Assembly: GCF_001632775.1 (NCBI RefSeq)
Contig: NZ_CP015249.1
Coordinates: forward strand, 3,390,686 to 3,454,685
DNA from: Dokdonella koreensis DS-123
GTDB taxonomy: Bacteria; Pseudomonadota; Gammaproteobacteria; Xanthomonadales; Rhodanobacteraceae
DNA length: 64,000 nt
Direction of reading: 5' to 3'
The notes under the pieces are model-generated. The model saw only the letters and a list, made by a program, of their open reading frames with translations. It did no database searches and had not been told where the DNA came from. The translations under genes and the position numbers were made by a program. Positions 1 to 64,000 of this stretch are shown here, piece by piece. Each line of letters opens with the position of its first letter. Positions within the stretch are counted from its first letter, which is position 1.

Positions 1-380
1 AGGCCGAGGTGGGTCCGCTCGGGAATCGGCAGCTGCAGCGCATCGACCAGGTCGACGCGCTGCCAGTCACCGCCGCGCTTCTCGGCGCCGGCTTCCCGGG
101 CCCGGTCCACCAGGATGTGGCGCATCATGCGACCGGCCGTGTTGAACAGGTGCGCGCTGCTCTCGATGTCGACACGGCCGCCGCCGAGCAGGCGCACGAA
201 GACATCGTGCAGCAGGGCCGTGGGCTGCAGCGTCGCCTGGCGGTTCTCGCGCGCCAGCAGCCGCGCGGCCATCGCACGCAGGTCGGCGTAGACCAGCGGC
301 AGCAGCCGGTCGAGCGCATCCGCCTCGCCCGCCTGCCATTGCCGGATGAGCTGGGTGACTTCGCTGGAAGTGGCTGACAC
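1..380 (-). CDS. ECF-type RNA polymerase sigma factor, N-terminal part (gene runs off the window)
   Basis: Reading the minus strand from a GTG at 380 gives an open frame to the window edge. It contains the segments EVTQLIRQWQAGEADALDRL, VYADLRAMAARLLARE, QPTALLHDVFVRLLGG and FNTAGRMMRHILVDRAR. These are the region-2 hallmarks of the ECF sigma subfamily often labelled TIGR02999 (Sig-70, ECF-like). About 126 residues are visible; the region-4 DNA-binding half lies beyond position 1. A second in-frame GTG four codons upstream (390-392) is possible, and neither start has a convincing ribosome binding site. Such factors direct core polymerase to a small regulon and in this order often sit beside a serine/threonine kinase gene, which cannot be checked here. 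The frame is not among ordinary ATG-initiated ORFs because it is partial and starts with GTG. Confidence 0.8.
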   Translation of the reverse strand, partial: MSATSSEVTQLIRQWQAGEADALDRLLPLVYADLRAMAARLLARENRQATLQPTALLHDVFVRLLGGGRVDIESSAHLFNTAGRMMRHILVDRAREAGAEKRGGDWQRVDLVDALQLPIPERTHLG

Positions 381-615
381 GGGACGCAGCACGGCTCCGA
401 AGAGGACGCGCGCAGTATTGCGTGCCGGCGCGGACAAGGAAATCCCGCGCAAGACCGGGCAGGTCGTCCGTTACCTGCCCGGCGTACACGCGCCGGCAGG
501 TGCCGGCGCTTCGTTCGCGGACCGGCCCTGCAGCGGCACGGTCAGCACCCCAGTCCCCCTGGAGAACGGGACGCGCATGCCCGGCCTCGGCCCGGCGCGG
601 CGTCGAAACGGTCGC
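381..615. other. intergenic region, no gene seen
   Basis: This stretch separates two minus-strand genes. I see no supported ORF, no hairpin followed by a T-run and no RNA gene. It should contain the promoter of the ECF sigma gene, but no convincing -35/-10 pair stands out. Confidence 0.4.
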
Positions 616-2691
616 TCACGGCACGATCTCGATGCGGTTCACCGCACCCGACAGATCGCGCTTGAGCGTGATCCACAGCTCCTGCGCGCCGGGTCGCGGC
701 GACGGCAGCCAGTCCTGGTCGCGCACAAGGACCGCGCCGTTCAGCCGCAGCGTAGCCGGCAGGCTGCCGCCGTACTGGCGCAGCACCAGCAGCGGATGGC
801 GCAGCATACCGCTGGCGACGGCGATGTTCGCATCGAGCCGGTTGGCCGCCGCGACGAACGTCAGCGCCCCGTAGACGGCATCGTAGCCCGGGGGTGCATA
901 GGTTTGGGTGGTGGCATCGGCGACGCCGGCCGGCCCGCTGGTCGCGACGCTGCCGATCGTGGCGCTCAGGCTCAGGCCCTGGATCGTCTCGATCTGCGCG
1001 ACCTGCGCGCCGACCGGGTCGGCACTGTGGGTGCCGAAGACGATGTAGGTGGCGTAGCTCTTCCTCGGCCAGCCGGGCGCCATCGGGTCCCCCGGCAGCG
1101 CCGTGCCGTTGGCCGAGCCGCCGTAGTAGGCGTTGCCGCGGATGCGGTACTGCGCCTGGCCGAGGAAGCCGAAGTTGGTACCCCAGGCGATCCGCGCGCT
1201 GCGGGTGGAATTGCCGCCGGACAACGAGTAGTTGACGGTCTGGAACGGCCAGTTGTAGTTGCACGGCATCAGGTGGTTGCCGGGGCAGCCGCTGACCTGG
1301 CCGCTGGTGCGCATCCACAGGTCCTGGCCCCAGTAGCCGCCGGCATCCTGCTGGTCGATCGTCTCGCTCTGGACGATGCCCATCGTCGCGTCGACCGCCG
1401 TGGTCCACAGCTTGGCGTAGGGCACCGTATTGGGCTGGTTCCAGGTCCAGGCGCTGGCGAGGGTCAGGGGATCGGTGCTGCTGGTGAAGCGGTAGCGGTC
1501 GCCCCAGCCGGTACCGGCGATCAGGCTGCGCGCGCCATCGCTGGCGGCGCCGTCGATGCGCAGCTCGCCGTACGGCGCCCGCGAATCGTCGGCCAGCCGG
1601 CCGACCGGCACGGCCGACAGATCCCAGGTGATCGACCACAGCGGGTGGTCGCGGCCGTTGGCGAACACCCAGTCGATCGTGACCGGCACGTCGTGGCGCG
1701 CGGCCGGCGCGCTGACCGTGCAATAGCGCGGGTAGGCCTGCGTGAAGCGGAAGATCGCATGGTGGCGCCCCTCGAACACGCGCTGGAACTGGCCGGGCGT
1801 GAAATGGCCGAGGCTGGAGGAATCCCCCTCGCCGGTGCATGCGGCGGCGTCGGTAGGGTGCGAGACGACATAGCCGAAGCCGCCGGCGCCGCCGCCGACC
1901 GCACGCAGCGTGCGGGTGGCCGCGCCCACCTGGTAGCGGAACTCGCGCAGCTCGCCACCGCGGCTGCCGTCGGCCGCGGTGCCGGCGTTGTTGTGCGCCA
2001 GCGTGGCCGAGCGCGGCAGGCCGGCCCGGTCGGTCCAGGCGAAGCGGTCGCCGGACAGCCCGTCGATCGCGACGCCGTGCTCGATCGCGAGCCCGCCCGC
2101 CGGCGGCGGGCCGCTGCCCTCGAAGCCGTCCGCGAAGACCGGGTCGACCACGGCGCTGCCCTCCACCAGGCGCACCTCGTCGACATGGACGCGCTGCGGG
2201 TTGGCCGGTGCACGGCCGCTGGCATCGACCAGGTCGATGCGGTCGAACGCGCCGGCGTAGGCCAGCGGCGGGTCGGCCAGGCGCACCACCACCTCGCGGT
2301 ACTGGCCGGCCGCAACGGCGCCGCCGGCGACGAAACCGTCCAGCGCCGCCTCGGCGACGGCCGCGCCGGCCGACTGCAATACCAGGCGGAACTGCTCGCC
2401 GCCGGCTTCGCCGCGAATCCAGAAGCGCAGCTGCGGGTACGCACCCGCGCTGACCGGCTGGCCGGGGCGGGCGAACGAAAGCCCCTGCCAGGAATGCGCA
2501 CGGAACGCGATCGCCTGCGTGCCGGCGTGTACCGGCGCCGGCACCTGGAGGTCGACCTCGCCCCAGGACCAGTTCTGGAAGCCGTTGCGCAGGGCGTCGT
2601 CGTAGACGACCAGATCGGCCTGTGCCGGCATCGCGGCGCCCAGCGCCGCCACGAAAAGCCCCCAGCCTCCCCACGACGGCATCCGTTTCAT
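616..2691 (-). CDS. secreted two-module protein with an internal FADGFE motif
   Basis: 691 residues. Residues 1-25 form a signal peptide (KR, hydrophobic GLFVAALGAAM, cleavage after PAQA). Residues 26-180 form a beta-rich module with YDDALRNGFQNWSWGEVDLQ and a following RFWIRGEAGG segment; this resembles the jelly-roll carbohydrate-binding modules of secreted glycanases (inferred from general character only). VFADGFE at 185-191 matches the C-terminal tail of several other exported proteins in this window, but here it sits before a low-complexity GSGPPPAGG linker. The remaining 490 residues are rich in Trp, Tyr and Asn and not recognised; there is no clear catalytic signature. The protein is predicted to be extracellular. 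It is monocistronic, divergent from aceE. The arrangement suggests fusion of a tailed protein to a second domain. Function is unknown. Confidence 0.75.
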   Translation of the reverse strand: MKRMPSWGGWGLFVAALGAAMPAQADLVVYDDALRNGFQNWSWGEVDLQVPAPVHAGTQAIAFRAHSWQGLSFARPGQPVSAGAYPQLRFWIRGEAGGEQFRLVLQSAGAAVAEAALDGFVAGGAVAAGQYREVVVRLADPPLAYAGAFDRIDLVDASGRAPANPQRVHVDEVRLVEGSAVVDPVFADGFEGSGPPPAGGLAIEHGVAIDGLSGDRFAWTDRAGLPRSATLAHNNAGTAADGSRGGELREFRYQVGAATRTLRAVGGGAGGFGYVVSHPTDAAACTGEGDSSSLGHFTPGQFQRVFEGRHHAIFRFTQAYPRYCTVSAPAARHDVPVTIDWVFANGRDHPLWSITWDLSAVPVGRLADDSRAPYGELRIDGAASDGARSLIAGTGWGDRYRFTSSTDPLTLASAWTWNQPNTVPYAKLWTTAVDATMGIVQSETIDQQDAGGYWGQDLWMRTSGQVSGCPGNHLMPCNYNWPFQTVNYSLSGGNSTRSARIAWGTNFGFLGQAQYRIRGNAYYGGSANGTALPGDPMAPGWPRKSYATYIVFGTHSADPVGAQVAQIETIQGLSLSATIGSVATSGPAGVADATTQTYAPPGYDAVYGALTFVAAANRLDANIAVASGMLRHPLLVLRQYGGSLPATLRLNGAVLVRDQDWLPSPRPGAQELWITLKRDLSGAVNRIEIVP

Positions 2692-2810
2692 GCGCCCCCC
2701 TTTGATTCGTGCGATCGCGGCCCGACGTCCGCCCTGCCCGGGATACGGGAAATCACGCCCGCAGCGGCCATCCTAGCTTCGCACGGCGGCCTGTGGACGC
2801 CGCGACCCGC

Positions 2811-2816
2811 TAGAAT
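2811..2816 (+). promoter_or_regulatory. probable -10 element (TAGAAT) of aceE
   Basis: TAGAAT lies 65 nt upstream of the aceE start, inside CTAGAATGGGCGG. The same CTAGAAT heptamer precedes the genes starting at 21720 and 32923. No good -35 is visible 17 nt upstream. Confidence 0.4.
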
Positions 2817-2881
2817 GGGCGGTACGTCATTCAATCCAGCATCGATCGAGCCGCGCCGACAGCGGCCGCGGAGGGCAGTAC

Positions 2882-5605
<2,724 letters not shown>

Positions 5606-5610
5606 GCGCC

Positions 5611-6189
5611 GTGGGCGCTTCCGGCACCGCGCCGGAACGCGCCACGGCGGCGCCGGCCGCCGATGGGCCGGCCCCGCTGTTCCAGCGCCTGCTCGGCGAG
5701 CGGGCGCTGGCCGCCCTGCCGGCACGCGTGCAGCGGATCCATCGCGCCGATCGGTCGCGCGACTATGCCGGCCAGGCGCAGGTCACGCGTGGCACCACGC
5801 GCTTCTCGCGGCTGTGCGGCCGCCTGCTGCGGTTGCCGCCGGACGTCCTCCATCCGCTGTCGGTGCGGATCGTGCCGGGTGCGACAGGCGAGCGCTGGAC
5901 CCGCCGGTTCGGCCCGCACCGGCTCGCGTCGGCGCTGTCGGCCCGCGGCGGTTGCCTGGTCGAGCGGATCGGCCCGGTCGCGCTGGCGTTCCGGCTCGCC
6001 GTTCGCGAAGGAACCCTGCAATGGGCGCTGGAACGCGTGCGCGTGGCGGGCGTGCCAGTACCGTGCGCCCTGCTCGACGTGAATGCGCGCGAGTACGTGC
6101 ACGCCGGCCGCTACCGGTTCGAGGTCACGGTCCGGCTCCCGCGCGGCGCGCTGCTGATCGCCTATGCGGGATGGCTCGATGTCGATTGA
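5611..6189 (+). CDS. DUF4166 domain protein
   Basis: 192 residues if started at GTG 5611, five bases after the aceE stop; an in-frame GTG at 5563, overlapping aceE, is the alternative. Neither has a good ribosome binding site. The body fits DUF4166 as I know it: PLFQRLLGERALAALPARVQ, then AGQAQVTRGTTRFSRLCGRL, LPPDVLHPLSVRI, GERWTRRFG, and a final RFEVTVRLPRGALLIAYAGW. No signal peptide or membrane span is evident. DUF4166 occurs alone or fused to saccharopine-dehydrogenase-like or NAD-epimerase modules, and its biochemical role is not established. It overlaps the next gene by 11 nt and so is probably translated together with it, downstream of aceE. Confidence 0.8.
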   Translation: MGASGTAPERATAAPAADGPAPLFQRLLGERALAALPARVQRIHRADRSRDYAGQAQVTRGTTRFSRLCGRLLRLPPDVLHPLSVRIVPGATGERWTRRFGPHRLASALSARGGCLVERIGPVALAFRLAVREGTLQWALERVRVAGVPVPCALLDVNAREYVHAGRYRFEVTVRLPRGALLIAYAGWLDVD

Positions 6190-6583
6190 AGCTCCCGTCA
6201 TCGTCTTCGACGGTAACTGCCTGCTGTGCAGCCGCAGCGTGCGCTTCGTGCTGCGGCACGATCGCGCGCACCGCTTTCGCTTCGCCGCCCAGCAAGGCGT
6301 CAGCGGCCAGGCGCTGCTCGCGCGGCACGGTCTCGACCCGGCCGATCCCCCGTCCTTCCTGCTGGTCGAGGACGGGCACGGCCATCTCGAAAGCGAGGCT
6401 CTGCTGCGCGTGCTGCGGGGCCTCGGCGGTGGCTGGCGGCTGGCGGGCCTGCTGCGTGCCGTGCCGCGGCCGCTGCGCGACGCCGCCTATCGATGGATCG
6501 CACGCAACCGCTATCGCTGGTTCGGCCGCAGCGACGCCTGCCTGGTACCCGGGCCGGACGTGGCCGCCCGCTTCCTGCCGTGA
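6179..6583 (+). CDS. DCC family thiol-disulfide oxidoreductase (DUF393)
   Basis: 134 residues from ATG 6179; an in-frame ATG at 6164 would add five residues. The N-terminal VIVFDGNCLLCSRSVRFVLR carries the DxxCxxC motif that names the DCC family, followed by a thioredoxin-like fold region and the typical segments FRFAAQQG, FLLVEDG, SEALLRVLRGL and YRWIARNRYRWFGRSDAC. The two Cys of CLLC would form the redox centre. Family members are small cytoplasmic or membrane-associated proteins with poorly defined substrates. The start overlaps the end of the DUF4166 gene, indicating translational coupling. These two domains are common neighbours in proteobacteria, hinting at a shared, unknown role. Confidence 0.85.
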   Translation: MSIEAPVIVFDGNCLLCSRSVRFVLRHDRAHRFRFAAQQGVSGQALLARHGLDPADPPSFLLVEDGHGHLESEALLRVLRGLGGGWRLAGLLRAVPRPLRDAAYRWIARNRYRWFGRSDACLVPGPDVAARFLP

Positions 6584-6649
6584 AACCGGGTTGACGCGAG
6601 CCGGGCTGGCGGCCAGCATCGAACGTCCCCGACACCGAGTGACGATCCG

Positions 6650-7180
6650 ATGTCCGAGAATCCCAGGCTGCCGGCCGCGTGCCTCCTTCTGGCGCTGGCC
6701 GTCGCCGGCGGCGTTTCGCCCGGCGCGCGCGCTGCCGAACCGCCGTCCTCGCCACCTCCTGCACGGGAAGCCCCGATGACCCAGCACGCCCAAGGCCTCT
6801 TCGACGTCAAGCTCAGCCCGCTGGACCTGCACGACAAGGCCGGCGGCGACGCGCGCCGCGGCCGGATGGCGCTCGACAAGACCTTCCACGGCGACCTGGA
6901 CGCCACCGGCAGCGGCGAGATGCTGACCGCGGCCGGCGACGCCCAGGGCTCGGCCGGCTACGTCGCGATCGAGCGCGTCACCGGCACGCTGCACGGCCGC
7001 AGCGGCAGCTTCGCGCTGCAGCACAGCGGCACGCTGACGCGCGGCACGCCGGAACTGAGCATCACCGTGGTCCCCGATTCGGGCACCGGCGCGCTCGCGG
7101 GCATCAGCGGCCGCATGACGATCACGATCAGCGACGGCAAGCACCACTACGATTTCCGGTACACGCTGCCGCAGCCCTGA
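6650..7180 (+). CDS. DUF3224 family protein with signal peptide
   Basis: 176 residues. The first ~30 residues ([22 protein letters not shown]) look like a signal peptide, so the protein is probably periplasmic. The rest is a DUF3224 domain: a small beta-barrel with [59 protein letters not shown] and [14 protein letters not shown]. Most DUF3224 proteins lack a leader and start near the Met of [12 protein letters not shown] (6776), so an internal start giving a 134-residue cytoplasmic protein cannot be excluded. Related folds occur in allene oxide cyclase-like lipocalins; function is unknown. It ends 33 nt from the convergent otsA gene. Confidence 0.8.
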
Positions 7181-7213
7181 ACGCGGCGGCCTCACCACCG
7201 CAACGCGCCGCGC

Positions 7214-8581
7214 TCAGCCGGCGTCGAGCGCAGCGAGGAAGGCATCGCGCCAGGCGGCGATGTCGTGCGTGCGCAGCCAGTCGAACATCGTCTGCCAGCG
7301 CGCCCGGCGCTCGGCCAGCGGCATCGCCAGTGCCTGCTCGATCGCCTCGGCGGTGTCGTCGACGTCGTGCGGGTTGACCAGCAGCGCGCCGGCCAGTTCG
7401 TTGGCGGAACCGGCGAAGCGCGACAGCACGAGCACGCCGGGGTCGTCCGCGCCCTGCGCGGCGACGAACTCCTTGGCGACCAGGTTCATGCCGTCGCGCA
7501 GCGGCGTCACCAGGCCGATCTGGGCCACGCGGTAGTAGCCCGACAGCGTGGCCTGCTGGAAGCTGCGGTTGATGTAGCGGATCGGCACCCAGTCCGGCTC
7601 GGCGTACTGGCCGTTGGTGGCGCCGGCCATGCGTTCGAGCCGCTCGCGCAGCTCGCGGTACTCGGGCACGTCCTCGCGCGAGAGCGGGGCGATCTGCATC
7701 ATCGACACCTGGCGGCGGCGCTCGGCATGCCGCGCCAGGAAGCGGCCGAATGCCTCGAAGCGCTCGGGCAGGCCCTTGGAGTAGTCCAGGCGGTCCACGC
7801 CGATCGCCAGCGCGCGCCCCTGCAGGCTGCTGACCAGGCCGCGCGTGGCGGCATTGGTCGAGCCGGACGTGGCCAGGCGGGCGATCAGGGCGGTATCGAT
7901 GCTGATCGGGAACGCGCCGATGCGGAAGCGGCGACCGCCCGGCGTGAGGATCAGGCGGCCGTCGGCGGTCGACGCCCCGCACTCGCGAACGAAGTAGTCG
8001 GCCAGCGCGTGCCGGTCGGCCTCGGTCTGCAGGCCGACGAGATCGTAGTCGGCCAGCGACTCCACCAGCCGGCGATGCCCCGGCAGCATCGCCATCAGTT
8101 CCGGCGCCGGCAACGGGATGTGCAGGAAGAAGCCGATCCTCGCGCCGACGCCGAGCGCGCGCAGCTCGCTGGCGAGCGGGATCAGGTGATAGTCGTGGAC
8201 CCAGACGGTGTCGTCCTCGCGCAGCAGCCGCGCCAGCTGCGCCGCGAATCGCCGGTTGACGCGCAGGTACCCTTCCAGGTTCGCGCGGCTGAACTCCACC
8301 AGGTTCGGCTGGTAGTGGAACAGCGGCCACAGCGCGCGGTTGGCATAGCCGAGGTAGTAGGCCTCGTAGTCGGCGCGGCCGAGGTCGGTCAGCGCGTAGG
8401 TGATCGCGCCCTGCGCTTCCATCTTCGGCGCGTCGGCCGGTGCCGCGACGACGCGCCCGCTCCAGCCGAACCACAGCCCCCCGCGCTGCGACAGCGCCGC
8501 ATGCATCGCCGCCGCCAGGCCGCCGGCGCGCCGCTCGCGCGGCACGGCGACGCGGTTGGAGACGACGACCAGGCGCCCCAT
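7214..8581 (-). CDS. otsA: trehalose-6-phosphate synthase (GT20)
   Basis: 455 residues from ATG 8581. It transfers glucose from a nucleotide sugar to glucose-6-phosphate, giving trehalose-6-phosphate in the cytoplasm. Recognisable GT20 motifs: [20 protein letters not shown] at the N-terminus with the GG donor loop, the WFGWSG segment, [45 protein letters not shown], and [17 protein letters not shown]. The length is typical of OtsA (455-475). It is the last gene of a minus-strand otsB-GH15-otsA series, 43 nt after the GH15 stop. An in-frame extension upstream to 8794 overlaps the GH15 gene and is not supported. The gene is distinct from the fused GT20 at 24123-26441. Confidence 0.95.
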
Positions 8582-8624
8582 CACCGCCGTCCCGCATGTG
8601 CCGCGCCGGACCGGAAGGCGGCGT

Positions 8625-10409
8625 TCACGACAGCTCCTCCCAGCTGCGCGACAAGCGCATCGCCGCATTGACCAGGCCGACCAGCGAATAGGTCTGCGGG
8701 AAGTTGCCCCACAGTTCGCCGGTCGCCGGGGCGATGTCCTCGGACAGCAGGCCCAGCGCGTTGCGCTGGGACAGCAGCTTCTCGAACAGCGCACGCGCCT
8801 CCTCGCGCCGCCCGATCGCCGCCAGCGCGTCGACGTACCAGAAGCTGCAGATCGTGAAGCCGGTCTCCGGCATGCCGAAGTCGTCGGCCGCGATGTAGCG
8901 GAACAGGTGGTGGCCGCGTGCCAGCGCCGCGCCGATCGCCTCGACGGTCGCCACGTAGCGCGGGTCGGTGGCGCCGACGAAACCCAGCTCGGCCAGCAGC
9001 AGCAGGCTGGCGTCCAGCCCGCTGCCGTCGAAGACGTCGACGAAATGGCCGCGCTGCGGATGGACCGCGCGTTCCAGGATCTTCATGCGCATCGCGTCGG
9101 CGCGCGCACGCCAGTGGCCGGCGCGGTCGGCCAGCCCGAGATGGCCGGCGATGCGCGCCAGGCGATCGCAGCCGGCCCAGCAGGTCACGCTCGAATAGGT
9201 GTGCACCGAGGCGCGCCCGCGGAACTCCCAGAGTCCCGCATCGGGCTGGTCGTAGAGCCGCCAGGCCGCCTCGCCGGCCGGTTCCAGGCGCCGGAATGCC
9301 GCGGCGTCGCCGGCGGCGACCAGGCGCCGGTCGAAGAACAGCTGCGTCGCCGCCAGTACCACGCTGCCGTGGACGTCGTGCTGGGTCTGGCGCCAGGCGT
9401 CGTTGCCGATCCGCACCGGCCCCATGCCGCGGTAGCCGGCCAGGTGCTCGGCCTCGCGCTCGTGCAGCTCGCGCTCGAAATGGATGCCGTACACCGGTGC
9501 CAAATCACCCTGCCCGGCTGCCAGGTTGAACAGGTAGCGCAGGTACTCCTCCATGCTGCGCGTGGCGCCCAGGCGGTTGAGCGCACGCACGACGAAGGCG
9601 GCGTCGCGCAACCAGCAGTAGCGGTAGTCCCAGTTGCGCACCGTGTGCGCGGCCTCCGGGATCGAGGTGGTCATCGCCGCGACGATGGCGCCGGTGCCTT
9701 CGTACTGGCACAGCTTCAGGGTGATGGCGGCGCGGATCACCGCCTCCTGCCACTCGGCCGGGATCGACAGGTAGCGCACCCACTCGTGCCAGTAGCCGAG
9801 CGTGGCTTCCTGCGCTTCGTGCGCGAAGCGCGCCGGCGACTCGGCCAGCGTCTCGTCGGGACCGAGCACGATGTGGACCGGCCGGTCGAGCAGGAACGGC
9901 AGCTCGTCGGCCAGCATCGGCAGCGGCATGTCGCTGGTCGCGCGCAGCACCAGGCCGTCGAGCAGGAAGCGCACATGGTTGGAGCCGAGCGTGCGTTCCG
10001 GCCGGCGGGCACCGTACCCGGCCAGCGGCCGCAGGCGGACGCGGATGCGCGGCGCGCCGGCAACCGGCCGCAACGTCCGCACCAGGGTCATCGGGTGGAA
10101 CAGGCGGCCGTGCTGCTTGTAGCGCGGCGCGAAGTCGGTGATCTCCACGGCGCTGCCGTCGGCGGACGAAAGGCGGGTGCGCAGCACCGCGCTGTTGTCG
10201 AGGTAGTGCTGGGTCTGGTCCGCCAGGCCGTCGAGCAGCACGTCGAACAGCCCGGCCTCGCCGATCGTCGGTGTCAGCAGGCTGCAGAACACCGGATCGC
10301 CGTCGAACGTCGGCAGGCAGCCCCAGACGATCCGTCCGCGCCGATCGACCAGCGCGCTGACGCCGCCGTTGCCGATGATGCCGAGTTCGAGATCCTGCGG
10401 CTGGCTCAT
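8625..10409 (-). CDS. glycoside hydrolase family 15 protein (glucoamylase/trehalase-like)
   Basis: 594 residues from ATG 10409 (MSQPQDLELGIIGNGGVSAL). The N-terminal domain contains GRIVWGCLPTFDGDPVFCSL; the catalytic (alpha/alpha)6 barrel contains TVRNWDYRYCWLRDAAF, a GH15 hallmark, and later TYSSVTCWAGCDRLARIAGH and a C-terminal WGNFPQTYSLVGLVNAAMRL. There is no signal peptide, so it acts in the cytoplasm. Members of this architecture include trehalases and alpha-glucosidases. Its position between otsB and otsA makes an intracellular role in trehalose or storage-glucan turnover likely, but the substrate cannot be read from the sequence. It starts 7 nt after the otsB stop, so coupling is likely. 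Confidence 0.9.
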   Translation of the reverse strand: MSQPQDLELGIIGNGGVSALVDRRGRIVWGCLPTFDGDPVFCSLLTPTIGEAGLFDVLLDGLADQTQHYLDNSAVLRTRLSSADGSAVEITDFAPRYKQHGRLFHPMTLVRTLRPVAGAPRIRVRLRPLAGYGARRPERTLGSNHVRFLLDGLVLRATSDMPLPMLADELPFLLDRPVHIVLGPDETLAESPARFAHEAQEATLGYWHEWVRYLSIPAEWQEAVIRAAITLKLCQYEGTGAIVAAMTTSIPEAAHTVRNWDYRYCWLRDAAFVVRALNRLGATRSMEEYLRYLFNLAAGQGDLAPVYGIHFERELHEREAEHLAGYRGMGPVRIGNDAWRQTQHDVHGSVVLAATQLFFDRRLVAAGDAAAFRRLEPAGEAAWRLYDQPDAGLWEFRGRASVHTYSSVTCWAGCDRLARIAGHLGLADRAGHWRARADAMRMKILERAVHPQRGHFVDVFDGSGLDASLLLLAELGFVGATDPRYVATVEAIGAALARGHHLFRYIAADDFGMPETGFTICSFWYVDALAAIGRREEARALFEKLLSQRNALGLLSEDIAPATGELWGNFPQTYSLVGLVNAAMRLSRSWEELS

Positions 10410-10416
10410 GCCCTTC

Positions 10417-11202
10417 CTATCCGGTGGCCGGTCCCGGCGCCGAAGCGGCCTCGGCCAGCCAGGCCCGCACCGCGTCCGGCCCGGCCAGCGCATGGCGCGC
10501 CGCACTGGGCCGGCGCGGGCCGACGATCACGCTGCGGCCGCCGAGCGCGTTGACGCGGCGGAAGGCGTGCTCGTCGGTCAGGTCGTCGCCGATCATCCAC
10601 GGCAGGCGGCCGGCGAACGGCGGCTCGCCGAGCAGGCGCACCACCGCCGTTCCCTTGTCGCTGCCCGCCGGGCGAAGCTCGACGACGCGGTTGCCATGCT
10701 GCAACGCGAATCCTGAACCGGCGATGCGCAGGAGGTCCGCAGCGATCGCCTCGACCGCCGCCTGCGCGTGGGGCGCCGCGCGGTAATGCAGCGCGAGCGC
10801 GTCGTGCTTGTCCTCGACCAGCACGCCGGGCCAGCGCTCGGCGAAGCCCCGCAGATGCGCCCGCACCGGGTCCAGACCGGCCGCCGGCGGCGGCGCCTGC
10901 TCGACCACGCCGGCCGGCGTGCGCACCTGTGCGCCGTGCAGGCCGGCGGCGGCAAGCTGCGGCAGGCCGGACAGGCGGTCGATGTCGGCCAGCGGGCGGC
11001 CGCTGACCAGGGCCAGCGCGCCGCCGAGCCGCACGTGCAGCCGCTGCAGCGCCTCGCGCAGTCCGGCAGCGACGACGACATCCTGCGGCCGCAGCGCGAA
11101 GTCCAGCAGCGTGCCGTCCAGGTCCAGGAACAGGGCGGCGTCGGCTGCCAGGGCCGGTGGCGGCGGCAGGCCGCCGGACCGTGTCTCGTGCGTCATCGGC
11201 AT
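10417..11202 (-). CDS. otsB: trehalose-6-phosphate phosphatase
   Basis: 261 residues. HAD-superfamily enzyme that dephosphorylates trehalose-6-phosphate. Motif I is LFLDLDGTLLDF (nucleophile and acid/base Asp pair); motif II is ALVSGRPLADIDRLSG; GLHGAQVRTPAG follows; motif IV is IGDDLTDEHAFRRVN. Length is normal. Start is ATG 11202 (MPMTHETR) or the Met two codons later. With the GH15 and otsA genes it forms a compact trehalose operon; here the phosphatase comes first in transcription. About 100 nt separate it from the upstream APP1-like gene, so an internal promoter is possible. Confidence 0.95.
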   Translation of the reverse strand: MPMTHETRSGGLPPPPALAADAALFLDLDGTLLDFALRPQDVVVAAGLREALQRLHVRLGGALALVSGRPLADIDRLSGLPQLAAAGLHGAQVRTPAGVVEQAPPPAAGLDPVRAHLRGFAERWPGVLVEDKHDALALHYRAAPHAQAAVEAIAADLLRIAGSGFALQHGNRVVELRPAGSDKGTAVVRLLGEPPFAGRLPWMIGDDLTDEHAFRRVNALGGRSVIVGPRRPSAARHALAGPDAVRAWLAEAASAPGPATG

Positions 11203-11302
11203 AGGGGATGGCAGACGCTCGGGCGTCGCCCCGATTCTGCCGCACCGGCGGCGCCGCGCAAACGCACCCCGGCCGCCGGCCGCCGCGGGCTTCCGGCAGT
11301 GT

Positions 11303-12412
11303 TCAGCGCGCGGCCGACACGCAGCGATCCAGCGGCGCGGCCACGTCCTCGATCGTGTCGAACAGCCGCCAGCGCTCGGGCGCGATGCCGGCGAACGCGC
11401 TGCGATAGCGCGAGGCGTCGCGCCCGGCGTGGCCGGGATCGCGGATCAGGATCGCGCAGACGCGGTCCGGCTGCTCGCGCGCCAGCGTCGCGTAGATCTC
11501 CGGGTCGGCCTCGGTGGCGTCGCCGACCAGGACGAAATCGCGATGCGGCAGGTCGGCCAGGAGCCGCCGGAGGACCCCGAGCTTGTGCGCCTCGGAGGCG
11601 CCCTCGCGCGGGACCAGCGTCCGCCACGCGGTCGCTTCGCGCAGGTGCATGCTGCCGTCCGGAAAGCCCGCCGCCGCGAGGAAGTCGGTCAGCGGCGCCA
11701 GCAGCTGGATCGGGCTGCCCGACACGTAGTGGAAACGCAGGCCCGGCGCCGCCGCCAGCTGCCGGTAGCGATCCGCCATGCCGGGCACCGCCTTGAAGGG
11801 GTGGACGAAGCTGTTGAGCAGCAGGGTGCGCCGGTCGGCGACACCCGAGTCCTTGATCGTGTCGTCGATGTCCGACACCACCGACAGGCCGCGCGCCGGC
11901 ACCCACAGGGCACGGCCGGCGAAGCGGCGGGCGTCCGCCGGCGGCAGGACGGCATGGAAGTCGACCCAGCGCACGTCGGCCGCGATGGCGCCGCCGTCCA
12001 TCGTGACGCGCGTGGTGCTGCGCCCGCCGTGCCGCGTGCGCGGCAGGGTGACGCGCAGCCCGCCGGGAAACGCTACGTCCAGCCGCTTGCGGTTCTCCGA
12101 GTCGACCAGGAACAGGCGCGTGCGCTGCTCGAACCGTTCGCGATCCGCCGCCGTCGCCGTGGCCAAGTCGAACCCGATATAGCGTGCGAACGCCGCGGCC
12201 AGGCGCGGCCGCTCCTCGCGCTCGTAGACCCAGGCGTCGATCGCGACCTCGATCCGCCCGGCCTCGAGCGGGCGGGCGATGCCCGGCACGAACAGCACCT
12301 GCTCGTCGCCGGCCAGCGGACGCGCCGCCAACGGCGACGCCCCGGCCAGCAACGCCAGGGCGGCGGCCGACAGCCGGCGCAGGCCGGCGCGGGCCGTCTC
12401 AACGCGCCGCAT
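11303..12412 (-). CDS. exported APP1-like phosphatase (DUF2183)
   Basis: 369 residues from ATG 12412 (an ATG two codons earlier is the alternative). Residues 1-33 resemble a signal peptide (LRRLSAAALALLAGASPLAA). The C-terminal half carries the DUF2183/APP1 catalytic signature LSVVSDIDDTIKDSGV (HAD-like DxDxT), then LNSFVHPFKAVPGM, FHYVSGSPIQLL and HRDFVLVGDATEADPEIYA. In yeast, App1 is a phosphatidate phosphatase. The bacterial role is unproven, but a periplasmic lipid-phosphate phosphatase is reasonable. The gene overlaps the end of the upstream glycosyltransferase gene by 14 nt, and such a pairing suggests a role in envelope lipid or glycolipid metabolism (inference). Confidence 0.85.
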   Translation of the reverse strand: MRRVETARAGLRRLSAAALALLAGASPLAARPLAGDEQVLFVPGIARPLEAGRIEVAIDAWVYEREERPRLAAAFARYIGFDLATATAADRERFEQRTRLFLVDSENRKRLDVAFPGGLRVTLPRTRHGGRSTTRVTMDGGAIAADVRWVDFHAVLPPADARRFAGRALWVPARGLSVVSDIDDTIKDSGVADRRTLLLNSFVHPFKAVPGMADRYRQLAAAPGLRFHYVSGSPIQLLAPLTDFLAAAGFPDGSMHLREATAWRTLVPREGASEAHKLGVLRRLLADLPHRDFVLVGDATEADPEIYATLAREQPDRVCAILIRDPGHAGRDASRYRSAFAGIAPERWRLFDTIEDVAAPLDRCVSAAR

Positions 12413-13526
12413 CGGCATCCAGCACCTGGTCCAGTGCCTGCCGTGCCGCGGCCGGCCGGCGGATCGCCAGGCAGCGCTGGCGCAGGCCAGCGCGCAGCGC
12501 CGGATCGGCCAGCAGCCGGCGGATGCGGTACTCCAGCGCCGTGGCGTCGAGGGCCAGCAGGGCCGCCCCCTGCTCCAGCAGGTGGCTGGCATTGCGCTCT
12601 TCCTGACCCGGTATCGGCGCGATCAGCACCATCGGCAGGCCGACGGCCAGGCACTCGGAAATGCTGAGCCCGCCGGGCTTGGTCACGGCGATGTCGGCGC
12701 AGGCCATGACCCGCTCGACCGTCGTCGTGAAGCCGAGCGGCCACAGGCGCTGCGGCTGCGCTGCCGCCAGCCGGTGGTACGCGGCCAGCAGGGCCTCGTT
12801 GCGGCCGGCCAGCGCGACGATCTGGAAATCGCCGTCGATCGCCAGCAGCCGCTCGACCATCGCCGCACCGCTGCCGATGCCGGCACCGCCGGTCATCACC
12901 AGCACCGTCGTGCGCTGCGGGTCGATGCCCAGCTCCGCCGCGCAGGCGGCGCGGTCGTGGCGCTGCGCGAACGGCGGCAGCACCGGGATGCCGGTGACGG
13001 CGATGCGGGGCGTGTCGGGCAGCAGCTCGCGCAGGCGGAACGCGGTCTCGTCGCCGGCCACCAGGTAACCGCGCATGCCCGGCTGCACCCAGAGGCGGTG
13101 CACGTCGTAGTCGGTGACCTGCACCCAGACCGGCGGCACCGCCTCGCCATGAGCGATCCGCCGCGCCAGCAGCTCCGCCGGCAGGAAATGCGTGCAGACG
13201 ATCGCATCGGCGCCCTGGCGGGCGACCTCCTCGTGCAGGGCGCGCGTGTTGAGGCGCTCGACCGCACGGCGCATGCGCGAGAACCAGGCCTCGCGCGGCG
13301 CGCGGTCGGCCTTGTCGTACAGGTAGGCCCACAGGTGCGGATGGCGGCCGACCAGGTCCAGATAGAGCTCCGCATAGAGCTTGCGGAACGCCGCCGGCAC
13401 GAAGTCGAGCACGTCGCAGTGCACGACCTCCACATCGTGAAGGCCGGTCGCGGCGGCGACCAGGGCCTGGGCGGCACGCACGTGGCCGGCGCCGGCCGAG
13501 ACGCTCAGGACCAGGATCTTCCTCAT
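12399..13526 (-). CDS. MGDG synthase/MurG-like processive glycosyltransferase
   Basis: 375 residues, GT-B fold. The N-terminal half begins [20 protein letters not shown], the Gly-rich motif of the monogalactosyldiacylglycerol synthase family, with a following [14 protein letters not shown] segment and [14 protein letters not shown]. The C-terminal half has [20 protein letters not shown] and the donor-binding [39 protein letters not shown]. Relatives transfer hexoses from nucleotide sugars to diacylglycerol, so a membrane-glycolipid product is plausible; the sugar is not determinable. It acts at the inner face of the cytoplasmic membrane. It lies 46 nt downstream of the GST gene and is coupled to the APP1-like gene. 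Confidence 0.88.
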
Positions 13527-13572
13527 CGGCTCACGCCTCCCCGCGCGAAGCGCATTCCACCCGCATGGTCGC

Positions 13573-14244
13573 TCATTCGCCGAGCAGCTGGTATGGGCCG
13601 CCGCGCTCCAGCGCACGCCGATAGGCCGGCCGCGCGTGGATGCGCTGCAGCCAGTCCCAGAGGCGCGGCCGGCCGGCATCCAGGCCCGCGCGCGCCGCGG
13701 CGGCTTCGACCGGAAAACTCATCTGGACGTCGGCGGCGCTGAACGCGGCGCCGGCAAACCAGTCCTGTCCGGCCAGCTCGCCCTCCAGGTAGTCGAGTTG
13801 GCGCACGAGCTGCGGATCCACCAGCCGCTGCTGCACCGATGCGGCAATGCGGCGGGCGACCGGCCGCGCGAAGAACGGCATCGGTGCCGTGGCCAGTCGC
13901 TGGAAGACCAGCTTGAGCAGCAGCGGCGGCATCGCCGAGCCTTCGGCGAAGTGCAACCAGTAGGTGTACCGCAGGCGCTCGGGCGAGCCGGCCGGCGGCG
14001 CCAGCGCCGAACCGTGGCGGTCGACCAGGTACTCGATGATGGCGCCGGATTCGGCGATCGTCAGCGCGCCGTCGACGATCACCGGCGACTTGCCGAGCGG
14101 ATGGACCCGGCGCAGTTCCGGCGGCGCCAGCAGCGTTTCCGGGTCGCGCGCGTAGCGCACGATGGCGTAGTCCAGGCCCAGCTCTTCGAGCAGCCACAGC
14201 ACGCGCTGCGAGCGCGAATTCTCCAGGTGGTGGACGGTGATCAT
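13573..14244 (-). CDS. glutathione S-transferase family protein
   Basis: 223 residues from ATG 14244. The thioredoxin-like N-terminal domain reads [20 protein letters not shown], with a Ser in the position often used to activate glutathione, then [20 protein letters not shown] (cis-Pro and the ES glutathione-binding pair). The helical C-terminal domain contains [16 protein letters not shown], the N-capping/hydrophobic-staple region. Cytoplasmic. The substrate is unknown. It is the first gene of the minus-strand series and faces clpB divergently; its promoter must lie between 14245 and about 14370. Confidence 0.9.
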
Positions 14245-14378
14245 GCAAGGTCTCCGGCGGCGCCCCGTGCCGATGCTGCCCGCTCCGGCGCGGCTTTTCC
14301 ACCTGATCGGGGTCAAGGATCCGGCCGGGTGGCTGAGGCACACTGGACGCCGCAGCTGCGGGAATGCCCCGCCACCTG

Positions 14379-14407
14379 CTTGATCCGGACCGATCCAACC
14401 TCATTTT
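14379..14407 (+). promoter_or_regulatory. sigma-32 (heat-shock) promoter of clpB
   Basis: CTTGAT (14379-14384), a 14-nt spacer, then CCTCATTTT (14399-14407). The consensus for RpoH is CTTGAA, 13-15 nt, CCCCATNT, so each hexamer/octamer differs at about one base. It ends 50 nt before the clpB start, which fits. Confidence 0.75.
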
Positions 14408-14457
14408 CACGGTATTCGCGGCCATGCGCCGCCTCCCCCTTTTTCAGGTACCGATCG

Positions 14458-17040
<2,583 letters not shown>

Positions 17041-17118
17041 CGGGCCGGCCTGCGCTCGCAAAACGCAGGCCCGCAGCGCAGGCCGGGCCACTTCGGCATG
17101 CGAACGCTTGCCGGAGCG

Positions 17119-17155
17119 CCGGACTCGCGTTCGAGCAACCTGAACGCGAGTCCGG
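17119..17155. repeat. perfect 14-bp inverted repeat
   Basis: CCGGACTCGCGTTC (17119-17132), a 9-nt loop, GAACGCGAGTCCGG (17142-17155). It lies 78 nt after the clpB stop. There is no T-run after it, so it is not a classical intrinsic terminator; it may still end clpB transcription, protect the mRNA, or be a protein-binding palindrome. Confidence 0.7.
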
Positions 17156-17263
17156 ATGCCCCGCCCCCTACCCCCTTCGCGACGCCACCGGCGATGGTGC
17201 GGACGTCATTGCCGAGGAGTAGCCTTGGCGACTCCAGGGACAAAAAGGGAAAAGGGGAAAACG

Positions 17264-20200
17264 ATGAAGAGGTACCTCTTGTCGCGCGCACAGCGTGCGC
17301 GCAGTTCGTGGTTATGGCCGCATGCGGCGTGGCTGTCGATCGCGCTGATCGGTGCGCTTGCCGCACCCGCCACGGCATTCGCCGAAAAATCATTTGCCGT
17401 CGAGCCGGCCGCGACGCCGGTGGTACGTGCGTTCTGGAGCGACGCGGGCAGCCCGCCGGCCAGCCGGCCGGCGACGGCGCCGCGCGGCGGTCCCACCAGC
17501 TACAGCAACGCGACGGCGATCACCATCACGGATTGCCCCAACCCTTGCCCGGCTTCCGGTCAGGCGGCATCGCTGTACCCCTCGCCGATCACCGTGGCCG
17601 GCGAGACCGGCGTGATCGAACGCGTGTCGGTGACGCTCAACGGGTTCTCGCACGCGTTCCCGGCCGACGTCGACATCCTGCTGGTGTCGCCGAGCGGCCG
17701 CAAGGTCGTGCTGATGTCCGACTTCGGTGCCGGCTCGCCGGGCGTGTCGAACATCAACGTCACGCTCGACGACTATGCCGAGCGGCCGGTGCCGTCGACG
17801 GTCACCGGCAATACCGGCGTACCGTTCGTCACCGGCACGTACCGCCCGGCCAATTCCGGCACGACCGACCTGTTTCCGGCGCCGGCACCGGCAGCGCCCT
17901 ACACCTACACGCTGTCCGCGTTCAACGGCGACAATCCCAACGGCACCTGGAACCTCTACATCATCGACGACGCCAACCTCGACGGCGGCACGATCAGCGG
18001 CGGCTGGACGCTCACCTTCGACGCACGGCCGGCGCCGCCGGCAGCAGGCGACATCCTGATCTCCGAGTTCCGCACGCGCGGTGCCGGCACCACGCCGCCC
18101 GGCTCGGACGGCTCGGCGGACGAGTTCATCGAGCTGTACAACAACACCGACCAGTCGATCACGATCATCGACGCGGTCCCCGGCGCGGATCCCACCAGCC
18201 CCTCAGGGGCGGGCTGGCGCATCGCCGGCGCCCAGGGCGCCGCGGAAACCACGTTCCTGGTGCTTCCGCAGACGTTGAGCACCGCAGGCCCCCTCGCCCT
18301 CGCACCGCGCAGCTACTTCCTGATTTCCACGCAACCGACGGCGCCATCGCCGGCCGGCAATACCTACAGCCTGTCCACCTACCCCACGGGCACCGGCATC
18401 ACGGCCAGCGGCTCGGCCAACGTCTCGGTCAATCCGGCATCGGCCACGGTCGGTTTCCTGCCCGACGACGTCGGCCTGGCGGTCTTCTCCACGTCGGCGG
18501 CGACCAGTGCCAATCGCCTGGACGCGGTCGGCTACAGCTCGGTGACCCTCGCCGACTACAAGGAAGGCACCGGGCTGGCACCGGCCGCCGGCATCACGGC
18601 GGCGGGGCAGCACAGCTGGGTGCGCAAGACGGAGCCGAGCGGGACGGGGCCGAACTTCCCGCAGGACACCGGCGACAACGCGGCGGACTTCATCCTGGTC
18701 GAGCCGACCGGTGGCACCTTCAGCGGCGTTGCCGCGATCCTGGGTGCGCCCGGCCCCCAACGCGGACACACGATGACCGCGTTCACCACGACGGCGGCAC
18801 CGATGCACAGTGCGGACACGATGACCGCCGCCGTCATCGACCCGGGCCAGCCCGCCGACGCCGAGCCGAACCTGGTCCGTGACCTGACGCCGGTGACCAA
18901 CGGCGCGAACGGCACGCTGAAGATCCGACGCACGTACACCAACCAGTCGGGCAAGCCGCTGACCGCGTTCCGCTACCGCATCATCGCCTTGTCGACCCTG
19001 ACCGGCGCTACGCCGCCCGCCGGCGTGCTCGACCTGCGCGCGCTCAACTCGCCCACGCAGACCATCACCTTGACCGACACGACGACGGTGACGGCCCAGG
19101 CGCTGACGCTGCAGACACCGGCCGCGCAGGCGCTCGGCGGCGGCGTCAACTCCAGCTTGGCGATGGGCGTGATCACGACGACCGCGCCCTGGCCCAACGG
19201 CGCGAGCCGGTCGGTGGAATTCAACTTCGGCGTGAACACGGCAGGCGACCTGCCGTATGCAATCACGATCATCGCCGAGGGCCTGCCCAATGACGGCATC
19301 GGCGGTGCCTCCACCGTCGACACCTTCGGTATCCTCGACGCCGACCTGGCGATCACCAAGACCGACGGGGTGACCGACGCGGTCCCGGGAACGGCCGTCA
19401 CCTACAGCATCGTCGCGTCCAACCTGGGGCCGGGCAACGACACCGCCGCCGCCGTCACCGACACCTTCCCGGCCCAGTGCGCCAGCGTGGCCTACACCGC
19501 CACCGGCGCGGGCGGCGCCGCCGGCTTCACCGCCGCGGGCAGCGGCAACATCGCCGATACGCTCGACCTGCCGAACGGCGCGTCGGTCACCTACACGGCG
19601 GTCTGCGCCATCGACCCCGCAGCCACCGGTTCGCTGAGCAACACGGCGACCATCGCCGGCAGCTCCGATCCGAACGCGGCCAACGATTCGGCGACCGACA
19701 CCGACACGCTGACTGCGCAGGCGGACCTGGCGATCACGAACACCGACGGCGTCGCCTCGGTCGTGGCCGGCGGCAGCACGACCTACACCCTCGTCGCGAG
19801 CAACGCCGGGCCCAGCCATGCGCCGGGCTCGACCGTCACCGACACGTTCCCGGCCGGCTGTGCCAGCGTGACCTGGACCTGCACGGGCGCGGGAGGCGGC
19901 ACCTGCACGGCCGGTGGCAGCGGCAACCTCAGCGACACCGTCAACCTGCCGGCCGGTGGCAGCGTCACCTACACGGCGGTCTGCACGGTATCGCCGGCGG
20001 CGACCGGCACGCTGTCCAATGTAGCCACGGTAGCGGCAGCGGCAGGCGTGACCGATCCGGTCCCGGCCAACAACAGCCAGACCGACACCACGACCGTGCT
20101 CCAGCCCGCTGCACTGACGCTGGCGCCGACGACACTCGCCTTCGGCACCGTGCCGGTCGGCACCACCAGTGCGCCATTGAGCGTGACCCTGTCCAACAGC

Positions 20201-21481
20201 GGCGACGTGTCGCTGCAGGTGACGGCGGTGACGGCGGCCAGCGCACCGTTCGCGCAATCGGGCGGCACCTGCGGCGCGCCGCCGATCACGATCGCCGGAG
20301 GCGCCTCCTGCACGATCGGCTACACCTTCGCGCCGGCCGCCGCCGGTCCCGCCAGCCAGACGCTGACCGTGACGGCCGATGCTCCGGGCGGCGGCTCGAT
20401 CACGCTGAGCGGTACCGGTACGCAGGGCAGCCTGACCGTCACGCCGGGCAGCCTCGACTTCGGATCGGTGGCGGTCGGCTCGACCAGTCCGGTCCAGTCG
20501 GTGACGCTCGGCAACAGCGGCGGCGCACCCCTGCAGGTGACCGCACTGAGCGCTGCCGCAGCGCCGTTCGCACAGTCGGGCGGCACCTGCGGCGCAGTGC
20601 CGATCACGATCGCGGCCGGTGCCTCGTGCACGGTCGGCTACACCTTCGCGCCGACGACCGCCGGCCCGGCCAGCCAGACGCTGACCGTGACGGCAAACGT
20701 ACCGGGCGGCGGCTCGATCATGCTGAGCGGCACCGGCACACAGGGCAGCCTGACCCTCGCGCCGGCCAGCCTCGACTTCGGACCGGTGGCGATCGGTTCG
20801 ACCAGTCCGGTCCAGTCGGTGACGCTCGGCAACAGCGGCGGCGCACCCCTGCAGGTGACCGCGCTGGGCGCTGCCGCTGCACCGTTCGCGCAGTCCGGCG
20901 GCACCTGTGGCGCGCTGCCGATCACGATCGCGGCCGGTGCGTCGTGCACCGTCGGCTACACCTTCGCACCGGCGGCCGCCGGCCCGGCCAGCCAGACGCT
21001 GACCGTGACGGCGAACGTGCCGGGCGGCGGCTCGATCACGCTGAGCGGTACCGGCGTGGCAGGCGTCCTGGGCGTGTTGAATGCCACGCTCGATTTCGGC
21101 GAGCTCAACGTCGGCGACAGCAGCACGCGGACCCTCACCGTCGTCAACACCGGCTCGGGTCCGCTGACGGTGACCGGCCTGAGTCCGGCCGCCGCCCCGT
21201 TCAGCCAGCTGCCGGGCGGCACCTGCGGTGCCGTGCCGTTCCCGCTCGATGCCGACGAAAGCTGCACGGTGATCTATGCGTTCGCGCCCGGGAGCCCGGG
21301 CACCTACTCGCAGACGATCACGGTGACCGCCGATGTCGGGTCCGTCAACGTGGTACTGACCGGCCAGGCGCGCGCTCCCGCCGCGGTCGTGGTGCCGGTA
21401 CCGGTCGGCGGCTGGTCGACCCTGGTACTGCTGACCTTGATGGGACTCGCCAGCCTGGTCGTCCTGCGTCAACGAACCTGA
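17264..21481 (+). CDS. giant exported adhesin-like protein: P-domain, lamin-tail, DUF11 x2, anchor-D repeats, C-terminal membrane anchor
   Basis: 1405 residues. The start is ATG 17264, preceded by AGGGGAAAACG. Residues 1-42 are a long signal peptide (SRAQRARSSW, then WLSIALIGALAAPATAFA). About 75-260: proprotein-convertase P-like domain (VSVTLNGFSHAFPADVDILL, SGGWTLTFD). About 261-470: lamin-tail domain (GDILISEFRTR, EFIELYNNTD). About 693-945: two DUF11 repeats (ADLAITKTDGV and ADLAITNTDGV). About 951-1370: four Ig-like choice-of-anchor-D units of 106 residues each. The final segment, PVGGWSTLVLLTLMGLASLV ending LRQRT, is a small motif, a hydrophobic span and a basic tail, like IPTL/PEP-type sorting ends. 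It probably sits on the cell surface. Function is not known. No catalytic motif is visible. It is followed by a strong terminator. Confidence 0.85.
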   Translation: MKRYLLSRAQRARSSWLWPHAAWLSIALIGALAAPATAFAEKSFAVEPAATPVVRAFWSDAGSPPASRPATAPRGGPTSYSNATAITITDCPNPCPASGQAASLYPSPITVAGETGVIERVSVTLNGFSHAFPADVDILLVSPSGRKVVLMSDFGAGSPGVSNINVTLDDYAERPVPSTVTGNTGVPFVTGTYRPANSGTTDLFPAPAPAAPYTYTLSAFNGDNPNGTWNLYIIDDANLDGGTISGGWTLTFDARPAPPAAGDILISEFRTRGAGTTPPGSDGSADEFIELYNNTDQSITIIDAVPGADPTSPSGAGWRIAGAQGAAETTFLVLPQTLSTAGPLALAPRSYFLISTQPTAPSPAGNTYSLSTYPTGTGITASGSANVSVNPASATVGFLPDDVGLAVFSTSAATSANRLDAVGYSSVTLADYKEGTGLAPAAGITAAGQHSWVRKTEPSGTGPNFPQDTGDNAADFILVEPTGGTFSGVAAILGAPGPQRGHTMTAFTTTAAPMHSADTMTAAVIDPGQPADAEPNLVRDLTPVTNGANGTLKIRRTYTNQSGKPLTAFRYRIIALSTLTGATPPAGVLDLRALNSPTQTITLTDTTTVTAQALTLQTPAAQALGGGVNSSLAMGVITTTAPWPNGASRSVEFNFGVNTAGDLPYAITIIAEGLPNDGIGGASTVDTFGILDADLAITKTDGVTDAVPGTAVTYSIVASNLGPGNDTAAAVTDTFPAQCASVAYTATGAGGAAGFTAAGSGNIADTLDLPNGASVTYTAVCAIDPAATGSLSNTATIAGSSDPNAANDSATDTDTLTAQADLAITNTDGVASVVAGGSTTYTLVASNAGPSHAPGSTVTDTFPAGCASVTWTCTGAGGGTCTAGGSGNLSDTVNLPAGGSVTYTAVCTVSPAATGTLSNVATVAAAAGVTDPVPANNSQTDTTTVLQPAALTLAPTTLAFGTVPVGTTSAPLSVTLSNSGDVSLQVTAVTAASAPFAQSGGTCGAPPITIAGGASCTIGYTFAPAAAGPASQTLTVTADAPGGGSITLSGTGTQGSLTVTPGSLDFGSVAVGSTSPVQSVTLGNSGGAPLQVTALSAAAAPFAQSGGTCGAVPITIAAGASCTVGYTFAPTTAGPASQTLTVTANVPGGGSIMLSGTGTQGSLTLAPASLDFGPVAIGSTSPVQSVTLGNSGGAPLQVTALGAAAAPFAQSGGTCGALPITIAAGASCTVGYTFAPAAAGPASQTLTVTANVPGGGSITLSGTGVAGVLGVLNATLDFGELNVGDSSTRTLTVVNTGSGPLTVTGLSPAAAPFSQLPGGTCGAVPFPLDADESCTVIYAFAPGSPGTYSQTITVTADVGSVNVVLTGQARAPAAVVVPVPVGGWSTLVLLTLMGLASLVVLRQRT
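20114..21067 (+). repeat. three tandem 318-bp coding repeats
   Basis: Units 20114-20431, 20432-20749 and 20750-21067 encode 106-residue Ig-like modules and share long nearly identical DNA stretches, for instance TCCGGTCCAGTCGGTGACGC in units 2 and 3. A fourth, diverged unit follows to about 21370. The DNA-level identity of units 2 and 3 suggests recent duplication or gene conversion. Confidence 0.85.
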
Positions 21482-21505
21482 GCGACGTCCAGGTTCGACT
21501 GAAGT

Positions 21506-21541
21506 GACCAAGCCCCCGGCGAATGCCGGGGGCTTGGTCTT
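21506..21541 (+). terminator. intrinsic terminator after the P-domain/DUF11 gene
   Basis: GACCAAGCCCCCGGC (21506-21520), loop GAAT, GCCGGGGGCTTGGTC (21525-21539), followed by TT. A 15-bp perfect stem 25 nt after the stop codon. Confidence 0.85.
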
Positions 21542-21671
21542 CAAAGCGTCGCGCATGCATGCAACGTGCATACGATCGGTTTGGCGCCGTCACGATGCAC
21601 CCAGTCGTCGTAATTGCCCGTTGATGGCTGCCGAGGCCGGCGAAACGATGCCCGTAGATGCGCCTATCGCC

Positions 21672-21677
21672 TAGAAT
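21672..21677 (+). promoter_or_regulatory. probable -10 element (TAGAAT)
   Basis: TAGAAT, 43 nt before the start of the gene at 21720, in the same CTAGAAT context as the elements at 2811 and 32875. A -35 box is not evident. Confidence 0.4.
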
Positions 21678-21719
21678 CGGTGACTGGATCGCAACGATCG
21701 TTTCGTCAGGGGAAGCTTC

Positions 21720-23891
21720 ATGGAAGTACGTCGGGATCGACGTCGTCTTTCGTTGTTCGCGGCGCTCGCTTGGCTCGTACCCATCACCGGCTCCGTGGCC
21801 TTTGCGAACGGCGTGGAACTGGAGTCACTTGGGAGCGAAATCCCCAGCCTGTTCTTCGCGGCGCGGGACGGTTTTTCTGTCCGCGATCTCGATGGTGATG
21901 GCCGCGATGATTTCGCGTTCTCTGCACATGCCGGTTATTCCCGCTTGTTGATCGTCGTGGGCATGAATGCCGCCGACCAGATCGAAGTCAAGCAGTCGTT
22001 GGTCGTTCCGGGCGAATCGCTCGTCGCCGTGATGGCGGCCTCCGGCGCCGTTCCCGCGGAAACGATTTACACGCTAAGCCACCTCACCGCGTTCCGTGGA
22101 CGCCTGATGGCCTATGGCGGCTGGCCGCTCAAGCCTCTGCGCGGCTTCGAACTGGCCGGCGTTCCGCGCAAAGCCGTGATCGGTGACGTCAATGCCGACG
22201 GCATGGACGAACTGATCGCCTCCTTCGACGACTATGAGTTGAGGTCCTACTCACTCGCAACCGGCCAGCTTCTCTGGCAGACCCGAACCCAATGGCCCGC
22301 CTCCGAACTCGCACTAGTGCAGCTCGACGCCGACGCTGCATTGGAGATTGTCGTCGGTAACTCGCGGAACATCGTCGACGGTGCCACCGGTGCAGATCAG
22401 GGAGGACCCAGTGGCGGCTTCGCCGACCGCGTGATGGCCGCCAGGAGCGGTCTGGGTGGGGCCCTGCAGATCGTCACCGCGGGTTGGGACCTGGGAGTCG
22501 TCGGCGCCGAGGCGCCCTGGCCGTGGCTGTGGACTCACAAGAGCCAGTACGGTGTTGGAGCGCTGGGCGTCTACGACCTGGACCGGGACGGTCGCGACGA
22601 GATCGTCTATGGCGACGCCCAACTCTGGGCCTCGCTGCATTTCCTCGACGGGGAGACACAACAGGAGCGCTACACGATACAGACCTACGACTACTGCATC
22701 TGCGCGGTCGCCCAGGGCGACCTGGACGGGGACGGCTACCAGGACCTGGGGCTCGCCGAAGGGTCGCTCGATGGAAACGGACGGCGTACGCGGGCCCGCT
22801 GGGTGGATCTGCGACGCGGCCGGTGGACGTTCGCTCTGGAGTCCCTCGACGGGCGCTTCACCAATGTCGCGATTGGCGACGTCGACGGGGATGGTATTCC
22901 GGAGCAGGTCTTCGCTTCGGAAAGCGACCGCTTGGAGACGACAGTGCGCATCCACGATGTGCAAAGCGGACAGCTCGAATGGCAATCACCAGAGGTCCCC
23001 TGGCAACCGGATTCGCCGTTCTCGCTCTCGGCCAACGGCGTTCTTCTTCTACCGGTGGGCGCTCGATCGGACATCACCGTCTATGGCTACGGCTCCTCCG
23101 ATAGCCGGTTGTCGGTCATCGACGGCTCGACCCACGAGACGCGATGGCAACTGGACGGCAGACAGGAGCCATTCGCGAGCCGCGTGATCGAGCATGCCGT
23201 GGCATTCGACTACGACGGCGATGGTGTCGCCGATATCGCGGTCTCGCTGGCAATGCCGTTCTCGCCCGGCCAGCCTGCGCTGATCGCCGTTCTTTCCGGG
23301 ACGACGGGTCAGCTGCTGGCCGCATCGCAGCCGATCGGGAATACCGGCGGTTCGGTCGTGGGCATGGAGTTCCTGAAGGCTACACACCGATCGCCGCCTG
23401 CACTCCTTCTGGCCTCATCCGAGTCGATCCACGTCATCGACGCACAATCCCTTCAACCATTGTCGGCGCAGCCTATCGGCGCGTCCGGCCTGCACCTGCT
23501 ACCGTCTTCCGTGAAGGGGGCGCCCGAGTTGCTGATGACCTTCGCCGCGGATGGGCAGATCAGCTTCCGCGACTCGCGTACGTTGACTCATCTGCGCGGC
23601 ATCAGCACTGGTGTGCCGCTTGATGCCGTTCTCCCGCTCGGCGATGCCTCCAAGCCGCTGGTGGCCGTCGCAGAGGGGCGACTGCACGTGCTCGATGCAA
23701 CCACCGGACGCACGTTGGCCACGAGCGACTGGCTGGGAACCCGACTGGCTCCCCGCAATCAGCTCGCCGCTTCGGACATCGGGCCCGACGAATGGGTGAT
23801 CTCCGTCGGCGGAGACGCGGGCCATTTCCGCTACCGACTTCGTCTCGTTGAAGCCATCTTCTCTGATGGCTTCGAACCAGCCGACAAGTAG
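21720..23891 (+). CDS. exported FG-GAP/VCBS-type beta-propeller protein with C-terminal IFSDGFE tail
   Basis: 723 residues; AGGGGAAGCTTC precedes the ATG. Residues 1-29 form a signal peptide (LSLFAALAWLVPITGSVAFA). The body contains repeated Asp-rich calcium-loop-like motifs: VRDLDGDGRDD, GDVNADGMDE, YDLDRDGRDE, GDLDGDGYQD, GDVDGDGIPE and FDYDGDGVAD. They recur roughly every 60-120 residues, as in FG-GAP/VCBS seven-bladed propellers, with PQQ-like blade segments between (SGQLEWQSPE, GTTGQLLAASQ). The protein ends EAIFSDGFEPADK, the tail motif shared with other exported proteins here. It is probably extracellular or surface-bound; the ligand is unknown. GC content and codon use are slightly lower than in neighbours, suggesting a different evolutionary origin or weaker selection. 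Confidence 0.82.
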   Translation: MEVRRDRRRLSLFAALAWLVPITGSVAFANGVELESLGSEIPSLFFAARDGFSVRDLDGDGRDDFAFSAHAGYSRLLIVVGMNAADQIEVKQSLVVPGESLVAVMAASGAVPAETIYTLSHLTAFRGRLMAYGGWPLKPLRGFELAGVPRKAVIGDVNADGMDELIASFDDYELRSYSLATGQLLWQTRTQWPASELALVQLDADAALEIVVGNSRNIVDGATGADQGGPSGGFADRVMAARSGLGGALQIVTAGWDLGVVGAEAPWPWLWTHKSQYGVGALGVYDLDRDGRDEIVYGDAQLWASLHFLDGETQQERYTIQTYDYCICAVAQGDLDGDGYQDLGLAEGSLDGNGRRTRARWVDLRRGRWTFALESLDGRFTNVAIGDVDGDGIPEQVFASESDRLETTVRIHDVQSGQLEWQSPEVPWQPDSPFSLSANGVLLLPVGARSDITVYGYGSSDSRLSVIDGSTHETRWQLDGRQEPFASRVIEHAVAFDYDGDGVADIAVSLAMPFSPGQPALIAVLSGTTGQLLAASQPIGNTGGSVVGMEFLKATHRSPPALLLASSESIHVIDAQSLQPLSAQPIGASGLHLLPSSVKGAPELLMTFAADGQISFRDSRTLTHLRGISTGVPLDAVLPLGDASKPLVAVAEGRLHVLDATTGRTLATSDWLGTRLAPRNQLAASDIGPDEWVISVGGDAGHFRYRLRLVEAIFSDGFEPADK

Positions 23892-24122
23892 CCAGTCAAT
23901 GTGCCGTAAGCAGTCGCGGCGCGATGCCGCACTGATCAGGGCCACGTCACCTTCCTTCTCGCGGCTCTTGGATGGCTTGCGATATCTGCGCACGAGCGCA
24001 CGCGCTCCGAGTACACCAATCGATTCCGATCGAGCACCCATCTGCATTTCGTCCCGCCGAAGCCCGGGCATGCGGATGGACTTCGCGCGTTCCCGATCGC
24101 GCGCCGCACACTGCGGCCCGCT

Positions 24123-26441
24123 TCAGGCCGATGCCCCGACGACAGCGTCCCGCTCGGCAGCTGCCAGGAACTCGCGTCCCCAGCGCTCGATGTCGTTGTG
24201 GCAGACGATCTCGTACATCTGCCGCAGGCGGCTGCGCGCCTCGTGCCGGCGCAGCCCGATCGCATGGCGGACCTGGGTGAGGAGATCGCCGATGTCGTGC
24301 GGATTGGTCAGCAGCGCGCCCTTGAGCTCGGCGGCCACGCCGGCGAACTCCGACAGCAGCACGATGCCGCTGCCCTTGCTCGCGCCCTGCACCGCCACGT
24401 ACTCCTTGGCGACCAGGTTCAGGCCGTCGCGCAGCGGCGTGATCCACATGATGTCGGCCACCGCGTACCAGGCGACCAGTTCCTCGAACGGCAACGGCCG
24501 GAAGAAGAACTGCAGCGGCGTCCAGTGGACCTGGGAGAACCGGCCGTTGATCCGGCCGACGACCTGCTCGATCTGCGTCTGCAGCTCGCGGTAGATCACC
24601 ATCCGGCGCGAGGCCGGCACGCAGACGACGGTCAGGCTGATCTTCCGGTGCAGTTCCGGCGAGGTCTCCAGCAGCCGTTCGTAGGCGAGCAGCTTCTCCA
24701 GCGTGCCCTTGGTGTAGTCGAGCCGCTCCACCGAGAACAACAGGCGCCGACCGCCGAGCGAGTCGCGCAGCGCCGCAATCCGCTGCGCCGCCTCCGGCGT
24801 GTCCAGCAACCGCCGCACGCGCGCCACGTCCAACCCGACCGGATGCGCGCCGAGCCGGACCTCGCGCCCGCCGGCCTCGATGCGGTGGCTGTAGCGGTCC
24901 AGGCCCACCGCGCAGCCGTAGGTCAGGAAGCGCGGGGCGCAGCTGGTGCGCGCGAGCGTCTTGACCGGCAGCGCGCCGCGCGCGACGTCGACGAAGTTCT
25001 CGACCTGGCGCGGGATGTGGAAGCCGATGTAGTCGCATTGCAGCAGGCTGCCGACGATCTCGCGCCGCCACGGCACGACGTTGAACACGTCGGCCGACGG
25101 GAAGTGCGTGTGGTGGAAGAACGCGATGACGAGGTCCGGGCGCAGCTCGCGCAGGAACGCCGGCACCATCCACAGGTTGTAGTCGTGGATCCAGACCGTC
25201 GCGCCAGGTGCCGCTTCTGCCGCGCTGGCCTCGGCGAATGCGCGGTTGACGCGCAGGAACACCTGCCAGTGGTCCTCGCGGAACTGCGCCCGTTCCCAGA
25301 ACGTGTGCAGCAGCGGCCAGAACGCCTCCTTCGAGAAGCGCCGGTAGAAGATGTCGATGTCCGCCTCGTCCAGCGGCACCAGCGCGGTGCGCAGGCGCGG
25401 GTAGCGCTCGCGGTCGACCGCCGGGTGGCTCTGGTAGTCCGGATGGTCCGGCGACCGGTCCGACCAGGCCACCCAGGCGCCCTCGCGGCCGTCGGCGAAG
25501 AACGACAGCAAGGTCGGGATGATGCCGTTCGGCGACCGGTGCGGCCGCCGGACCAGGCGCCCGTCGACCTCGGTCTCCTCGTACGGCAGGCGGTGGTAGA
25601 CGATGACCAGCCGCGACTTGCCTTCCGGCACGCCGGGTTCGGCGGCCAGCGTGCGGGCGTCGAGCAGGTCGAAATGGGCAATGGCTTCGAGGATGCCGCC
25701 ACAGCCGGGCCGTTGCGCGTGCAGGACGTGGCCCAGGCCGCGGGTCGCCTCGACCAGTCCGTGCTCGGCCTCGCCGACGCAGACGCCGTTGAATCCCTCG
25801 CGGTACATCGACAGGTCGTTGAGCGTGTCGCCGGCCACCAGCACCCGGCCGGGCGCGACGCCCAGGTACTGCACCAGCGCGCGCAGCGTGTGTCCCTTGT
25901 CCACGCCGCGGGGCAGCACGTCCAGGTAGCGGCCCGCCGAGAACAGCAGGTCGCAGCCGATCGAGGCGACGATCGCGCGCAGTTCCCGGTCGACCGCCTG
26001 GGCCTCGCAGAAGTACGAGCAGCGCCGCTGCTGCGGCACGTCCTGCCGCAGCAGGCCCGGATGGTCGGCGACCGCGCTCGACACCGGCTGCTCACCGGGC
26101 CACAGCGACTCGATCGCGCCCTGCAGCGGCTGCACCGCCTGCAACGTCTCCCCGTCCACCACCGTCGCACCGACGTCGCAGATGATGTAGTGCGGCCGCG
26201 GCAGCGTCGGGTCGGCCAGCAGCGGCAGGACCGCCTCCAGGCCGCGGCCGGTCACGTAGACCAGGGCGATGTCGGTACGGCGCGTGATGGTCTGGTAGAG
26301 CTGCTGGCGATCGGCGACGTCGCCGGCGAGGAACGTGCCGTCGAGGTCGGTCGCCAGCAGCAGGGCCGGCGGCTCATGCAACCGTGGCGGCGCTGCTGCA
26401 GTAGCGAGTGAAGAAGCCTGGATGCCGATGTCGATCGTCAA
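24123..26441 (-). CDS. ggpPS: fused glucosylglycerol-phosphate phosphatase/synthase
   Basis: 772 residues from a TTG start (26439-26441); AGGAGG lies 8 nt upstream and no in-frame ATG fits. Residues ~25-265 form a HAD phosphatase of the sucrose-phosphatase type (LLLATDLDGTFLAGD, VYVTGRGLEAVLPLL, VDKGHTLRALVQYLG, VLVAGDTLNDLSMY). Residues ~275-765 form a GT20 synthase that opens SRLVIVYHRLPYEETEVDGR and continues SPNGIIPTLLSFFADGREGA, as in cyanobacterial GgpS rather than OtsA, then VWIHDYNLWMVP, FFHHTHFPSADVFN, SVERLDYTKGTLEKL, PLRDGLNLVAKEYVAVQ. Such fusions are known as GgpPS in Pseudomonas and make glucosylglycerol from ADP-glucose and glycerol-3-phosphate under salt stress. A trehalose-making fusion is the alternative. 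Confidence 0.85.
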   Translation of the reverse strand: MTIDIGIQASSLATAAAPPRLHEPPALLLATDLDGTFLAGDVADRQQLYQTITRRTDIALVYVTGRGLEAVLPLLADPTLPRPHYIICDVGATVVDGETLQAVQPLQGAIESLWPGEQPVSSAVADHPGLLRQDVPQQRRCSYFCEAQAVDRELRAIVASIGCDLLFSAGRYLDVLPRGVDKGHTLRALVQYLGVAPGRVLVAGDTLNDLSMYREGFNGVCVGEAEHGLVEATRGLGHVLHAQRPGCGGILEAIAHFDLLDARTLAAEPGVPEGKSRLVIVYHRLPYEETEVDGRLVRRPHRSPNGIIPTLLSFFADGREGAWVAWSDRSPDHPDYQSHPAVDRERYPRLRTALVPLDEADIDIFYRRFSKEAFWPLLHTFWERAQFREDHWQVFLRVNRAFAEASAAEAAPGATVWIHDYNLWMVPAFLRELRPDLVIAFFHHTHFPSADVFNVVPWRREIVGSLLQCDYIGFHIPRQVENFVDVARGALPVKTLARTSCAPRFLTYGCAVGLDRYSHRIEAGGREVRLGAHPVGLDVARVRRLLDTPEAAQRIAALRDSLGGRRLLFSVERLDYTKGTLEKLLAYERLLETSPELHRKISLTVVCVPASRRMVIYRELQTQIEQVVGRINGRFSQVHWTPLQFFFRPLPFEELVAWYAVADIMWITPLRDGLNLVAKEYVAVQGASKGSGIVLLSEFAGVAAELKGALLTNPHDIGDLLTQVRHAIGLRRHEARSRLRQMYEIVCHNDIERWGREFLAAAERDAVVGASA

Positions 26442-26591
26442 GGAACGAACCTCCTGGTCTGTAGCGGTCCGGTCGGTCCGTTCCGGGACCGGCGGCCACT
26501 GGCGATCCGGACGGCGGCATGCCGGCCGGAACCGGCGTCTCCGTTCGCCGGCGTGCCCCGGAGCGATCCGGGCAAAACGGTGGTGTCGCGT

Positions 26592-27854
26592 TCAGGCCGG
26601 CGGCCGGGCGCGCTCGGCGGCAGGCTCGCTGTCGTGCGCCGCCGGCATCAGCTCCAGCGCGGTCGGTGTCGTACGCAGCATCGGCAGGAAGCTGGCGTCA
26701 TGCGCGCTCTCGCCTTCGCGGATGCGGCGGCGCCAGCCGACGTAGAGCGCCATCGCACCGAACACGACAGCGGCATATGCGAGCAACGCGCCGGGCTGGC
26801 CGCTGCGCGTCATCGCCGCGCCGGCCAGGCCCGGCCCGATCGCCGAAGCCACGCCGTGGACCAGCAGCAGGCTGCTGCTGCCGGCCAGCACCTGGTCCGG
26901 TGCGATGCGGTCGATCAGGTGCGCGACGCTGAGCGGATACACGGCGAACGAGAGGCCGCCGAACGCGAACATCGCCGCAAAGGCCGCGGCGTGCCCCAGG
27001 CCGGCCGCCAGCGGGACCAGGACGGCGGCCAGCGCCGCGACCGCACCGACGGCGGCGAGCACGGAGCGGCGGTCGCGCCGGTCCGACAGGCGCCCCAGCG
27101 GGAACTGCAGCGCGGCGCCGCCGACGATCGTCCAGCCCATGAAGCTGGCGACGCCGGCGGGGTCCAGGCCGAGGTCCGCCGCGTACAGCGGCCCCAGCCC
27201 CCAGAACGCGCCGAGCGCCAACCCCGAGGCCAACGTGCCGACCAGCGCCGACGGCGCGGTGCGGTAGAGCGCGCGCAGGCCGATGCGCGGCACCGCATGC
27301 ACGGCCGGAGGCGACAGGCGGGTCCAGGCGACCGGCATCACCGCCAGCGAAACCAGCATCGAGACCACCGCGAACAGCACGAAGCCACCGGCGTCGGCCA
27401 CGCGCAGGAACTGCTGGCCGAGCGCGAGGGCGCCGAGATTGACGAGCATGTAGGCCGAGAACACCTGGGCGCGGCGGGCCGGCGGCGAGGAGGCGTTGAG
27501 CCAGCTCTCGATCACGGTGTAGAGCACCACCAGCAGCGCGCCCACGCCGATGCGCAGCAGCAGCCAGGCCAGCGGCCAGACGAAGATCGCGTGCGCGAGC
27601 GTCAGCGCCGCGGTGCCGGCGGCGCAGAACGCGAAGCTGCGGATGTGGCCGATCCGCCGGATCAGCGCGGGCGCGAAGAAGGTCCCGAGAAAGAAGCCGA
27701 CGAAGTAGCCGGACGTGATCAGGCCGATCGTCTGCGCGCTGAAGCCTTCCAGCTCGCCGCGCACCGCGAGCAGCGTGCCGAAGAGGCCGCTGCCGAGCAA
27801 AAGAAGTCCCACGCCGCCGAGCAGCGCGGACAATGGGGCGATCAGCGCCAGCAT
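26592..27854 (-). CDS. MFS permease, YcaD/UMF2-like
   Basis: 420 residues with about twelve hydrophobic spans, starting LSALLGGVGLLLLGSGLFGT. Other typical parts are TIGLITSGYFVGFFLGTFFA, the cytoplasmic loop after TM2 (ALIRRIGHIRSFAF), a long central loop, GRLSDRRDRRSVLAA between TM8 and TM9, and a hydrophilic C-terminal tail. The pattern matches the YcaD-like (UMF2) branch of the major facilitator superfamily. From memory, a ycaD homologue is paired with ggpS in Stenotrophomonas rhizophila and has been proposed to move glucosylglycerol. The same pair on the same strand, 150 nt apart, supports that idea here. The substrate is not proven. Inner membrane. Confidence 0.82.
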   Translation of the reverse strand: MLALIAPLSALLGGVGLLLLGSGLFGTLLAVRGELEGFSAQTIGLITSGYFVGFFLGTFFAPALIRRIGHIRSFAFCAAGTAALTLAHAIFVWPLAWLLLRIGVGALLVVLYTVIESWLNASSPPARRAQVFSAYMLVNLGALALGQQFLRVADAGGFVLFAVVSMLVSLAVMPVAWTRLSPPAVHAVPRIGLRALYRTAPSALVGTLASGLALGAFWGLGPLYAADLGLDPAGVASFMGWTIVGGAALQFPLGRLSDRRDRRSVLAAVGAVAALAAVLVPLAAGLGHAAAFAAMFAFGGLSFAVYPLSVAHLIDRIAPDQVLAGSSSLLLVHGVASAIGPGLAGAAMTRSGQPGALLAYAAVVFGAMALYVGWRRRIREGESAHDASFLPMLRTTPTALELMPAAHDSEPAAERARPPA

Positions 27855-27966
27855 CAGTCCGTCGTCGGTAGGTCGGCTTTTACCCTAACACGACTTGCTG
27901 CGATGCGTCATGTCGTGCGGCGACGCGAGCGTGGTCTTGGCGGCGGCCGCACGCTACCCTCGCGTG

Positions 27967-30321
27967 ATGATTCCGCGTGTCTATCGATTCGGGCAGTACA
28001 GCGTAGATCCGGCAGCGCGCGAGCTGCGGCGAAACGACGAACTGGTCATCCTCTCGCCGAAGGTGTTCGACTGCCTGACCTGGCTGATCGAGCATCGCGA
28101 GCGCGCGGTCGGCCGGGACGAGCTGGCCGCCGCCGTCTGGGGCAAGGCCGACGTGGCCGATACCCAGCTCGTGCAGGCGCTGCTCAAGGCGCGGCGCGCG
28201 ATCGGCGATTCCGGCGAGGAACAGCAGCTGATCCGCACGATTCCGCGCTTCGGCTATCGCTGGGTGGCACCGGTCGAGATCGTCGCCGAAGACGAAGGTG
28301 CCGCCGCACCCGAGGCGCCGATGCCGGTCGAAGCGCCGCCGAACCGGACCGCGACCGCGACCGCGACCGCACCGCGCCGCCGTGCCGCATGGCGCTGGCC
28401 GGCCGTCGCGGCCGCGGTGCTGGCCCTCGCGGCCGGTTCCTCGTTCCGCGACCGCGCGCCGCCGCCGAGCGCGGCGGCGACCACGCCGCAGGCGTTGACG
28501 GTGGTGCTGCCGGCCGACGTCACCGCCGACGAGGAATGGGGCTGGCTGCGGCTGGGCGCGATGGAGCTGATCGCGCATCGGTTGCACGGCGCGGGCCTGG
28601 CCGTCGTGCCGAGCGACAACGTCGTCGCGCTGGTGCACAAGGCGCCGGACGCGGAGGCGAAGGTGCGCCAGGCGATCGATGCGCGCTGGGTGGTCGCGCC
28701 GTCCGCGCAGCGCATCGCCGGCGGCTGGCGGATCCGTCTCGCGCTGCACGGCCCGGAACGCGAGCTTCGCGAGGTCGAGGTGCACGGCGTGGAAGCGACC
28801 GCGACCGCGCGCGAAGCGGCCGATCGCCTGCTCGCCGTGCTCGGCGTCACGGCCGTGCAGGACGGATCGGCCTCCGCCGATGCGTACCTGGCGCGGATCC
28901 GCGCACTGATGCTGGCCGGCCAGCTCGAATCGGCGCAGACCCTGGCCGATGCCGCGGCGCCGGCCGCTGCGGCATCGGCCGAACTGCGGCTGCTGCGCGC
29001 ACAACTGGCGTTCGCGGGTGGCCGGTTCGAGGCCGCGCGCACCGCCTTCGACGCGCTGCTGGAGGCGATCACGGCCGACGACGATCCCGTGCTGCGCGCA
29101 CGCGCGCTCAACGGCCGCGGCGCGACCGCGATCCGGCTCGAGGCGCCGGCCGCGGCCGAACGCGATTTCGACCACGCCCTGGCAGCACTGGGCCGCCACG
29201 GCGAGCCGGCGCTGGCCGGCCAGGCCTATACCGGGCGCGGCGTCGCGCGTGCACTGCAGGACCGCGACACCGATGCACGCGACGATTTCGCGCGTGCGCG
29301 CATCGCGCTCGGCCTGGCCGGCGACACGCTGGCGCTGGCGCGGCTGGACACCAACGAAGGCGCGCTCAGTGCGCATCGCGGCCGGCCGGCCGAGGCGCTG
29401 GCGAGCTTCGTCGGCGCGGCGGAGCGCTTCGAACGGTTCGGCGCGATGGACGAATGGGCCGGCGCGCTGGTCAACCAGATCCAGGCGCGACTGGCCCTGC
29501 TGCAACCCGCCGCCGCCGCGGCGGCGGCCGATCGCCTGAACGCGCAGGCGGGACGGATCGCCAATCGCTCGACGCAGCGCCTCGCCGCGTACTGGAGCGC
29601 GCATGCCTGGATGTCGGTCGGCCGGATGACCGAAGCGCGCGCACGCCTGGCCGCCCTGGCCGAGGCCGGCGACCTGCCCGACGACACCGCGGTACCGATG
29701 CTCGCGCGCGGTGCGCTGGCGCGGATCGCGCTCGCCGACGGACAGCCGGGCAGCGCCGCGCGCCTGTCTCTGGAGGCGGTGGCGGCCGCGGCGGTGACGC
29801 CGCGCGACGGCCTGTCCGGCGATGCCTGGTTGACGCTGATCCGCGCGCAGCGGCGCCAGGGACAGCGCGCCGACGCCGCCCAGGCGCTGCAGCGTTTCAC
29901 GCAGTGGGCCCGCACGCAGGACAGTCCCGCGCTCGCGATCAGGACCCGTTTGGCGCAGGCCGAGCAGGCCTGGAGCGAGGAGCAGCGCGAGGTGGCCAAT
30001 CGGGCCTATGCCGATGCGCTCGGCATCGCCGAGCGCGGCTCGATTCCGGCGGACGTCGCCGCCGTCGCCATCTCCTGGGGCGACGCACTGATCGACCGCG
30101 GCGACCTGGAGACCGCCAGCGCGGTGGCCGGTCGCGTCGCCACCTGGGCCGGCTCGGACTTCACCTGCGCGCTGCTGCAGGCGCGCCTGTATCGCGCGCT
30201 CGGGCACCTGGACGCGTGGCGCACGGCGATGGACCAGGTGCATCGCCTGGCCGGCGAACGGCCGGTGCCGACGGCCTTGTCGGCACGGCCCGACGGACTG
30301 GTGGCGGCGGTCACGCGCTGA
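27967..30321 (+). CDS. CadC-like winged-helix regulator with membrane span and TPR-type periplasmic region
   Basis: 784 residues from ATG 27967. Residues 4-100 are an OmpR/PhoB-type winged helix (RFGQYSVDPAARELRRNDEL, SPKVFDCLTWLIEHRERAVG, IRTIPRFGYRWVAPV). A Pro/Ala/Thr-rich linker leads to one membrane span (AWRWPAVAAAVLALAAGSSF) at about residues 140-158. The remaining ~620 residues are Ala-rich helical repeats that look like tetratricopeptide repeats. There is no receiver domain, so signalling would pass from the periplasm through the membrane to the DNA-binding head, as in CadC and ToxR. It is divergent from the MFS gene and could regulate it (inference). It ends 19 nt from a convergent gene with no terminator between them. 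Confidence 0.82.
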   Translation: MIPRVYRFGQYSVDPAARELRRNDELVILSPKVFDCLTWLIEHRERAVGRDELAAAVWGKADVADTQLVQALLKARRAIGDSGEEQQLIRTIPRFGYRWVAPVEIVAEDEGAAAPEAPMPVEAPPNRTATATATAPRRRAAWRWPAVAAAVLALAAGSSFRDRAPPPSAAATTPQALTVVLPADVTADEEWGWLRLGAMELIAHRLHGAGLAVVPSDNVVALVHKAPDAEAKVRQAIDARWVVAPSAQRIAGGWRIRLALHGPERELREVEVHGVEATATAREAADRLLAVLGVTAVQDGSASADAYLARIRALMLAGQLESAQTLADAAAPAAAASAELRLLRAQLAFAGGRFEAARTAFDALLEAITADDDPVLRARALNGRGATAIRLEAPAAAERDFDHALAALGRHGEPALAGQAYTGRGVARALQDRDTDARDDFARARIALGLAGDTLALARLDTNEGALSAHRGRPAEALASFVGAAERFERFGAMDEWAGALVNQIQARLALLQPAAAAAAADRLNAQAGRIANRSTQRLAAYWSAHAWMSVGRMTEARARLAALAEAGDLPDDTAVPMLARGALARIALADGQPGSAARLSLEAVAAAAVTPRDGLSGDAWLTLIRAQRRQGQRADAAQALQRFTQWARTQDSPALAIRTRLAQAEQAWSEEQREVANRAYADALGIAERGSIPADVAAVAISWGDALIDRGDLETASAVAGRVATWAGSDFTCALLQARLYRALGHLDAWRTAMDQVHRLAGERPVPTALSARPDGLVAAVTR

Positions 30322-30340
30322 CCGCCGCCCCGCCCCGCAT

Positions 30341-32233
30341 TCAACCGGCCGGATCGAAGCCGTTCGCGAACAGCGTGTCGTCCGTGCCTTCGCAGGAGAG
30401 CGGATACCGATAGCCGCCCGCCGGCTGGGCCGGATCGTTGGTCAGCAGCGTCAACTCGCCGTGCACCGGGCCGACCTGCGTCGGCGCGCAGCGCACCTCG
30501 ATGTCGGGCTGGCCGTCGGCCGCCACGCCGGCCGCGAACGGGCCCGGCTCGACGAGGCGGACGACGAACGCCGGATCGTCGGCCTGGGCATGGTTGACAC
30601 GCAGGTCCGAGTCCGGCGCCGAGCCGACGCCATCCGGATTGGCCAGGTCGACGCCGAGCGGCGCGGAGAGCGTACCGGCCGGCACCGCACCGAACGCCAG
30701 CGCGGTGCCAGGTGCCGGTGCGGCAGCCAGCGCCGGTGCGCCCTCGCCGCAGGCCTCGACGACCATCTGCGTGGTCGCCTGCCCCGGCAATCCCGGCGTG
30801 CCGGCGCCGATCCGCGCCTGCCGCTGATTGTTGAGCGTCGGCCAGCCGTCGAGCGAACCCCAGCTGCCGCCGAGCGGCGTCGGCTGCGCCTGTTCGGCGA
30901 GCAGCCGCAGCGAGCCGTCGGCACGGCTCAGCACGATCGCGCCACGTTCGCTGGAGTCGGGGCGCAGGATCGTCGTCGCCAGCAGCAGGTCGCCCTGGTC
31001 GTTGAGCGCGGCCAGCGGATTGCGCGAGAACGCCAGGCTCCACACCTGCCCGGTGTCGATCGGATCGTAGAACGCCAGCGCACGCCGCCACTGGCCCGGC
31101 TTGCCGGTGACCCAGGCCGAGCCCGGACCGCCTGCGATGTCGGAGAAGAACGCCAGCTCGCCGGCGTTGTTCAGCAAGGGCGCCTGCAGGCCGATGTAGG
31201 TGCCGCCACCCGGCACCGGGTCGCCCATCTGGACGACCCAGCTGTGCGTGCCGTGGTCGCTGATGAACAGACCGGCGGATGCGATGCCGCCGCTGACCTC
31301 GCCCCGGAACGCGACCTGGCCGCGATCGTTGATCGCCGGTACCGGACCGCCGGGCACTTGGGTGCCGTCGACCATGCCCCACGACTCGGTACCGATCATC
31401 GTGAAGGTACCGCCACCCGGCGCCGGATCGCCGGCGGCCACGTACTTGGACAGGACGCCGTCGCGCCAGATCAGCGCGTCCGCGTCGAGCCGGCCGTCGG
31501 TCGACGCCAGCAGGACGACGTCGCCGGCGTTGTTGAGGCTGCCCGGACCGATGCCGGTCAGCATCCCGCCGAGCGGCGAAGGCTCGCCCACGGCAGCGAT
31601 CTTGACGAAGCGCGCCGCAGCCGCCTGATAGAGGAACAGGCCGCGTGGATGCGGCGCTCCATGGAGGTCGGCCATGAACAGCACGTCGCCGGCATCATTG
31701 AGGTCGGGCGTACCCCAGGTCTCCCCGAAGAAGCCGCTGAAACGTCCGCCGCCGGGCGCGAGGTCGCCGCAGTCGGACGTGGCCCCGCTGCCGCCGGGGC
31801 CGCCGCAGCCCATCGCGACGACGTCCAGACCCGCCGGGCCGGCGACGAAGACGCCCTGGTTGCGCGCCGCGCCATCCACCTGGGCGAAGAAGGCAATGCG
31901 GCCACGGTTGTCGATCGTGGTCGAGCGCATGAAGGCCGCAGCCACCAGCGTGCCCGACTCGCCGGCCGGCAACGCCTGACCGTGCCAGGCGCGCGATGCC
32001 GCGGCGCAGACCGGCGGCGCACCGGCCTGCGGCGCAGTGGCCGGTGCGGTCCAGCCCAGCGGCGACGGCACCGCCCGGCGCGCGGGCACCGCAACGCGCG
32101 TGCCATCCGCACGCAGATCGGTCACGCTGCCGGCCGGACCATCGTGCTGGCGCACCGTCTGGGCCGCGGCGCCGGACAGCGCGCAGGCCAGGAGCCATCC
32201 GGTACCGAGCCGGATCGAGTGGCGGGCTTTCAT
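30341..32233 (-). CDS. exported repeat protein with C-terminal LFANGFD tail
   Basis: 630 residues from ATG 32233, with GGGGAG 10 nt upstream. Signal peptide: RLGTGWLLACALSGAAAQ. The middle holds repeated blocks built on phrases such as PDLNDAGDVLFMADLHG, SLNNAGDVVLLAST, AINDRGQVAFRGEVSGG and LLNNAGELAFFSDIAGG, each followed by GDPxPGGGTF-like turns. This is the choice-of-anchor/DUF7453-like propeller repeat seen in secreted proteins. Residues ~490-610 resemble a choice-of-anchor-D Ig-like domain (ALAFGAVPAGTLSAPLGVDL). It ends DDTLFANGFDPAG, a variant of the shared tail. Probably surface-exposed; function unknown. The longer in-frame reading upstream to 32890 has no signal-peptide logic and is rejected. 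Confidence 0.8.
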   Translation of the reverse strand: MKARHSIRLGTGWLLACALSGAAAQTVRQHDGPAGSVTDLRADGTRVAVPARRAVPSPLGWTAPATAPQAGAPPVCAAASRAWHGQALPAGESGTLVAAAFMRSTTIDNRGRIAFFAQVDGAARNQGVFVAGPAGLDVVAMGCGGPGGSGATSDCGDLAPGGGRFSGFFGETWGTPDLNDAGDVLFMADLHGAPHPRGLFLYQAAAARFVKIAAVGEPSPLGGMLTGIGPGSLNNAGDVVLLASTDGRLDADALIWRDGVLSKYVAAGDPAPGGGTFTMIGTESWGMVDGTQVPGGPVPAINDRGQVAFRGEVSGGIASAGLFISDHGTHSWVVQMGDPVPGGGTYIGLQAPLLNNAGELAFFSDIAGGPGSAWVTGKPGQWRRALAFYDPIDTGQVWSLAFSRNPLAALNDQGDLLLATTILRPDSSERGAIVLSRADGSLRLLAEQAQPTPLGGSWGSLDGWPTLNNQRQARIGAGTPGLPGQATTQMVVEACGEGAPALAAAPAPGTALAFGAVPAGTLSAPLGVDLANPDGVGSAPDSDLRVNHAQADDPAFVVRLVEPGPFAAGVAADGQPDIEVRCAPTQVGPVHGELTLLTNDPAQPAGGYRYPLSCEGTDDTLFANGFDPAG

Positions 32234-32515
32234 CGTCTTGCTACTCCCCATCGTGTTGTGTGGAACGAAGGCACCGATTCGGGCCGCAGCCGCGCAGTGC
32301 GCGTCGCGCCGGTGGTCGACGGCCCCATATTGCACGGCGCAGCTCCGGGCGACGCTCCCGAACGGCTTCCGCAAGCCTTGCGCGAGGCTTCCGGGCCGTT
32401 GTCCGGCTGCTTCCGATCGGCTGCGCTGGCTCGCGTGGCCCATCCGGACTTGCTTTTTTCTGAGGCGCCCGCATGCTGCCCCGCCGTTGCCGACCTGCGA
32501 CGAGACCGTACCGAC

Positions 32516-32839
32516 ATGCCGATCTACGAATTCGAATGCCCCACCTGCGGCCACCGCTTCGACCGCCTGCAGAAGCTCTCGGACCCCGATCCCAGCGACT
32601 GCCCCGACTGCGGACGCCCCGGCGTGCGCCGCCGCGTAACGGCGCCGGCGTTCCGGCTCGCCGGCAGCGGCTGGTACGAGACCGATTTCAAGAAGGACGG
32701 CGACACCAAGCGCAACCTGGCCAGCCAGGATGCCGCGCCCGCCGCCGCCCCGTCGGCCGATACGGGGGCCAAGCCGGCCGAGTCCAAGCCGGCGACGACC
32801 GCAGCGGAGCCGGCCAAGCCGGCGAAAGCCGCCGATTGA
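32516..32839 (+). CDS. FmdB-family zinc-ribbon protein
   Basis: 107 residues. MPIYEFECPTCGHRFDRLQK and SDCPDCGRPGVRRRVTAPAF provide two CxxC knuckles, the FmdB/CxxC_CXXC_SSSS regulatory-protein signature. After the ribbon, GSGWYETDFKK is typical, and the rest is a low-complexity Ala/Pro/Lys tail. It is a small cytoplasmic protein of uncertain role. In Xanthomonadales and Pseudomonas this gene usually precedes aspS, as it does here with one DUF3011 gene in between. Confidence 0.92.
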   Translation: MPIYEFECPTCGHRFDRLQKLSDPDPSDCPDCGRPGVRRRVTAPAFRLAGSGWYETDFKKDGDTKRNLASQDAAPAAAPSADTGAKPAESKPATTAAEPAKPAKAAD

Positions 32840-32874
32840 TGCGCCGATCTGCCACCGTTCAGGCCTCATCCGAC

Positions 32875-32880
32875 TAGAAT
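32875..32880 (+). promoter_or_regulatory. probable -10 element (TAGAAT)
   Basis: TAGAAT 42 nt before the DUF3011 gene, again as CTAGAAT and followed by GGGCGTCATT, much like the aceE leader. Confidence 0.4.
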
Positions 32881-32922
32881 TGGGCGTCATTGCCGCAACA
32901 GTTCAGTACAGGAGAGGGGAAC

Positions 32923-33480
32923 ATGCTGAAATCATTCTTTGTCGGTCTGGCCGGCGCGGTCGCGCTGTTGCTGGCGTACACGCCGGCCCACGCCCAGCGG
33001 CCCGGCGGCCCGGGCTACGGGCAGGAGCAGGTCCGCTGCGAAAGCCGCGACCATCGCTACCAGCGGTGCGGCGTCCAGTGGCGCGATGCGCAGATCGTGC
33101 GCCAGCTGTCCAGCACGCAGTGCCGCAAGGGCAGCAACTGGGGCGTGGACCGCGGCGGCCTGTGGGTCGACCGTGGCTGTGCGGGCATCTTCGTGGAGGC
33201 GGGCTACCGGCCCGGTCCCGGCGGTGGCCACGGCCCGGGCGGCGGTGGCTGGACGCCCGGCGGCGACTGGGACCGCGACATCCGTTTCACCTGCCAGAGC
33301 CGCGATCGCCGCTACAACTTCTGCAGCGTCGACACCGGCCGCGGCAGCGAAGTGCGGATCGAGCGCCAGACCTCCGAGACGGCCTGCATCCAGGGCCGCA
33401 CCTGGGGCTGGAACCGCGCCGGCGTCTGGGTCGACCGCGGCTGCTCGGCGGTCTTCGTGGTCCAGCGCCGCTGGCGCTGA
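32923..33480 (+). CDS. exported DUF3011 protein, two domain copies
   Basis: 185 residues; GGAGAGGGGAAC precedes the ATG. Signal peptide: SFFVGLAGAVALLLAYTPAHA. Two DUF3011 units follow. Unit 1 has VRCESRDHRYQRCGV and GLWVDRGCAGIFV; unit 2 has TCQSRDRRYNFCSV and GVWVDRGCSAVFVV. Each has four Cys, likely forming disulfides, plus a Trp/Arg-rich stretch. A Gly/Pro linker (GPGGGHGPGGGGW) joins them. DUF3011 proteins are periplasmic or secreted with no assigned function. A terminator follows. Confidence 0.88.
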   Translation: MLKSFFVGLAGAVALLLAYTPAHAQRPGGPGYGQEQVRCESRDHRYQRCGVQWRDAQIVRQLSSTQCRKGSNWGVDRGGLWVDRGCAGIFVEAGYRPGPGGGHGPGGGGWTPGGDWDRDIRFTCQSRDRRYNFCSVDTGRGSEVRIERQTSETACIQGRTWGWNRAGVWVDRGCSAVFVVQRRWR

Positions 33481-33504
33481 GTCCCCGCCCCCCGCCGAAC
33501 GAAG

Positions 33505-33533
33505 CGCCCGCCGATCCGGCGGGCGTTTCGTTT
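33505..33533 (+). terminator. intrinsic terminator after the DUF3011 gene
   Basis: CGCCCGCCG, loop ATC, CGGCGGGCG, then TTTCGTTT: a 9-bp GC stem with a T-rich tail, 25 nt after the stop. Confidence 0.85.
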
Positions 33534-33614
33534 GCGGTGCAGCATGAACGGCTATAGCATTCCGCGCCCGGCCGTTCAGCGGAGCGGCCGCTGCCTACCT
33601 TGCTGGAGCACTGC

Positions 33615-35384
33615 ATGCGCAGCCACCACTGCGGCCTCGTCGACGAGGCGCTCGATGGACAAACCGTCACCCTCTGCGGCTGGGCCGATACCCGGCGCGA
33701 CCATGGCGGCGTCATCTTCATCGACCTGCGTGACCACGAAGGCATCGTCCAGATCGTCATCGAGCCGGACAACGCCGCCGCCTTCGCGGCTGCCGAGGCG
33801 GTCCGCTACGAGTTCTGCCTGCGCGTCACCGGCCGCGTGCGTCCGCGCCCGGCCAGCCAGGTGAACGAGCGCCTGCGCACCGGCCGCATCGAGATCCTGG
33901 CGGATACCGTCGAGGTGCTCAACGCCGCGGCGCCGCTGCCGTTCATGCTCGACGACGCGGTCAGCGAGGACATGCGCCTGCGCTACCGCTATCTCGACAT
34001 CCGCCGCCCGGAGGTCCAGCGCCGGCTGCGCCTGCGCACCAAGCTGGTCTCGGCGCTGCGCCACTATCTGGATGCCCGCAGCTTCCAGGACATCGAGACG
34101 CCGATCCTGACCAAGGCGACGCCGGAAGGTGCGCGCGACTACCTGGTCCCTTCGCGCGTGCACCCGGGCGAGTTCTTCGCACTGCCGCAGTCGCCGCAGC
34201 TGTTCAAGCAGCTGCTGATGATGGCCGGCATGGATCGCTACTACCAGATCGCGCGCTGCTTCCGCGACGAGGACCTGCGCGCCGACCGCCAGCCGGAATT
34301 CACGCAGCTGGACATGGAGTTCGCGTTCGTCGAGGAGCGCGACGTGCAGGATTTCGTCGAGCCGATGATCCGCCACGTGTTCCAGGAGGTGGTCGGCGTC
34401 GCGCTGGCCGCTCCGTTCCCGCGGATGACCTATGCCGAGGCGATGCGCCGCTACGGCTCGGACAAGCCCGACCTTCGCATCGCGCTGGAGCTGGTCGACG
34501 TCGCCGAGCACGTCCGCCATGTCGACTTCAAGGTGTTCAGCGGCCCGGCCAGCGATGCCGGCGGCCGCGTCGCCGCCCTGCGCCTGCCCAAGGGCGCGGA
34601 GCTGACGCGCAAGCAGATCGACGACCTCGGCCCGCACGTCGCCAAGTACGGCGCCAAGGGCCTGGCCTGGATCCGCGTGGACGACCTCGCCAACGGCCGC
34701 GAGGGGCTGACCTCGCCGATCGTCAAGTTCCTGGACGATCGCGCGATCGACGGCATCTTCGCGGCGGTCGGCGCGCAGACCGGCGACGTCATCTTCTTCG
34801 GCGCCGGCCCGTACGCGACGGTCAGCGCCTTCATGGGCGCGCTCCGGCTCAAGCTCGGCCACGACCTGGGCCTGGTCGAGGACGCCTGGAAGCCGTTGTG
34901 GGTCGTCGATTTCCCGATGTTCGAGTTCGACGCCGAAGCCAACCGCTACGTCGCCCTGCACCACCCCTTCACGGCGCCGAAGATCGACGACGTGGCCGAC
35001 CTGCGCGCCAATGCCGCATTCGCGGTCAGCCGCGGCTACGACATGGTGTTGAACGGCAACGAGATCGGCGGCGGCTCGATCCGCATCCACCGCCCGGACA
35101 TGCAGAGCGCCGTGTTCGACCTGCTCGGCATCGGCGCGGAAGAAGCGCAGGCCAAGTTCGGCTTCCTGCTCGATGCGCTCAAGTACGGGGCACCGCCGCA
35201 CGGCGGCATCGCATTCGGCATCGATCGCATCGCCGCGCTGATGGCCGGCACCGACTCGATCCGCGACGTGATCGCCTTCCCGAAGACCGCCAGCGCGCAG
35301 TGCCTGCTGACCTCCGCGCCTTCGCCCATCGCCGAGGCCCAGCTGCAGGAGCTGCACATCCGGGTCGTCAAACCCACGACATGA
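33615..35384 (+). CDS. aspS: aspartyl-tRNA synthetase
   Basis: 589 residues from ATG 33615, normal for the bacterial type. It charges tRNA-Asp (and, in non-discriminating forms, tRNA-Asn). The N-terminal OB-fold anticodon-binding domain starts [29 protein letters not shown]; class II motif 1 lies around residues 135-165; motif 2 reads [20 protein letters not shown]; the bacterial insertion domain spans about 280-420; motif 3 reads [16 protein letters not shown]. Whether it is discriminating cannot be told. Its stop overlaps the start of the next gene (ATGA), so the two are co-translated. Confidence 0.97.
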
Positions 35385-36031
35385 TGGACGGCGGCCACGT
35401 CATCCTGCTGCACGGCCTGTGGATGCGCAGCCTGACGCTGCTGCCTCTCGGCCGCCGGCTGCGCGAGGCGGGCTTCGACGTGGAGACGATGGACTACGCC
35501 AGCACCCTCGGCGGCCCGGAACGCGCGGCCGAGAAGCTGCTTCAACGCATGCACGCCCATCGCGGCAACCTGCACCTGGTCGGCCACAGCCTCGGCGGCC
35601 TGATCGCGCTGCGTGCGCTGGCCGCGGCCCGAAGCGGGCAGGCCGGCGGGGACGGCCGCGTCGTCTGCCTGGGCTCGCCGCTGTGCGGTAGCGCGGCGGC
35701 CCGCAGCCTCGCCCACTGGCGCGGCGGCCGCTGGCTGATGGGACGCAGCACCGACCTGCTGTGTACCGGCCTCGAGCGCTGGGACGGCCCCAACGCCGTC
35801 GGCGTCGTCGCCGGACGGCTGCCGCTGGGCCTGGGCTTCGTGCTCGGCCCGCTGGCCGGCGATCACGACGGCACGGTGTCGGTCGGCGAGACGCAGCTAC
35901 CCGGCATCGCCGACCACCGGACCGTGCCGACCTCGCATTCGGGCCTGCTGCTGTCGCGCGAAGCGGCCGACCAGACGATCGCCTTCCTGCGCAGCGGCCA
36001 TTTCCTGCCGCCGCGGCAAGCGGCCGCCTGA
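35381..36031 (+). CDS. alpha/beta-hydrolase (lipase-like)
   Basis: 216 residues. [20 protein letters not shown] at the N-terminus supplies the HG oxyanion motif; [16 protein letters not shown] holds the nucleophile elbow [14 protein letters not shown] likely gives the acid Asp, and [10 protein letters not shown] the catalytic His. No signal peptide is visible, so it is cytoplasmic. It resembles the short esterase/lipase (PGAP1-like) proteins found after aspS in Xanthomonadales. It shares ATGA with aspS. The substrate is unknown. Confidence 0.88.
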
Positions 36032-36067
36032 TAAAATTCGCAGCCGTACGAGGCAGCAGCGGACATC

Positions 36068-36808
36068 ATGGCCGGTCATTCCAAATGGGCGAACATCCAG
36101 CATCGCAAGAATGCCCAGGATGCCAAGCGCGGCAAGATCTTCACGAAGCTGATTCGCGAGATCTCCACCGCGGCGCGCGCCGGCGGCGGCGATGCCGCGT
36201 CCAATCCGCGCTTGCGGCTGGCGATCGACCGCGCCCTGACGGCCAACATGACGCGGGACGCGATCGAGCGCGCGGTCAAGAAGGCCACCGGCGAGCTGGA
36301 AGGCGTCACCTACGAGGAGCTGCGCTACGAGGGCTACGCCCCCGGCGGCGTCGCGGTGATCGTCGACTGCATGACCGACAACCGCAATCGCACCGTCTCG
36401 GACGTGCGCCATGCGTTCACCAAGTTCGGCGGCAACCTCGGCACCGACGGCTCGGTCAGCTTCCTGTTCCGCAAGCTCGGCGTACTCTCGCTGGCACCCG
36501 GCACCGATGAGGATGCCGTGGTGGAGGTCGCACTGGAGGCCGGCGCGGAGGACGTGACGACCGATCCGGACGATGCCTCGATCGAGGTCCTGACCTCGCC
36601 GGAAACCTTCGATGCGGTCCGCGAGGCGGTCGCCAAGGCGGGCATTCCGGTGGCCGAGGCCGAGCTGACGCTGCGGGCCGCGACCGAGGTCGCCCTCGAC
36701 GGCGACGCGGCGGCGACCGTGGCGAGGATGATCGACTGGCTGGAGGATCTGGACGACGTGCAGCATGTCTATTCCAACGCCCGCCTGCCGGCGGATGCCT
36801 TCGGCTAG
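36068..36808 (+). CDS. yebC: YebC/PmpR (TACO1) family protein
   Basis: 246 residues, normal length. [20 protein letters not shown] is the near-invariant start of this family; other landmarks are [32 protein letters not shown] and FRKLGVLSL. Members have been described as DNA-binding regulators and, more recently, as ribosome-associated factors that help translate proline-rich stretches. It lies just upstream of ruvC, the standard yebC-ruvCAB order. A TAAAAT at 36032-36037 may be its -10. Confidence 0.96.
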
Positions 36809-36865
36809 CCGTCGATGGGCGCGCGGCGGCCGCCTCGCGGCCCCGACAGCCCCGACCCGGTCCTC

Positions 36866-37420
36866 ATGACCCTCCCCCCTTCCCTCACTGCGCCTGGCCG
36901 CTGCCGCATCATGGGCATCGACCCGGGCAGCCAGCGTACCGGCATCGGCATCATCGAGATCGACGAGGCCGGCCGCTCGCACCACGTGTTCCATACCGCG
37001 CTGGTGCTGCTCGGCGCCGCGACGTTCCACCTGCGCCTCAAGCAGATCTTCGACGAGATCGGCGCGCTGATCGAAACGCACGGACCGGCCGAGGTGGCGA
37101 TCGAGCGGGTCTTCATGGCGCGCAACCCCGATTCGGCGCTCAAGCTCGGCCAGGCCCGCGGCGCGGCGATCTGTGCCGTCGCCGACAAGGGCCTGGTGAT
37201 CGCCGAATACGCCGCCACCGAGGTCAAGCAGGCCGTCGTCGGCGGCGGCGGTGCCGACAAGGCGCAGGTCCAGCACATGGTCGGCATCCTGCTGGGACTG
37301 TCGGGCCGCCTGCAGGCCGATGCCGCCGATGCCCTCGCCGTCGCCCTCGCACACGCGCACACGCGCGCCAGCGTGCAGCGCATCGGCATTCCCCGTACCG
37401 CCTGGAGACGTCGCCGATGA
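36866..37420 (+). CDS. ruvC: Holliday junction endonuclease RuvC
   Basis: 184 residues from ATG 36866; a shorter start at the Met of MGIDPG is also possible. RNase H-like fold: [18 protein letters not shown] (first catalytic Asp), [20 protein letters not shown] (catalytic Glu), and [17 protein letters not shown] (final Asp pair). RuvC dimers cut Holliday junctions delivered by RuvAB. Its stop overlaps the ruvA start by four bases (ATGA). Confidence 0.97.
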
Positions 37421-38007
37421 TCGGCCGACTGCGTGGAACCCTGGTGTCCAAGCAGCCGCCGTGGCTGCTGGTCGACGTCAACGGCGTCGGCTACGAGCTC
37501 GAGGCGCCGCTGTCGACGTTCTTCGACCTGCCCGCGGTCGGCAGCGAGGTGGTGCTGCGCACCCACTACGCCGTCAAGGAAGACGCCGTGGCCTTGTACG
37601 GCTTCCTGAGCGAAGGCGAGCGCGCGCTGTTCCGCAGCATCCAGAAGGTCAGCGGCATCGGCGCCAAGACCGCGCTTGCCGTGCTGTCGGGCGTGCCGGT
37701 CGATGCGTTCGCGCGCCTGGTGCAGAGCGGCGACATCGCCGCGTTGACGCGCATCCCCGGCATCGGCAAGAAGACCGCCGAACGCATCGTCGTCGAGCTG
37801 CGCGACCGTGTCGACGGCCTGACCGGCGGCCAGCCGGGCGGCTCCGGCGGCGGCGGCATGCAGGACCCGGTCGGCGAAGCCAGCACCGCGCTGATCGCGC
37901 TGGGCTACAAGCCGGCCGAAGTCGCGCGGCTGGTCAAGGACGCCAGCGCCCCGGGCGACGGCGCCGAAGAGATCATCCGCAAGGCGCTGAAGGCCGCCTT
38001 GCGCTGA
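37417..38007 (+). CDS. ruvA: Holliday junction DNA helicase subunit RuvA
   Basis: 196 residues. The OB-fold domain starts [20 protein letters not shown]; two helix-hairpin-helix motifs are seen as [19 protein letters not shown] and [20 protein letters not shown]; domain III ([18 protein letters not shown]) binds RuvB after a Gly-rich linker. RuvA tetramers clamp the four-way junction. Its partner gene ruvB is 2.1 kb downstream, separated by kup. Confidence 0.97.
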
Positions 38008-38143
38008 TTGCCGCCCCCCAACCGATGACTTTCCTGCTGCTCCAGGGCACGCCGTTTGCATCGGCCTGCGGGGCCGGTCCGCCCAGGCGGTGCCGGAGCG
38101 CCCGCCGACCGTCCCGCACCTCCCCCTCCGGGATCCGACCGCA

Positions 38144-40021
38144 ATGAGCAACGACCAACCGCAGAACCGGCAACGCCTGCTCGCCCTGTGCTTCGGGGCG
38201 CTCGGCGTCGTCTACGGCGACATCGGCACCAGCCCGCTGTATGCATTCCGCGAAGCCTTCGGCCAGCACGGTGTCGCGGTCGGCCGCGAGAACGTGCTCG
38301 GCGTGCTGTCGCTGATCTTCTGGTCGCTGATCATGGTGGTCTCGGTCAAGTACGCGACCTTCATCCTGCGCGCCGACAACAAGGGCGAAGGCGGCATCAT
38401 GGCGCTGATGGCGCTCGCCCAGCGCGGCGTCAACAGCAGCCGGACGCGCTGGATCCTGATGGTGATCGGCCTGTTCGGCGCCGCCCTGTTCTTCGGCGAC
38501 GGCGTGGTCACGCCGGCGATCTCGGTGTTGTCGGCGGTGGAGGGCATCGAGGTGCTCGCGCCCGCGCTGCACCGCTACGTGGTACCGGCCACCGTGCTGA
38601 TCCTGCTGGGGCTGTTCGCGATCCAGAAGCACGGCACCAGCCGCGTCGGCCCGCTGTTCGCGCCGATCACGCTGATCTGGTTCCTGACACTCGGCACGCT
38701 CGGCGTGGTCGGCATCGCGCAGGAGCCGCAGGTGCTGTCGGCGCTCAGTCCGCACCATGCGGTGGTGTTCTTCGCGCACAACGGCAAGTTCGCGATCTTC
38801 GCGATGGGCGCGGTGGTGCTGGCGATCACCGGTGCCGAGGCGCTCTACACCGACATGGGCCATTTCGGCAGGAAGCCGATCCGCCGCGTCTGGTTCTTCC
38901 TGGTGCTGCCGTGCCTGACGCTGAACTACCTGGGCCAGGGCGCCCTGGTGCTGGCCGACCCGACCAAGGCCTCCAACCCGTTCTACCTGCTGGTGCCCGC
39001 GCCGCTGCTGATCCCGATGATCGTGCTGGCGACGCTGGCGACGATCGTCGCCTCCCAGGCGGTGATCTCCGGCGCGTTCTCGATGGCACGCCAGGCGATG
39101 CAGCTCGGCTACCTGCCGCGCCTGAAGGTCCTGCACACCTCGCGCGAGACGATCGGCCAGATCTACCTGCCCTGGGTCAACCGGGTGCTGCTGGTACTGA
39201 CGATCGCCGCGGTGCTCGGCTTCCGCTCGTCGGAGAACCTGGTCGCCGCCTACGGCCTGGCGGTGGTCGGCACGATGTTCATGAACACCCTGCTGGTGGT
39301 CGTCGTGGCCCGCCGCGTCTGGCGCTGGAGCCGCCTGGCGACGACGCTGGCCGGCATCCTGTTCGTCGGCATCGACTTGGTGCTGCTGATCGCGGTCGCC
39401 GACAAGATCGAGTACGGCGGCTGGTTCCCGCTGGCGCTCGGCGTCGGCGTGTTCACGATCATGGCGACCTGGCGCCGCGGCCGCCAGCTGGTGCTGGCGG
39501 CGATCCGCCAGACCGGCATCGCGCTGCAGCCGTTCCTGGCGTCGATCGCCCTGCACCCGCCGCTGCGCGTGCACGGCACGGCGATCTTCCTGACCGCCAA
39601 CCTCGACGGCGTGCCCAACGCGCTGCTGCACAACCTCAAGCACAACAAGGTCCTGCACGAGCGCAACGTCGTGCTGACGGTGGAGATCCGCGACGAGCCG
39701 GTCGTGGACGACGACCAGCGGGTCGAGGTCAAGCGGCTGAACGAGGACTTCGAGCTGGTGACGCTGCGCTTCGGCTTCGCCGAGGACCCGGACGTCCCGG
39801 CCGAGCTGGCGCGGATCCCGCTGTGCGGCGCGCCGCTGGACATGATGGACACGACCTTCTTCCTGAGTCGCGAGAGCATCGTGGCGACCGACCGGCCCGG
39901 CATGGTCGCCTGGCGCGACCGCCTGTTCGTGCTGATGCAGCGCAATGCGCTGCCGGCCACCGCCTTCTTCCGGATTCCCGGCAACCGGCTGATCGAGCTC
40001 GGCACCCAGGTCGAGATATAG
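38144..40021 (+). CDS. kup: low-affinity potassium transporter Kup
   Basis: 625 residues, usual for Kup. It begins [28 protein letters not shown], the signature of the KUP/HAK/KT family, followed by about twelve spans ([20 protein letters not shown] in TM3-4) and a C-terminal cytoplasmic domain of ~150 residues. It is a proton-coupled K+ importer in the inner membrane. K+ uptake is the first response to osmotic upshift, which fits the two osmolyte pathways elsewhere in the window, though it lies among recombination genes, between ruvA and ruvB. Confidence 0.95.
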
Positions 40022-40058
40022 AGCGCAAAGCGGTCGCGTTTGAGCGACAATCCCGCTC

Positions 40059-40079
40059 GTGTCCGGCTTCGCCGGACAC
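40059..40079. repeat. short perfect hairpin upstream of ruvB
   Basis: GTGTCCGGC, loop TTC, GCCGGACAC. It sits between the kup stop and the ruvB start, 25 nt before the GTG. There is no T-run, so it may attenuate or stabilise the ruvB message rather than terminate. Confidence 0.6.
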
Positions 40080-40104
40080 GCCTCTCCCTGTCGCCCTATC
40101 CGCC

Positions 40105-41151
40105 GTGTCCGACCGCCTGACCTCCGCCAGCGCCAATCGCGAAGACGATCTGCTCGACGCGAGCATCCGGCCGCAGAAGCTCGACGACTACCTCGGCCAG
40201 CAGGCCGTGCGCGAGCAGCTGGCGATCTACATCGAAGCGGCGCGGCGGCGCGGCGAGGCGCTGGACCACGTGCTGATCTTCGGCCCGCCGGGCCTGGGCA
40301 AGACCACGCTGAGCCACGTCGTGGCCAACGAGCTGGGGGTCGGCCTGCGCTCGACCTCCGGCCCGGTGCTCGAACGCGCCGGCGACCTGGCCGCGCTGCT
40401 GACCAACCTGCAGCCGCGCGACGTCCTCTTCATCGACGAGATCCACCGGCTGTCGCCGGTCGTCGAGGAAGTGCTGTACCCGGCCATGGAGGACCGGCAG
40501 ATCGACATCATGATCGGCGAGGGCCCGGCGGCCCGCTCGATCAAGCTCGACCTGCCGCCGTTCACCCTGGTCGGCGCGACGACACGCGCCGGCCTGCTGA
40601 CGGCACCGCTGCGCGACCGCTTCGGCATCGTCCAGCGCCTGGAGTTCTACAGCCCGCTGGAGCTGACCTCGATCGTGCGCCGCTCCGCGCGCATCCTCGG
40701 CATCGCCTGCGACGCCGACGGCGCCAGCGAGATCGCCCGGCGCGCCCGCGGCACCCCGCGCATCGCCAACCGGCTGTTGCGGCGGGTGCGCGACTACGCG
40801 CAGATCCGCGCCGGCGGCAGCATCACCCGCGAGGTGGCCGGCGCCGCCCTGGAAATGCTCAAGGTGGACGCCGAAGGCTTCGACGCGCTGGACCGCCGCC
40901 TGCTGCTGATGATCATCGAGAACTTCGACGGTGGTCCGGTCGGCGTCGACTCGCTGGCGGCAGCCCTCAGCGAGGAACGCGGCACCCTGGAGGACGTCCT
41001 GGAGCCGTTCCTGATCCAGCAGGGCTTCCTGGTGCGCACGGCGCGTGGGCGTATGGCCAGCAAGAAGGCCTGGCAGCATTTCGGCCTGGCGCCGCCGTCG
41101 CGTGCCGAAACGCCGCGCCCAGGCGAGCTGTTTGGCGTGAACGATGACTGA
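40105..41151 (+). CDS. ruvB: Holliday junction branch-migration ATPase RuvB
   Basis: 348 residues from GTG 40105 ([20 protein letters not shown]). The AAA+ core has Walker [14 protein letters not shown], Walker [20 protein letters not shown], sensor 1 LVGATTRAG, and the winged-helix C-terminus ([17 protein letters not shown]). No ATG lies in frame upstream before kup ends. Hexameric rings drive branch migration with RuvA. The stop overlaps the ybgC start by eight bases. Confidence 0.97.
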
Positions 41152-41569
41152 AGGCGAAGTCAAACCGGTGTTCGCCTGGCCGGTTCGCGTCTATTGGGAG
41201 GATACCGATGCCGGGGGCGTCGTCTATCATTCCAACTACCTGCGCTTTCTCGAGCGCGCCCGCAGCGAATGGCTGAGGGCCGCCGGAATCGGCCAGCAGC
41301 AGCTGCAGCACGAGGCGGGCATCGTCTTCGTGGTGCATCGCATGGACCTCAGATTCAGACGGCCGGCACGGCTCGACGACCTGCTCACCGCCACCGTGGC
41401 GCCGGTCGATGTCCGCGGCGCGCGCTTCAGCGTGGCGCAGCGGCTGCTGCGCGAACCCGATCGTGAACTGCTGGTCGAAGCCGAGGTCCACATCGCGTGC
41501 CTCGATGCGGCCAGCTTCCGCCCGCGCCCGATACCCGACGACATACTCCAGGAGATCGCCACCCGATGA
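41144..41569 (+). CDS. ybgC: acyl-CoA thioesterase YbgC
   Basis: 141 residues, hot-dog fold. [20 protein letters not shown] contains the catalytic Asp and the conserved [20 protein letters not shown] follows. It hydrolyses short-chain acyl-CoAs or acyl-ACPs and is the standard first gene of the tol-pal operon. Overlaps: 8 bases with ruvB, and ATGA with tolQ. Confidence 0.95.
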
Positions 41570-42252
41570 ACGCCGAACTCGACGTACTGCACCTGCTGCT
41601 CAGTGCCAGTATCCCGGTGCAGATCGTGATGGCGATCCTGCTCGGCTTCTCGATCGCGTCCTGGTTCATCATCTTCCGCAAGAAGGCGATGATCGACCGC
41701 GCCAACCGCGATGCCGGCGAGTTCGAGGACCGGTTCTGGTCCGGCGCCGACCTGGCGGGCCTGTTCAAGGAAGTCACCGCGGACGGCGAGCGGATCACCG
41801 GCACCGCGTCGATCTTCGAGGCGGGGTTCCGCGAGTTCGCCCGCCTGCGCCAGCGCCGCAACGTCGATTCGCGCTCGCTGCTGGAAGGCGCCCAGCGCGC
41901 GATGCGCGTGGCCTCCGCCCGTGAGACCGAGCGGCTGGAGCAGAGCCTGGAGTTCCTCGCCAACGTCGGCTCGATCAGTCCCTACGTGGGCCTGTTCGGC
42001 ACCGTCTGGGGCATCATGATCGCGTTCCACGGCCTGGCCAACGTCAAGGAGGCCAGCATCGCGATGGTCGCACCCGGCATCACCGAGGCGCTCATCGCGA
42101 CCGCCATGGGCCTGTTCGCCGCGATCCCGGCGGTCTGGGCGTACAACCGCTACGCCAACAAGATCGAGCGGATCAGCTTGCGCTACGACACCTTCGTCGA
42201 GGAGTTTTCCTCGATCCTCGCGCGGCAGGCGCCGCACGACGAAGCGGCCTGA
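41566..42252 (+). CDS. tolQ: Tol-Pal proton-channel subunit TolQ
   Basis: 228 residues. Three membrane spans: IPVQIVMAILLGFSIASWFI, SISPYVGLFGTVWGIMIAF and ITEALIATAMGLFAAIPAVW. The MotA/TolQ/ExbB domain is clear from GLFGTVWGIM and the conserved Thr and Pro residues. Inner membrane; with TolR it uses the proton gradient to energise TolA during envelope constriction. Confidence 0.96.
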   Translation: MNAELDVLHLLLSASIPVQIVMAILLGFSIASWFIIFRKKAMIDRANRDAGEFEDRFWSGADLAGLFKEVTADGERITGTASIFEAGFREFARLRQRRNVDSRSLLEGAQRAMRVASARETERLEQSLEFLANVGSISPYVGLFGTVWGIMIAFHGLANVKEASIAMVAPGITEALIATAMGLFAAIPAVWAYNRYANKIERISLRYDTFVEEFSSILARQAPHDEAA

Positions 42253-42287
42253 CCCCGGCCCCGCCGCGGACGCGTTGGAGATAGGCC

Positions 42288-42734
42288 ATGCAGACCCTCG
42301 GAAGAACCCGCAAACGGCGCAAGCTCAAGGCCGAGATCAACGTCGTGCCGTACATCGACGTGACCCTCGTGCTGCTGATCATCTTCATGGTGACCGCGCC
42401 GCTGCTCAATCTCGGCGTCGACATCCAGCTGCCGCAGTCCAATGCCAAGTCGATCCAGAACGACAAGGAACCGGTCCTGGTCACCGTCGACCAGGACGGC
42501 AAGCTGTACCTGACGCTCGGCAAGACGCCGCGCGAAGCGATCGAGGCCGACGCCCTGGTCAACAAGGTTTCAGCTTTCGTTCGCCAGAATCCGGAAATTC
42601 CGGTGCTCGTCGCCGGTGACGAGCGCGTTGACTACGGGCGCATCTATTCGGCGATGGTCCTCCTGCAGCAGGCCGGTGCCGCCAAGGTCGGCCTGATGAG
42701 CCAGCCGGGCGACGGCAAGGCACGCCCCCGCTGA
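42288..42734 (+). CDS. tolR: Tol-Pal subunit TolR
   Basis: 148 residues. A basic N-terminus (GRTRKRRKLKAEINVVPYID) is followed by one span, VTLVLLIIFMVTAPLL, whose leading Asp is the proton-carrying residue of the ExbD/TolR family. The periplasmic domain carries LPQSNAKSIQND and ends near LMSQPG. The gene starts 35 nt after tolQ and shares one base with tolA. Confidence 0.96.
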   Translation: MQTLGRTRKRRKLKAEINVVPYIDVTLVLLIIFMVTAPLLNLGVDIQLPQSNAKSIQNDKEPVLVTVDQDGKLYLTLGKTPREAIEADALVNKVSAFVRQNPEIPVLVAGDERVDYGRIYSAMVLLQQAGAAKVGLMSQPGDGKARPR

Positions 42735-43663
42735 TGGAGAGCTCCCGCGACAAGCTGCGCGCCCTGGTGCTCGCGCTTGCCCTGCACCTGCTGTGCGCGC
42801 TGCTGTTGTTCGGAGGGCTTTGGTGGACGCAGGAAACACGGCCTATCGTCATGCCCGGCCCGGTGATCGAGGCCGTCCTGGTCGGTCCCACCGCTGCTCC
42901 CGCGCCCAGCGGCAGCCGGCCGAGCCCGCGACCGGCGCCGAAACCGCAGCCCCAGCCGCCGAAGCCGGAGCCGCCCGCGCCTACGCCCCCGCCGCCGGAG
43001 CCGCCCGCCGAAGCCGCGCCCGCACCGCCGCCGCCCCCGCCGGACCGGCAGGATGTGATCGAGCGCGAGCGCGTGGCCGCGCTGGCGCAGGAAAAGGCCG
43101 AGCAGGAGAAGAAGGAACAGCAAGAGCGCGTGCGCCGCGAGCAGATCCTGCTCGAAGAGCAGGAGCGCGAGCAGCAGCGCCAGCTGGAGGAAATCCGCAA
43201 GAAGCGCGAAGCGGCCGAGAAGACGCTGCGCGACGAGCAGGCCCGCATGAAGAAGCTGGAGGCCGACCGCAAGGCCGCGCAGCTGGCCGCCGACGCCGAG
43301 AAGGCCGAGAAGGCCGCACAAGCAGCGGCAGCGGCCGAACAGCGCGCGGCCCAGGCGCAGACCGGTGCCGGCGGCCAGGACAACGACCTGGCGGCGCGCT
43401 ATGCGGCCGCGATCCAGGCCGCCGTCACCTCCAGCTGGAACCGGCCCGACAGCGCGCAGGCCGGCTTGCGCTGTACGCTGCAGATCAAGCAGATCCCCGG
43501 TGGCGACGTGATCTCGGTCCAGGTCGGGACGCCCTGCAACGCCGACGCGCCGACGCGCAACTCGATCGAACAGGCCGTGATGCGCGCCGCGCCGCTGCCG
43601 TACCAGGGCTACGAGAAGGTCTTCCAGCGCCAGATCGATTTCAACTTCAGATACGAAGGATGA
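42734..43663 (+). CDS. tolA: TolA, periplasm-spanning link of the Tol-Pal system
   Basis: 309 residues. One N-terminal span (ALVLALALHLLCALLLFGGL) anchors it. A Pro-rich stretch follows (residues ~55-100), then a long Lys/Glu/Ala coiled coil (about 105-205, for example EEQEREQQRQLEEIRKKREA), and a C-terminal TolA domain with YAAAIQAAVTSSWNRPDSA and Cys residues at LRCTLQI and GTPCNA that may form the usual disulfide. It connects TolQR in the inner membrane with TolB and Pal. The first codon overlaps the tolR stop. Confidence 0.94.
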   Translation: MESSRDKLRALVLALALHLLCALLLFGGLWWTQETRPIVMPGPVIEAVLVGPTAAPAPSGSRPSPRPAPKPQPQPPKPEPPAPTPPPPEPPAEAAPAPPPPPPDRQDVIERERVAALAQEKAEQEKKEQQERVRREQILLEEQEREQQRQLEEIRKKREAAEKTLRDEQARMKKLEADRKAAQLAADAEKAEKAAQAAAAAEQRAAQAQTGAGGQDNDLAARYAAAIQAAVTSSWNRPDSAQAGLRCTLQIKQIPGGDVISVQVGTPCNADAPTRNSIEQAVMRAAPLPYQGYEKVFQRQIDFNFRYEG

Positions 43664-43673
43664 GGCACGCCCC

Positions 43674-44984
43674 ATGCGATACCGGATACTGACCTGCCTG
43701 CTGGCGATGCTCGCCCTGCTCGGCCACGCGCCGGGCGTGGCGGCCCAGGGCCTTTCGATCGACATCACCAACGGCAACCCCTCGGCCCTGCCGATCGCGG
43801 TCGTCCCGTTCGCGTTCGAAGGCGGTGGCCTGCCGCCGGAGACCGATGTCGCGGACGTGATCCGCAACGACCTGGCGCGCTCGGGCAAGTTCAATACGCT
43901 GGCCAAGGCGAACGTGGTCGAGTTCCCGGCCCGCGAAGGCGACGTCAAGTTCGCCACCTGGCGCATGCTCAAGCAGGACTATCTCGTGATCGGGCGCATC
44001 GGCGATGCCGGCGACGGTGGCCTGCGCGTCGAGTTCGAGCTGTTCGACGTGGCCAAGCAGCAGCGGATGGCCGGTGTCGCGATCAGCGGGCAACGCAGCC
44101 AGATGCGCGACGTCGCCCACCAGATCGCCGACCTGATCTACGAGAAGATCCTCGGCGTGCGCGGCGCGTTCTGGACGCGCATCGCCTACGTGACGGCCGT
44201 GGGCGTCAGCCCGAAGATCCAGTACCAGCTGATGGTCGCCGACTCCGACGGCTACAACCCGCAGGTGGTCGTGCGCTCCGGCGAGTCACTGATGTCGCCG
44301 GCCTGGGCGCCGGACGGCCGCAAGCTGGCCTACGTGTCGTTCGAGAACGGCAACTCGGCCGTCTACATCCAGGACCTGACCACCGGCCAGCGCCAGCTGA
44401 TCTCCTCGCAGCGCGGCATCAACAGCGGCCCGGCGTTCTCCCCGGACGGCAGCAAGCTGGCGCTGACGCTTTCGTTCGGCGGCAACCCGGAGATCTACGT
44501 GATCGACCTGGCCAGCCGTGCACGCACCCAGCTGACCCGGCACTTCGCGATCGACACCGAAGCGGTCTGGTCGCCGGACGGCCGCAGCATCCTGTTCACC
44601 TCGGACCGCTCGGGCAAGCCGCAGATCTACCAGGTGCCGGCGACCGGCGGAGAAGCCACCCGGCTGACGTTCCAGGGCGCCTACAACGCGCGCGCATCGG
44701 TGTGCTGTGACGGCAAATCGGTCTCAATGGTGCAGGGCAGCGGAAACGTGTATCGTATTGCCGTTTTCGATCGCGCTACCGGTCAGTACAGCCAGATCTC
44801 GCCGGGCAATCAGGACGAGTCGCCCAGTTTCGCGCCGAACGGAAGCATGATCCTGTACGCGGCCGCCGAGGGCGCACGCGGAGTTCTCTACGCCGTTTCG
44901 GCCGATGGCCGCGTCAGGCAGCGCCTGGTGCTGGCCGACGGCGACGTCCGCGAGCCCGCCTGGGGGCCGTATCGTCAGCGTTGA
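43674..44984 (+). CDS. tolB: TolB beta-propeller protein
   Basis: 436 residues. Signal peptide LTCLLAMLALLGHAPGVAAQ. The N-terminal domain (about 22-160) has IAVVPFAFEG and DVIRNDLARSGKFNTL; the six-bladed propeller shows repeated motifs SPAWAPDGRKLAYVSFENG, GPAFSPDGSKLALTLSFGG, AVWSPDGRSILFTSDRSG and SPSFAPNGSMILYAA. Periplasmic; binds Pal and is displaced by TolA. It lies 10 nt after tolA. Confidence 0.96.
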   Translation: MRYRILTCLLAMLALLGHAPGVAAQGLSIDITNGNPSALPIAVVPFAFEGGGLPPETDVADVIRNDLARSGKFNTLAKANVVEFPAREGDVKFATWRMLKQDYLVIGRIGDAGDGGLRVEFELFDVAKQQRMAGVAISGQRSQMRDVAHQIADLIYEKILGVRGAFWTRIAYVTAVGVSPKIQYQLMVADSDGYNPQVVVRSGESLMSPAWAPDGRKLAYVSFENGNSAVYIQDLTTGQRQLISSQRGINSGPAFSPDGSKLALTLSFGGNPEIYVIDLASRARTQLTRHFAIDTEAVWSPDGRSILFTSDRSGKPQIYQVPATGGEATRLTFQGAYNARASVCCDGKSVSMVQGSGNVYRIAVFDRATGQYSQISPGNQDESPSFAPNGSMILYAAAEGARGVLYAVSADGRVRQRLVLADGDVREPAWGPYRQR

Positions 44985-45000
44985 TCTAAGAAAAGCTTTT

Positions 45001-45006
45001 TATAAT
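45001..45006 (+). promoter_or_regulatory. probable -10 (TATAAT) for pal-cpoB
   Basis: TATAAT in a local AT-rich patch (AAGAAAAGCTTTTTATAATC), 80 nt before pal. TTGATC lies only 14 nt upstream, a short spacing for a -35. It would let pal be expressed apart from tolQRAB, as in many bacteria. Confidence 0.5.
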
Positions 45007-45086
45007 CTGCCGACAGGTCGTTTCCGGGCCTGATCGTCATTGTATGGTGTGAACTGTCCCAACCCGGAAAATCTCAAGGAACCCAC

Positions 45087-45599
45087 ATGAAGATCGTAGT
45101 TCGTGTCCTCGTCGCCGCCCTGCTGGTCGCCGGCATTGCGGCCTGCGCTAAGAAGACCACCACCAAGCCGGTGGAGCCCGTCGATACCACGCCGTCGACC
45201 ACCACCGCTCCGGCGGATACGTCCGGCCGCTACACGCGCGACAGTCTCGAGACCGATTCGTGCCTGCGCCAGCGCGTCGTGTACTTCGACTTCGATTCGA
45301 GCACGATCAGCTCGCAGTTCCAGGCCCAGATCGCCTGCCATGCGGCGTACCTGACCCAGTTCCCGGATGCACGCGTCACGCTGGAAGGCAACACCGACGA
45401 GCGCGGTTCGCGCGAGTACAACCTCGGCCTCGGCGAGCGCCGCGGCAACGCGGTCCAGAGCGCCCTGAGCGCTGCCGGTGCCTCGGCCGGCCAGCTGACG
45501 GTCGTCAGCTACGGCGAGGAGCGTCCGGTCGACCGCGGCCACGACGAGTCGGCCTGGTCGAAGAACCGTCGCGTCGAAATCGTCTACACCGCCAAGTAA
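45087..45599 (+). CDS. pal: peptidoglycan-associated lipoprotein Pal
   Basis: 170 residues. Lipobox VAGIAAC with the acylated Cys at about residue 20, then a Thr/Pro linker. The OmpA-like domain (about 65-170) has RVVYFDFDSSTISSQFQAQI, VTLEGNTDERGSREYNLGLG and GERRGNAVQSAL, the peptidoglycan-binding motif. Anchored in the outer membrane, it tethers it to the cell wall and binds TolB. Confidence 0.97.
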   Translation: MKIVVRVLVAALLVAGIAACAKKTTTKPVEPVDTTPSTTTAPADTSGRYTRDSLETDSCLRQRVVYFDFDSSTISSQFQAQIACHAAYLTQFPDARVTLEGNTDERGSREYNLGLGERRGNAVQSALSAAGASAGQLTVVSYGEERPVDRGHDESAWSKNRRVEIVYTAK

Positions 45600-45605
45600 G
45601 CAGCG

Positions 45606-46499
45606 ATGCAGGCCGCTCAGAACCGTCTGAAGCAGCTCGGAGCGGCGACCCTCGTGGTCGCCGCTCTGGTCGCCTTCCCCGCCCAGGCCCAGCGCCTCTC
45701 CCTGGCCGAGCGCGTCGCCGCCCTCGAAGCCAAGACCGGCGGTTCGGGCCAGGCCCAGGGCAGCGTCGAGCTGGTCAACCAGATCCAGCAGCTGCAGACC
45801 CAGGTGCAGAACCTGCAGGGCCAGATCGAGGAACTGCAGAACCAGGTCGAGCAGCTCAAGAAGAACAACCGCGACCAGTACATCGATCTCGATTCGCGAC
45901 TGGGTCGCCTCGAAGGCGGCGGCGCCGCCGCCGGTGCCGGCACGCCCCCCGCGGCCAGCACGAACAATCAACTCGAAGACGTCCAGCTCGGCGGCCAGCC
46001 GGCGCCCGCTGCGGCCGGCGCGACGGCACCCACGCCTGCCGACCTCGGCACCGCGCCGGCCATGGCCGGCACCGACCCGACGGCACCGCCGCCGGCACCG
46101 GCCGATCCGGCCGCCGAAAGCGCGGCCTACGACGCAGCGTTCTCGGCGCTCAAGAGCGGCGGATACGCCGAGGCAGAGCGTCGCTTCATCGACTTCATCG
46201 CCCAGTACCCGCAGAGCCCGCTGGTCGGCAACGCGTACTTCTGGCTCGGCCGCGCCTACTTCGTGACGCAGGACTATCCGCGCGCGCTCGACGCGTTCCA
46301 GACGCTCGTCTCGCGCTACCCGAACAATCCCAAGGCGGCTGACGGCCTGCTCAACGTCGGCAACAGCCAGTACGAGCTCAAGCAGTTGACCGAGGCGGAG
46401 GCGACCCTCAACCAGGTCGTCCAGCAGTACCCGGACACCGAAGCCTCGCGCCAGGCGACCGCCCGGCTGCGCGCGATCAAGCTCGACAGCGGCCGCTGA
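45606..46499 (+). CDS. cpoB: cell division coordinator CpoB (YbgF)
   Basis: 297 residues, starting 6 nt after pal. A signal peptide (ATLVVAALVAFPAQA) leads into an N-terminal coiled coil rich in Gln/Leu (VNQIQQLQTQVQNLQGQIEE), which trimerises in the family, then an Ala/Pro/Thr linker of about 70 residues and a TPR domain with AYDAAFSALKSGGYAEAERR, YPQSPLVGNAYFWLGRAYF and NNPKAADGLLNVGNSQYEL. It couples peptidoglycan synthesis and Tol-driven constriction. Confidence 0.95.
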   Translation: MQAAQNRLKQLGAATLVVAALVAFPAQAQRLSLAERVAALEAKTGGSGQAQGSVELVNQIQQLQTQVQNLQGQIEELQNQVEQLKKNNRDQYIDLDSRLGRLEGGGAAAGAGTPPAASTNNQLEDVQLGGQPAPAAAGATAPTPADLGTAPAMAGTDPTAPPPAPADPAAESAAYDAAFSALKSGGYAEAERRFIDFIAQYPQSPLVGNAYFWLGRAYFVTQDYPRALDAFQTLVSRYPNNPKAADGLLNVGNSQYELKQLTEAEATLNQVVQQYPDTEASRQATARLRAIKLDSGR

Positions 46500-46546
46500 G
46501 CCGGCGGCCCACGCCGCCGGAACGGTCCCCGCCCCGGAGCGGAACG

Positions 46547-47266
46547 ATGCCGATTCGGCCCTTGCCGCGTGAGCACGGCGACATCGCGACCTCGAACGCA
46601 GCGCTGATCGCGGGCAAGCCCCGTCCCGAGCGGCTGCGCATCACCGAGATCTTCCACTCGATACAGGGCGAGGCGGATGCGGCCGGCTGGCCGACGGTGT
46701 TCGTGCGTCTCACCGGCTGTCCTTTGCGCTGCACTTGGTGCGATACCGCCTACGCGTTCCACGGCGGCACCTGGTGGACCATCGACGCGATCCTGGCCGA
46801 CGTCGCGCGCCACGGCGCCCGCCACATCTGCGTGACCGGCGGCGAGCCGCTGGCCCAGAAGCGCTGCCTGATGCTGCTGACGCGCCTGTGCGACGCCGGC
46901 TACGAGGTCTCGCTGGAAACATCCGGTGCGATCGACGTCGGCGCGGTCGATGCACGCGTGCGCAAGGTGCTCGACCTCAAGGCGCCCGGCTCGGGCGAGG
47001 ATGCGCGCAACCGCTGGGACAACCTGCGCTTCCTCTCGCCCAGCGACCAGGTCAAGTTCGTGCTCGCCGGCCGCGCCGACTACGAATGGGCACGCGACGT
47101 GGTCGGGCGGCACCGGCTCGGCCAGCGCTGCATGGTGCTGTTCTCGCCGGTGCACGGTTCGCTCGATCCGCGCGACCTGGCCGAATGGATCCTTGCCGAC
47201 CGCCTCCCGGTACGGTTCCAGCTGCAATTGCACAAGATCCTGTGGGGCGAGGAGTCAGGGCATTGA
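46547..47266 (+). CDS. queE: 7-carboxy-7-deazaguanine synthase
   Basis: 239 residues. Radical SAM enzyme of queuosine biosynthesis that contracts the ring of 6-carboxytetrahydropterin. [20 protein letters not shown] precedes the cluster motif [15 protein letters not shown] (Cx3Cx2C), and [13 protein letters not shown] is the GGE SAM-binding motif. The reading starts about 28 residues before ITEIF, slightly long; internal starts cannot be excluded. The stop overlaps the queC TTG. Confidence 0.94.
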
Positions 47267-47928
47267 AACGCGCGGTCGTACTGGTTTCCGGGGGCATGGA
47301 TTCGGCCGTCACGCTGGCGCTGGCGCGCGCCGAGGGCTTCGACTGCCATGCGCTCAGCGTCGCCTACGGCCAGCGCCACAGTTCGGAGCTGGCAGCCGCA
47401 GAGCGGCTGGCGCGCGACCTCGGCGCGCACCAGCACAAGACCGTCCACGTCGACCTGCGCACGATCGGCGGCTCGGCGCTGACCGCCGACATCGACGTGC
47501 CCGAACAGGGCGGTGCGGGGATTCCGGTCACCTACGTGCCCGCGCGCAACACGATCATGTTGTCGATCGCGCTCGGCTGGGCCGAGGTACTGGGCGCCGC
47601 CGACATCTTCTGCGGCGTCAACGCCGTGGACTACTCCGGCTATCCCGACTGCCGCCCGGCCTTCATCGCCGCGTTCGAGACGCTCGCCAACCTGGCGACC
47701 AAGGCCGGCGTCGAGGGCACGCCGCTGCGCGTGCACGCCCCGCTGATCGCGCTGGGCAAGGCCGACATCGTCCGCGCAGGCCTGTGCCTCGGCGTCGACT
47801 TCGCGCAGACCGTCTCGTGCTATCAGGCCGACGCGGACGGTCGCGCCTGCGGGCACTGCGACGCCTGCCGGCTGCGCGCCGATGGGTTCGTGGCGGCCGG
47901 CGTGGCCGACCCCACCCGCTATCGCTGA
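47263..47928 (+). CDS. queC: 7-cyano-7-deazaguanine synthase
   Basis: 221 residues from a TTG at 47263 ([20 protein letters not shown]), overlapping the queE stop as TTGA; GAGGAG lies 8 nt upstream. The PP-loop SGGMDSAV binds [16 protein letters not shown] and [15 protein letters not shown] are family landmarks; the zinc site is [20 protein letters not shown]. It makes preQ0 from the QueE product. Other preQ0 or queuosine genes are not in the window. Confidence 0.95.
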
Positions 47929-48217
47929 CCGGCGCACCGGCCGACGCTTCGGCGCTGCCGGTGCCGGAAAGCGAGCGCAGCCAGGGCGTCTCGTCCCGCG
48001 CCATCCGTCGGTTCCAGCGAGCCGCCGCATCGCGAACGGCCGTTGGTGCGTTCGCGTCCATACCGCGCCAGATGCCGTTACAATAGCCGGCTTGGATGGC
48101 CCCGCCGACCGCCGCACCCCAGCGCGGCCCCCGTGCGTCGCCTCCGACTGCGACGCAGGATCGGCACCGTCCACCGGCTGCCGCCCTCCTCCAGGGACTG
48201 CGCGCAGGTCGTCTTCC

Positions 48218-48292
48218 GGGCCGTTAGCTCAGCGGTAGAGCAGTGGACTTTTAATCCATTGGTCGATGGTTCGATCCCATCACGGCCCACCA
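48218..48292 (+). tRNA. tRNA-Lys (anticodon TTT)
   Basis: 75 nt with encoded CCA. Acceptor arms GGGCCGT / ACGGCCC pair fully; D-arm TAGCTCAGCGGTAGAGCA; anticodon loop CTTTTAA (TTT); T-arm ATGGTTCGATCCCAT. The 3' 46 bases are repeated at 53967-54012, marking it as an integration site; the gene itself stays intact. Confidence 0.97.
48247..48292 (+). repeat. attachment site repeat, tRNA-proximal copy
   Basis: 46 bp from ACTTTTAATCC of the anticodon arm to the CCA end of tRNA-Lys, identical to 53967-54012. Confidence 0.92.
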
Positions 48293-48379
48293 ATACTTTC
48301 AATACGTTAGGCGAATCGCTCGACGCAATCCAATGCTCGAAGGTACAGTTTCGGTACACTTCGATGCAGAGAGCGCCCC

Positions 48380-48794
48380 GTGGCGACCATCGTCAAGACA
48401 CCTTCGGGTAGCTGGAAGGCTCTCATCCGCAAGCAGGGATGGCCGACCGTCGCGAAGACGTTTCGCACGAAACGCGATGCCGAAGACTGGTCGCGACGCA
48501 CCGAGGATTCGATGGTGCGCGGCGTCTACATCGAGCGAGCGCCGTCCGAGCGCCTCACGGTATCCGCTTCCCTCGATCGTTACTTGGCCGAAGTCACACC
48601 GATCAAGAAGCCAACGACGCAGCGCGCCGAGCAGGTGCGCGCCGAAACCTTGCGCTCGCACTTCGGCAAGTATTCGCTCGCAGCGATCACTGCCGAGATG
48701 GTCGCCACGTTCCGCGACACGCGCTTGGCGAAGGGGAAGAGCAACAGCACCGTTCGCCTCGATCTTGCCTTGCTCGGCCACCTCTTCACGACGG
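48380..48794 (+). pseudogene. tyrosine recombinase (phage-type integrase), N-terminal fragment
   Basis: About 138 codons from a GTG at 48380. The start MATIVKTPSGSWKALIRKQG followed by TFRTKRDAEDWSRRTE is the AP2-like arm-binding domain of integrases. LTVSASLDRYLAEVTP and the helical segment up to LDLALLGHLF form the SAM-like core-binding domain. The frame runs into the IS3 inverted repeat at 48795, and the catalytic domain (R..HxxR..Y) is absent from both sides of the IS. It lies 88 nt from tRNA-Lys and points away from it, as for integrases of tRNA islands. It is presumably inactive. Confidence 0.88.
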
Positions 48795-48834
48795 TGAACC
48801 TGCTCCCTGCGAACGGACGCCAAGAAGGTCGATT

Positions 48835-49718
48835 CTAGGCGGCCCGCTTCACCTTCTTGGCATAGTCGTTGGGCGACAGATAACCAAGCGCGGAGTGGAG
48901 ACGGACAGGATTGTAGAAGCCATGGATGTAGCCGGCGATGGCAGCGTGGGCTGCAGCCTTGGTGGCGTATACGCCGGTGGCTTCCTCGTTCTTGAGCGTG
49001 GCGAAGAAGCTCTCGGCCACGGCGTTGTGCCCTGAGGGCAGGCTGCGCGCTCCCAGCAGTTGCCCTTGCGGCTCATGCTCGGCACGAAGCCGTGCGCGGC
49101 CAGCGTTTTGGTGAACGCACCGCTGGCGTATTGGCTACCGCGATCTGAATGGAAGATTGCATCAGGCGGCACCGGCGAAGCCGACCAAGCATTGATGAAC
49201 GCCTGACGCACCAGATCATCGGGCATCCGTTCGGACAGGCTATAACCCAGGACTTGCCGGGTGCGCAGGTCGATCACCGCGGCCAGATATAGCCAGCCCT
49301 CGCGCGTGGGCAGATAGGTGATGTCCCCGACCCAGACTGGCAGCGGATGATCCACCGCGAACCGCCGATCCAGGTGATTGCCGACCACCGACCGACCGTG
49401 CCGGCTGTCAGTGGTGCGCAGCTTGGAGCGGCCTTTGACCTTGCCGCGCAAGCCTTCCTGGCGCATCAGCCGAGCCACGCGCTTGTGGCCCATCCTGTGG
49501 GCGCGAGCGCGTAGCGCCTGCACCAGACGCGGTCGACCGTAGGTGCCGCGACTGTCCGTGTGTAGCGAGCGCAGCTCGACCCGCAGGGCCGCCTCTGGAT
49601 CCGGTCGGCCCTGGCGATGCAGCCAGTCGTGGTAACCGGAAACCGACGCTGACAGCACGCGGCACAGCAACCGAAGCGGATAGCGAGCCCGTTCACGCGC
49701 GACGAAGGCGTACCTCAC
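48835..49718 (-). pseudogene. IS3-family transposase orfB, frameshifted
   Basis: From GTG 49718 the frame encodes the HTH_21 region (PLRLLCRVLSASVSGYHDWL, GTYGRPRLVQALRARAHRMG) and the rve/DDE integrase core (VWVGDITYLPTREGWLYLAA, DAIFHSDRGSQYASGAF). At GNCWE the expected sequence NAVAESFF is interrupted by 23 extra bases around 49030-49053. The correct C-terminal part resumes in another frame (AESFFATLKNEEATGVYATK to NDYAKKVKRAA, 48835-49020) and contains the catalytic Glu. The protein therefore loses its last catalytic residue. It overlaps orfA by four bases. Confidence 0.9.
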
Positions 49719-50008
49719 TTGGACTCCTTGGCGAAGAACGCCGTCGCTTTTTTTAGGATCTCGCGCTCCATCTTGAGCGTGGCGTTCTCGGCTCGCAGAC
49801 GAGTCAGCTCACTCTCCAGATCACTGACCGGCTGGCGGCTGGGCGAGCTCAGTTGGCGACCGGCGCGCGAGGCGTCCAGCCAGTTGCCCAACGTCTTGAC
49901 CGAGATGTCCAACTGCCGAGCCGCCTCAGACCGCCCGACCGATTCGGCTAAGGCAACGGCCTGAGTCTTGAAGTCGTCCGTGTAACGACGACGTGTGATG
50001 CGCTGCAT
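49715..50008 (-). CDS. IS3-family transposase orfA
   Basis: 97 residues. RRRYTDDFKTQAVALAESVG and ARQLDISVKTLGNWLDASRA form the HTH_Tnp_1 domain; a leucine-zipper-like region (ESELTRLRAENATLKMEREI) precedes the C-terminal LKKATAFFAKESK typical of IS3-group OrfA. A run of T's in the plus strand at 49748-49753 (AAAAAA in the message) near the orfA end is a likely slippery site for the -1 frameshift that yields the OrfAB transposase. Confidence 0.92.
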   Translation of the reverse strand: MQRITRRRYTDDFKTQAVALAESVGRSEAARQLDISVKTLGNWLDASRAGRQLSSPSRQPVSDLESELTRLRAENATLKMEREILKKATAFFAKESK

Positions 50009-50052
50009 AGGAACCTCCAGGTTGCGATCAATCTATCGCTTCCTGGCGTCCG

Positions 50053-50082
50053 TTCCGACGGGGCAGGTTCAGCCCGTATAAT
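50053..50082 (+). promoter_or_regulatory. hybrid promoter at the IS right end
   Basis: TATAAT at 50077-50082, six bases outside the IS, with a weak TTCCGA (50053-50058) inside the inverted repeat at 18-nt spacing. It would start transcription near 50089 and give a ~24-nt leader to the gene at 50113. Confidence 0.55.
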
Positions 50083-50112
50083 ATGCAGGCAAACGGCCAA
50101 CAGGGGCTACGG

Positions 50113-51558
50113 ATGCTGGTATCTCGCCACTTCAAATTAGAACGCAATCAGGCAACGCTCGATTTTCTCGACGTCCATATTGATAAGGACATTCCTATCT
50201 TCGTTGATCCGGCCGCACTGCGCTCTCTGAAAACAGAGTGGGGGCATCATTGTGTATCGCTGTTGCAGAGCTATTTCGAGTCAGTGCTAACTGCGATACG
50301 GAATGGAAAGCATGACAGAGCAAAGGAGCTTCTCGCGTGCCTCAACGAGCGAAACGAGTTCCATATAGGCTACTCAAAGAACAAGTCGCGCGGCAGCGCT
50401 CTTGGTGCGGTATCAGCTGAGAAAATTTGGGAATCTCTCGTTAAAAGCAAAGCTGCGCAAACGGGTGTTGTGCATGACCTTGAGGACACGATCTTATTTG
50501 TTGATGGGGTTGGCCCCGACATGCTGTCAGATGCAGTCTGCAACATCATTCGTGGCCCACTGATTCAGTACACGCAGCAAGCGTGCAGTTACTACGGCAT
50601 ACCGCTGACTGCCGGGGTTGATTCTGGGCCTGTATGGAACACACGTGATGAGAAATGGGAAAACAGTCTTATTGACTTACCCATGACGAAGCAAGGCCCT
50701 CTTATCCTCATTCCAAAGATTATTGCGCGTGTTAAGCAAATCTACGGACATGACGAATACTATCGCCACTTTCTGATGCCTGTGCTGCAACAGCATCACA
50801 AGGATATCAACTCGTCACTTGTTCACGTTCTACAGAGCAAGAAGAACAAAGGCGTCAAGAAGGTCTATAAGACTGATCTCTATGACCTGTACGGTGCTAA
50901 CAAGCTCGCCTCCGCCAAGTTAACCGGCGAGCATCCACAAGCCCTCACTAACTACAGAGAGACAAAGAACGCTACTCCATCGCGCCCGCTTGGCCATTCT
51001 GCTCTTGCGGAACTGGAAAATATACCGACACCAAATTTTGCTGGGCTATTAAACGACGTAACATCCCTCAAGTCAGGTCAGAAAGATGCAGCGACCTATG
51101 AGAACGCAATCGAGAAATTTCTATCCGCCTTACTCTATCCCGCCCTTGCCTTTCCGGTGAAGCAAGACAAAATTCACGAAGGAAGGAAGCGCATCGACAT
51201 TACTTATGTAAATGACGCCAAGGATGGGTTTTTTAGCTGGGCCTCAAGGAATCACCCCGCCTCCCATATTTTCGTTGAATGCAAAAATTACGGGAAGGAG
51301 GTTGGAAACCCTGAAATCGATCAACTCGCTGGTCGATTCTCCCCTTCTCGAGGGAAGCTCGGCATCCTCGTAGTCAGATCCATCGATGACAAAGCTCTGC
51401 TGCTGAAGCGGTGCAAAGATACAGCCAACGATCAACGCGGTTTCATTCTCGTACTGGATGACGCCGATCTTGGCGAGTTGATCAAGCAACGGCAAGCACT
51501 CATGTACGGGTACGGGGAGACCTTGCTATACCAGCAGTTCAAAGCTCTAGTCTCATGA
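50113..51558 (+). CDS. unrecognised island protein with PD-(D/E)XK nuclease signature
   Basis: 481 residues. ATG 50113 is preferred because AGGGG lies 6 nt before it; the in-frame ATG at 50083 directly abuts the -10 box. Residues 1-~340 match no family I know: they start LVSRHFKLERNQATLDFLDV, with HIDKDIPIFVDPAALRSLKT and a mixed alpha/beta region rich in Lys and Asn. Residues ~345-430 contain KRIDITY (Asp 362) and HIFVECKNYGKEVGNPEIDQ (Glu 389, Lys 391), then LGILVVRS. This D...ExK order is the PD-(D/E)XK core of Mrr-like restriction endonucleases. There is no signal peptide or methylase partner. GC content is far below that of the neighbours, so it was acquired. A DNA-targeting defence role is inference. 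Confidence 0.75.
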   Translation: MLVSRHFKLERNQATLDFLDVHIDKDIPIFVDPAALRSLKTEWGHHCVSLLQSYFESVLTAIRNGKHDRAKELLACLNERNEFHIGYSKNKSRGSALGAVSAEKIWESLVKSKAAQTGVVHDLEDTILFVDGVGPDMLSDAVCNIIRGPLIQYTQQACSYYGIPLTAGVDSGPVWNTRDEKWENSLIDLPMTKQGPLILIPKIIARVKQIYGHDEYYRHFLMPVLQQHHKDINSSLVHVLQSKKNKGVKKVYKTDLYDLYGANKLASAKLTGEHPQALTNYRETKNATPSRPLGHSALAELENIPTPNFAGLLNDVTSLKSGQKDAATYENAIEKFLSALLYPALAFPVKQDKIHEGRKRIDITYVNDAKDGFFSWASRNHPASHIFVECKNYGKEVGNPEIDQLAGRFSPSRGKLGILVVRSIDDKALLLKRCKDTANDQRGFILVLDDADLGELIKQRQALMYGYGETLLYQQFKALVS

Positions 51559-51799
51559 AGGAGTCGTCCGACGCCGAGGATGATCGCCCTGCGTTGTGAT
51601 GGGCTGCTTGGCACACCAAGCTAGGTGGGATCCTGTTGATACTCGGTGTCGGCTACGGCGTCCGTGGGTGGTGCCGGCGATGACATCCGAAGTCGTACAC
51701 ATCGCAGTGCTTTGTCCGTGCTGCGTTTCCGGATTCAAAGAGCACGACAGGCTTGAGCTTCGCAACGCAACGAGCAAGCATCTAGTCGCCGAGGAAATC
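51559..51799. other. non-coding spacer in the island
   Basis: Between the nuclease-like gene and the toxin-antitoxin remnant. No supported ORF, hairpin terminator or repeat was seen; probably decayed sequence. Confidence 0.4.
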
Positions 51800-52037
51800 T
51801 CAAACGGCAAGCTCGTAGGGCGCGAAGCGAACGCTGTATGTCACGTTGCCGACACGCGGCGGACTTAGCCAGGTTGGCGCGTACTTGGCTCGGTGTCAGG
51901 GCGCGGCTGCCATCTGCGGCCAACGCTTTCGCGGCCGGCACAACGTGCTCGCGGAGCCAAGCATCGACGGCGTGGCCGCAAGTATCCAATTCATCGTGAA
52001 CGGCGTTCTGTTCGACCACTTTGCGCTCATCAACCAC
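51800..52037 (-). pseudogene. remnant of a type II toxin-antitoxin pair
   Basis: On the minus strand an open stretch encodes VHDELDTCGHAVDAWLREHV followed by VPAAKALAADGSRALTPSQV and RANLAK. This is the C-terminal pattern of small antitoxins (EHVxPAxxALxADPSRALxxxQVRxxLA), but the frame then runs on without the expected stop. In another frame a GTG at 51844 opens VTYSVRFAPYELAV and stops at 51800; VxYxVRFxP is the usual start of RelE/ParE toxins. So an antitoxin with a damaged end and a 14-codon toxin stub remain. Both readings come from general family knowledge, and no functional product is expected. Confidence 0.45.
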
Positions 52038-52088
52038 GGCCTTGGCTTCCTGTTTTCGTGGATTGGAGGCGAGGCGCGCACTACGACA

Positions 52089-52595
52089 TTAAAGTGCCCC
52101 AAGCCGGAGCTCTGTACGTTTGCGGACCAGCCAATCATCCCTAAAGTTATCCGGGAGGTTTTGAGTCAGGCGCGCATTAATGACCCTGCACATCGCATCG
52201 AGAGACACGAGTCGATCGAGCCAGTTCACTTGATGCGCGAATCGCACGACACCCATGTCCGGACTGTTCAATAGCCACGCGTCCTCGATTGTGGCTGCCC
52301 AGATTAGGAGGTCGCGCTCGCCTTCATCCAGACCCACTGATTGGTGGGTCAAGGTGAATTCGAGGCGCTGCTCGTCGGTCACGGTACCAATCAATTCCAG
52401 TCTCTCGCGGAGCCACGCTTCGTTGATAGTCCGCTCAGGTCTACGGCGCTGCCGTCCTCTCTGGGTTTCGACAATGACCTCTTCGACCGTGCAAACACGA
52501 AATCCATCGAGAAGCTGAGGAAGGCATCCACTGTCGTGCGCGGCAATGATGACGTTGGTATCAACAAGAACGCGTTGACCTCTCTGCAGGGGCAT
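52089..52595 (-). CDS. PIN-domain protein (putative ribonuclease toxin/effector)
   Basis: 168 residues. RVLVDTNVIIAAHDSGCLPQ gives the first PIN Asp; CTVEEVIVETQRG the first Glu; GLDEGERDLLIWAA the middle Glu/Asp; DAWLLNSPDMGVVRFAHQ the last Asp. All acidic positions for two metals appear present, so it is probably active on RNA. AAGGGG lies 7 nt before the ATG, between it and the stop of the upstream XRE/M78 gene (11 nt gap), so the two are one operon. Most VapC-type toxins are shorter (~130 residues); this one has a C-terminal extension (DNFRDDWLVRKRTELRLG). Its probable partner is the XRE/M78 protein. Confidence 0.82.
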   Translation of the reverse strand: MPLQRGQRVLVDTNVIIAAHDSGCLPQLLDGFRVCTVEEVIVETQRGRQRRRPERTINEAWLRERLELIGTVTDEQRLEFTLTHQSVGLDEGERDLLIWAATIEDAWLLNSPDMGVVRFAHQVNWLDRLVSLDAMCRVINARLTQNLPDNFRDDWLVRKRTELRLGAL

Positions 52596-52606
52596 GATGC
52601 AGCCCC

Positions 52607-53713
52607 TTACATATCGAACGGCGTCTTCAAGCCGTGTTCCGTGAAGAGTTCCGCTAAGCCATCAATGGACTCGTCGACGATCTCGGAGGCCCGGCGCACC
52701 GTTACATAGCCTTGTTCGATGCCCCAGCCGAGCGCTTCGACGAATCGACGACTGAAATGCGGCGGCGGAACATTCTCACTTGCCACTCGGATCGCGGCAG
52801 ACTCCAGACGCTTGGCCGTGGCTTGTGCAATGTGCTTCAAGCACGCGAGTCGCCAACGCATGGCGTCGCCGCTCACCAAAAACACGCTTGCGGCCGTCCG
52901 TACCCATTCGTTTAGATCAGCGATGAGACGGGGCAGAGGATGATCGTCGATATACTTCTGCAGCGACTCGGAAGGCATCAGCAGGCCTGCGGCAAAGTTA
53001 TCCGCCAAGCTTTCGATGCGCCTGTAGCGCGCCGAGAGCTGCACGTCCCCTTCGATATGTTTAGGCTCCATCAACGACCAAGTGATGAGGTGGAACACCT
53101 CATGTGCCAAGTCGAAGTTCCGGCGCCCCTCGGATTCACGGCGATTAATAATGACGGTGTTCATGGCGCCGACTTGGCACGCCGCGCCGGACACCCCCTG
53201 CAGAGCATCCACATAAAGTACGAGCGTGTCCCAGCGTTCTTCCAGAGCATCAGCAAGCATAGCTGCTGGCACTGGGCCAAGTTCCAAGCTGCGGGCGATC
53301 GCTTCACCCGCGGCCCATGCCTCTTCGTACGAGCTCTTTGGGGTAAGTCCGATCTGCGTCAACGACGAGTTGATCGAGTCGCCTTTAAGGCGGCTCAGAT
53401 GCCGATAGGTGGCGATCCAGCCACCCGCACGCTCCTCGAACATGTTTAAATTTTCGCCAACCTCCATGGTCCTCCGCCAGGAAAACTTGGCCTCACCGGC
53501 TAGGCGTAGCGGATCCGTGAAGTAATCAGGCTTAACGCCGAAAAACTGCGCTGCTTTGACCAGCTCTGGAATCGATATTGACCGCCCACCGCCTTCGATT
53601 TCCGAGAGGGTCTGGCGGTCATTGAATTGGAGCGCGGTCGCCAACTGCTCTTGCGTTGCACCGCGAATTTCACGCAGGGCGACCAGGCGCTTACGGATAG
53701 TGGCTTGATCCAT
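52607..53713 (-). CDS. XRE-family regulator with ImmA/IrrE-type (M78) metallopeptidase domain
   Basis: 368 residues; AGGGAG lies 5 nt before the ATG. Residues 1-65 are a Cro/C1-type HTH (IRKRLVALREIRGATQEQLA, NDRQTLSEIEGGGRSISIPE). Residues ~180-290 are a peptidase M78 domain with FDLAHEVFHLITW (HExxH zinc motif) and RIESLADNFAAGLLMPSESL supplying the downstream Glu/Asp. The C-terminal part (RFVEALGWGIEQGYVTVRRA) is helical. Related COG2856 proteins cleave or sense repressors in phage and mobile-element regulation, and some act in toxin-antitoxin-like pairs. Its promoter carries an inverted repeat, so autoregulation is likely. It is the first gene of the operon with the PIN gene. Confidence 0.9.
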   Translation of the reverse strand: MDQATIRKRLVALREIRGATQEQLATALQFNDRQTLSEIEGGGRSISIPELVKAAQFFGVKPDYFTDPLRLAGEAKFSWRRTMEVGENLNMFEERAGGWIATYRHLSRLKGDSINSSLTQIGLTPKSSYEEAWAAGEAIARSLELGPVPAAMLADALEERWDTLVLYVDALQGVSGAACQVGAMNTVIINRRESEGRRNFDLAHEVFHLITWSLMEPKHIEGDVQLSARYRRIESLADNFAAGLLMPSESLQKYIDDHPLPRLIADLNEWVRTAASVFLVSGDAMRWRLACLKHIAQATAKRLESAAIRVASENVPPPHFSRRFVEALGWGIEQGYVTVRRASEIVDESIDGLAELFTEHGLKTPFDM

Positions 53714-53741
53714 AGTGGCTCCCTTCGGCTCTCAAGTTTAT

Positions 53742-53777
53742 CTTGCAAATGCAAATTTTGCAAGAAACCCATGCCGA
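53742..53777 (-). promoter_or_regulatory. promoter and operator of the XRE/M78-PIN operon
   Basis: Perfect inverted repeat CTTGCAAA (53742-53749), 7-nt spacer, TTTGCAAG (53757-53764). On the minus strand the repeat contains TTGCAA as a -35, followed after 17 nt by TAAACT as a -10, so a bound HTH protein would block polymerase. It lies 29 nt before the start codon. Confidence 0.7.
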
Positions 53778-53863
53778 ATCCAGCAGGCCTTACTGAAGGC
53801 TTGGGGCATGTCGGTCGCTACGGCCATCGGTACAGTGCAGGTGCAACCCTCAGTTCGCAGCGA

Positions 53864-53883
53864 CTTCGCTAACCTTCGCTAAC
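53864..53883 (+). repeat. tandem CTTCGCTAAC x2 near the distal att site
   Basis: Two adjacent 10-bp copies, followed by more CTTCG-containing words to 53930. They lie ~85 bp inside the distal att copy, where integrase arm-type sites are expected. Confidence 0.5.
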
Positions 53884-53966
53884 GTGCTGATATGGAACTT
53901 CTTTCCACTTCGTCTACCTTCGCTCGACTTCGCCAGAACATCAATAGCTTATTGATTTCCATGCAA

Positions 53967-54012
53967 ACTTTTAATCCATTGGTCGATGGTTCGATCCCAT
54001 CACGGCCCACCA
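53967..54012 (+). repeat. attachment site repeat, distal copy
   Basis: Identical 46-bp copy of the tRNA-Lys 3' half (ACTTTTAATCC to CCACCA); it lacks the 5' half, so it is not a second tRNA gene. Confidence 0.92.
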
Positions 54013-54154
54013 TCTCTCCTCGTCGATCCGGATGGCCCCTGCCGGGCTCGCCAGCGGCACCAGGCGTGCCCATCGCCTCGGCCGAGCCGCTGACGAGAAG
54101 CTCACCTCCCGGCGGGCAAGGCCCCTCCCGACGCGGTCATCGCCCCCCGTGGCC

Positions 54155-54184
54155 AAAAAAATGCCCCTCGAAGGGGCATTTTTT
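54155..54184. terminator. bidirectional intrinsic terminator
   Basis: AAAAAAATGCCCCT, loop CGA, AGGGGCATTTTTT. A-tract and T-tract flank a GC stem, so it can stop transcription from both sides. It serves the minus-strand subtilisin gene ending at 54283. Confidence 0.88.
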
Positions 54185-54282
54185 ACGGCGCGGCCCCGAC
54201 CAGGGATGCCGCGCCATGCTCGAAGCCTCGGATACCAGGCCGGCGGTCGTTTCCGGCGGTCCCCAACCTCCGGCCAGCGGCC

Positions 54283-56901
54283 TCATTTGCCGCCGGCCGC
54301 TTCCTCGAAGTCGTCCGCGAAGATCCCGTCGCTGGAGATGGCCACGCAATCGGAAAGCGCGCCCTCGACGTCGTTGCGGACGCCGCGCAGCTTGTAGGCG
54401 TAGCGCACGCCGGGTTGCGCACGTGCGTCGACCAGCGGCGAGGCCGCGCTGCTGGCGACGAGATGGAAATCACCCGGCGCCGCGTCCAGGCAGGTGCCGT
54501 CGGCGCGGTAGAGCTGGAAGCCCTCGGCGTCGGCGGCGCCGGTGAAGCCGATGCCGATGCCCTGGCCACCGCCGTCGACTTCGACCAGCGCGGTCGGTGC
54601 CGGCAGCGGCGTCGGATCGGGCATGGCGAACCCACCGGACACCGCCAGCGCATAGCCCTGGCGGTCGCTGCCGTCACTGCCGTTGCCCGGTACGGCGGTC
54701 GCCTTGACGCGGAACGTATAGCTGCCGGCGACCGGGGTCGTCAGGCGGACCTGCTCCACGGTGTCCTTCGCGTCGGCGCTGCCACCCGGCGTCGAATCGG
54801 CACCGGGGATCCGGTTGGCGCCGAGCAGGAGCGCACCGTCCGGCGCGACCACCTCCAGATCGAGGTTGTTGACCAGGGTCGAGGCGGCGCCGGGCACGGC
54901 CTCGGCGTCGAACCACACGAGCGTCGCGCGCAGCTCGATGCCGGCGGCGACATTCGCGATCGTGTAGGTGTGGACGTCGCCGGTCTCCAGGCCGGTGGGG
55001 TTGGTCCGCTCGAACAGGCGCAGGCGGCGGCTGTCGTCGCCGCCGGACAGCGTGTCCTTGAACCACAGGTTGCCGTCGAGCCAGGCGCGCCCCCAGCCGG
55101 TCGCGTCGTTCGGCCAGAGGTGGCCGTCGGCCTCGGACGTCAGCGCATGGGTGCCGTTCAACAACACGGCTTTCAACATGGCACCGGTCGGATGCAGGGC
55201 ATCGGCGGCGGTTCGCTCGCCGCGCGGATAGAAGCCGTCGGTAAAGAACTGGCGCAGCAGCACCGCATTGCCGGCCAGCGTCGGTGTCGCCATCGACGTG
55301 CCCGAGAGACTGCGCGTCTGCGGCGCGCTGATCGTATCGGTGACGCTGCTGCCGACCACGCGGGCCGAGACGATGCTGGAGCCCGGCGCCGCGATGTCCG
55401 GCTTGGCGCGGCCGTCGGCGGCCGGGCCCCTGTTCGAGTAGCTCGCGTGCTGGGTGCTGCCGGCGTGGCCGAGTGCGGCGACGGTGAGCGCGCTCTTGGC
55501 ATTGCCGGGCGAGCCGGTCTGGGTCGGGCCGGACATGTCGTTGCCGGCCGCGACGATCACCAGCAAGCCTTCGTTGCGGCGGCTGACCTCGTCGACCGAG
55601 GCATCGTTACCGTTGTACTGCCCTCCCGTCGATGCGCCCCAGCTGTTGCTGTGTACGCGCGCGCCACCGGCATAGGCCTGCTCCAGCGTTCCCTGGAAGT
55701 CCACGATGACGGGGCTGTTGTTGTTGCCGTTGTCCTGGAACAGCAGCTGCGCATTCGGCGCCATGCCATCGGCCAGGTCGTGGTTCGGCAGCAACGGTGT
55801 CGACGCCAGGTACGTGTTCGCGCCGAACGTGCCGTGCACGTCGCCGACCACGGTGGCGGTCACATGCGTGCCGTGACCGATGGTGAAGTCGTAGTCGACC
55901 GCACCCGGCTGGGTCCAGTAGGCGATGATCTTGTTGTCCGGGTGCAGCGTGCCGATGGTCGGCAATGCCGGACGCTCGGCATAGGTGACCTCGGTATGCG
56001 GGCCGGTGCCCTTGTCGAGCGTGGCGAACCAGGCCGCGTTCGGCGTCGTGCCGGAATCGGCCACGGCGACGATCTGGCCGCTGCCGGTCAGGCCGTGATC
56101 CCAGATCGGCGTCGGCCCGCAGACCACGCCGGTGCCGATGCACTCGGTCATCGCATTGCCCTGGATCGCGCCGACCGAGCCGCTGTTCGCCCACTGCGGC
56201 GCGATCCACGGTGCCACGTAGCTGACGCCGTCGATCGCGGTCGCCGCGCGCAGCAGCGCGTCCAGCTGGCCCGCATCGACCTCGGCGCGCACGTACGGCG
56301 CCGCCTCGGCGCGCACGCTGCGCTCGGTGATCGTCACGCCGGGAACGGCCTGGCGCAGCGCCTCGGCCATCGGTGCGGACGGCACCCCGGCAAAGGCATG
56401 CACGATGATCTCGTAGCGGCCGTTGTCCCGGCGCGCGGTCGAATCGACACGCCGGGCGGTCCACAGTTGCGGGTCGAGTTTCATCGCCGGCTGCAGCGGG
56501 CCGGCCCAGCGCACGCCCGGATGGGCGTTCAGTTCATCCAGGCCGTGACCGTCGAGGCGCACGTAGTAGGCGTTGTTCGGCAGGTAGCCGAGGAACCGGA
56601 TGCCCTGTGCCGCCAACGCCTTGCGCGCGTCGAGACGGCCGGCTTCGAACTGCACGATCGCGTAGGCGGTGGGTCCTGCCGCCGCCGCGCCGACCGTGGC
56701 CGCATCGAGCTGCTGCGCGGCGGGATCGAAGATGCCGGCCTGCAGGATCAGCAGGGCCGGGTTCGTCCGCGCGGTCTCGATCGCGGTGAGCATGGGCGGT
56801 TCGGCCACGATCGTCGAGGACGCGGCGTGAACAGCCGGCACGCCAGCCAGTGCAAGGACGAGCGCAGCCGCGAGCGCGGTGCGCGATGGCAATGTGGGCA
56901 T
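54283..56901 (-). CDS. secreted subtilisin-like serine protease (S8) with C-terminal IFADDFE tail
   Basis: 872 residues from ATG 56901; AGGAG lies 8 nt upstream. Signal peptide LAAALVLALAGVPAVHA. A long pro-region (about 30-245) is followed by the S8 domain: VAVADSGTT (Asp), FTIGHGTHVTATVVG (His), VIVAAGNDMSG (oxyanion Asn) and LSGTSMATPTLAGNAVLLRQ (Ser), with an intact triad. Then comes a P-domain/jelly-roll-like module (TYTIANVAAGIELRATLVWF, NNLDLEVVAPDGALLLG), as in Kp43-type proteases, and a fibronectin-III-like stretch (PAPTALVEVDGGGQGIGIGF). The end, DGIFADDFEEAAGGK, is the shared tail. It is exported and probably degrades external protein. The ~490-bp region upstream may hold a structured leader. 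Confidence 0.92.
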   Translation of the reverse strand: MPTLPSRTALAAALVLALAGVPAVHAASSTIVAEPPMLTAIETARTNPALLILQAGIFDPAAQQLDAATVGAAAAGPTAYAIVQFEAGRLDARKALAAQGIRFLGYLPNNAYYVRLDGHGLDELNAHPGVRWAGPLQPAMKLDPQLWTARRVDSTARRDNGRYEIIVHAFAGVPSAPMAEALRQAVPGVTITERSVRAEAAPYVRAEVDAGQLDALLRAATAIDGVSYVAPWIAPQWANSGSVGAIQGNAMTECIGTGVVCGPTPIWDHGLTGSGQIVAVADSGTTPNAAWFATLDKGTGPHTEVTYAERPALPTIGTLHPDNKIIAYWTQPGAVDYDFTIGHGTHVTATVVGDVHGTFGANTYLASTPLLPNHDLADGMAPNAQLLFQDNGNNNSPVIVDFQGTLEQAYAGGARVHSNSWGASTGGQYNGNDASVDEVSRRNEGLLVIVAAGNDMSGPTQTGSPGNAKSALTVAALGHAGSTQHASYSNRGPAADGRAKPDIAAPGSSIVSARVVGSSVTDTISAPQTRSLSGTSMATPTLAGNAVLLRQFFTDGFYPRGERTAADALHPTGAMLKAVLLNGTHALTSEADGHLWPNDATGWGRAWLDGNLWFKDTLSGGDDSRRLRLFERTNPTGLETGDVHTYTIANVAAGIELRATLVWFDAEAVPGAASTLVNNLDLEVVAPDGALLLGANRIPGADSTPGGSADAKDTVEQVRLTTPVAGSYTFRVKATAVPGNGSDGSDRQGYALAVSGGFAMPDPTPLPAPTALVEVDGGGQGIGIGFTGAADAEGFQLYRADGTCLDAAPGDFHLVASSAASPLVDARAQPGVRYAYKLRGVRNDVEGALSDCVAISSDGIFADDFEEAAGGK

Positions 56902-57394
56902 GAAACACACTCCTGGAAATGATGGATCGGCCACAGACGATTCGGCCGCTGACGGAAGGGTCCACGCCGCGCGATCCTGGCGCGGCCGGCGTATCGAGAC
57001 TGTCGGCAGGAACAGTCAGGAAGGCGCCTGGAAACAACAAGCGTCGCCCGAAGGCCTTCGGCCAGGGCGAGGCATACCCCGCCGTTCCAGCCCGCCAACA
57101 CAGGGCTTCCCCAAGCGATCCGCCGTTCGGCGACAGGTTGTATTGCGAGCCCGGGCGGTGTCGCAACGCCCCTCGCGACAGCCCTCGGAGACTTTGGCGA
57201 CGCAGACTATGCCTTTCGTCGGGAGGCGTCACCTGAACAAATCCGGGAAATGATTCAGCCGGCAAGCCGGGGATCGTCGACGGCCCGATGCAGCACCGCG
57301 ACCGCTGGCCAGGCTGCCCATCCGGCCAGCAGCCGCGCCTTGCCGGACCACCGCGCCGGGGCCTTCGCACTCACCTCAACGTCCATGGCATGCG
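56902..57394 (-). other. long leader/intergenic region with potential RNA structure
   Basis: No ORF is supported here. On the minus strand two hairpins lie side by side about 260-330 nt before the protease start: GACGC/GCGTC (57226-57230 with 57199-57203) and GTCGC/GCGAC with an outer GGGC/GCCC (57175-57179 with 57160-57164). They are joined by GCCAAAGTCTCCGAG. It could be a riboswitch-like leader; see findings. Confidence 0.35.
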
Positions 57395-58165
57395 CTAGAA
57401 GTTCCAGATCACCGAGGCCAGCCAGCGCGAGCGCACCGGGCGGCCGTCGACATCCCACCAGTAGCGCGGTGCCGTGGCGTCCGTCCAGACGTAGGCCAAG
57501 TACAGGTCGACATCGTCGATGCCGTAGCTCAACCCGGTGCTGATGTAGCCGTAGTCGTGATCGCCGCTGTGCGAAAGTGCGGCGTAGCCCACGCCGAAGT
57601 CGGCGGCGAGACGCTCGACGATCGGCTGGCGGAAGGTCGCTTCGGTCCAGGTCGCGACGCCGCTGCGTTCGTAGCGGCTCCTGGCATAGACCGACGTACG
57701 GTTCGGCGTCAGCGCCAGGCTCAGGCTCCAGCGGCCGCGGTAGCCGATCGCGGCGCTGATCTCGTCGTAGCGCAACTGGTTGCGCCAGAAGCTCCAGGGT
57801 TCATCGTAGTGCGCGACGCCGAGCCTGGCGGACCAGTCCGCATCGATCTGCCAATGACGATCGACGCGCAGCACGACCTGCTCCATCGCCGAGTCCTGTT
57901 CCGGACGCCGTTCGCCGATGGCGCCGCTGGCGCCGAGGCCGAGGGTCCATTCGGTGCCGATCGGGTAGCGCAGGTCCACCAGCCAGGCCGGCCGGTCGCT
58001 GCTGAGGCTGAGGCCGCGATAGAGGTTGTCGCTGGCCAGGGCGAGCGAGCCGTTCCAGCCCTGCGCCTGGGCCCGAACCGATGCCAGCACGCCGCAGGCC
58101 GCACACAGGACGGCCGGCCATACCGGCAGGACGCCGCAAGGGCGCCGCATCGTGCCCACCGCCAT
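57395..58165 (-). CDS. TorF-family putative outer-membrane porin
   Basis: 256 residues from ATG 58165; the Met at 58150 (MRRPCG) is another possible start. Signal peptide: VWPAVLCAACGVLASVRAQA. The mature part starts GWNGSLALASDNLYRGLSLS, the hallmark opening of the TIGR02001/TorF putative porin family (SxxLxSDYxFRGxSxS), and continues as alternating amphipathic strands with a final LASVIWNF whose terminal Phe is typical of BAM substrates. Outer-membrane beta-barrel; the transported solute is unknown. A longer in-frame reading to 58267 lacks leader features. Confidence 0.85.
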   Translation of the reverse strand: MAVGTMRRPCGVLPVWPAVLCAACGVLASVRAQAQGWNGSLALASDNLYRGLSLSSDRPAWLVDLRYPIGTEWTLGLGASGAIGERRPEQDSAMEQVVLRVDRHWQIDADWSARLGVAHYDEPWSFWRNQLRYDEISAAIGYRGRWSLSLALTPNRTSVYARSRYERSGVATWTEATFRQPIVERLAADFGVGYAALSHSGDHDYGYISTGLSYGIDDVDLYLAYVWTDATAPRYWWDVDGRPVRSRWLASVIWNF

Positions 58166-58316
58166 GCCGATCCCCCTGCACCCCGGAAAGGCCAATGCTA
58201 GCGGTTCCGGGGCGATGTCCGGGGTGCCGCGGGCGGAATCGAGGTATTCCACAACCTTCCGGCTCACTCGTGGTACATACGGCTAAGACCCTGACTCGAT
58301 GGCTGGAGGCTTGAAC

Positions 58317-58928
58317 GTGCCGCGCGAAGGCCGCCCCGATACCGAGCCCTGCGTGGAAGGCGGCAAGGATCCCGCCACCTGCGACCTCCAATGGCTGCGC
58401 CGCGCCGGCCAGGGCGATCGTGCCGCTTTCGAGCGGCTGTACCTTCACCATTATGACCGGCTCGCACGCTTCGTGGCACGGCACACGGCGCGGCGCGACC
58501 TGGTCGACGAGATCGTGAACGAGACGATGTGGGTGGTCTGGCGCGACGCGAACCAGTTCCGCGGCGAGGCCAAGGTCGCGACCTGGATCTTCGGCATCGC
58601 CTATCGCTGCCTGATGAAGACGCTGCGCGACCGGCCCGGCGTGCCGGAATCGACCACCGCCCAGGCCGAAGGCACGAGCGACGACGCCGAGCAGGTCGAG
58701 CTGAGCGACTGGGTGCGCCGCGGCCTGCTCGCGCTGCCGACCGAGCAGCGGATGACGCTGGAACTGGCCTACTACCTCGGCCAGTCCTGCGAGGAGATCG
58801 CCGCGATCATGGACGTCGCCGTCGGCACCGTGAAGGCGCGCCTGTTCCACGCGCGCCTGCGTCTGCGCAATACACTGCCGGCGCTCGGCGGCGAGGATTC
58901 ACCCCATGCGCATGCGGCGCGAGGATGA
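58317..58928 (+). CDS. ECF-family RNA polymerase sigma factor
   Basis: 203 residues from GTG 58317, which has GGAGG 7 nt upstream; ATG 58299 is the alternative but has no such site. Region 2: AFERLYLHHYDRLARFVARH, VDEIVNETMWVVWRDANQFR, KVATWIFGIAYRCLMKTLRD. Region 4: LALPTEQRMTLELAYYLGQS, CEEIAAIMDVAVGTVKARLF. It is the first gene of an operon with an anti-sigma factor (4 nt downstream) and a subtilisin. An AACCTT at 58253-58258 may belong to an autoregulated ECF promoter, but the -10 is unclear. Confidence 0.94.
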   Translation: MPREGRPDTEPCVEGGKDPATCDLQWLRRAGQGDRAAFERLYLHHYDRLARFVARHTARRDLVDEIVNETMWVVWRDANQFRGEAKVATWIFGIAYRCLMKTLRDRPGVPESTTAQAEGTSDDAEQVELSDWVRRGLLALPTEQRMTLELAYYLGQSCEEIAAIMDVAVGTVKARLFHARLRLRNTLPALGGEDSPHAHAARG

Positions 58929-58932
58929 CCCG

Positions 58933-59601
58933 ATGAACACGTCCACCCAGCTCCACCGCCAGATCTGGGACCTGATCCCCTGGATCGTCAACGGCAGCGC
59001 CAGCGCCACCGAGCGGCAGGCGGTCGAGGACCATCTCCGGCAGTGCGCCGACTGCCGCGACGAATACGCGTTCCAGAGCCGGCTGCATGCCGGCATCGCG
59101 ACGGAGACGATGGATGTGCCGGATGCGGGCGGAGCGCAGGCGCAGGCCGGACTGCGCCGGTTGCTCGCGCGCATCGACCTCGAGAACGACGCGGCTCGAT
59201 CCGGCCGGGTCGATTCTGGTGAACCGCGCAAGCGCCGCTTGCTCGATCGCGTGCTGATCGCGGCCGTGCTCGTGCAGGGGATAGGCCTGGCCCTGCTGGT
59301 CCCGCTGCTGTTGCAGCGCGGCGATACGAGCGCACGCTACCAGACCCTGACCAGCGCACCCGTGCACGCCTCGCAGGCGGTCATCCGCCTGGTGCCGGCG
59401 CCGACGCTGACGCTTGCCGAACTGCAGGCGATGCTGGCCGCCGAAGAACTGCGGATCGTCGAAAGCAATACCGGCGGCTCGATCTACGGTCTCGCGTTCG
59501 ATTCGGATACCGCCGCGGACACCGCGCGTGCGGTCGAGCGCTTGCGTCGCTATCCCGGCATCCTGCTGGCCGAGCCGATCGGCCGCGCCGCGCTGCGCTG
59601 A
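58933..59601 (+). CDS. membrane anti-sigma factor with zinc-finger (zf-HC2) and prodomain-like C-terminus
   Basis: 222 residues from ATG 58933 (GAGG 8 nt upstream). The cytoplasmic N-terminus carries HLRQCADCRDEY, the HxxxCxxC zinc motif that binds ECF sigma factors. One span at about 106-128 (RVLIAAVLVQGIGLALLVPL). The periplasmic C-terminal ~70 residues read LAELQAMLAAEELRIVESNT then GGSIYGLAFDSDTAADTARA and VERLRRYPGILLAEPIG. This is the beta-alpha-beta pattern of subtilisin/fervidolysin prodomains (inhibitor I9-like). The adjacent gene encodes a subtilisin, so the domain may be that protease's ligand or substrate. The last base of its stop is the first base of the protease ATG. Confidence 0.9.
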   Translation: MNTSTQLHRQIWDLIPWIVNGSASATERQAVEDHLRQCADCRDEYAFQSRLHAGIATETMDVPDAGGAQAQAGLRRLLARIDLENDAARSGRVDSGEPRKRRLLDRVLIAAVLVQGIGLALLVPLLLQRGDTSARYQTLTSAPVHASQAVIRLVPAPTLTLAELQAMLAAEELRIVESNTGGSIYGLAFDSDTAADTARAVERLRRYPGILLAEPIGRAALR

Positions 59602-60941
59602 TGAATCGCCTGCCCGTCCGTTCGCCGACAGCGGCCGGCCGGATCGGCGGCCGGGTCGTCCTGTGCCTCCTCGCCCTGCTCGCTGTCACCTCACCGGCGC
59701 TCGCGACGCCGCCGCAAAGCCAGCTGGCACCGGAGCGCCTGCTGATCGTCGCGATCGCCGAAAGACCCGACCCGCCGCCGTCGGTCGGTTCGACCCCGCG
59801 CGGCTATGCCGGCCTGCCCAATTACAGCGGCAGCCTGCGCAGCGTCGCCAGCGCAGCGCGACTGGCGAAGGACTACGGCCTGCGCGAGGTCTCGGCCTGG
59901 ACGATCACGTCGTTGCGGCTGCGCTGCATGCTCTACGAACTTCCGCCCACGGCCGACCACGATGAGATGCTGACGCGGCTGCGCCGCGACGATCGTGTAC
60001 GCCTCGTGCAGCCGTTGCAGAGCTTCGACACCTTGACCGCGCCGCGAGCGGCCGCGGTGCCGGACACGGCAGCGGCCGCTCCCTACAACGATCCCTACAT
60101 CGGCCTGCAGCGCGGCTTCGCCGCGATCGGCGCGGACCAGGCGCAGCGCTGGAGCAGCGGCACCGGCGTGCGCATCGCATTGATCGACAGCGGCGTCGAC
60201 GTCGGGCATCCGGACCTGCGCGGGCGCATCGCGCTGGAACGCGATTTCGTCGGCGATCCGGACGCCCCCGCCGCGGAGGACCGGCACGGCACCCAGGTCG
60301 CCGGCGTGATCGCCGCGGTCGCCAACAACCGTATCGGCATCGCCGGCGTCGCGCCGGACGCCCACCTGTACGCATACCGCGCCTGCTGGAGCACGCCGGA
60401 CGGTGCCGCGGCGCGCTGCAACTCGTTCACGCTGGCGCTCGCGCTGGATGCCGCCATCGGCGCCAGCGCACGGATCATCAACCTCAGCCTCGGCGGTCCG
60501 GCCGACCCGCTGCTCGAACAGCTCGCGCGCCATGCGATCGAGCACGGCGCGATCGTGGTCGGCGCGCTGCCGGCCAGCGGGCGCCTGGACGGTTTCCCGC
60601 TGAACGTGCCCGGTGTCATCGCGGTCGCCGACACCGACGATCCGCCGTCCGCGGAACGGATGCTGCGCGCGCCGGGCCGCGAGATCCTGACACTCGAACC
60701 CGGCGGCCACTACGACTATGCGTCCGGCAGCTCGCTCGCCGCGGCCCATGTCAGTGGCTCGATCGCCTTGTTGCTGCAACTGGACCCGCGATTGCGCGCA
60801 TCCGACGCCGTCAGGCTGCTCGACGACGCAAACGACGCGACGGCGTCGATCAACGTCTGTGCGGCGGCGCAGGCCTTGCAGGGTTCCGGCGATCGCTGCC
60901 GGGACACGGCACCGCCGGCGCGCCGGCACGCCCAGCGCTGA
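59601..60941 (+). CDS. subtilisin-like protease (S8) of the ECF operon
   Basis: 446 residues. Signal peptide: VVLCLLALLAVTSPALA. Prodomain about 45-150 (LLIVAIAERPDPP, CMLYELPPTADHDEMLTRLR, DDRVRLVQPLQS). Catalytic domain: IALIDSGVDVGHPDL (Asp 196), AEDRHGTQVAGVIAA (His 229) and YASGSSLAAAHVSGSIALLL (Ser 378). The triad is present, but the segment that normally carries the oxyanion Asn (AAGN) reads VVGALPASGR, so activity may be low or specialised. The final 30 residues are Cys/Arg-rich. Periplasmic or secreted. Overlap with the anti-sigma gene indicates tight co-translation and a joint role in signalling. Confidence 0.92.
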   Translation: MNRLPVRSPTAAGRIGGRVVLCLLALLAVTSPALATPPQSQLAPERLLIVAIAERPDPPPSVGSTPRGYAGLPNYSGSLRSVASAARLAKDYGLREVSAWTITSLRLRCMLYELPPTADHDEMLTRLRRDDRVRLVQPLQSFDTLTAPRAAAVPDTAAAAPYNDPYIGLQRGFAAIGADQAQRWSSGTGVRIALIDSGVDVGHPDLRGRIALERDFVGDPDAPAAEDRHGTQVAGVIAAVANNRIGIAGVAPDAHLYAYRACWSTPDGAAARCNSFTLALALDAAIGASARIINLSLGGPADPLLEQLARHAIEHGAIVVGALPASGRLDGFPLNVPGVIAVADTDDPPSAERMLRAPGREILTLEPGGHYDYASGSSLAAAHVSGSIALLLQLDPRLRASDAVRLLDDANDATASINVCAAAQALQGSGDRCRDTAPPARRHAQR

Positions 60942-61234
60942 CAGCATCCCTCCGGGGCGCCGAACCGCCCAACCGCCGCGCCCCTCGAAGGCCACCGGGC
61001 CGGCCAGACCAAGGCCTGACGGCGCTTTTCGAGCAGCGGCGGGACCCGATCGGCCGGCCGGTCGGCCGGCGCGGACCGGCACCGGCGGTGCGCGGCGAGC
61101 GCCCCGGTCCACCGTCCGGCTCCGCGCCGGACCCGGCGCCCGACCGGCCGTATTCCCGGCCACCGGCCGAGGCAACCCGTTGGCCCGCCGGCGGTACTCA
61201 GAGGATGGACCTTCGTCCCCCTAGGAGATCATCG
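60942..61234. other. intergenic region, GC-rich
   Basis: No gene is supported. It contains CCGG-rich low-complexity sequence (61040-61090) that can fold in many ways; no clear terminator or promoter is visible. Confidence 0.4.
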
Positions 61235-61651
61235 ATGCGTCGCTACCCTCTTCTCATGACCGGCGCCTTCGCGCTCGCCGCCGCCGCTCCCGCGTTTGCC
61301 GGCAACCATACGGTGACCGCGCGACCGAACATGACCTTCGACCCCCCGTCGCTGACGATCGCCGCCGGCGATACGGTCACTTTCGTCAACGGCGGCGGCT
61401 TCCACAACGTCGAATCCGATCCGGATGCCGTGACCCCCTTCCATTGCTCGACGGCCTGCGGCGCGAGCCCGATCGGCGATCCGAGCAGCGCGATCTGGCA
61501 AGCGACCGTGACGTTTCCCGACGCCGGAACGGCACGCTACTTCTGCAGCCAGCACGGCGGCCCCGGCGGCGTCGGCATGGCCGGCATGATCATCGTCAAG
61601 GCCTCCGACGTGATCTTCGCGAGTGATTTCGAGAACCCCCCGGGCACCTGA
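61235..61651 (+). CDS. exported cupredoxin (plastocyanin-like) with C-terminal IFASDFE tail
   Basis: 138 residues; AGGAG lies 7 nt before ATG 61235. Signal peptide: PLLMTGAFALAAAAPAFA. The cupredoxin fold has MTFDPPSLTIAAGDTVTFVN, GGFHNVES (first His), and YFCSQHGGPGGVGMAGMIIV (Cys, His, Met), the type 1 copper ligand set. Two further Cys (HCSTACG) may form a disulfide. It ends DVIFASDFENPPGT, the tail also seen on unrelated exported proteins here. Likely a periplasmic or surface electron carrier; no partner is adjacent. Confidence 0.9.
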   Translation: MRRYPLLMTGAFALAAAAPAFAGNHTVTARPNMTFDPPSLTIAAGDTVTFVNGGGFHNVESDPDAVTPFHCSTACGASPIGDPSSAIWQATVTFPDAGTARYFCSQHGGPGGVGMAGMIIVKASDVIFASDFENPPGT

Positions 61652-61740
61652 AGCCGGCTGCGCCGATTGCAGTTCAGCCGCGAGCCTGCGGCGCGCGACG
61701 CCGGTGCCGTCCCGCGGTCGCATCACGGTCCGCACCAAAG

Positions 61741-61766
61741 AAAAACGCCCCTTTCGGGGCGTTTTT
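61741..61766. terminator. bidirectional intrinsic terminator
   Basis: AAAAACGCCCC, loop TTTC, GGGGCGTTTTT. It lies between the convergent cupredoxin and secF genes and can serve both. Confidence 0.9.
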
Positions 61767-61786
61767 CGTATCCGGGCGAGGTGACG

Positions 61787-62761
61787 TCAAGGACGCCGCG
61801 CCAGCTCCGGGTCCTCGCGCGTGACCGGCATCAGGTCCTTCTTCGAGACACCGAGCAGCAGCAGGATCGGGTTGGCGAAGAAGATCGACGAGAGGATGCC
61901 GATGAAGATACCGATCAGCATGATCAGGCCGAAGTTCTCGAGCACCGGGCCACCGAGGAAGTACAGCGTGCCGACCGCCAGCGCCGTGGTGACGCCGGTC
62001 ATGATCGTGCGCGACATGGTCGAGTTGATCGAGCGGTTCAGCACCTCGATCGAGTCGGCCTTGCGCGTGGACCGGAAGATCTCGCGGACGCGGTCGAAGA
62101 CGACGATCTTGTCGTTGATCGAATAGCCGACCACCGACAGCACCGCGGCCAGGGCCGGCAGGTCGAACTCGCGCTGCGTCAGCGCGAAGATGCCGAGCGT
62201 CAGCAGCGTGTCGTGCGCCTCGCTGGCGACCGCCGCCACCGCGAAGCGCCATTCAAAGCGGATCCACAGGTAGATCGCGATGCCCAGCGCGACCACGATG
62301 ACCGCGATCAGGCCGTCGGTCCGCAGCTCCTCGCCGACCTGGGGGCCGACGAACTCGCTGCGCTTGATCGTCACATCGGCGCGGCCGGCCTTGAGCGCCG
62401 CCAGCACGTCGTTGGCGATACGGTTGTGCGCCGCCTGGGAGGCACCGCCTCCCGCACCTTCGGCGGCCTTTTCGTCATCGCGCGGTGCGAAGCGGATCGC
62501 GAACTCGCGCGTGCCGCCGAGGCTCTGCACGACCGGGTTCTCGAAGCCCGCATTGGTCAGGGCCGTACGCACGTCGGCCACCTCGGCCGACTCCTGGTAG
62601 GCCACCTCGACCAGGGCGCCGCCGGTGAAGTCCAGGCCGTAGTCGAGGCCGCGCACGAAGATCACGCCGGCCGACAGGACCATCAGCAGGCAGGAGATCA
62701 CCAGGCTGGCCTTGCGCCAGCCCATGAAGTTGATGTTGGCGTTGGGATTGAAGAGTTCCAT
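61787..62761 (-). CDS. secF: protein translocase accessory subunit SecF
   Basis: 324 residues. The N-terminal span is ASLVISCLLMVLSAGVIFV, followed by GLDYGLDFTGGALVEVAYQE, the SecF signature, and the periplasmic P1 domain. Five further spans include ALAAVLSVVGYSINDKIVVF and FDRVREIFRSTRK, the conserved cytoplasmic loop. It has an extra Glu/Gly-rich insert near residue 110 (KAAEGAGGGASQAAHNR). With SecD it uses the proton gradient to pull exported proteins through SecYEG. It starts 21 nt after secD. Confidence 0.97.
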   Translation of the reverse strand: MELFNPNANINFMGWRKASLVISCLLMVLSAGVIFVRGLDYGLDFTGGALVEVAYQESAEVADVRTALTNAGFENPVVQSLGGTREFAIRFAPRDDEKAAEGAGGGASQAAHNRIANDVLAALKAGRADVTIKRSEFVGPQVGEELRTDGLIAVIVVALGIAIYLWIRFEWRFAVAAVASEAHDTLLTLGIFALTQREFDLPALAAVLSVVGYSINDKIVVFDRVREIFRSTRKADSIEVLNRSINSTMSRTIMTGVTTALAVGTLYFLGGPVLENFGLIMLIGIFIGILSSIFFANPILLLLGVSKKDLMPVTREDPELARRP

Positions 62762-62782
62762 GATCGCTCTCGACTCGGCGCT

Positions 62783-64000
62783 TTAGACCGAAAGGGATTT
62801 GAGTCTGCGACCGCCGAGCGTCGCCTGGACCAGGGCCCGCGTCACCGTGACCGCGGTGAACATCGAGGTGAGGATGCCGATCGCCAGCGTGATCGCGAAG
62901 CCGCGCAGCGGGCCGGAACCGAACGCCATCAGGCCGAAGGCGGCGATCAGGTGCGTCACGTTGGCGTCGAGAATCGTGGCCCAGGCTTTTTCGTAGCCGG
63001 CACGGATCGCCGCCAGCGGCGTGCAGCCGTTGCGGATTTCCTCGCGGATGCGTTCGCAGATCAGCACGTTGGCGTCGATCGCCATGCCGAGCGTGAGCAC
63101 GATGCCGGCGATGCCCGGCAGGGTCAGCGTCGCCTGGAACAGGCTGAGGATCGCCACCAGCAGCACCAGGTTCAGCAGCAGCGCGAAGTCGGCCATCAGG
63201 CCGAAGAGCCGGTAGTAGAACGCGACGAAGACCACCACCAGCGCCAGGCTGATGAGCACCGCATGGATCGCGGTACGGATGTTGTCCTGGCCGAGGCTGG
63301 GGCCGATGACGCGCTCCTCGACGATGTCGACCGGCGCCGCCAGGGAGCCGGCGCGCAGGAACAGCGCCAGGTCCGAGGCTTCCTTCATCGAGCCGATGCC
63401 GGTGGTGTTGAACTTGTTGGAGAACACGCCGCGGATCGTCGCCGCATTGATCACTTCCTCGGTGATCTTGGGCACCGTCACTTCCTTGCCGTCGACGATC
63501 TTCGTCTCGGGGATGCGCTCGATGTAGACCGTGGCCATCCTCCGGCCCACGTTCTCGCGCGTGAAGTCCAGCATCTTGCGGCCGCCGGCCGAATTGAGCG
63601 TGATCGAGACCGCCGGCTCGCCGGTCTGCGGATCGGGCGAGCTGGACGCGTCCACGAGCTCGTCACCGGTAACGATGACGCGCTTCTTGAGCACGATCGG
63701 CGAACCGTCACGGTGACGGTACAGGCGCGAATCCGGCGGCACCTGGCCGGTGCGCTGCGCCTCCATCGGGTTGGTGTTCTCGTCGACCGCACGGTACTCC
63801 AGCGTCGCGGTCGCGCCGAGGATCTTCTTCGCCTCGGTCGTGTCCTGCACGCCCGGCAGCTCGACGACGATGCGGCTGTCGCCCTGCTGCTGGATCACCG
63901 GCTCGGCGACGCCGATCGCATTGATGCGGTTGCGCAGCGTGGCCACGTTCTGCTTGATCGTGTTCTGGGCGATCTCGACCAGGCGCTCGCGCTTGATGCG
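62783..64000 (-). CDS. secD: protein translocase accessory subunit SecD, C-terminal part (5' end outside window)
   Basis: About 405 residues to the window edge (RLVEIAQNTIKQNVATLRNR at the edge). The P1/head region shows INAIGVAEPVIQQQGDSRIV and VELPGVQDTTEAKKILGATA; the C-terminal six-span module has GTLPGIAG-like LTLPGIAGIVLTLGMAIDAN followed by VLICERIREEIRNG, the SecD signature, and ends RRLKSLSV. It continues upstream of position 64000, probably preceded by yajC. Confidence 0.97.
   Translation of the reverse strand, partial: RIKRERLVEIAQNTIKQNVATLRNRINAIGVAEPVIQQQGDSRIVVELPGVQDTTEAKKILGATATLEYRAVDENTNPMEAQRTGQVPPDSRLYRHRDGSPIVLKKRVIVTGDELVDASSSPDPQTGEPAVSITLNSAGGRKMLDFTRENVGRRMATVYIERIPETKIVDGKEVTVPKITEEVINAATIRGVFSNKFNTTGIGSMKEASDLALFLRAGSLAAPVDIVEERVIGPSLGQDNIRTAIHAVLISLALVVVFVAFYYRLFGLMADFALLLNLVLLVAILSLFQATLTLPGIAGIVLTLGMAIDANVLICERIREEIRNGCTPLAAIRAGYEKAWATILDANVTHLIAAFGLMAFGSGPLRGFAITLAIGILTSMFTAVTVTRALVQATLGGRRLKSLSV

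Follow-up and report, generated by a model that had tools for sequence, protein, structure and literature searches.

The window, the whole stretch of 64,000 nucleotides of Dokdonella koreensis DS-123 that was analysed, carries a 5.7 kb island bounded by the 3′ end of a tRNA-Lys gene and its repeat. The features of the island are the following:

48218..48292, plus strand: tRNA-Lys (ttt), attachment gene of the island (ARAGORN)
48247..48292, plus strand: left attachment repeat of 46 bp, the 3′ end of tRNA-Lys, 100% identical to 53967-54012
48380..48838, plus strand: integrase-like N-terminal remnant, cut by the IS element (Pfam, sub-threshold, Int_N E 0.0062)
48795..50071, minus strand: IS3-type insertion sequence with two transposase frames (HTH_Tnp_1, rve, HTH_21)
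50113..51558, plus strand: 481-aa protein with an N-domain and a predicted PD-(D/E)XK domain (ORF, library matches, conservation, structure prediction)
50113..51012, plus strand: N-domain, about residues 1-300 (conservation, structure prediction)
51031..51555, plus strand: predicted C-terminal nuclease domain, residues 307-481, FokI/BspD6I-like (structure prediction)
51196..51198, plus strand: codon of D362, invariant in 65/65
51277..51285, plus strand: codons of E389-x-K391, invariant in 65/65
52089..52595, minus strand: PIN-domain-like protein, island cargo (Pfam PIN E 0.0041, below cut-off)
52607..53713, minus strand: HTH and ImmA/IrrE protein, island cargo (Pfam HTH_3 4.6e-09, Peptidase_M78 1.9e-08)
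53967..54012, plus strand: right attachment repeat of 46 bp, a perfect copy of the tRNA-Lys 3′ end

The preliminary description had placed the gene in a tRNA island, which is borne out by the tRNA-Lys gene, the perfect 46-bp repeat and an empty site in the sister genome G086, where the S8 protease gene found next to the island in the window comes no more than 200 bp after the tRNA. This empty site is found in one of seven sister regions; the other six retain the tRNA but lack the S8 protease flank and so do not show it. Among the relatives of the protein, a tRNA scan of 60 loci revealed no constant tRNA site. The insertion sequence, which we take to be of the IS3 type from its domain combination, has transposase frames at 49715-50008 and 48849-49718 and 33-bp inverted ends that are 85% complementary, and a second, near full-length copy with 93% identity is located elsewhere in the genome. 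Its end at 50071 lies 41 bp upstream of the start codon of the nuclease gene. The much lower GC content ascribed to the gene is likewise confirmed, with 0.49-0.51 over 50000-51499 compared to 0.65-0.73 (42000-47999) and 0.66-0.73 (54000-59999) outside the island, while the remaining island sequence is intermediate between the gene region and the chromosome flanks.

A Pfam scan of the nuclease protein and of the island's remaining five plausible frames (the integrase remnant, both IS transposase frames, PIN-like and HTH-ImmA/IrrE), six proteins in all, found no methylase. The gene had been described as alone on its strand with no methylase, which holds, but the opposite strand carries the PIN-like and HTH-ImmA/IrrE proteins. 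The latter has its best PADLOC match to capP (6.5e-18), with RmrA at 3.2e-16, and the order of HTH-ImmA/IrrE followed by PIN-like on the minus strand (52089-53713) resembles a regulatory pair of the toxin-antitoxin type or of the CapP/RmrA kind. The PIN-like protein is probably not part of the nuclease system.

The mechanical ORF of the nuclease gene is longer (50083-51558, 491 aa). The start at 50113, giving 481 aa, is preferred and upheld, since ACAGGGG stands 5′ of the corresponding ATG in five of six compared sequences, the sixth (L005) reading ACATGGGG, and since the Met at 50113 is the first residue of the homologues L003-L005.

The C-terminal domain almost certainly adopts a PD-(D/E)XK fold, as judged from a confident structure prediction (pLDDT 89, pTM 0.88) with an alpha-beta core bearing D...(E/D)xK, the hallmark of this superfamily. 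D362, E389 and K391 (481-aa numbering) are kept in 65/65 aligned homologues with identities down to 33%, which is far above chance, and are the putative active site of what we infer to be a nuclease. Both the D362...E389-x-K391 motif and the PD-(D/E)XK call of the preliminary description are thereby sustained, by the fold and by the invariance of the catalytic residues. Mrr_cat (PF04471) matches the protein with 19.7 bits by hmmscan compared to a gathering score of 21, and with 22 bits in the genome search; in a profile comparison (hhalign), the Mrr_cat score was 30.9 compared to a control maximum of 18.0. Apart from this sub-cut-off match and one chance-level match, Pfam returned nothing for the window protein, and among 65 members at E <= 0.01 only Mrr_cat (in 11) and DUF29 (in one, E 0.0056) were found. 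There was no NCBIfam match for the window protein, and no match at E <= 1 in a single-protein query of PDB sequences. A search of the A2 profile against the PDB gave 13 chains (Na,K-ATPase beta subunits, bS20, AvrLm4-7), all with E >= 0.12 and taken as chance.

Two other libraries already hold the family or a relative of it. The PHROGs v4 entry phrog_27295, annotated as unknown function, matches residues 11-471 of the 491-aa form (E 2.7e-153) and, by this near whole-length match with no difference seen, represents the same family. In PADLOC-DB, the PDC-M36A model PDLC04597 matches residues 13-252 of the 491-aa form (5.3e-50) and PDLC04598 matches residues 318-466, the nuclease part (1.7e-19). 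By sequence comparison the family is thus present as a candidate relative in PADLOC and as an unknown in PHROGs, and calling the protein a candidate new nuclease was too strong. Similarly, the statement that its N-terminal part matches no family stands for Pfam but not for PDC-M36A and phrog_27295, which both cover this part.

Common descent of the window protein with PDC-M36A is clear from sequence, as both the N-domain and the nuclease part are homologous, with the closest members of the PDC-M36A model (L010/L227, L191 and the viral contig L216) sharing 23-25% identity with it. In these same loci PDC-M36A is followed downstream by two small conserved genes, which were absent from the window and the other loci searched (tblastn, E <= 0.01). 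The multi-gene PDC-M36 system, the M of which presumably stands for multi-gene, was rejected as the identity of the window protein because both partner genes are missing, with the partner criterion being the genes seen beside PDC-M36A proper and not PADLOC's own rule. The name PDC-M36 was not found in a literature search. The small partner genes encode 120-142 aa (L191:7368-8113 and L227:3212-4020), and similar stretches occur in L216.

The N-domain has no accepted Pfam family among the 65 members, and no relative of it is evident among the solved-structure matches listed, a list that barely tests this domain. D26, E79, G86, G94, D136, D140 and P201 are kept in all 23 N-domain rows compared, whereas D32 and S139 (22/23) and P33 (21/23) are less strict; several N-domain residues are also invariant in the 65 aligned members. 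The domain is joined to a different nuclease in the A5 subgroup (hhalign E 6.5e-32, columns 14-307), which carries GPxDxK...ExK, ends near SASK and differs from the window protein in its C-terminal sequence; the one local profile alignment shown between the two ends before the nuclease domain. The N-domain also occurs in PDC-M36A proper with a nuclease part related to that of the window protein. This nuclease was dropped as a third kind because the PDLC04598 match shows its kinship to the window nuclease, so two nuclease kinds are claimed for the N-domain. Furthermore, seven of nine plasmid regions read (our choice from 38 records) encode N-domain-only proteins of 283-345 aa, all annotated as hypothetical:

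L192:4983-5897, N-domain-only plasmid protein
L193:5010-5957, N-domain-only plasmid protein
L224:3980-4924, N-domain-only plasmid protein
L225:4013-4957, N-domain-only plasmid protein
L232:942-1793, N-domain-only plasmid protein
L233:6019-6930, N-domain-only plasmid protein
L234:5986-7023, N-domain-only plasmid protein

An ImmA/IrrE gene lies near three of these seven genes, a raw count with no chance comparison. Of the remaining two plasmid regions, one encodes an N-domain joined to a nuclease and the other a nuclease domain preceded by a different N-terminus. The latter (L226:7104-8561, on a Paenibacillus plasmid) has the same Mrr/FokI-like C-terminal domain (39% identity) and an apparently unrelated N-terminus.

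A named-genome scan yielded 120 confirmed relatives in many phyla, 80 of which were retained, and 11 relatives (two partial) were found on viral contigs. The closest relative found is a protein of Stenotrophomonas maltophilia D457 with 86% identity. Closer to the window the distribution is patchy: the protein query matches 9/147 genomes of the bacterial family (own genome included, four weakly), four other genomes of which have near full-length matches with 71-79% identity, and 0/9 other genomes of the genus, while the PDC-M36A model matches 18/398 genomes of the phylum, own genome included. There was no match in the INPHARED phages and no DNA match in the E. coli genomes. Minus-strand loci such as L012, L015, L025 and L031 were left out. 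In a tree of 65 members, the Bacteroidota and the Acidobacteriota each form one group, two label changes are needed for the Bacillota and five for the Pseudomonadota, and Saccharibacteria and Geobacter members fall inside the mainly proteobacterial half. Such a tree is compatible with some exchange between phyla but does not prove it.

In the P2-like prophage of L113 (PHROGs), the gene is placed after those for the portal and terminase, and by similarity to L113 the same portal-side placement is found in L115 (identical protein) and L114 (78 residues differ). In E. coli P2-like phages the cos-side interval from gpA to the portal gene gpQ is a defence hotspot, as described by Rousset and co-workers (PMC9122126); in L113 itself, no gpA was seen beyond the gene. 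A type IIG enzyme is present in the same stretch as the gene in L113 and L115. In L116, also a P2-like prophage, the gene is located near baseplate genes and not at the portal. A second setting is the type I restriction locus: in L079 hsdR-like, hsdM and hsdS genes are followed 72 bp on by the gene on the same strand, and the gene of G363 has an hsdS fragment at a distance of 110 bp and hsdM at about 1.5 kb. The embedding of defence genes in type I loci is a recognised pattern (PMC12255303). In G363 (L229:2383-5060, minus strand) a further frame follows the gene, lying between it and hsdM, and looks Mrr-like by eye, so this type I locus may contain two candidate nucleases.

Hand-picked neighbours include BrxHI with PglZ (L085), GajA with GajB (L103) and a type IIG enzyme (L105), and nine of ten have a PADLOC match, the exception being L085:2207-4024. 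In a sampled PADLOC test, 100 neighbours, drawn at random from 276 proteins of >=300 aa within 5 kb in 75 loci of L035-L112, were compared to random-place proteins: at 1e-15 the neighbours matched 137 PADLOC model families and the controls 38, in counts of model families rather than proteins. The control sample comprised 94 of 102 control proteins (the last eight left out), themselves drawn from 140, and came from the window's phylum only, whereas the test set spans many phyla. Many control matches are to helicase models (GajB, DpdF) and to SspA/DndA, and were taken for housekeeping relatives; an SspA/DndA match is present in the test set too. Clustering of the neighbours within seven genes of the loci gave no constant partner gene, and the idea of a partner gene was dropped.

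Linkage to restriction-modification genes was examined in 41/80 named loci, chosen mainly for long contigs and including loci with neighbours already seen (L058, L085, L103), plus G363, which was included once its neighbouring hsdM was known. ORF calling was greedy by length, and some loci lie near contig ends that cut off neighbours. Three such markers were all absent within 10 kb in 39/42 genomes. With G363 included, hsdS was found within 2 kb in 2/9 loci (0.015 expected) and N6_Mtase within 10 kb in 3/48 (0.26 expected); with G363 dropped, the counts are 1/8 (Poisson p 0.012) and 2/46 (p 0.025). C5 methylase was found within 10 kb in 0/33 loci, compared to 0.16 expected. The missing C5 linkage, the many genomes free of all three markers and the fall of the hsdS linkage to one locus once G363 is dropped speak against the defence reading.

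In its layout the protein is most like FokI, MspJI or Shedu, an analogy that does not establish membership of any of them. The fold of the predicted cleavage domain is shared with the type IIS and nicking enzymes FokI and Nt.BspD6I at 8-12% identity, while the N-domains of these enzymes have no demonstrated kinship to that of the window protein. Type IIS enzymes of the FokI kind have a cognate methylase gene beside the nuclease, whereas none was found in the island. The modification-dependent enzymes MspJI and AspBHI, and likewise Mrr, carry modified-base recognition domains, which are not detected in the window protein. Type IV restriction is defined by cutting only DNA that is modified. For Shedu, which is characterised by an SduA-type nuclease and an N-terminal clamp for DNA ends, no SduA model is among the PADLOC matches of the window protein and the fold similarity is weaker than to FokI.

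A role of the family in anti-phage defence, as the preliminary description had suggested, appears likely and is supported by the context of the relatives in P2-like prophages, type I loci and the neighbourhood of PADLOC matches, with restriction activity remaining putative; a structure lacking a nuclease fold and homology to a characterised non-defence family were both looked for and neither was found. The best explanation, to which we assign a probability of about 0.6, is that the protein acts alone as a restriction-type defence factor, travels as cargo of a mobile island and cuts invader DNA directly. The C-terminal domain (about 307-481) would act as a metal-dependent DNA endonuclease of the FokI/BspD6I fold with D362/E389/K391 as active site, and the N-domain (about 1-300) would recognise a mark of incoming DNA or of infection and thereby license cleavage. 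This recognition and gating role is suggested by the FokI-like two-domain layout, the invariant acidic residues and the recombination of N-domain and nuclease among relatives. Because no methylase was found in the island, host DNA would be spared through the need for a foreign feature, which may be a base modification, for which MspJI and AspBHI are the model, or DNA ends or structure, the cue for which Shedu is the model. The outcome would be the cutting of invading phage or plasmid DNA.

A pure recognition role of the N-domain is not assured, since nuclease-free N-domains exist. Rather unlikely in our estimation is abortive infection, in which the N-domain would detect infection, or would itself be an enzyme producing or reading a signal, whereupon the nuclease would indiscriminately destroy the DNA of host and phage alike and kill the cell. 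With somewhat more weight, though still doubtful, the N-domain could be a new immune module with its own fold and its own active or ligand site, formed by the acidic residues D26, D32, E79, D136 and D140 together with S139 and P201. Such a module would be coupled to at least two C-terminal nuclease kinds and would also be used alone on plasmids, near an ImmA/IrrE gene in three of the seven cases, as an immune or plasmid-competition protein. A housekeeping or mobile-element role, as a repair nuclease or an island or plasmid maintenance factor, is very improbable given the patchy spread (9/147 in the bacterial family, 0/9 in other genomes of the genus) and the location at a P2-like prophage portal and in type I loci.

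The direct-cutting explanation concerns the family and is for that reason compatible with the idea that the copy in Dokdonella koreensis DS-123 is an inactive passenger of a defensive family, its promoter having been removed by the IS insertion. Expression in this strain is uncertain, as the IS, with its end at 50071, reaches to within 41 bp of the ATG, no promoter-like site was found in 49900-51800 (1.3 expected by chance) and the TATAAT at 50077 is without a good -35. However, the reading frame is undamaged and retains every conserved residue, ACAGGGG stands 5′ of the ATG, and the TATAAT could serve together with an outward signal of the IS. An inactive copy is considered unlikely.

The protein belongs to a family of solo genes that is found in many phyla and combines a well-predicted FokI-type nuclease with an N-domain without an accepted Pfam family. 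If phage is restricted without a methylase, the target of the N-domain would reveal another way of discriminating foreign from self DNA. Since this N-domain is also found joined to another nuclease or on its own, clarifying its function could at the same time account for several unnamed genes of plasmids, prophages and islands.
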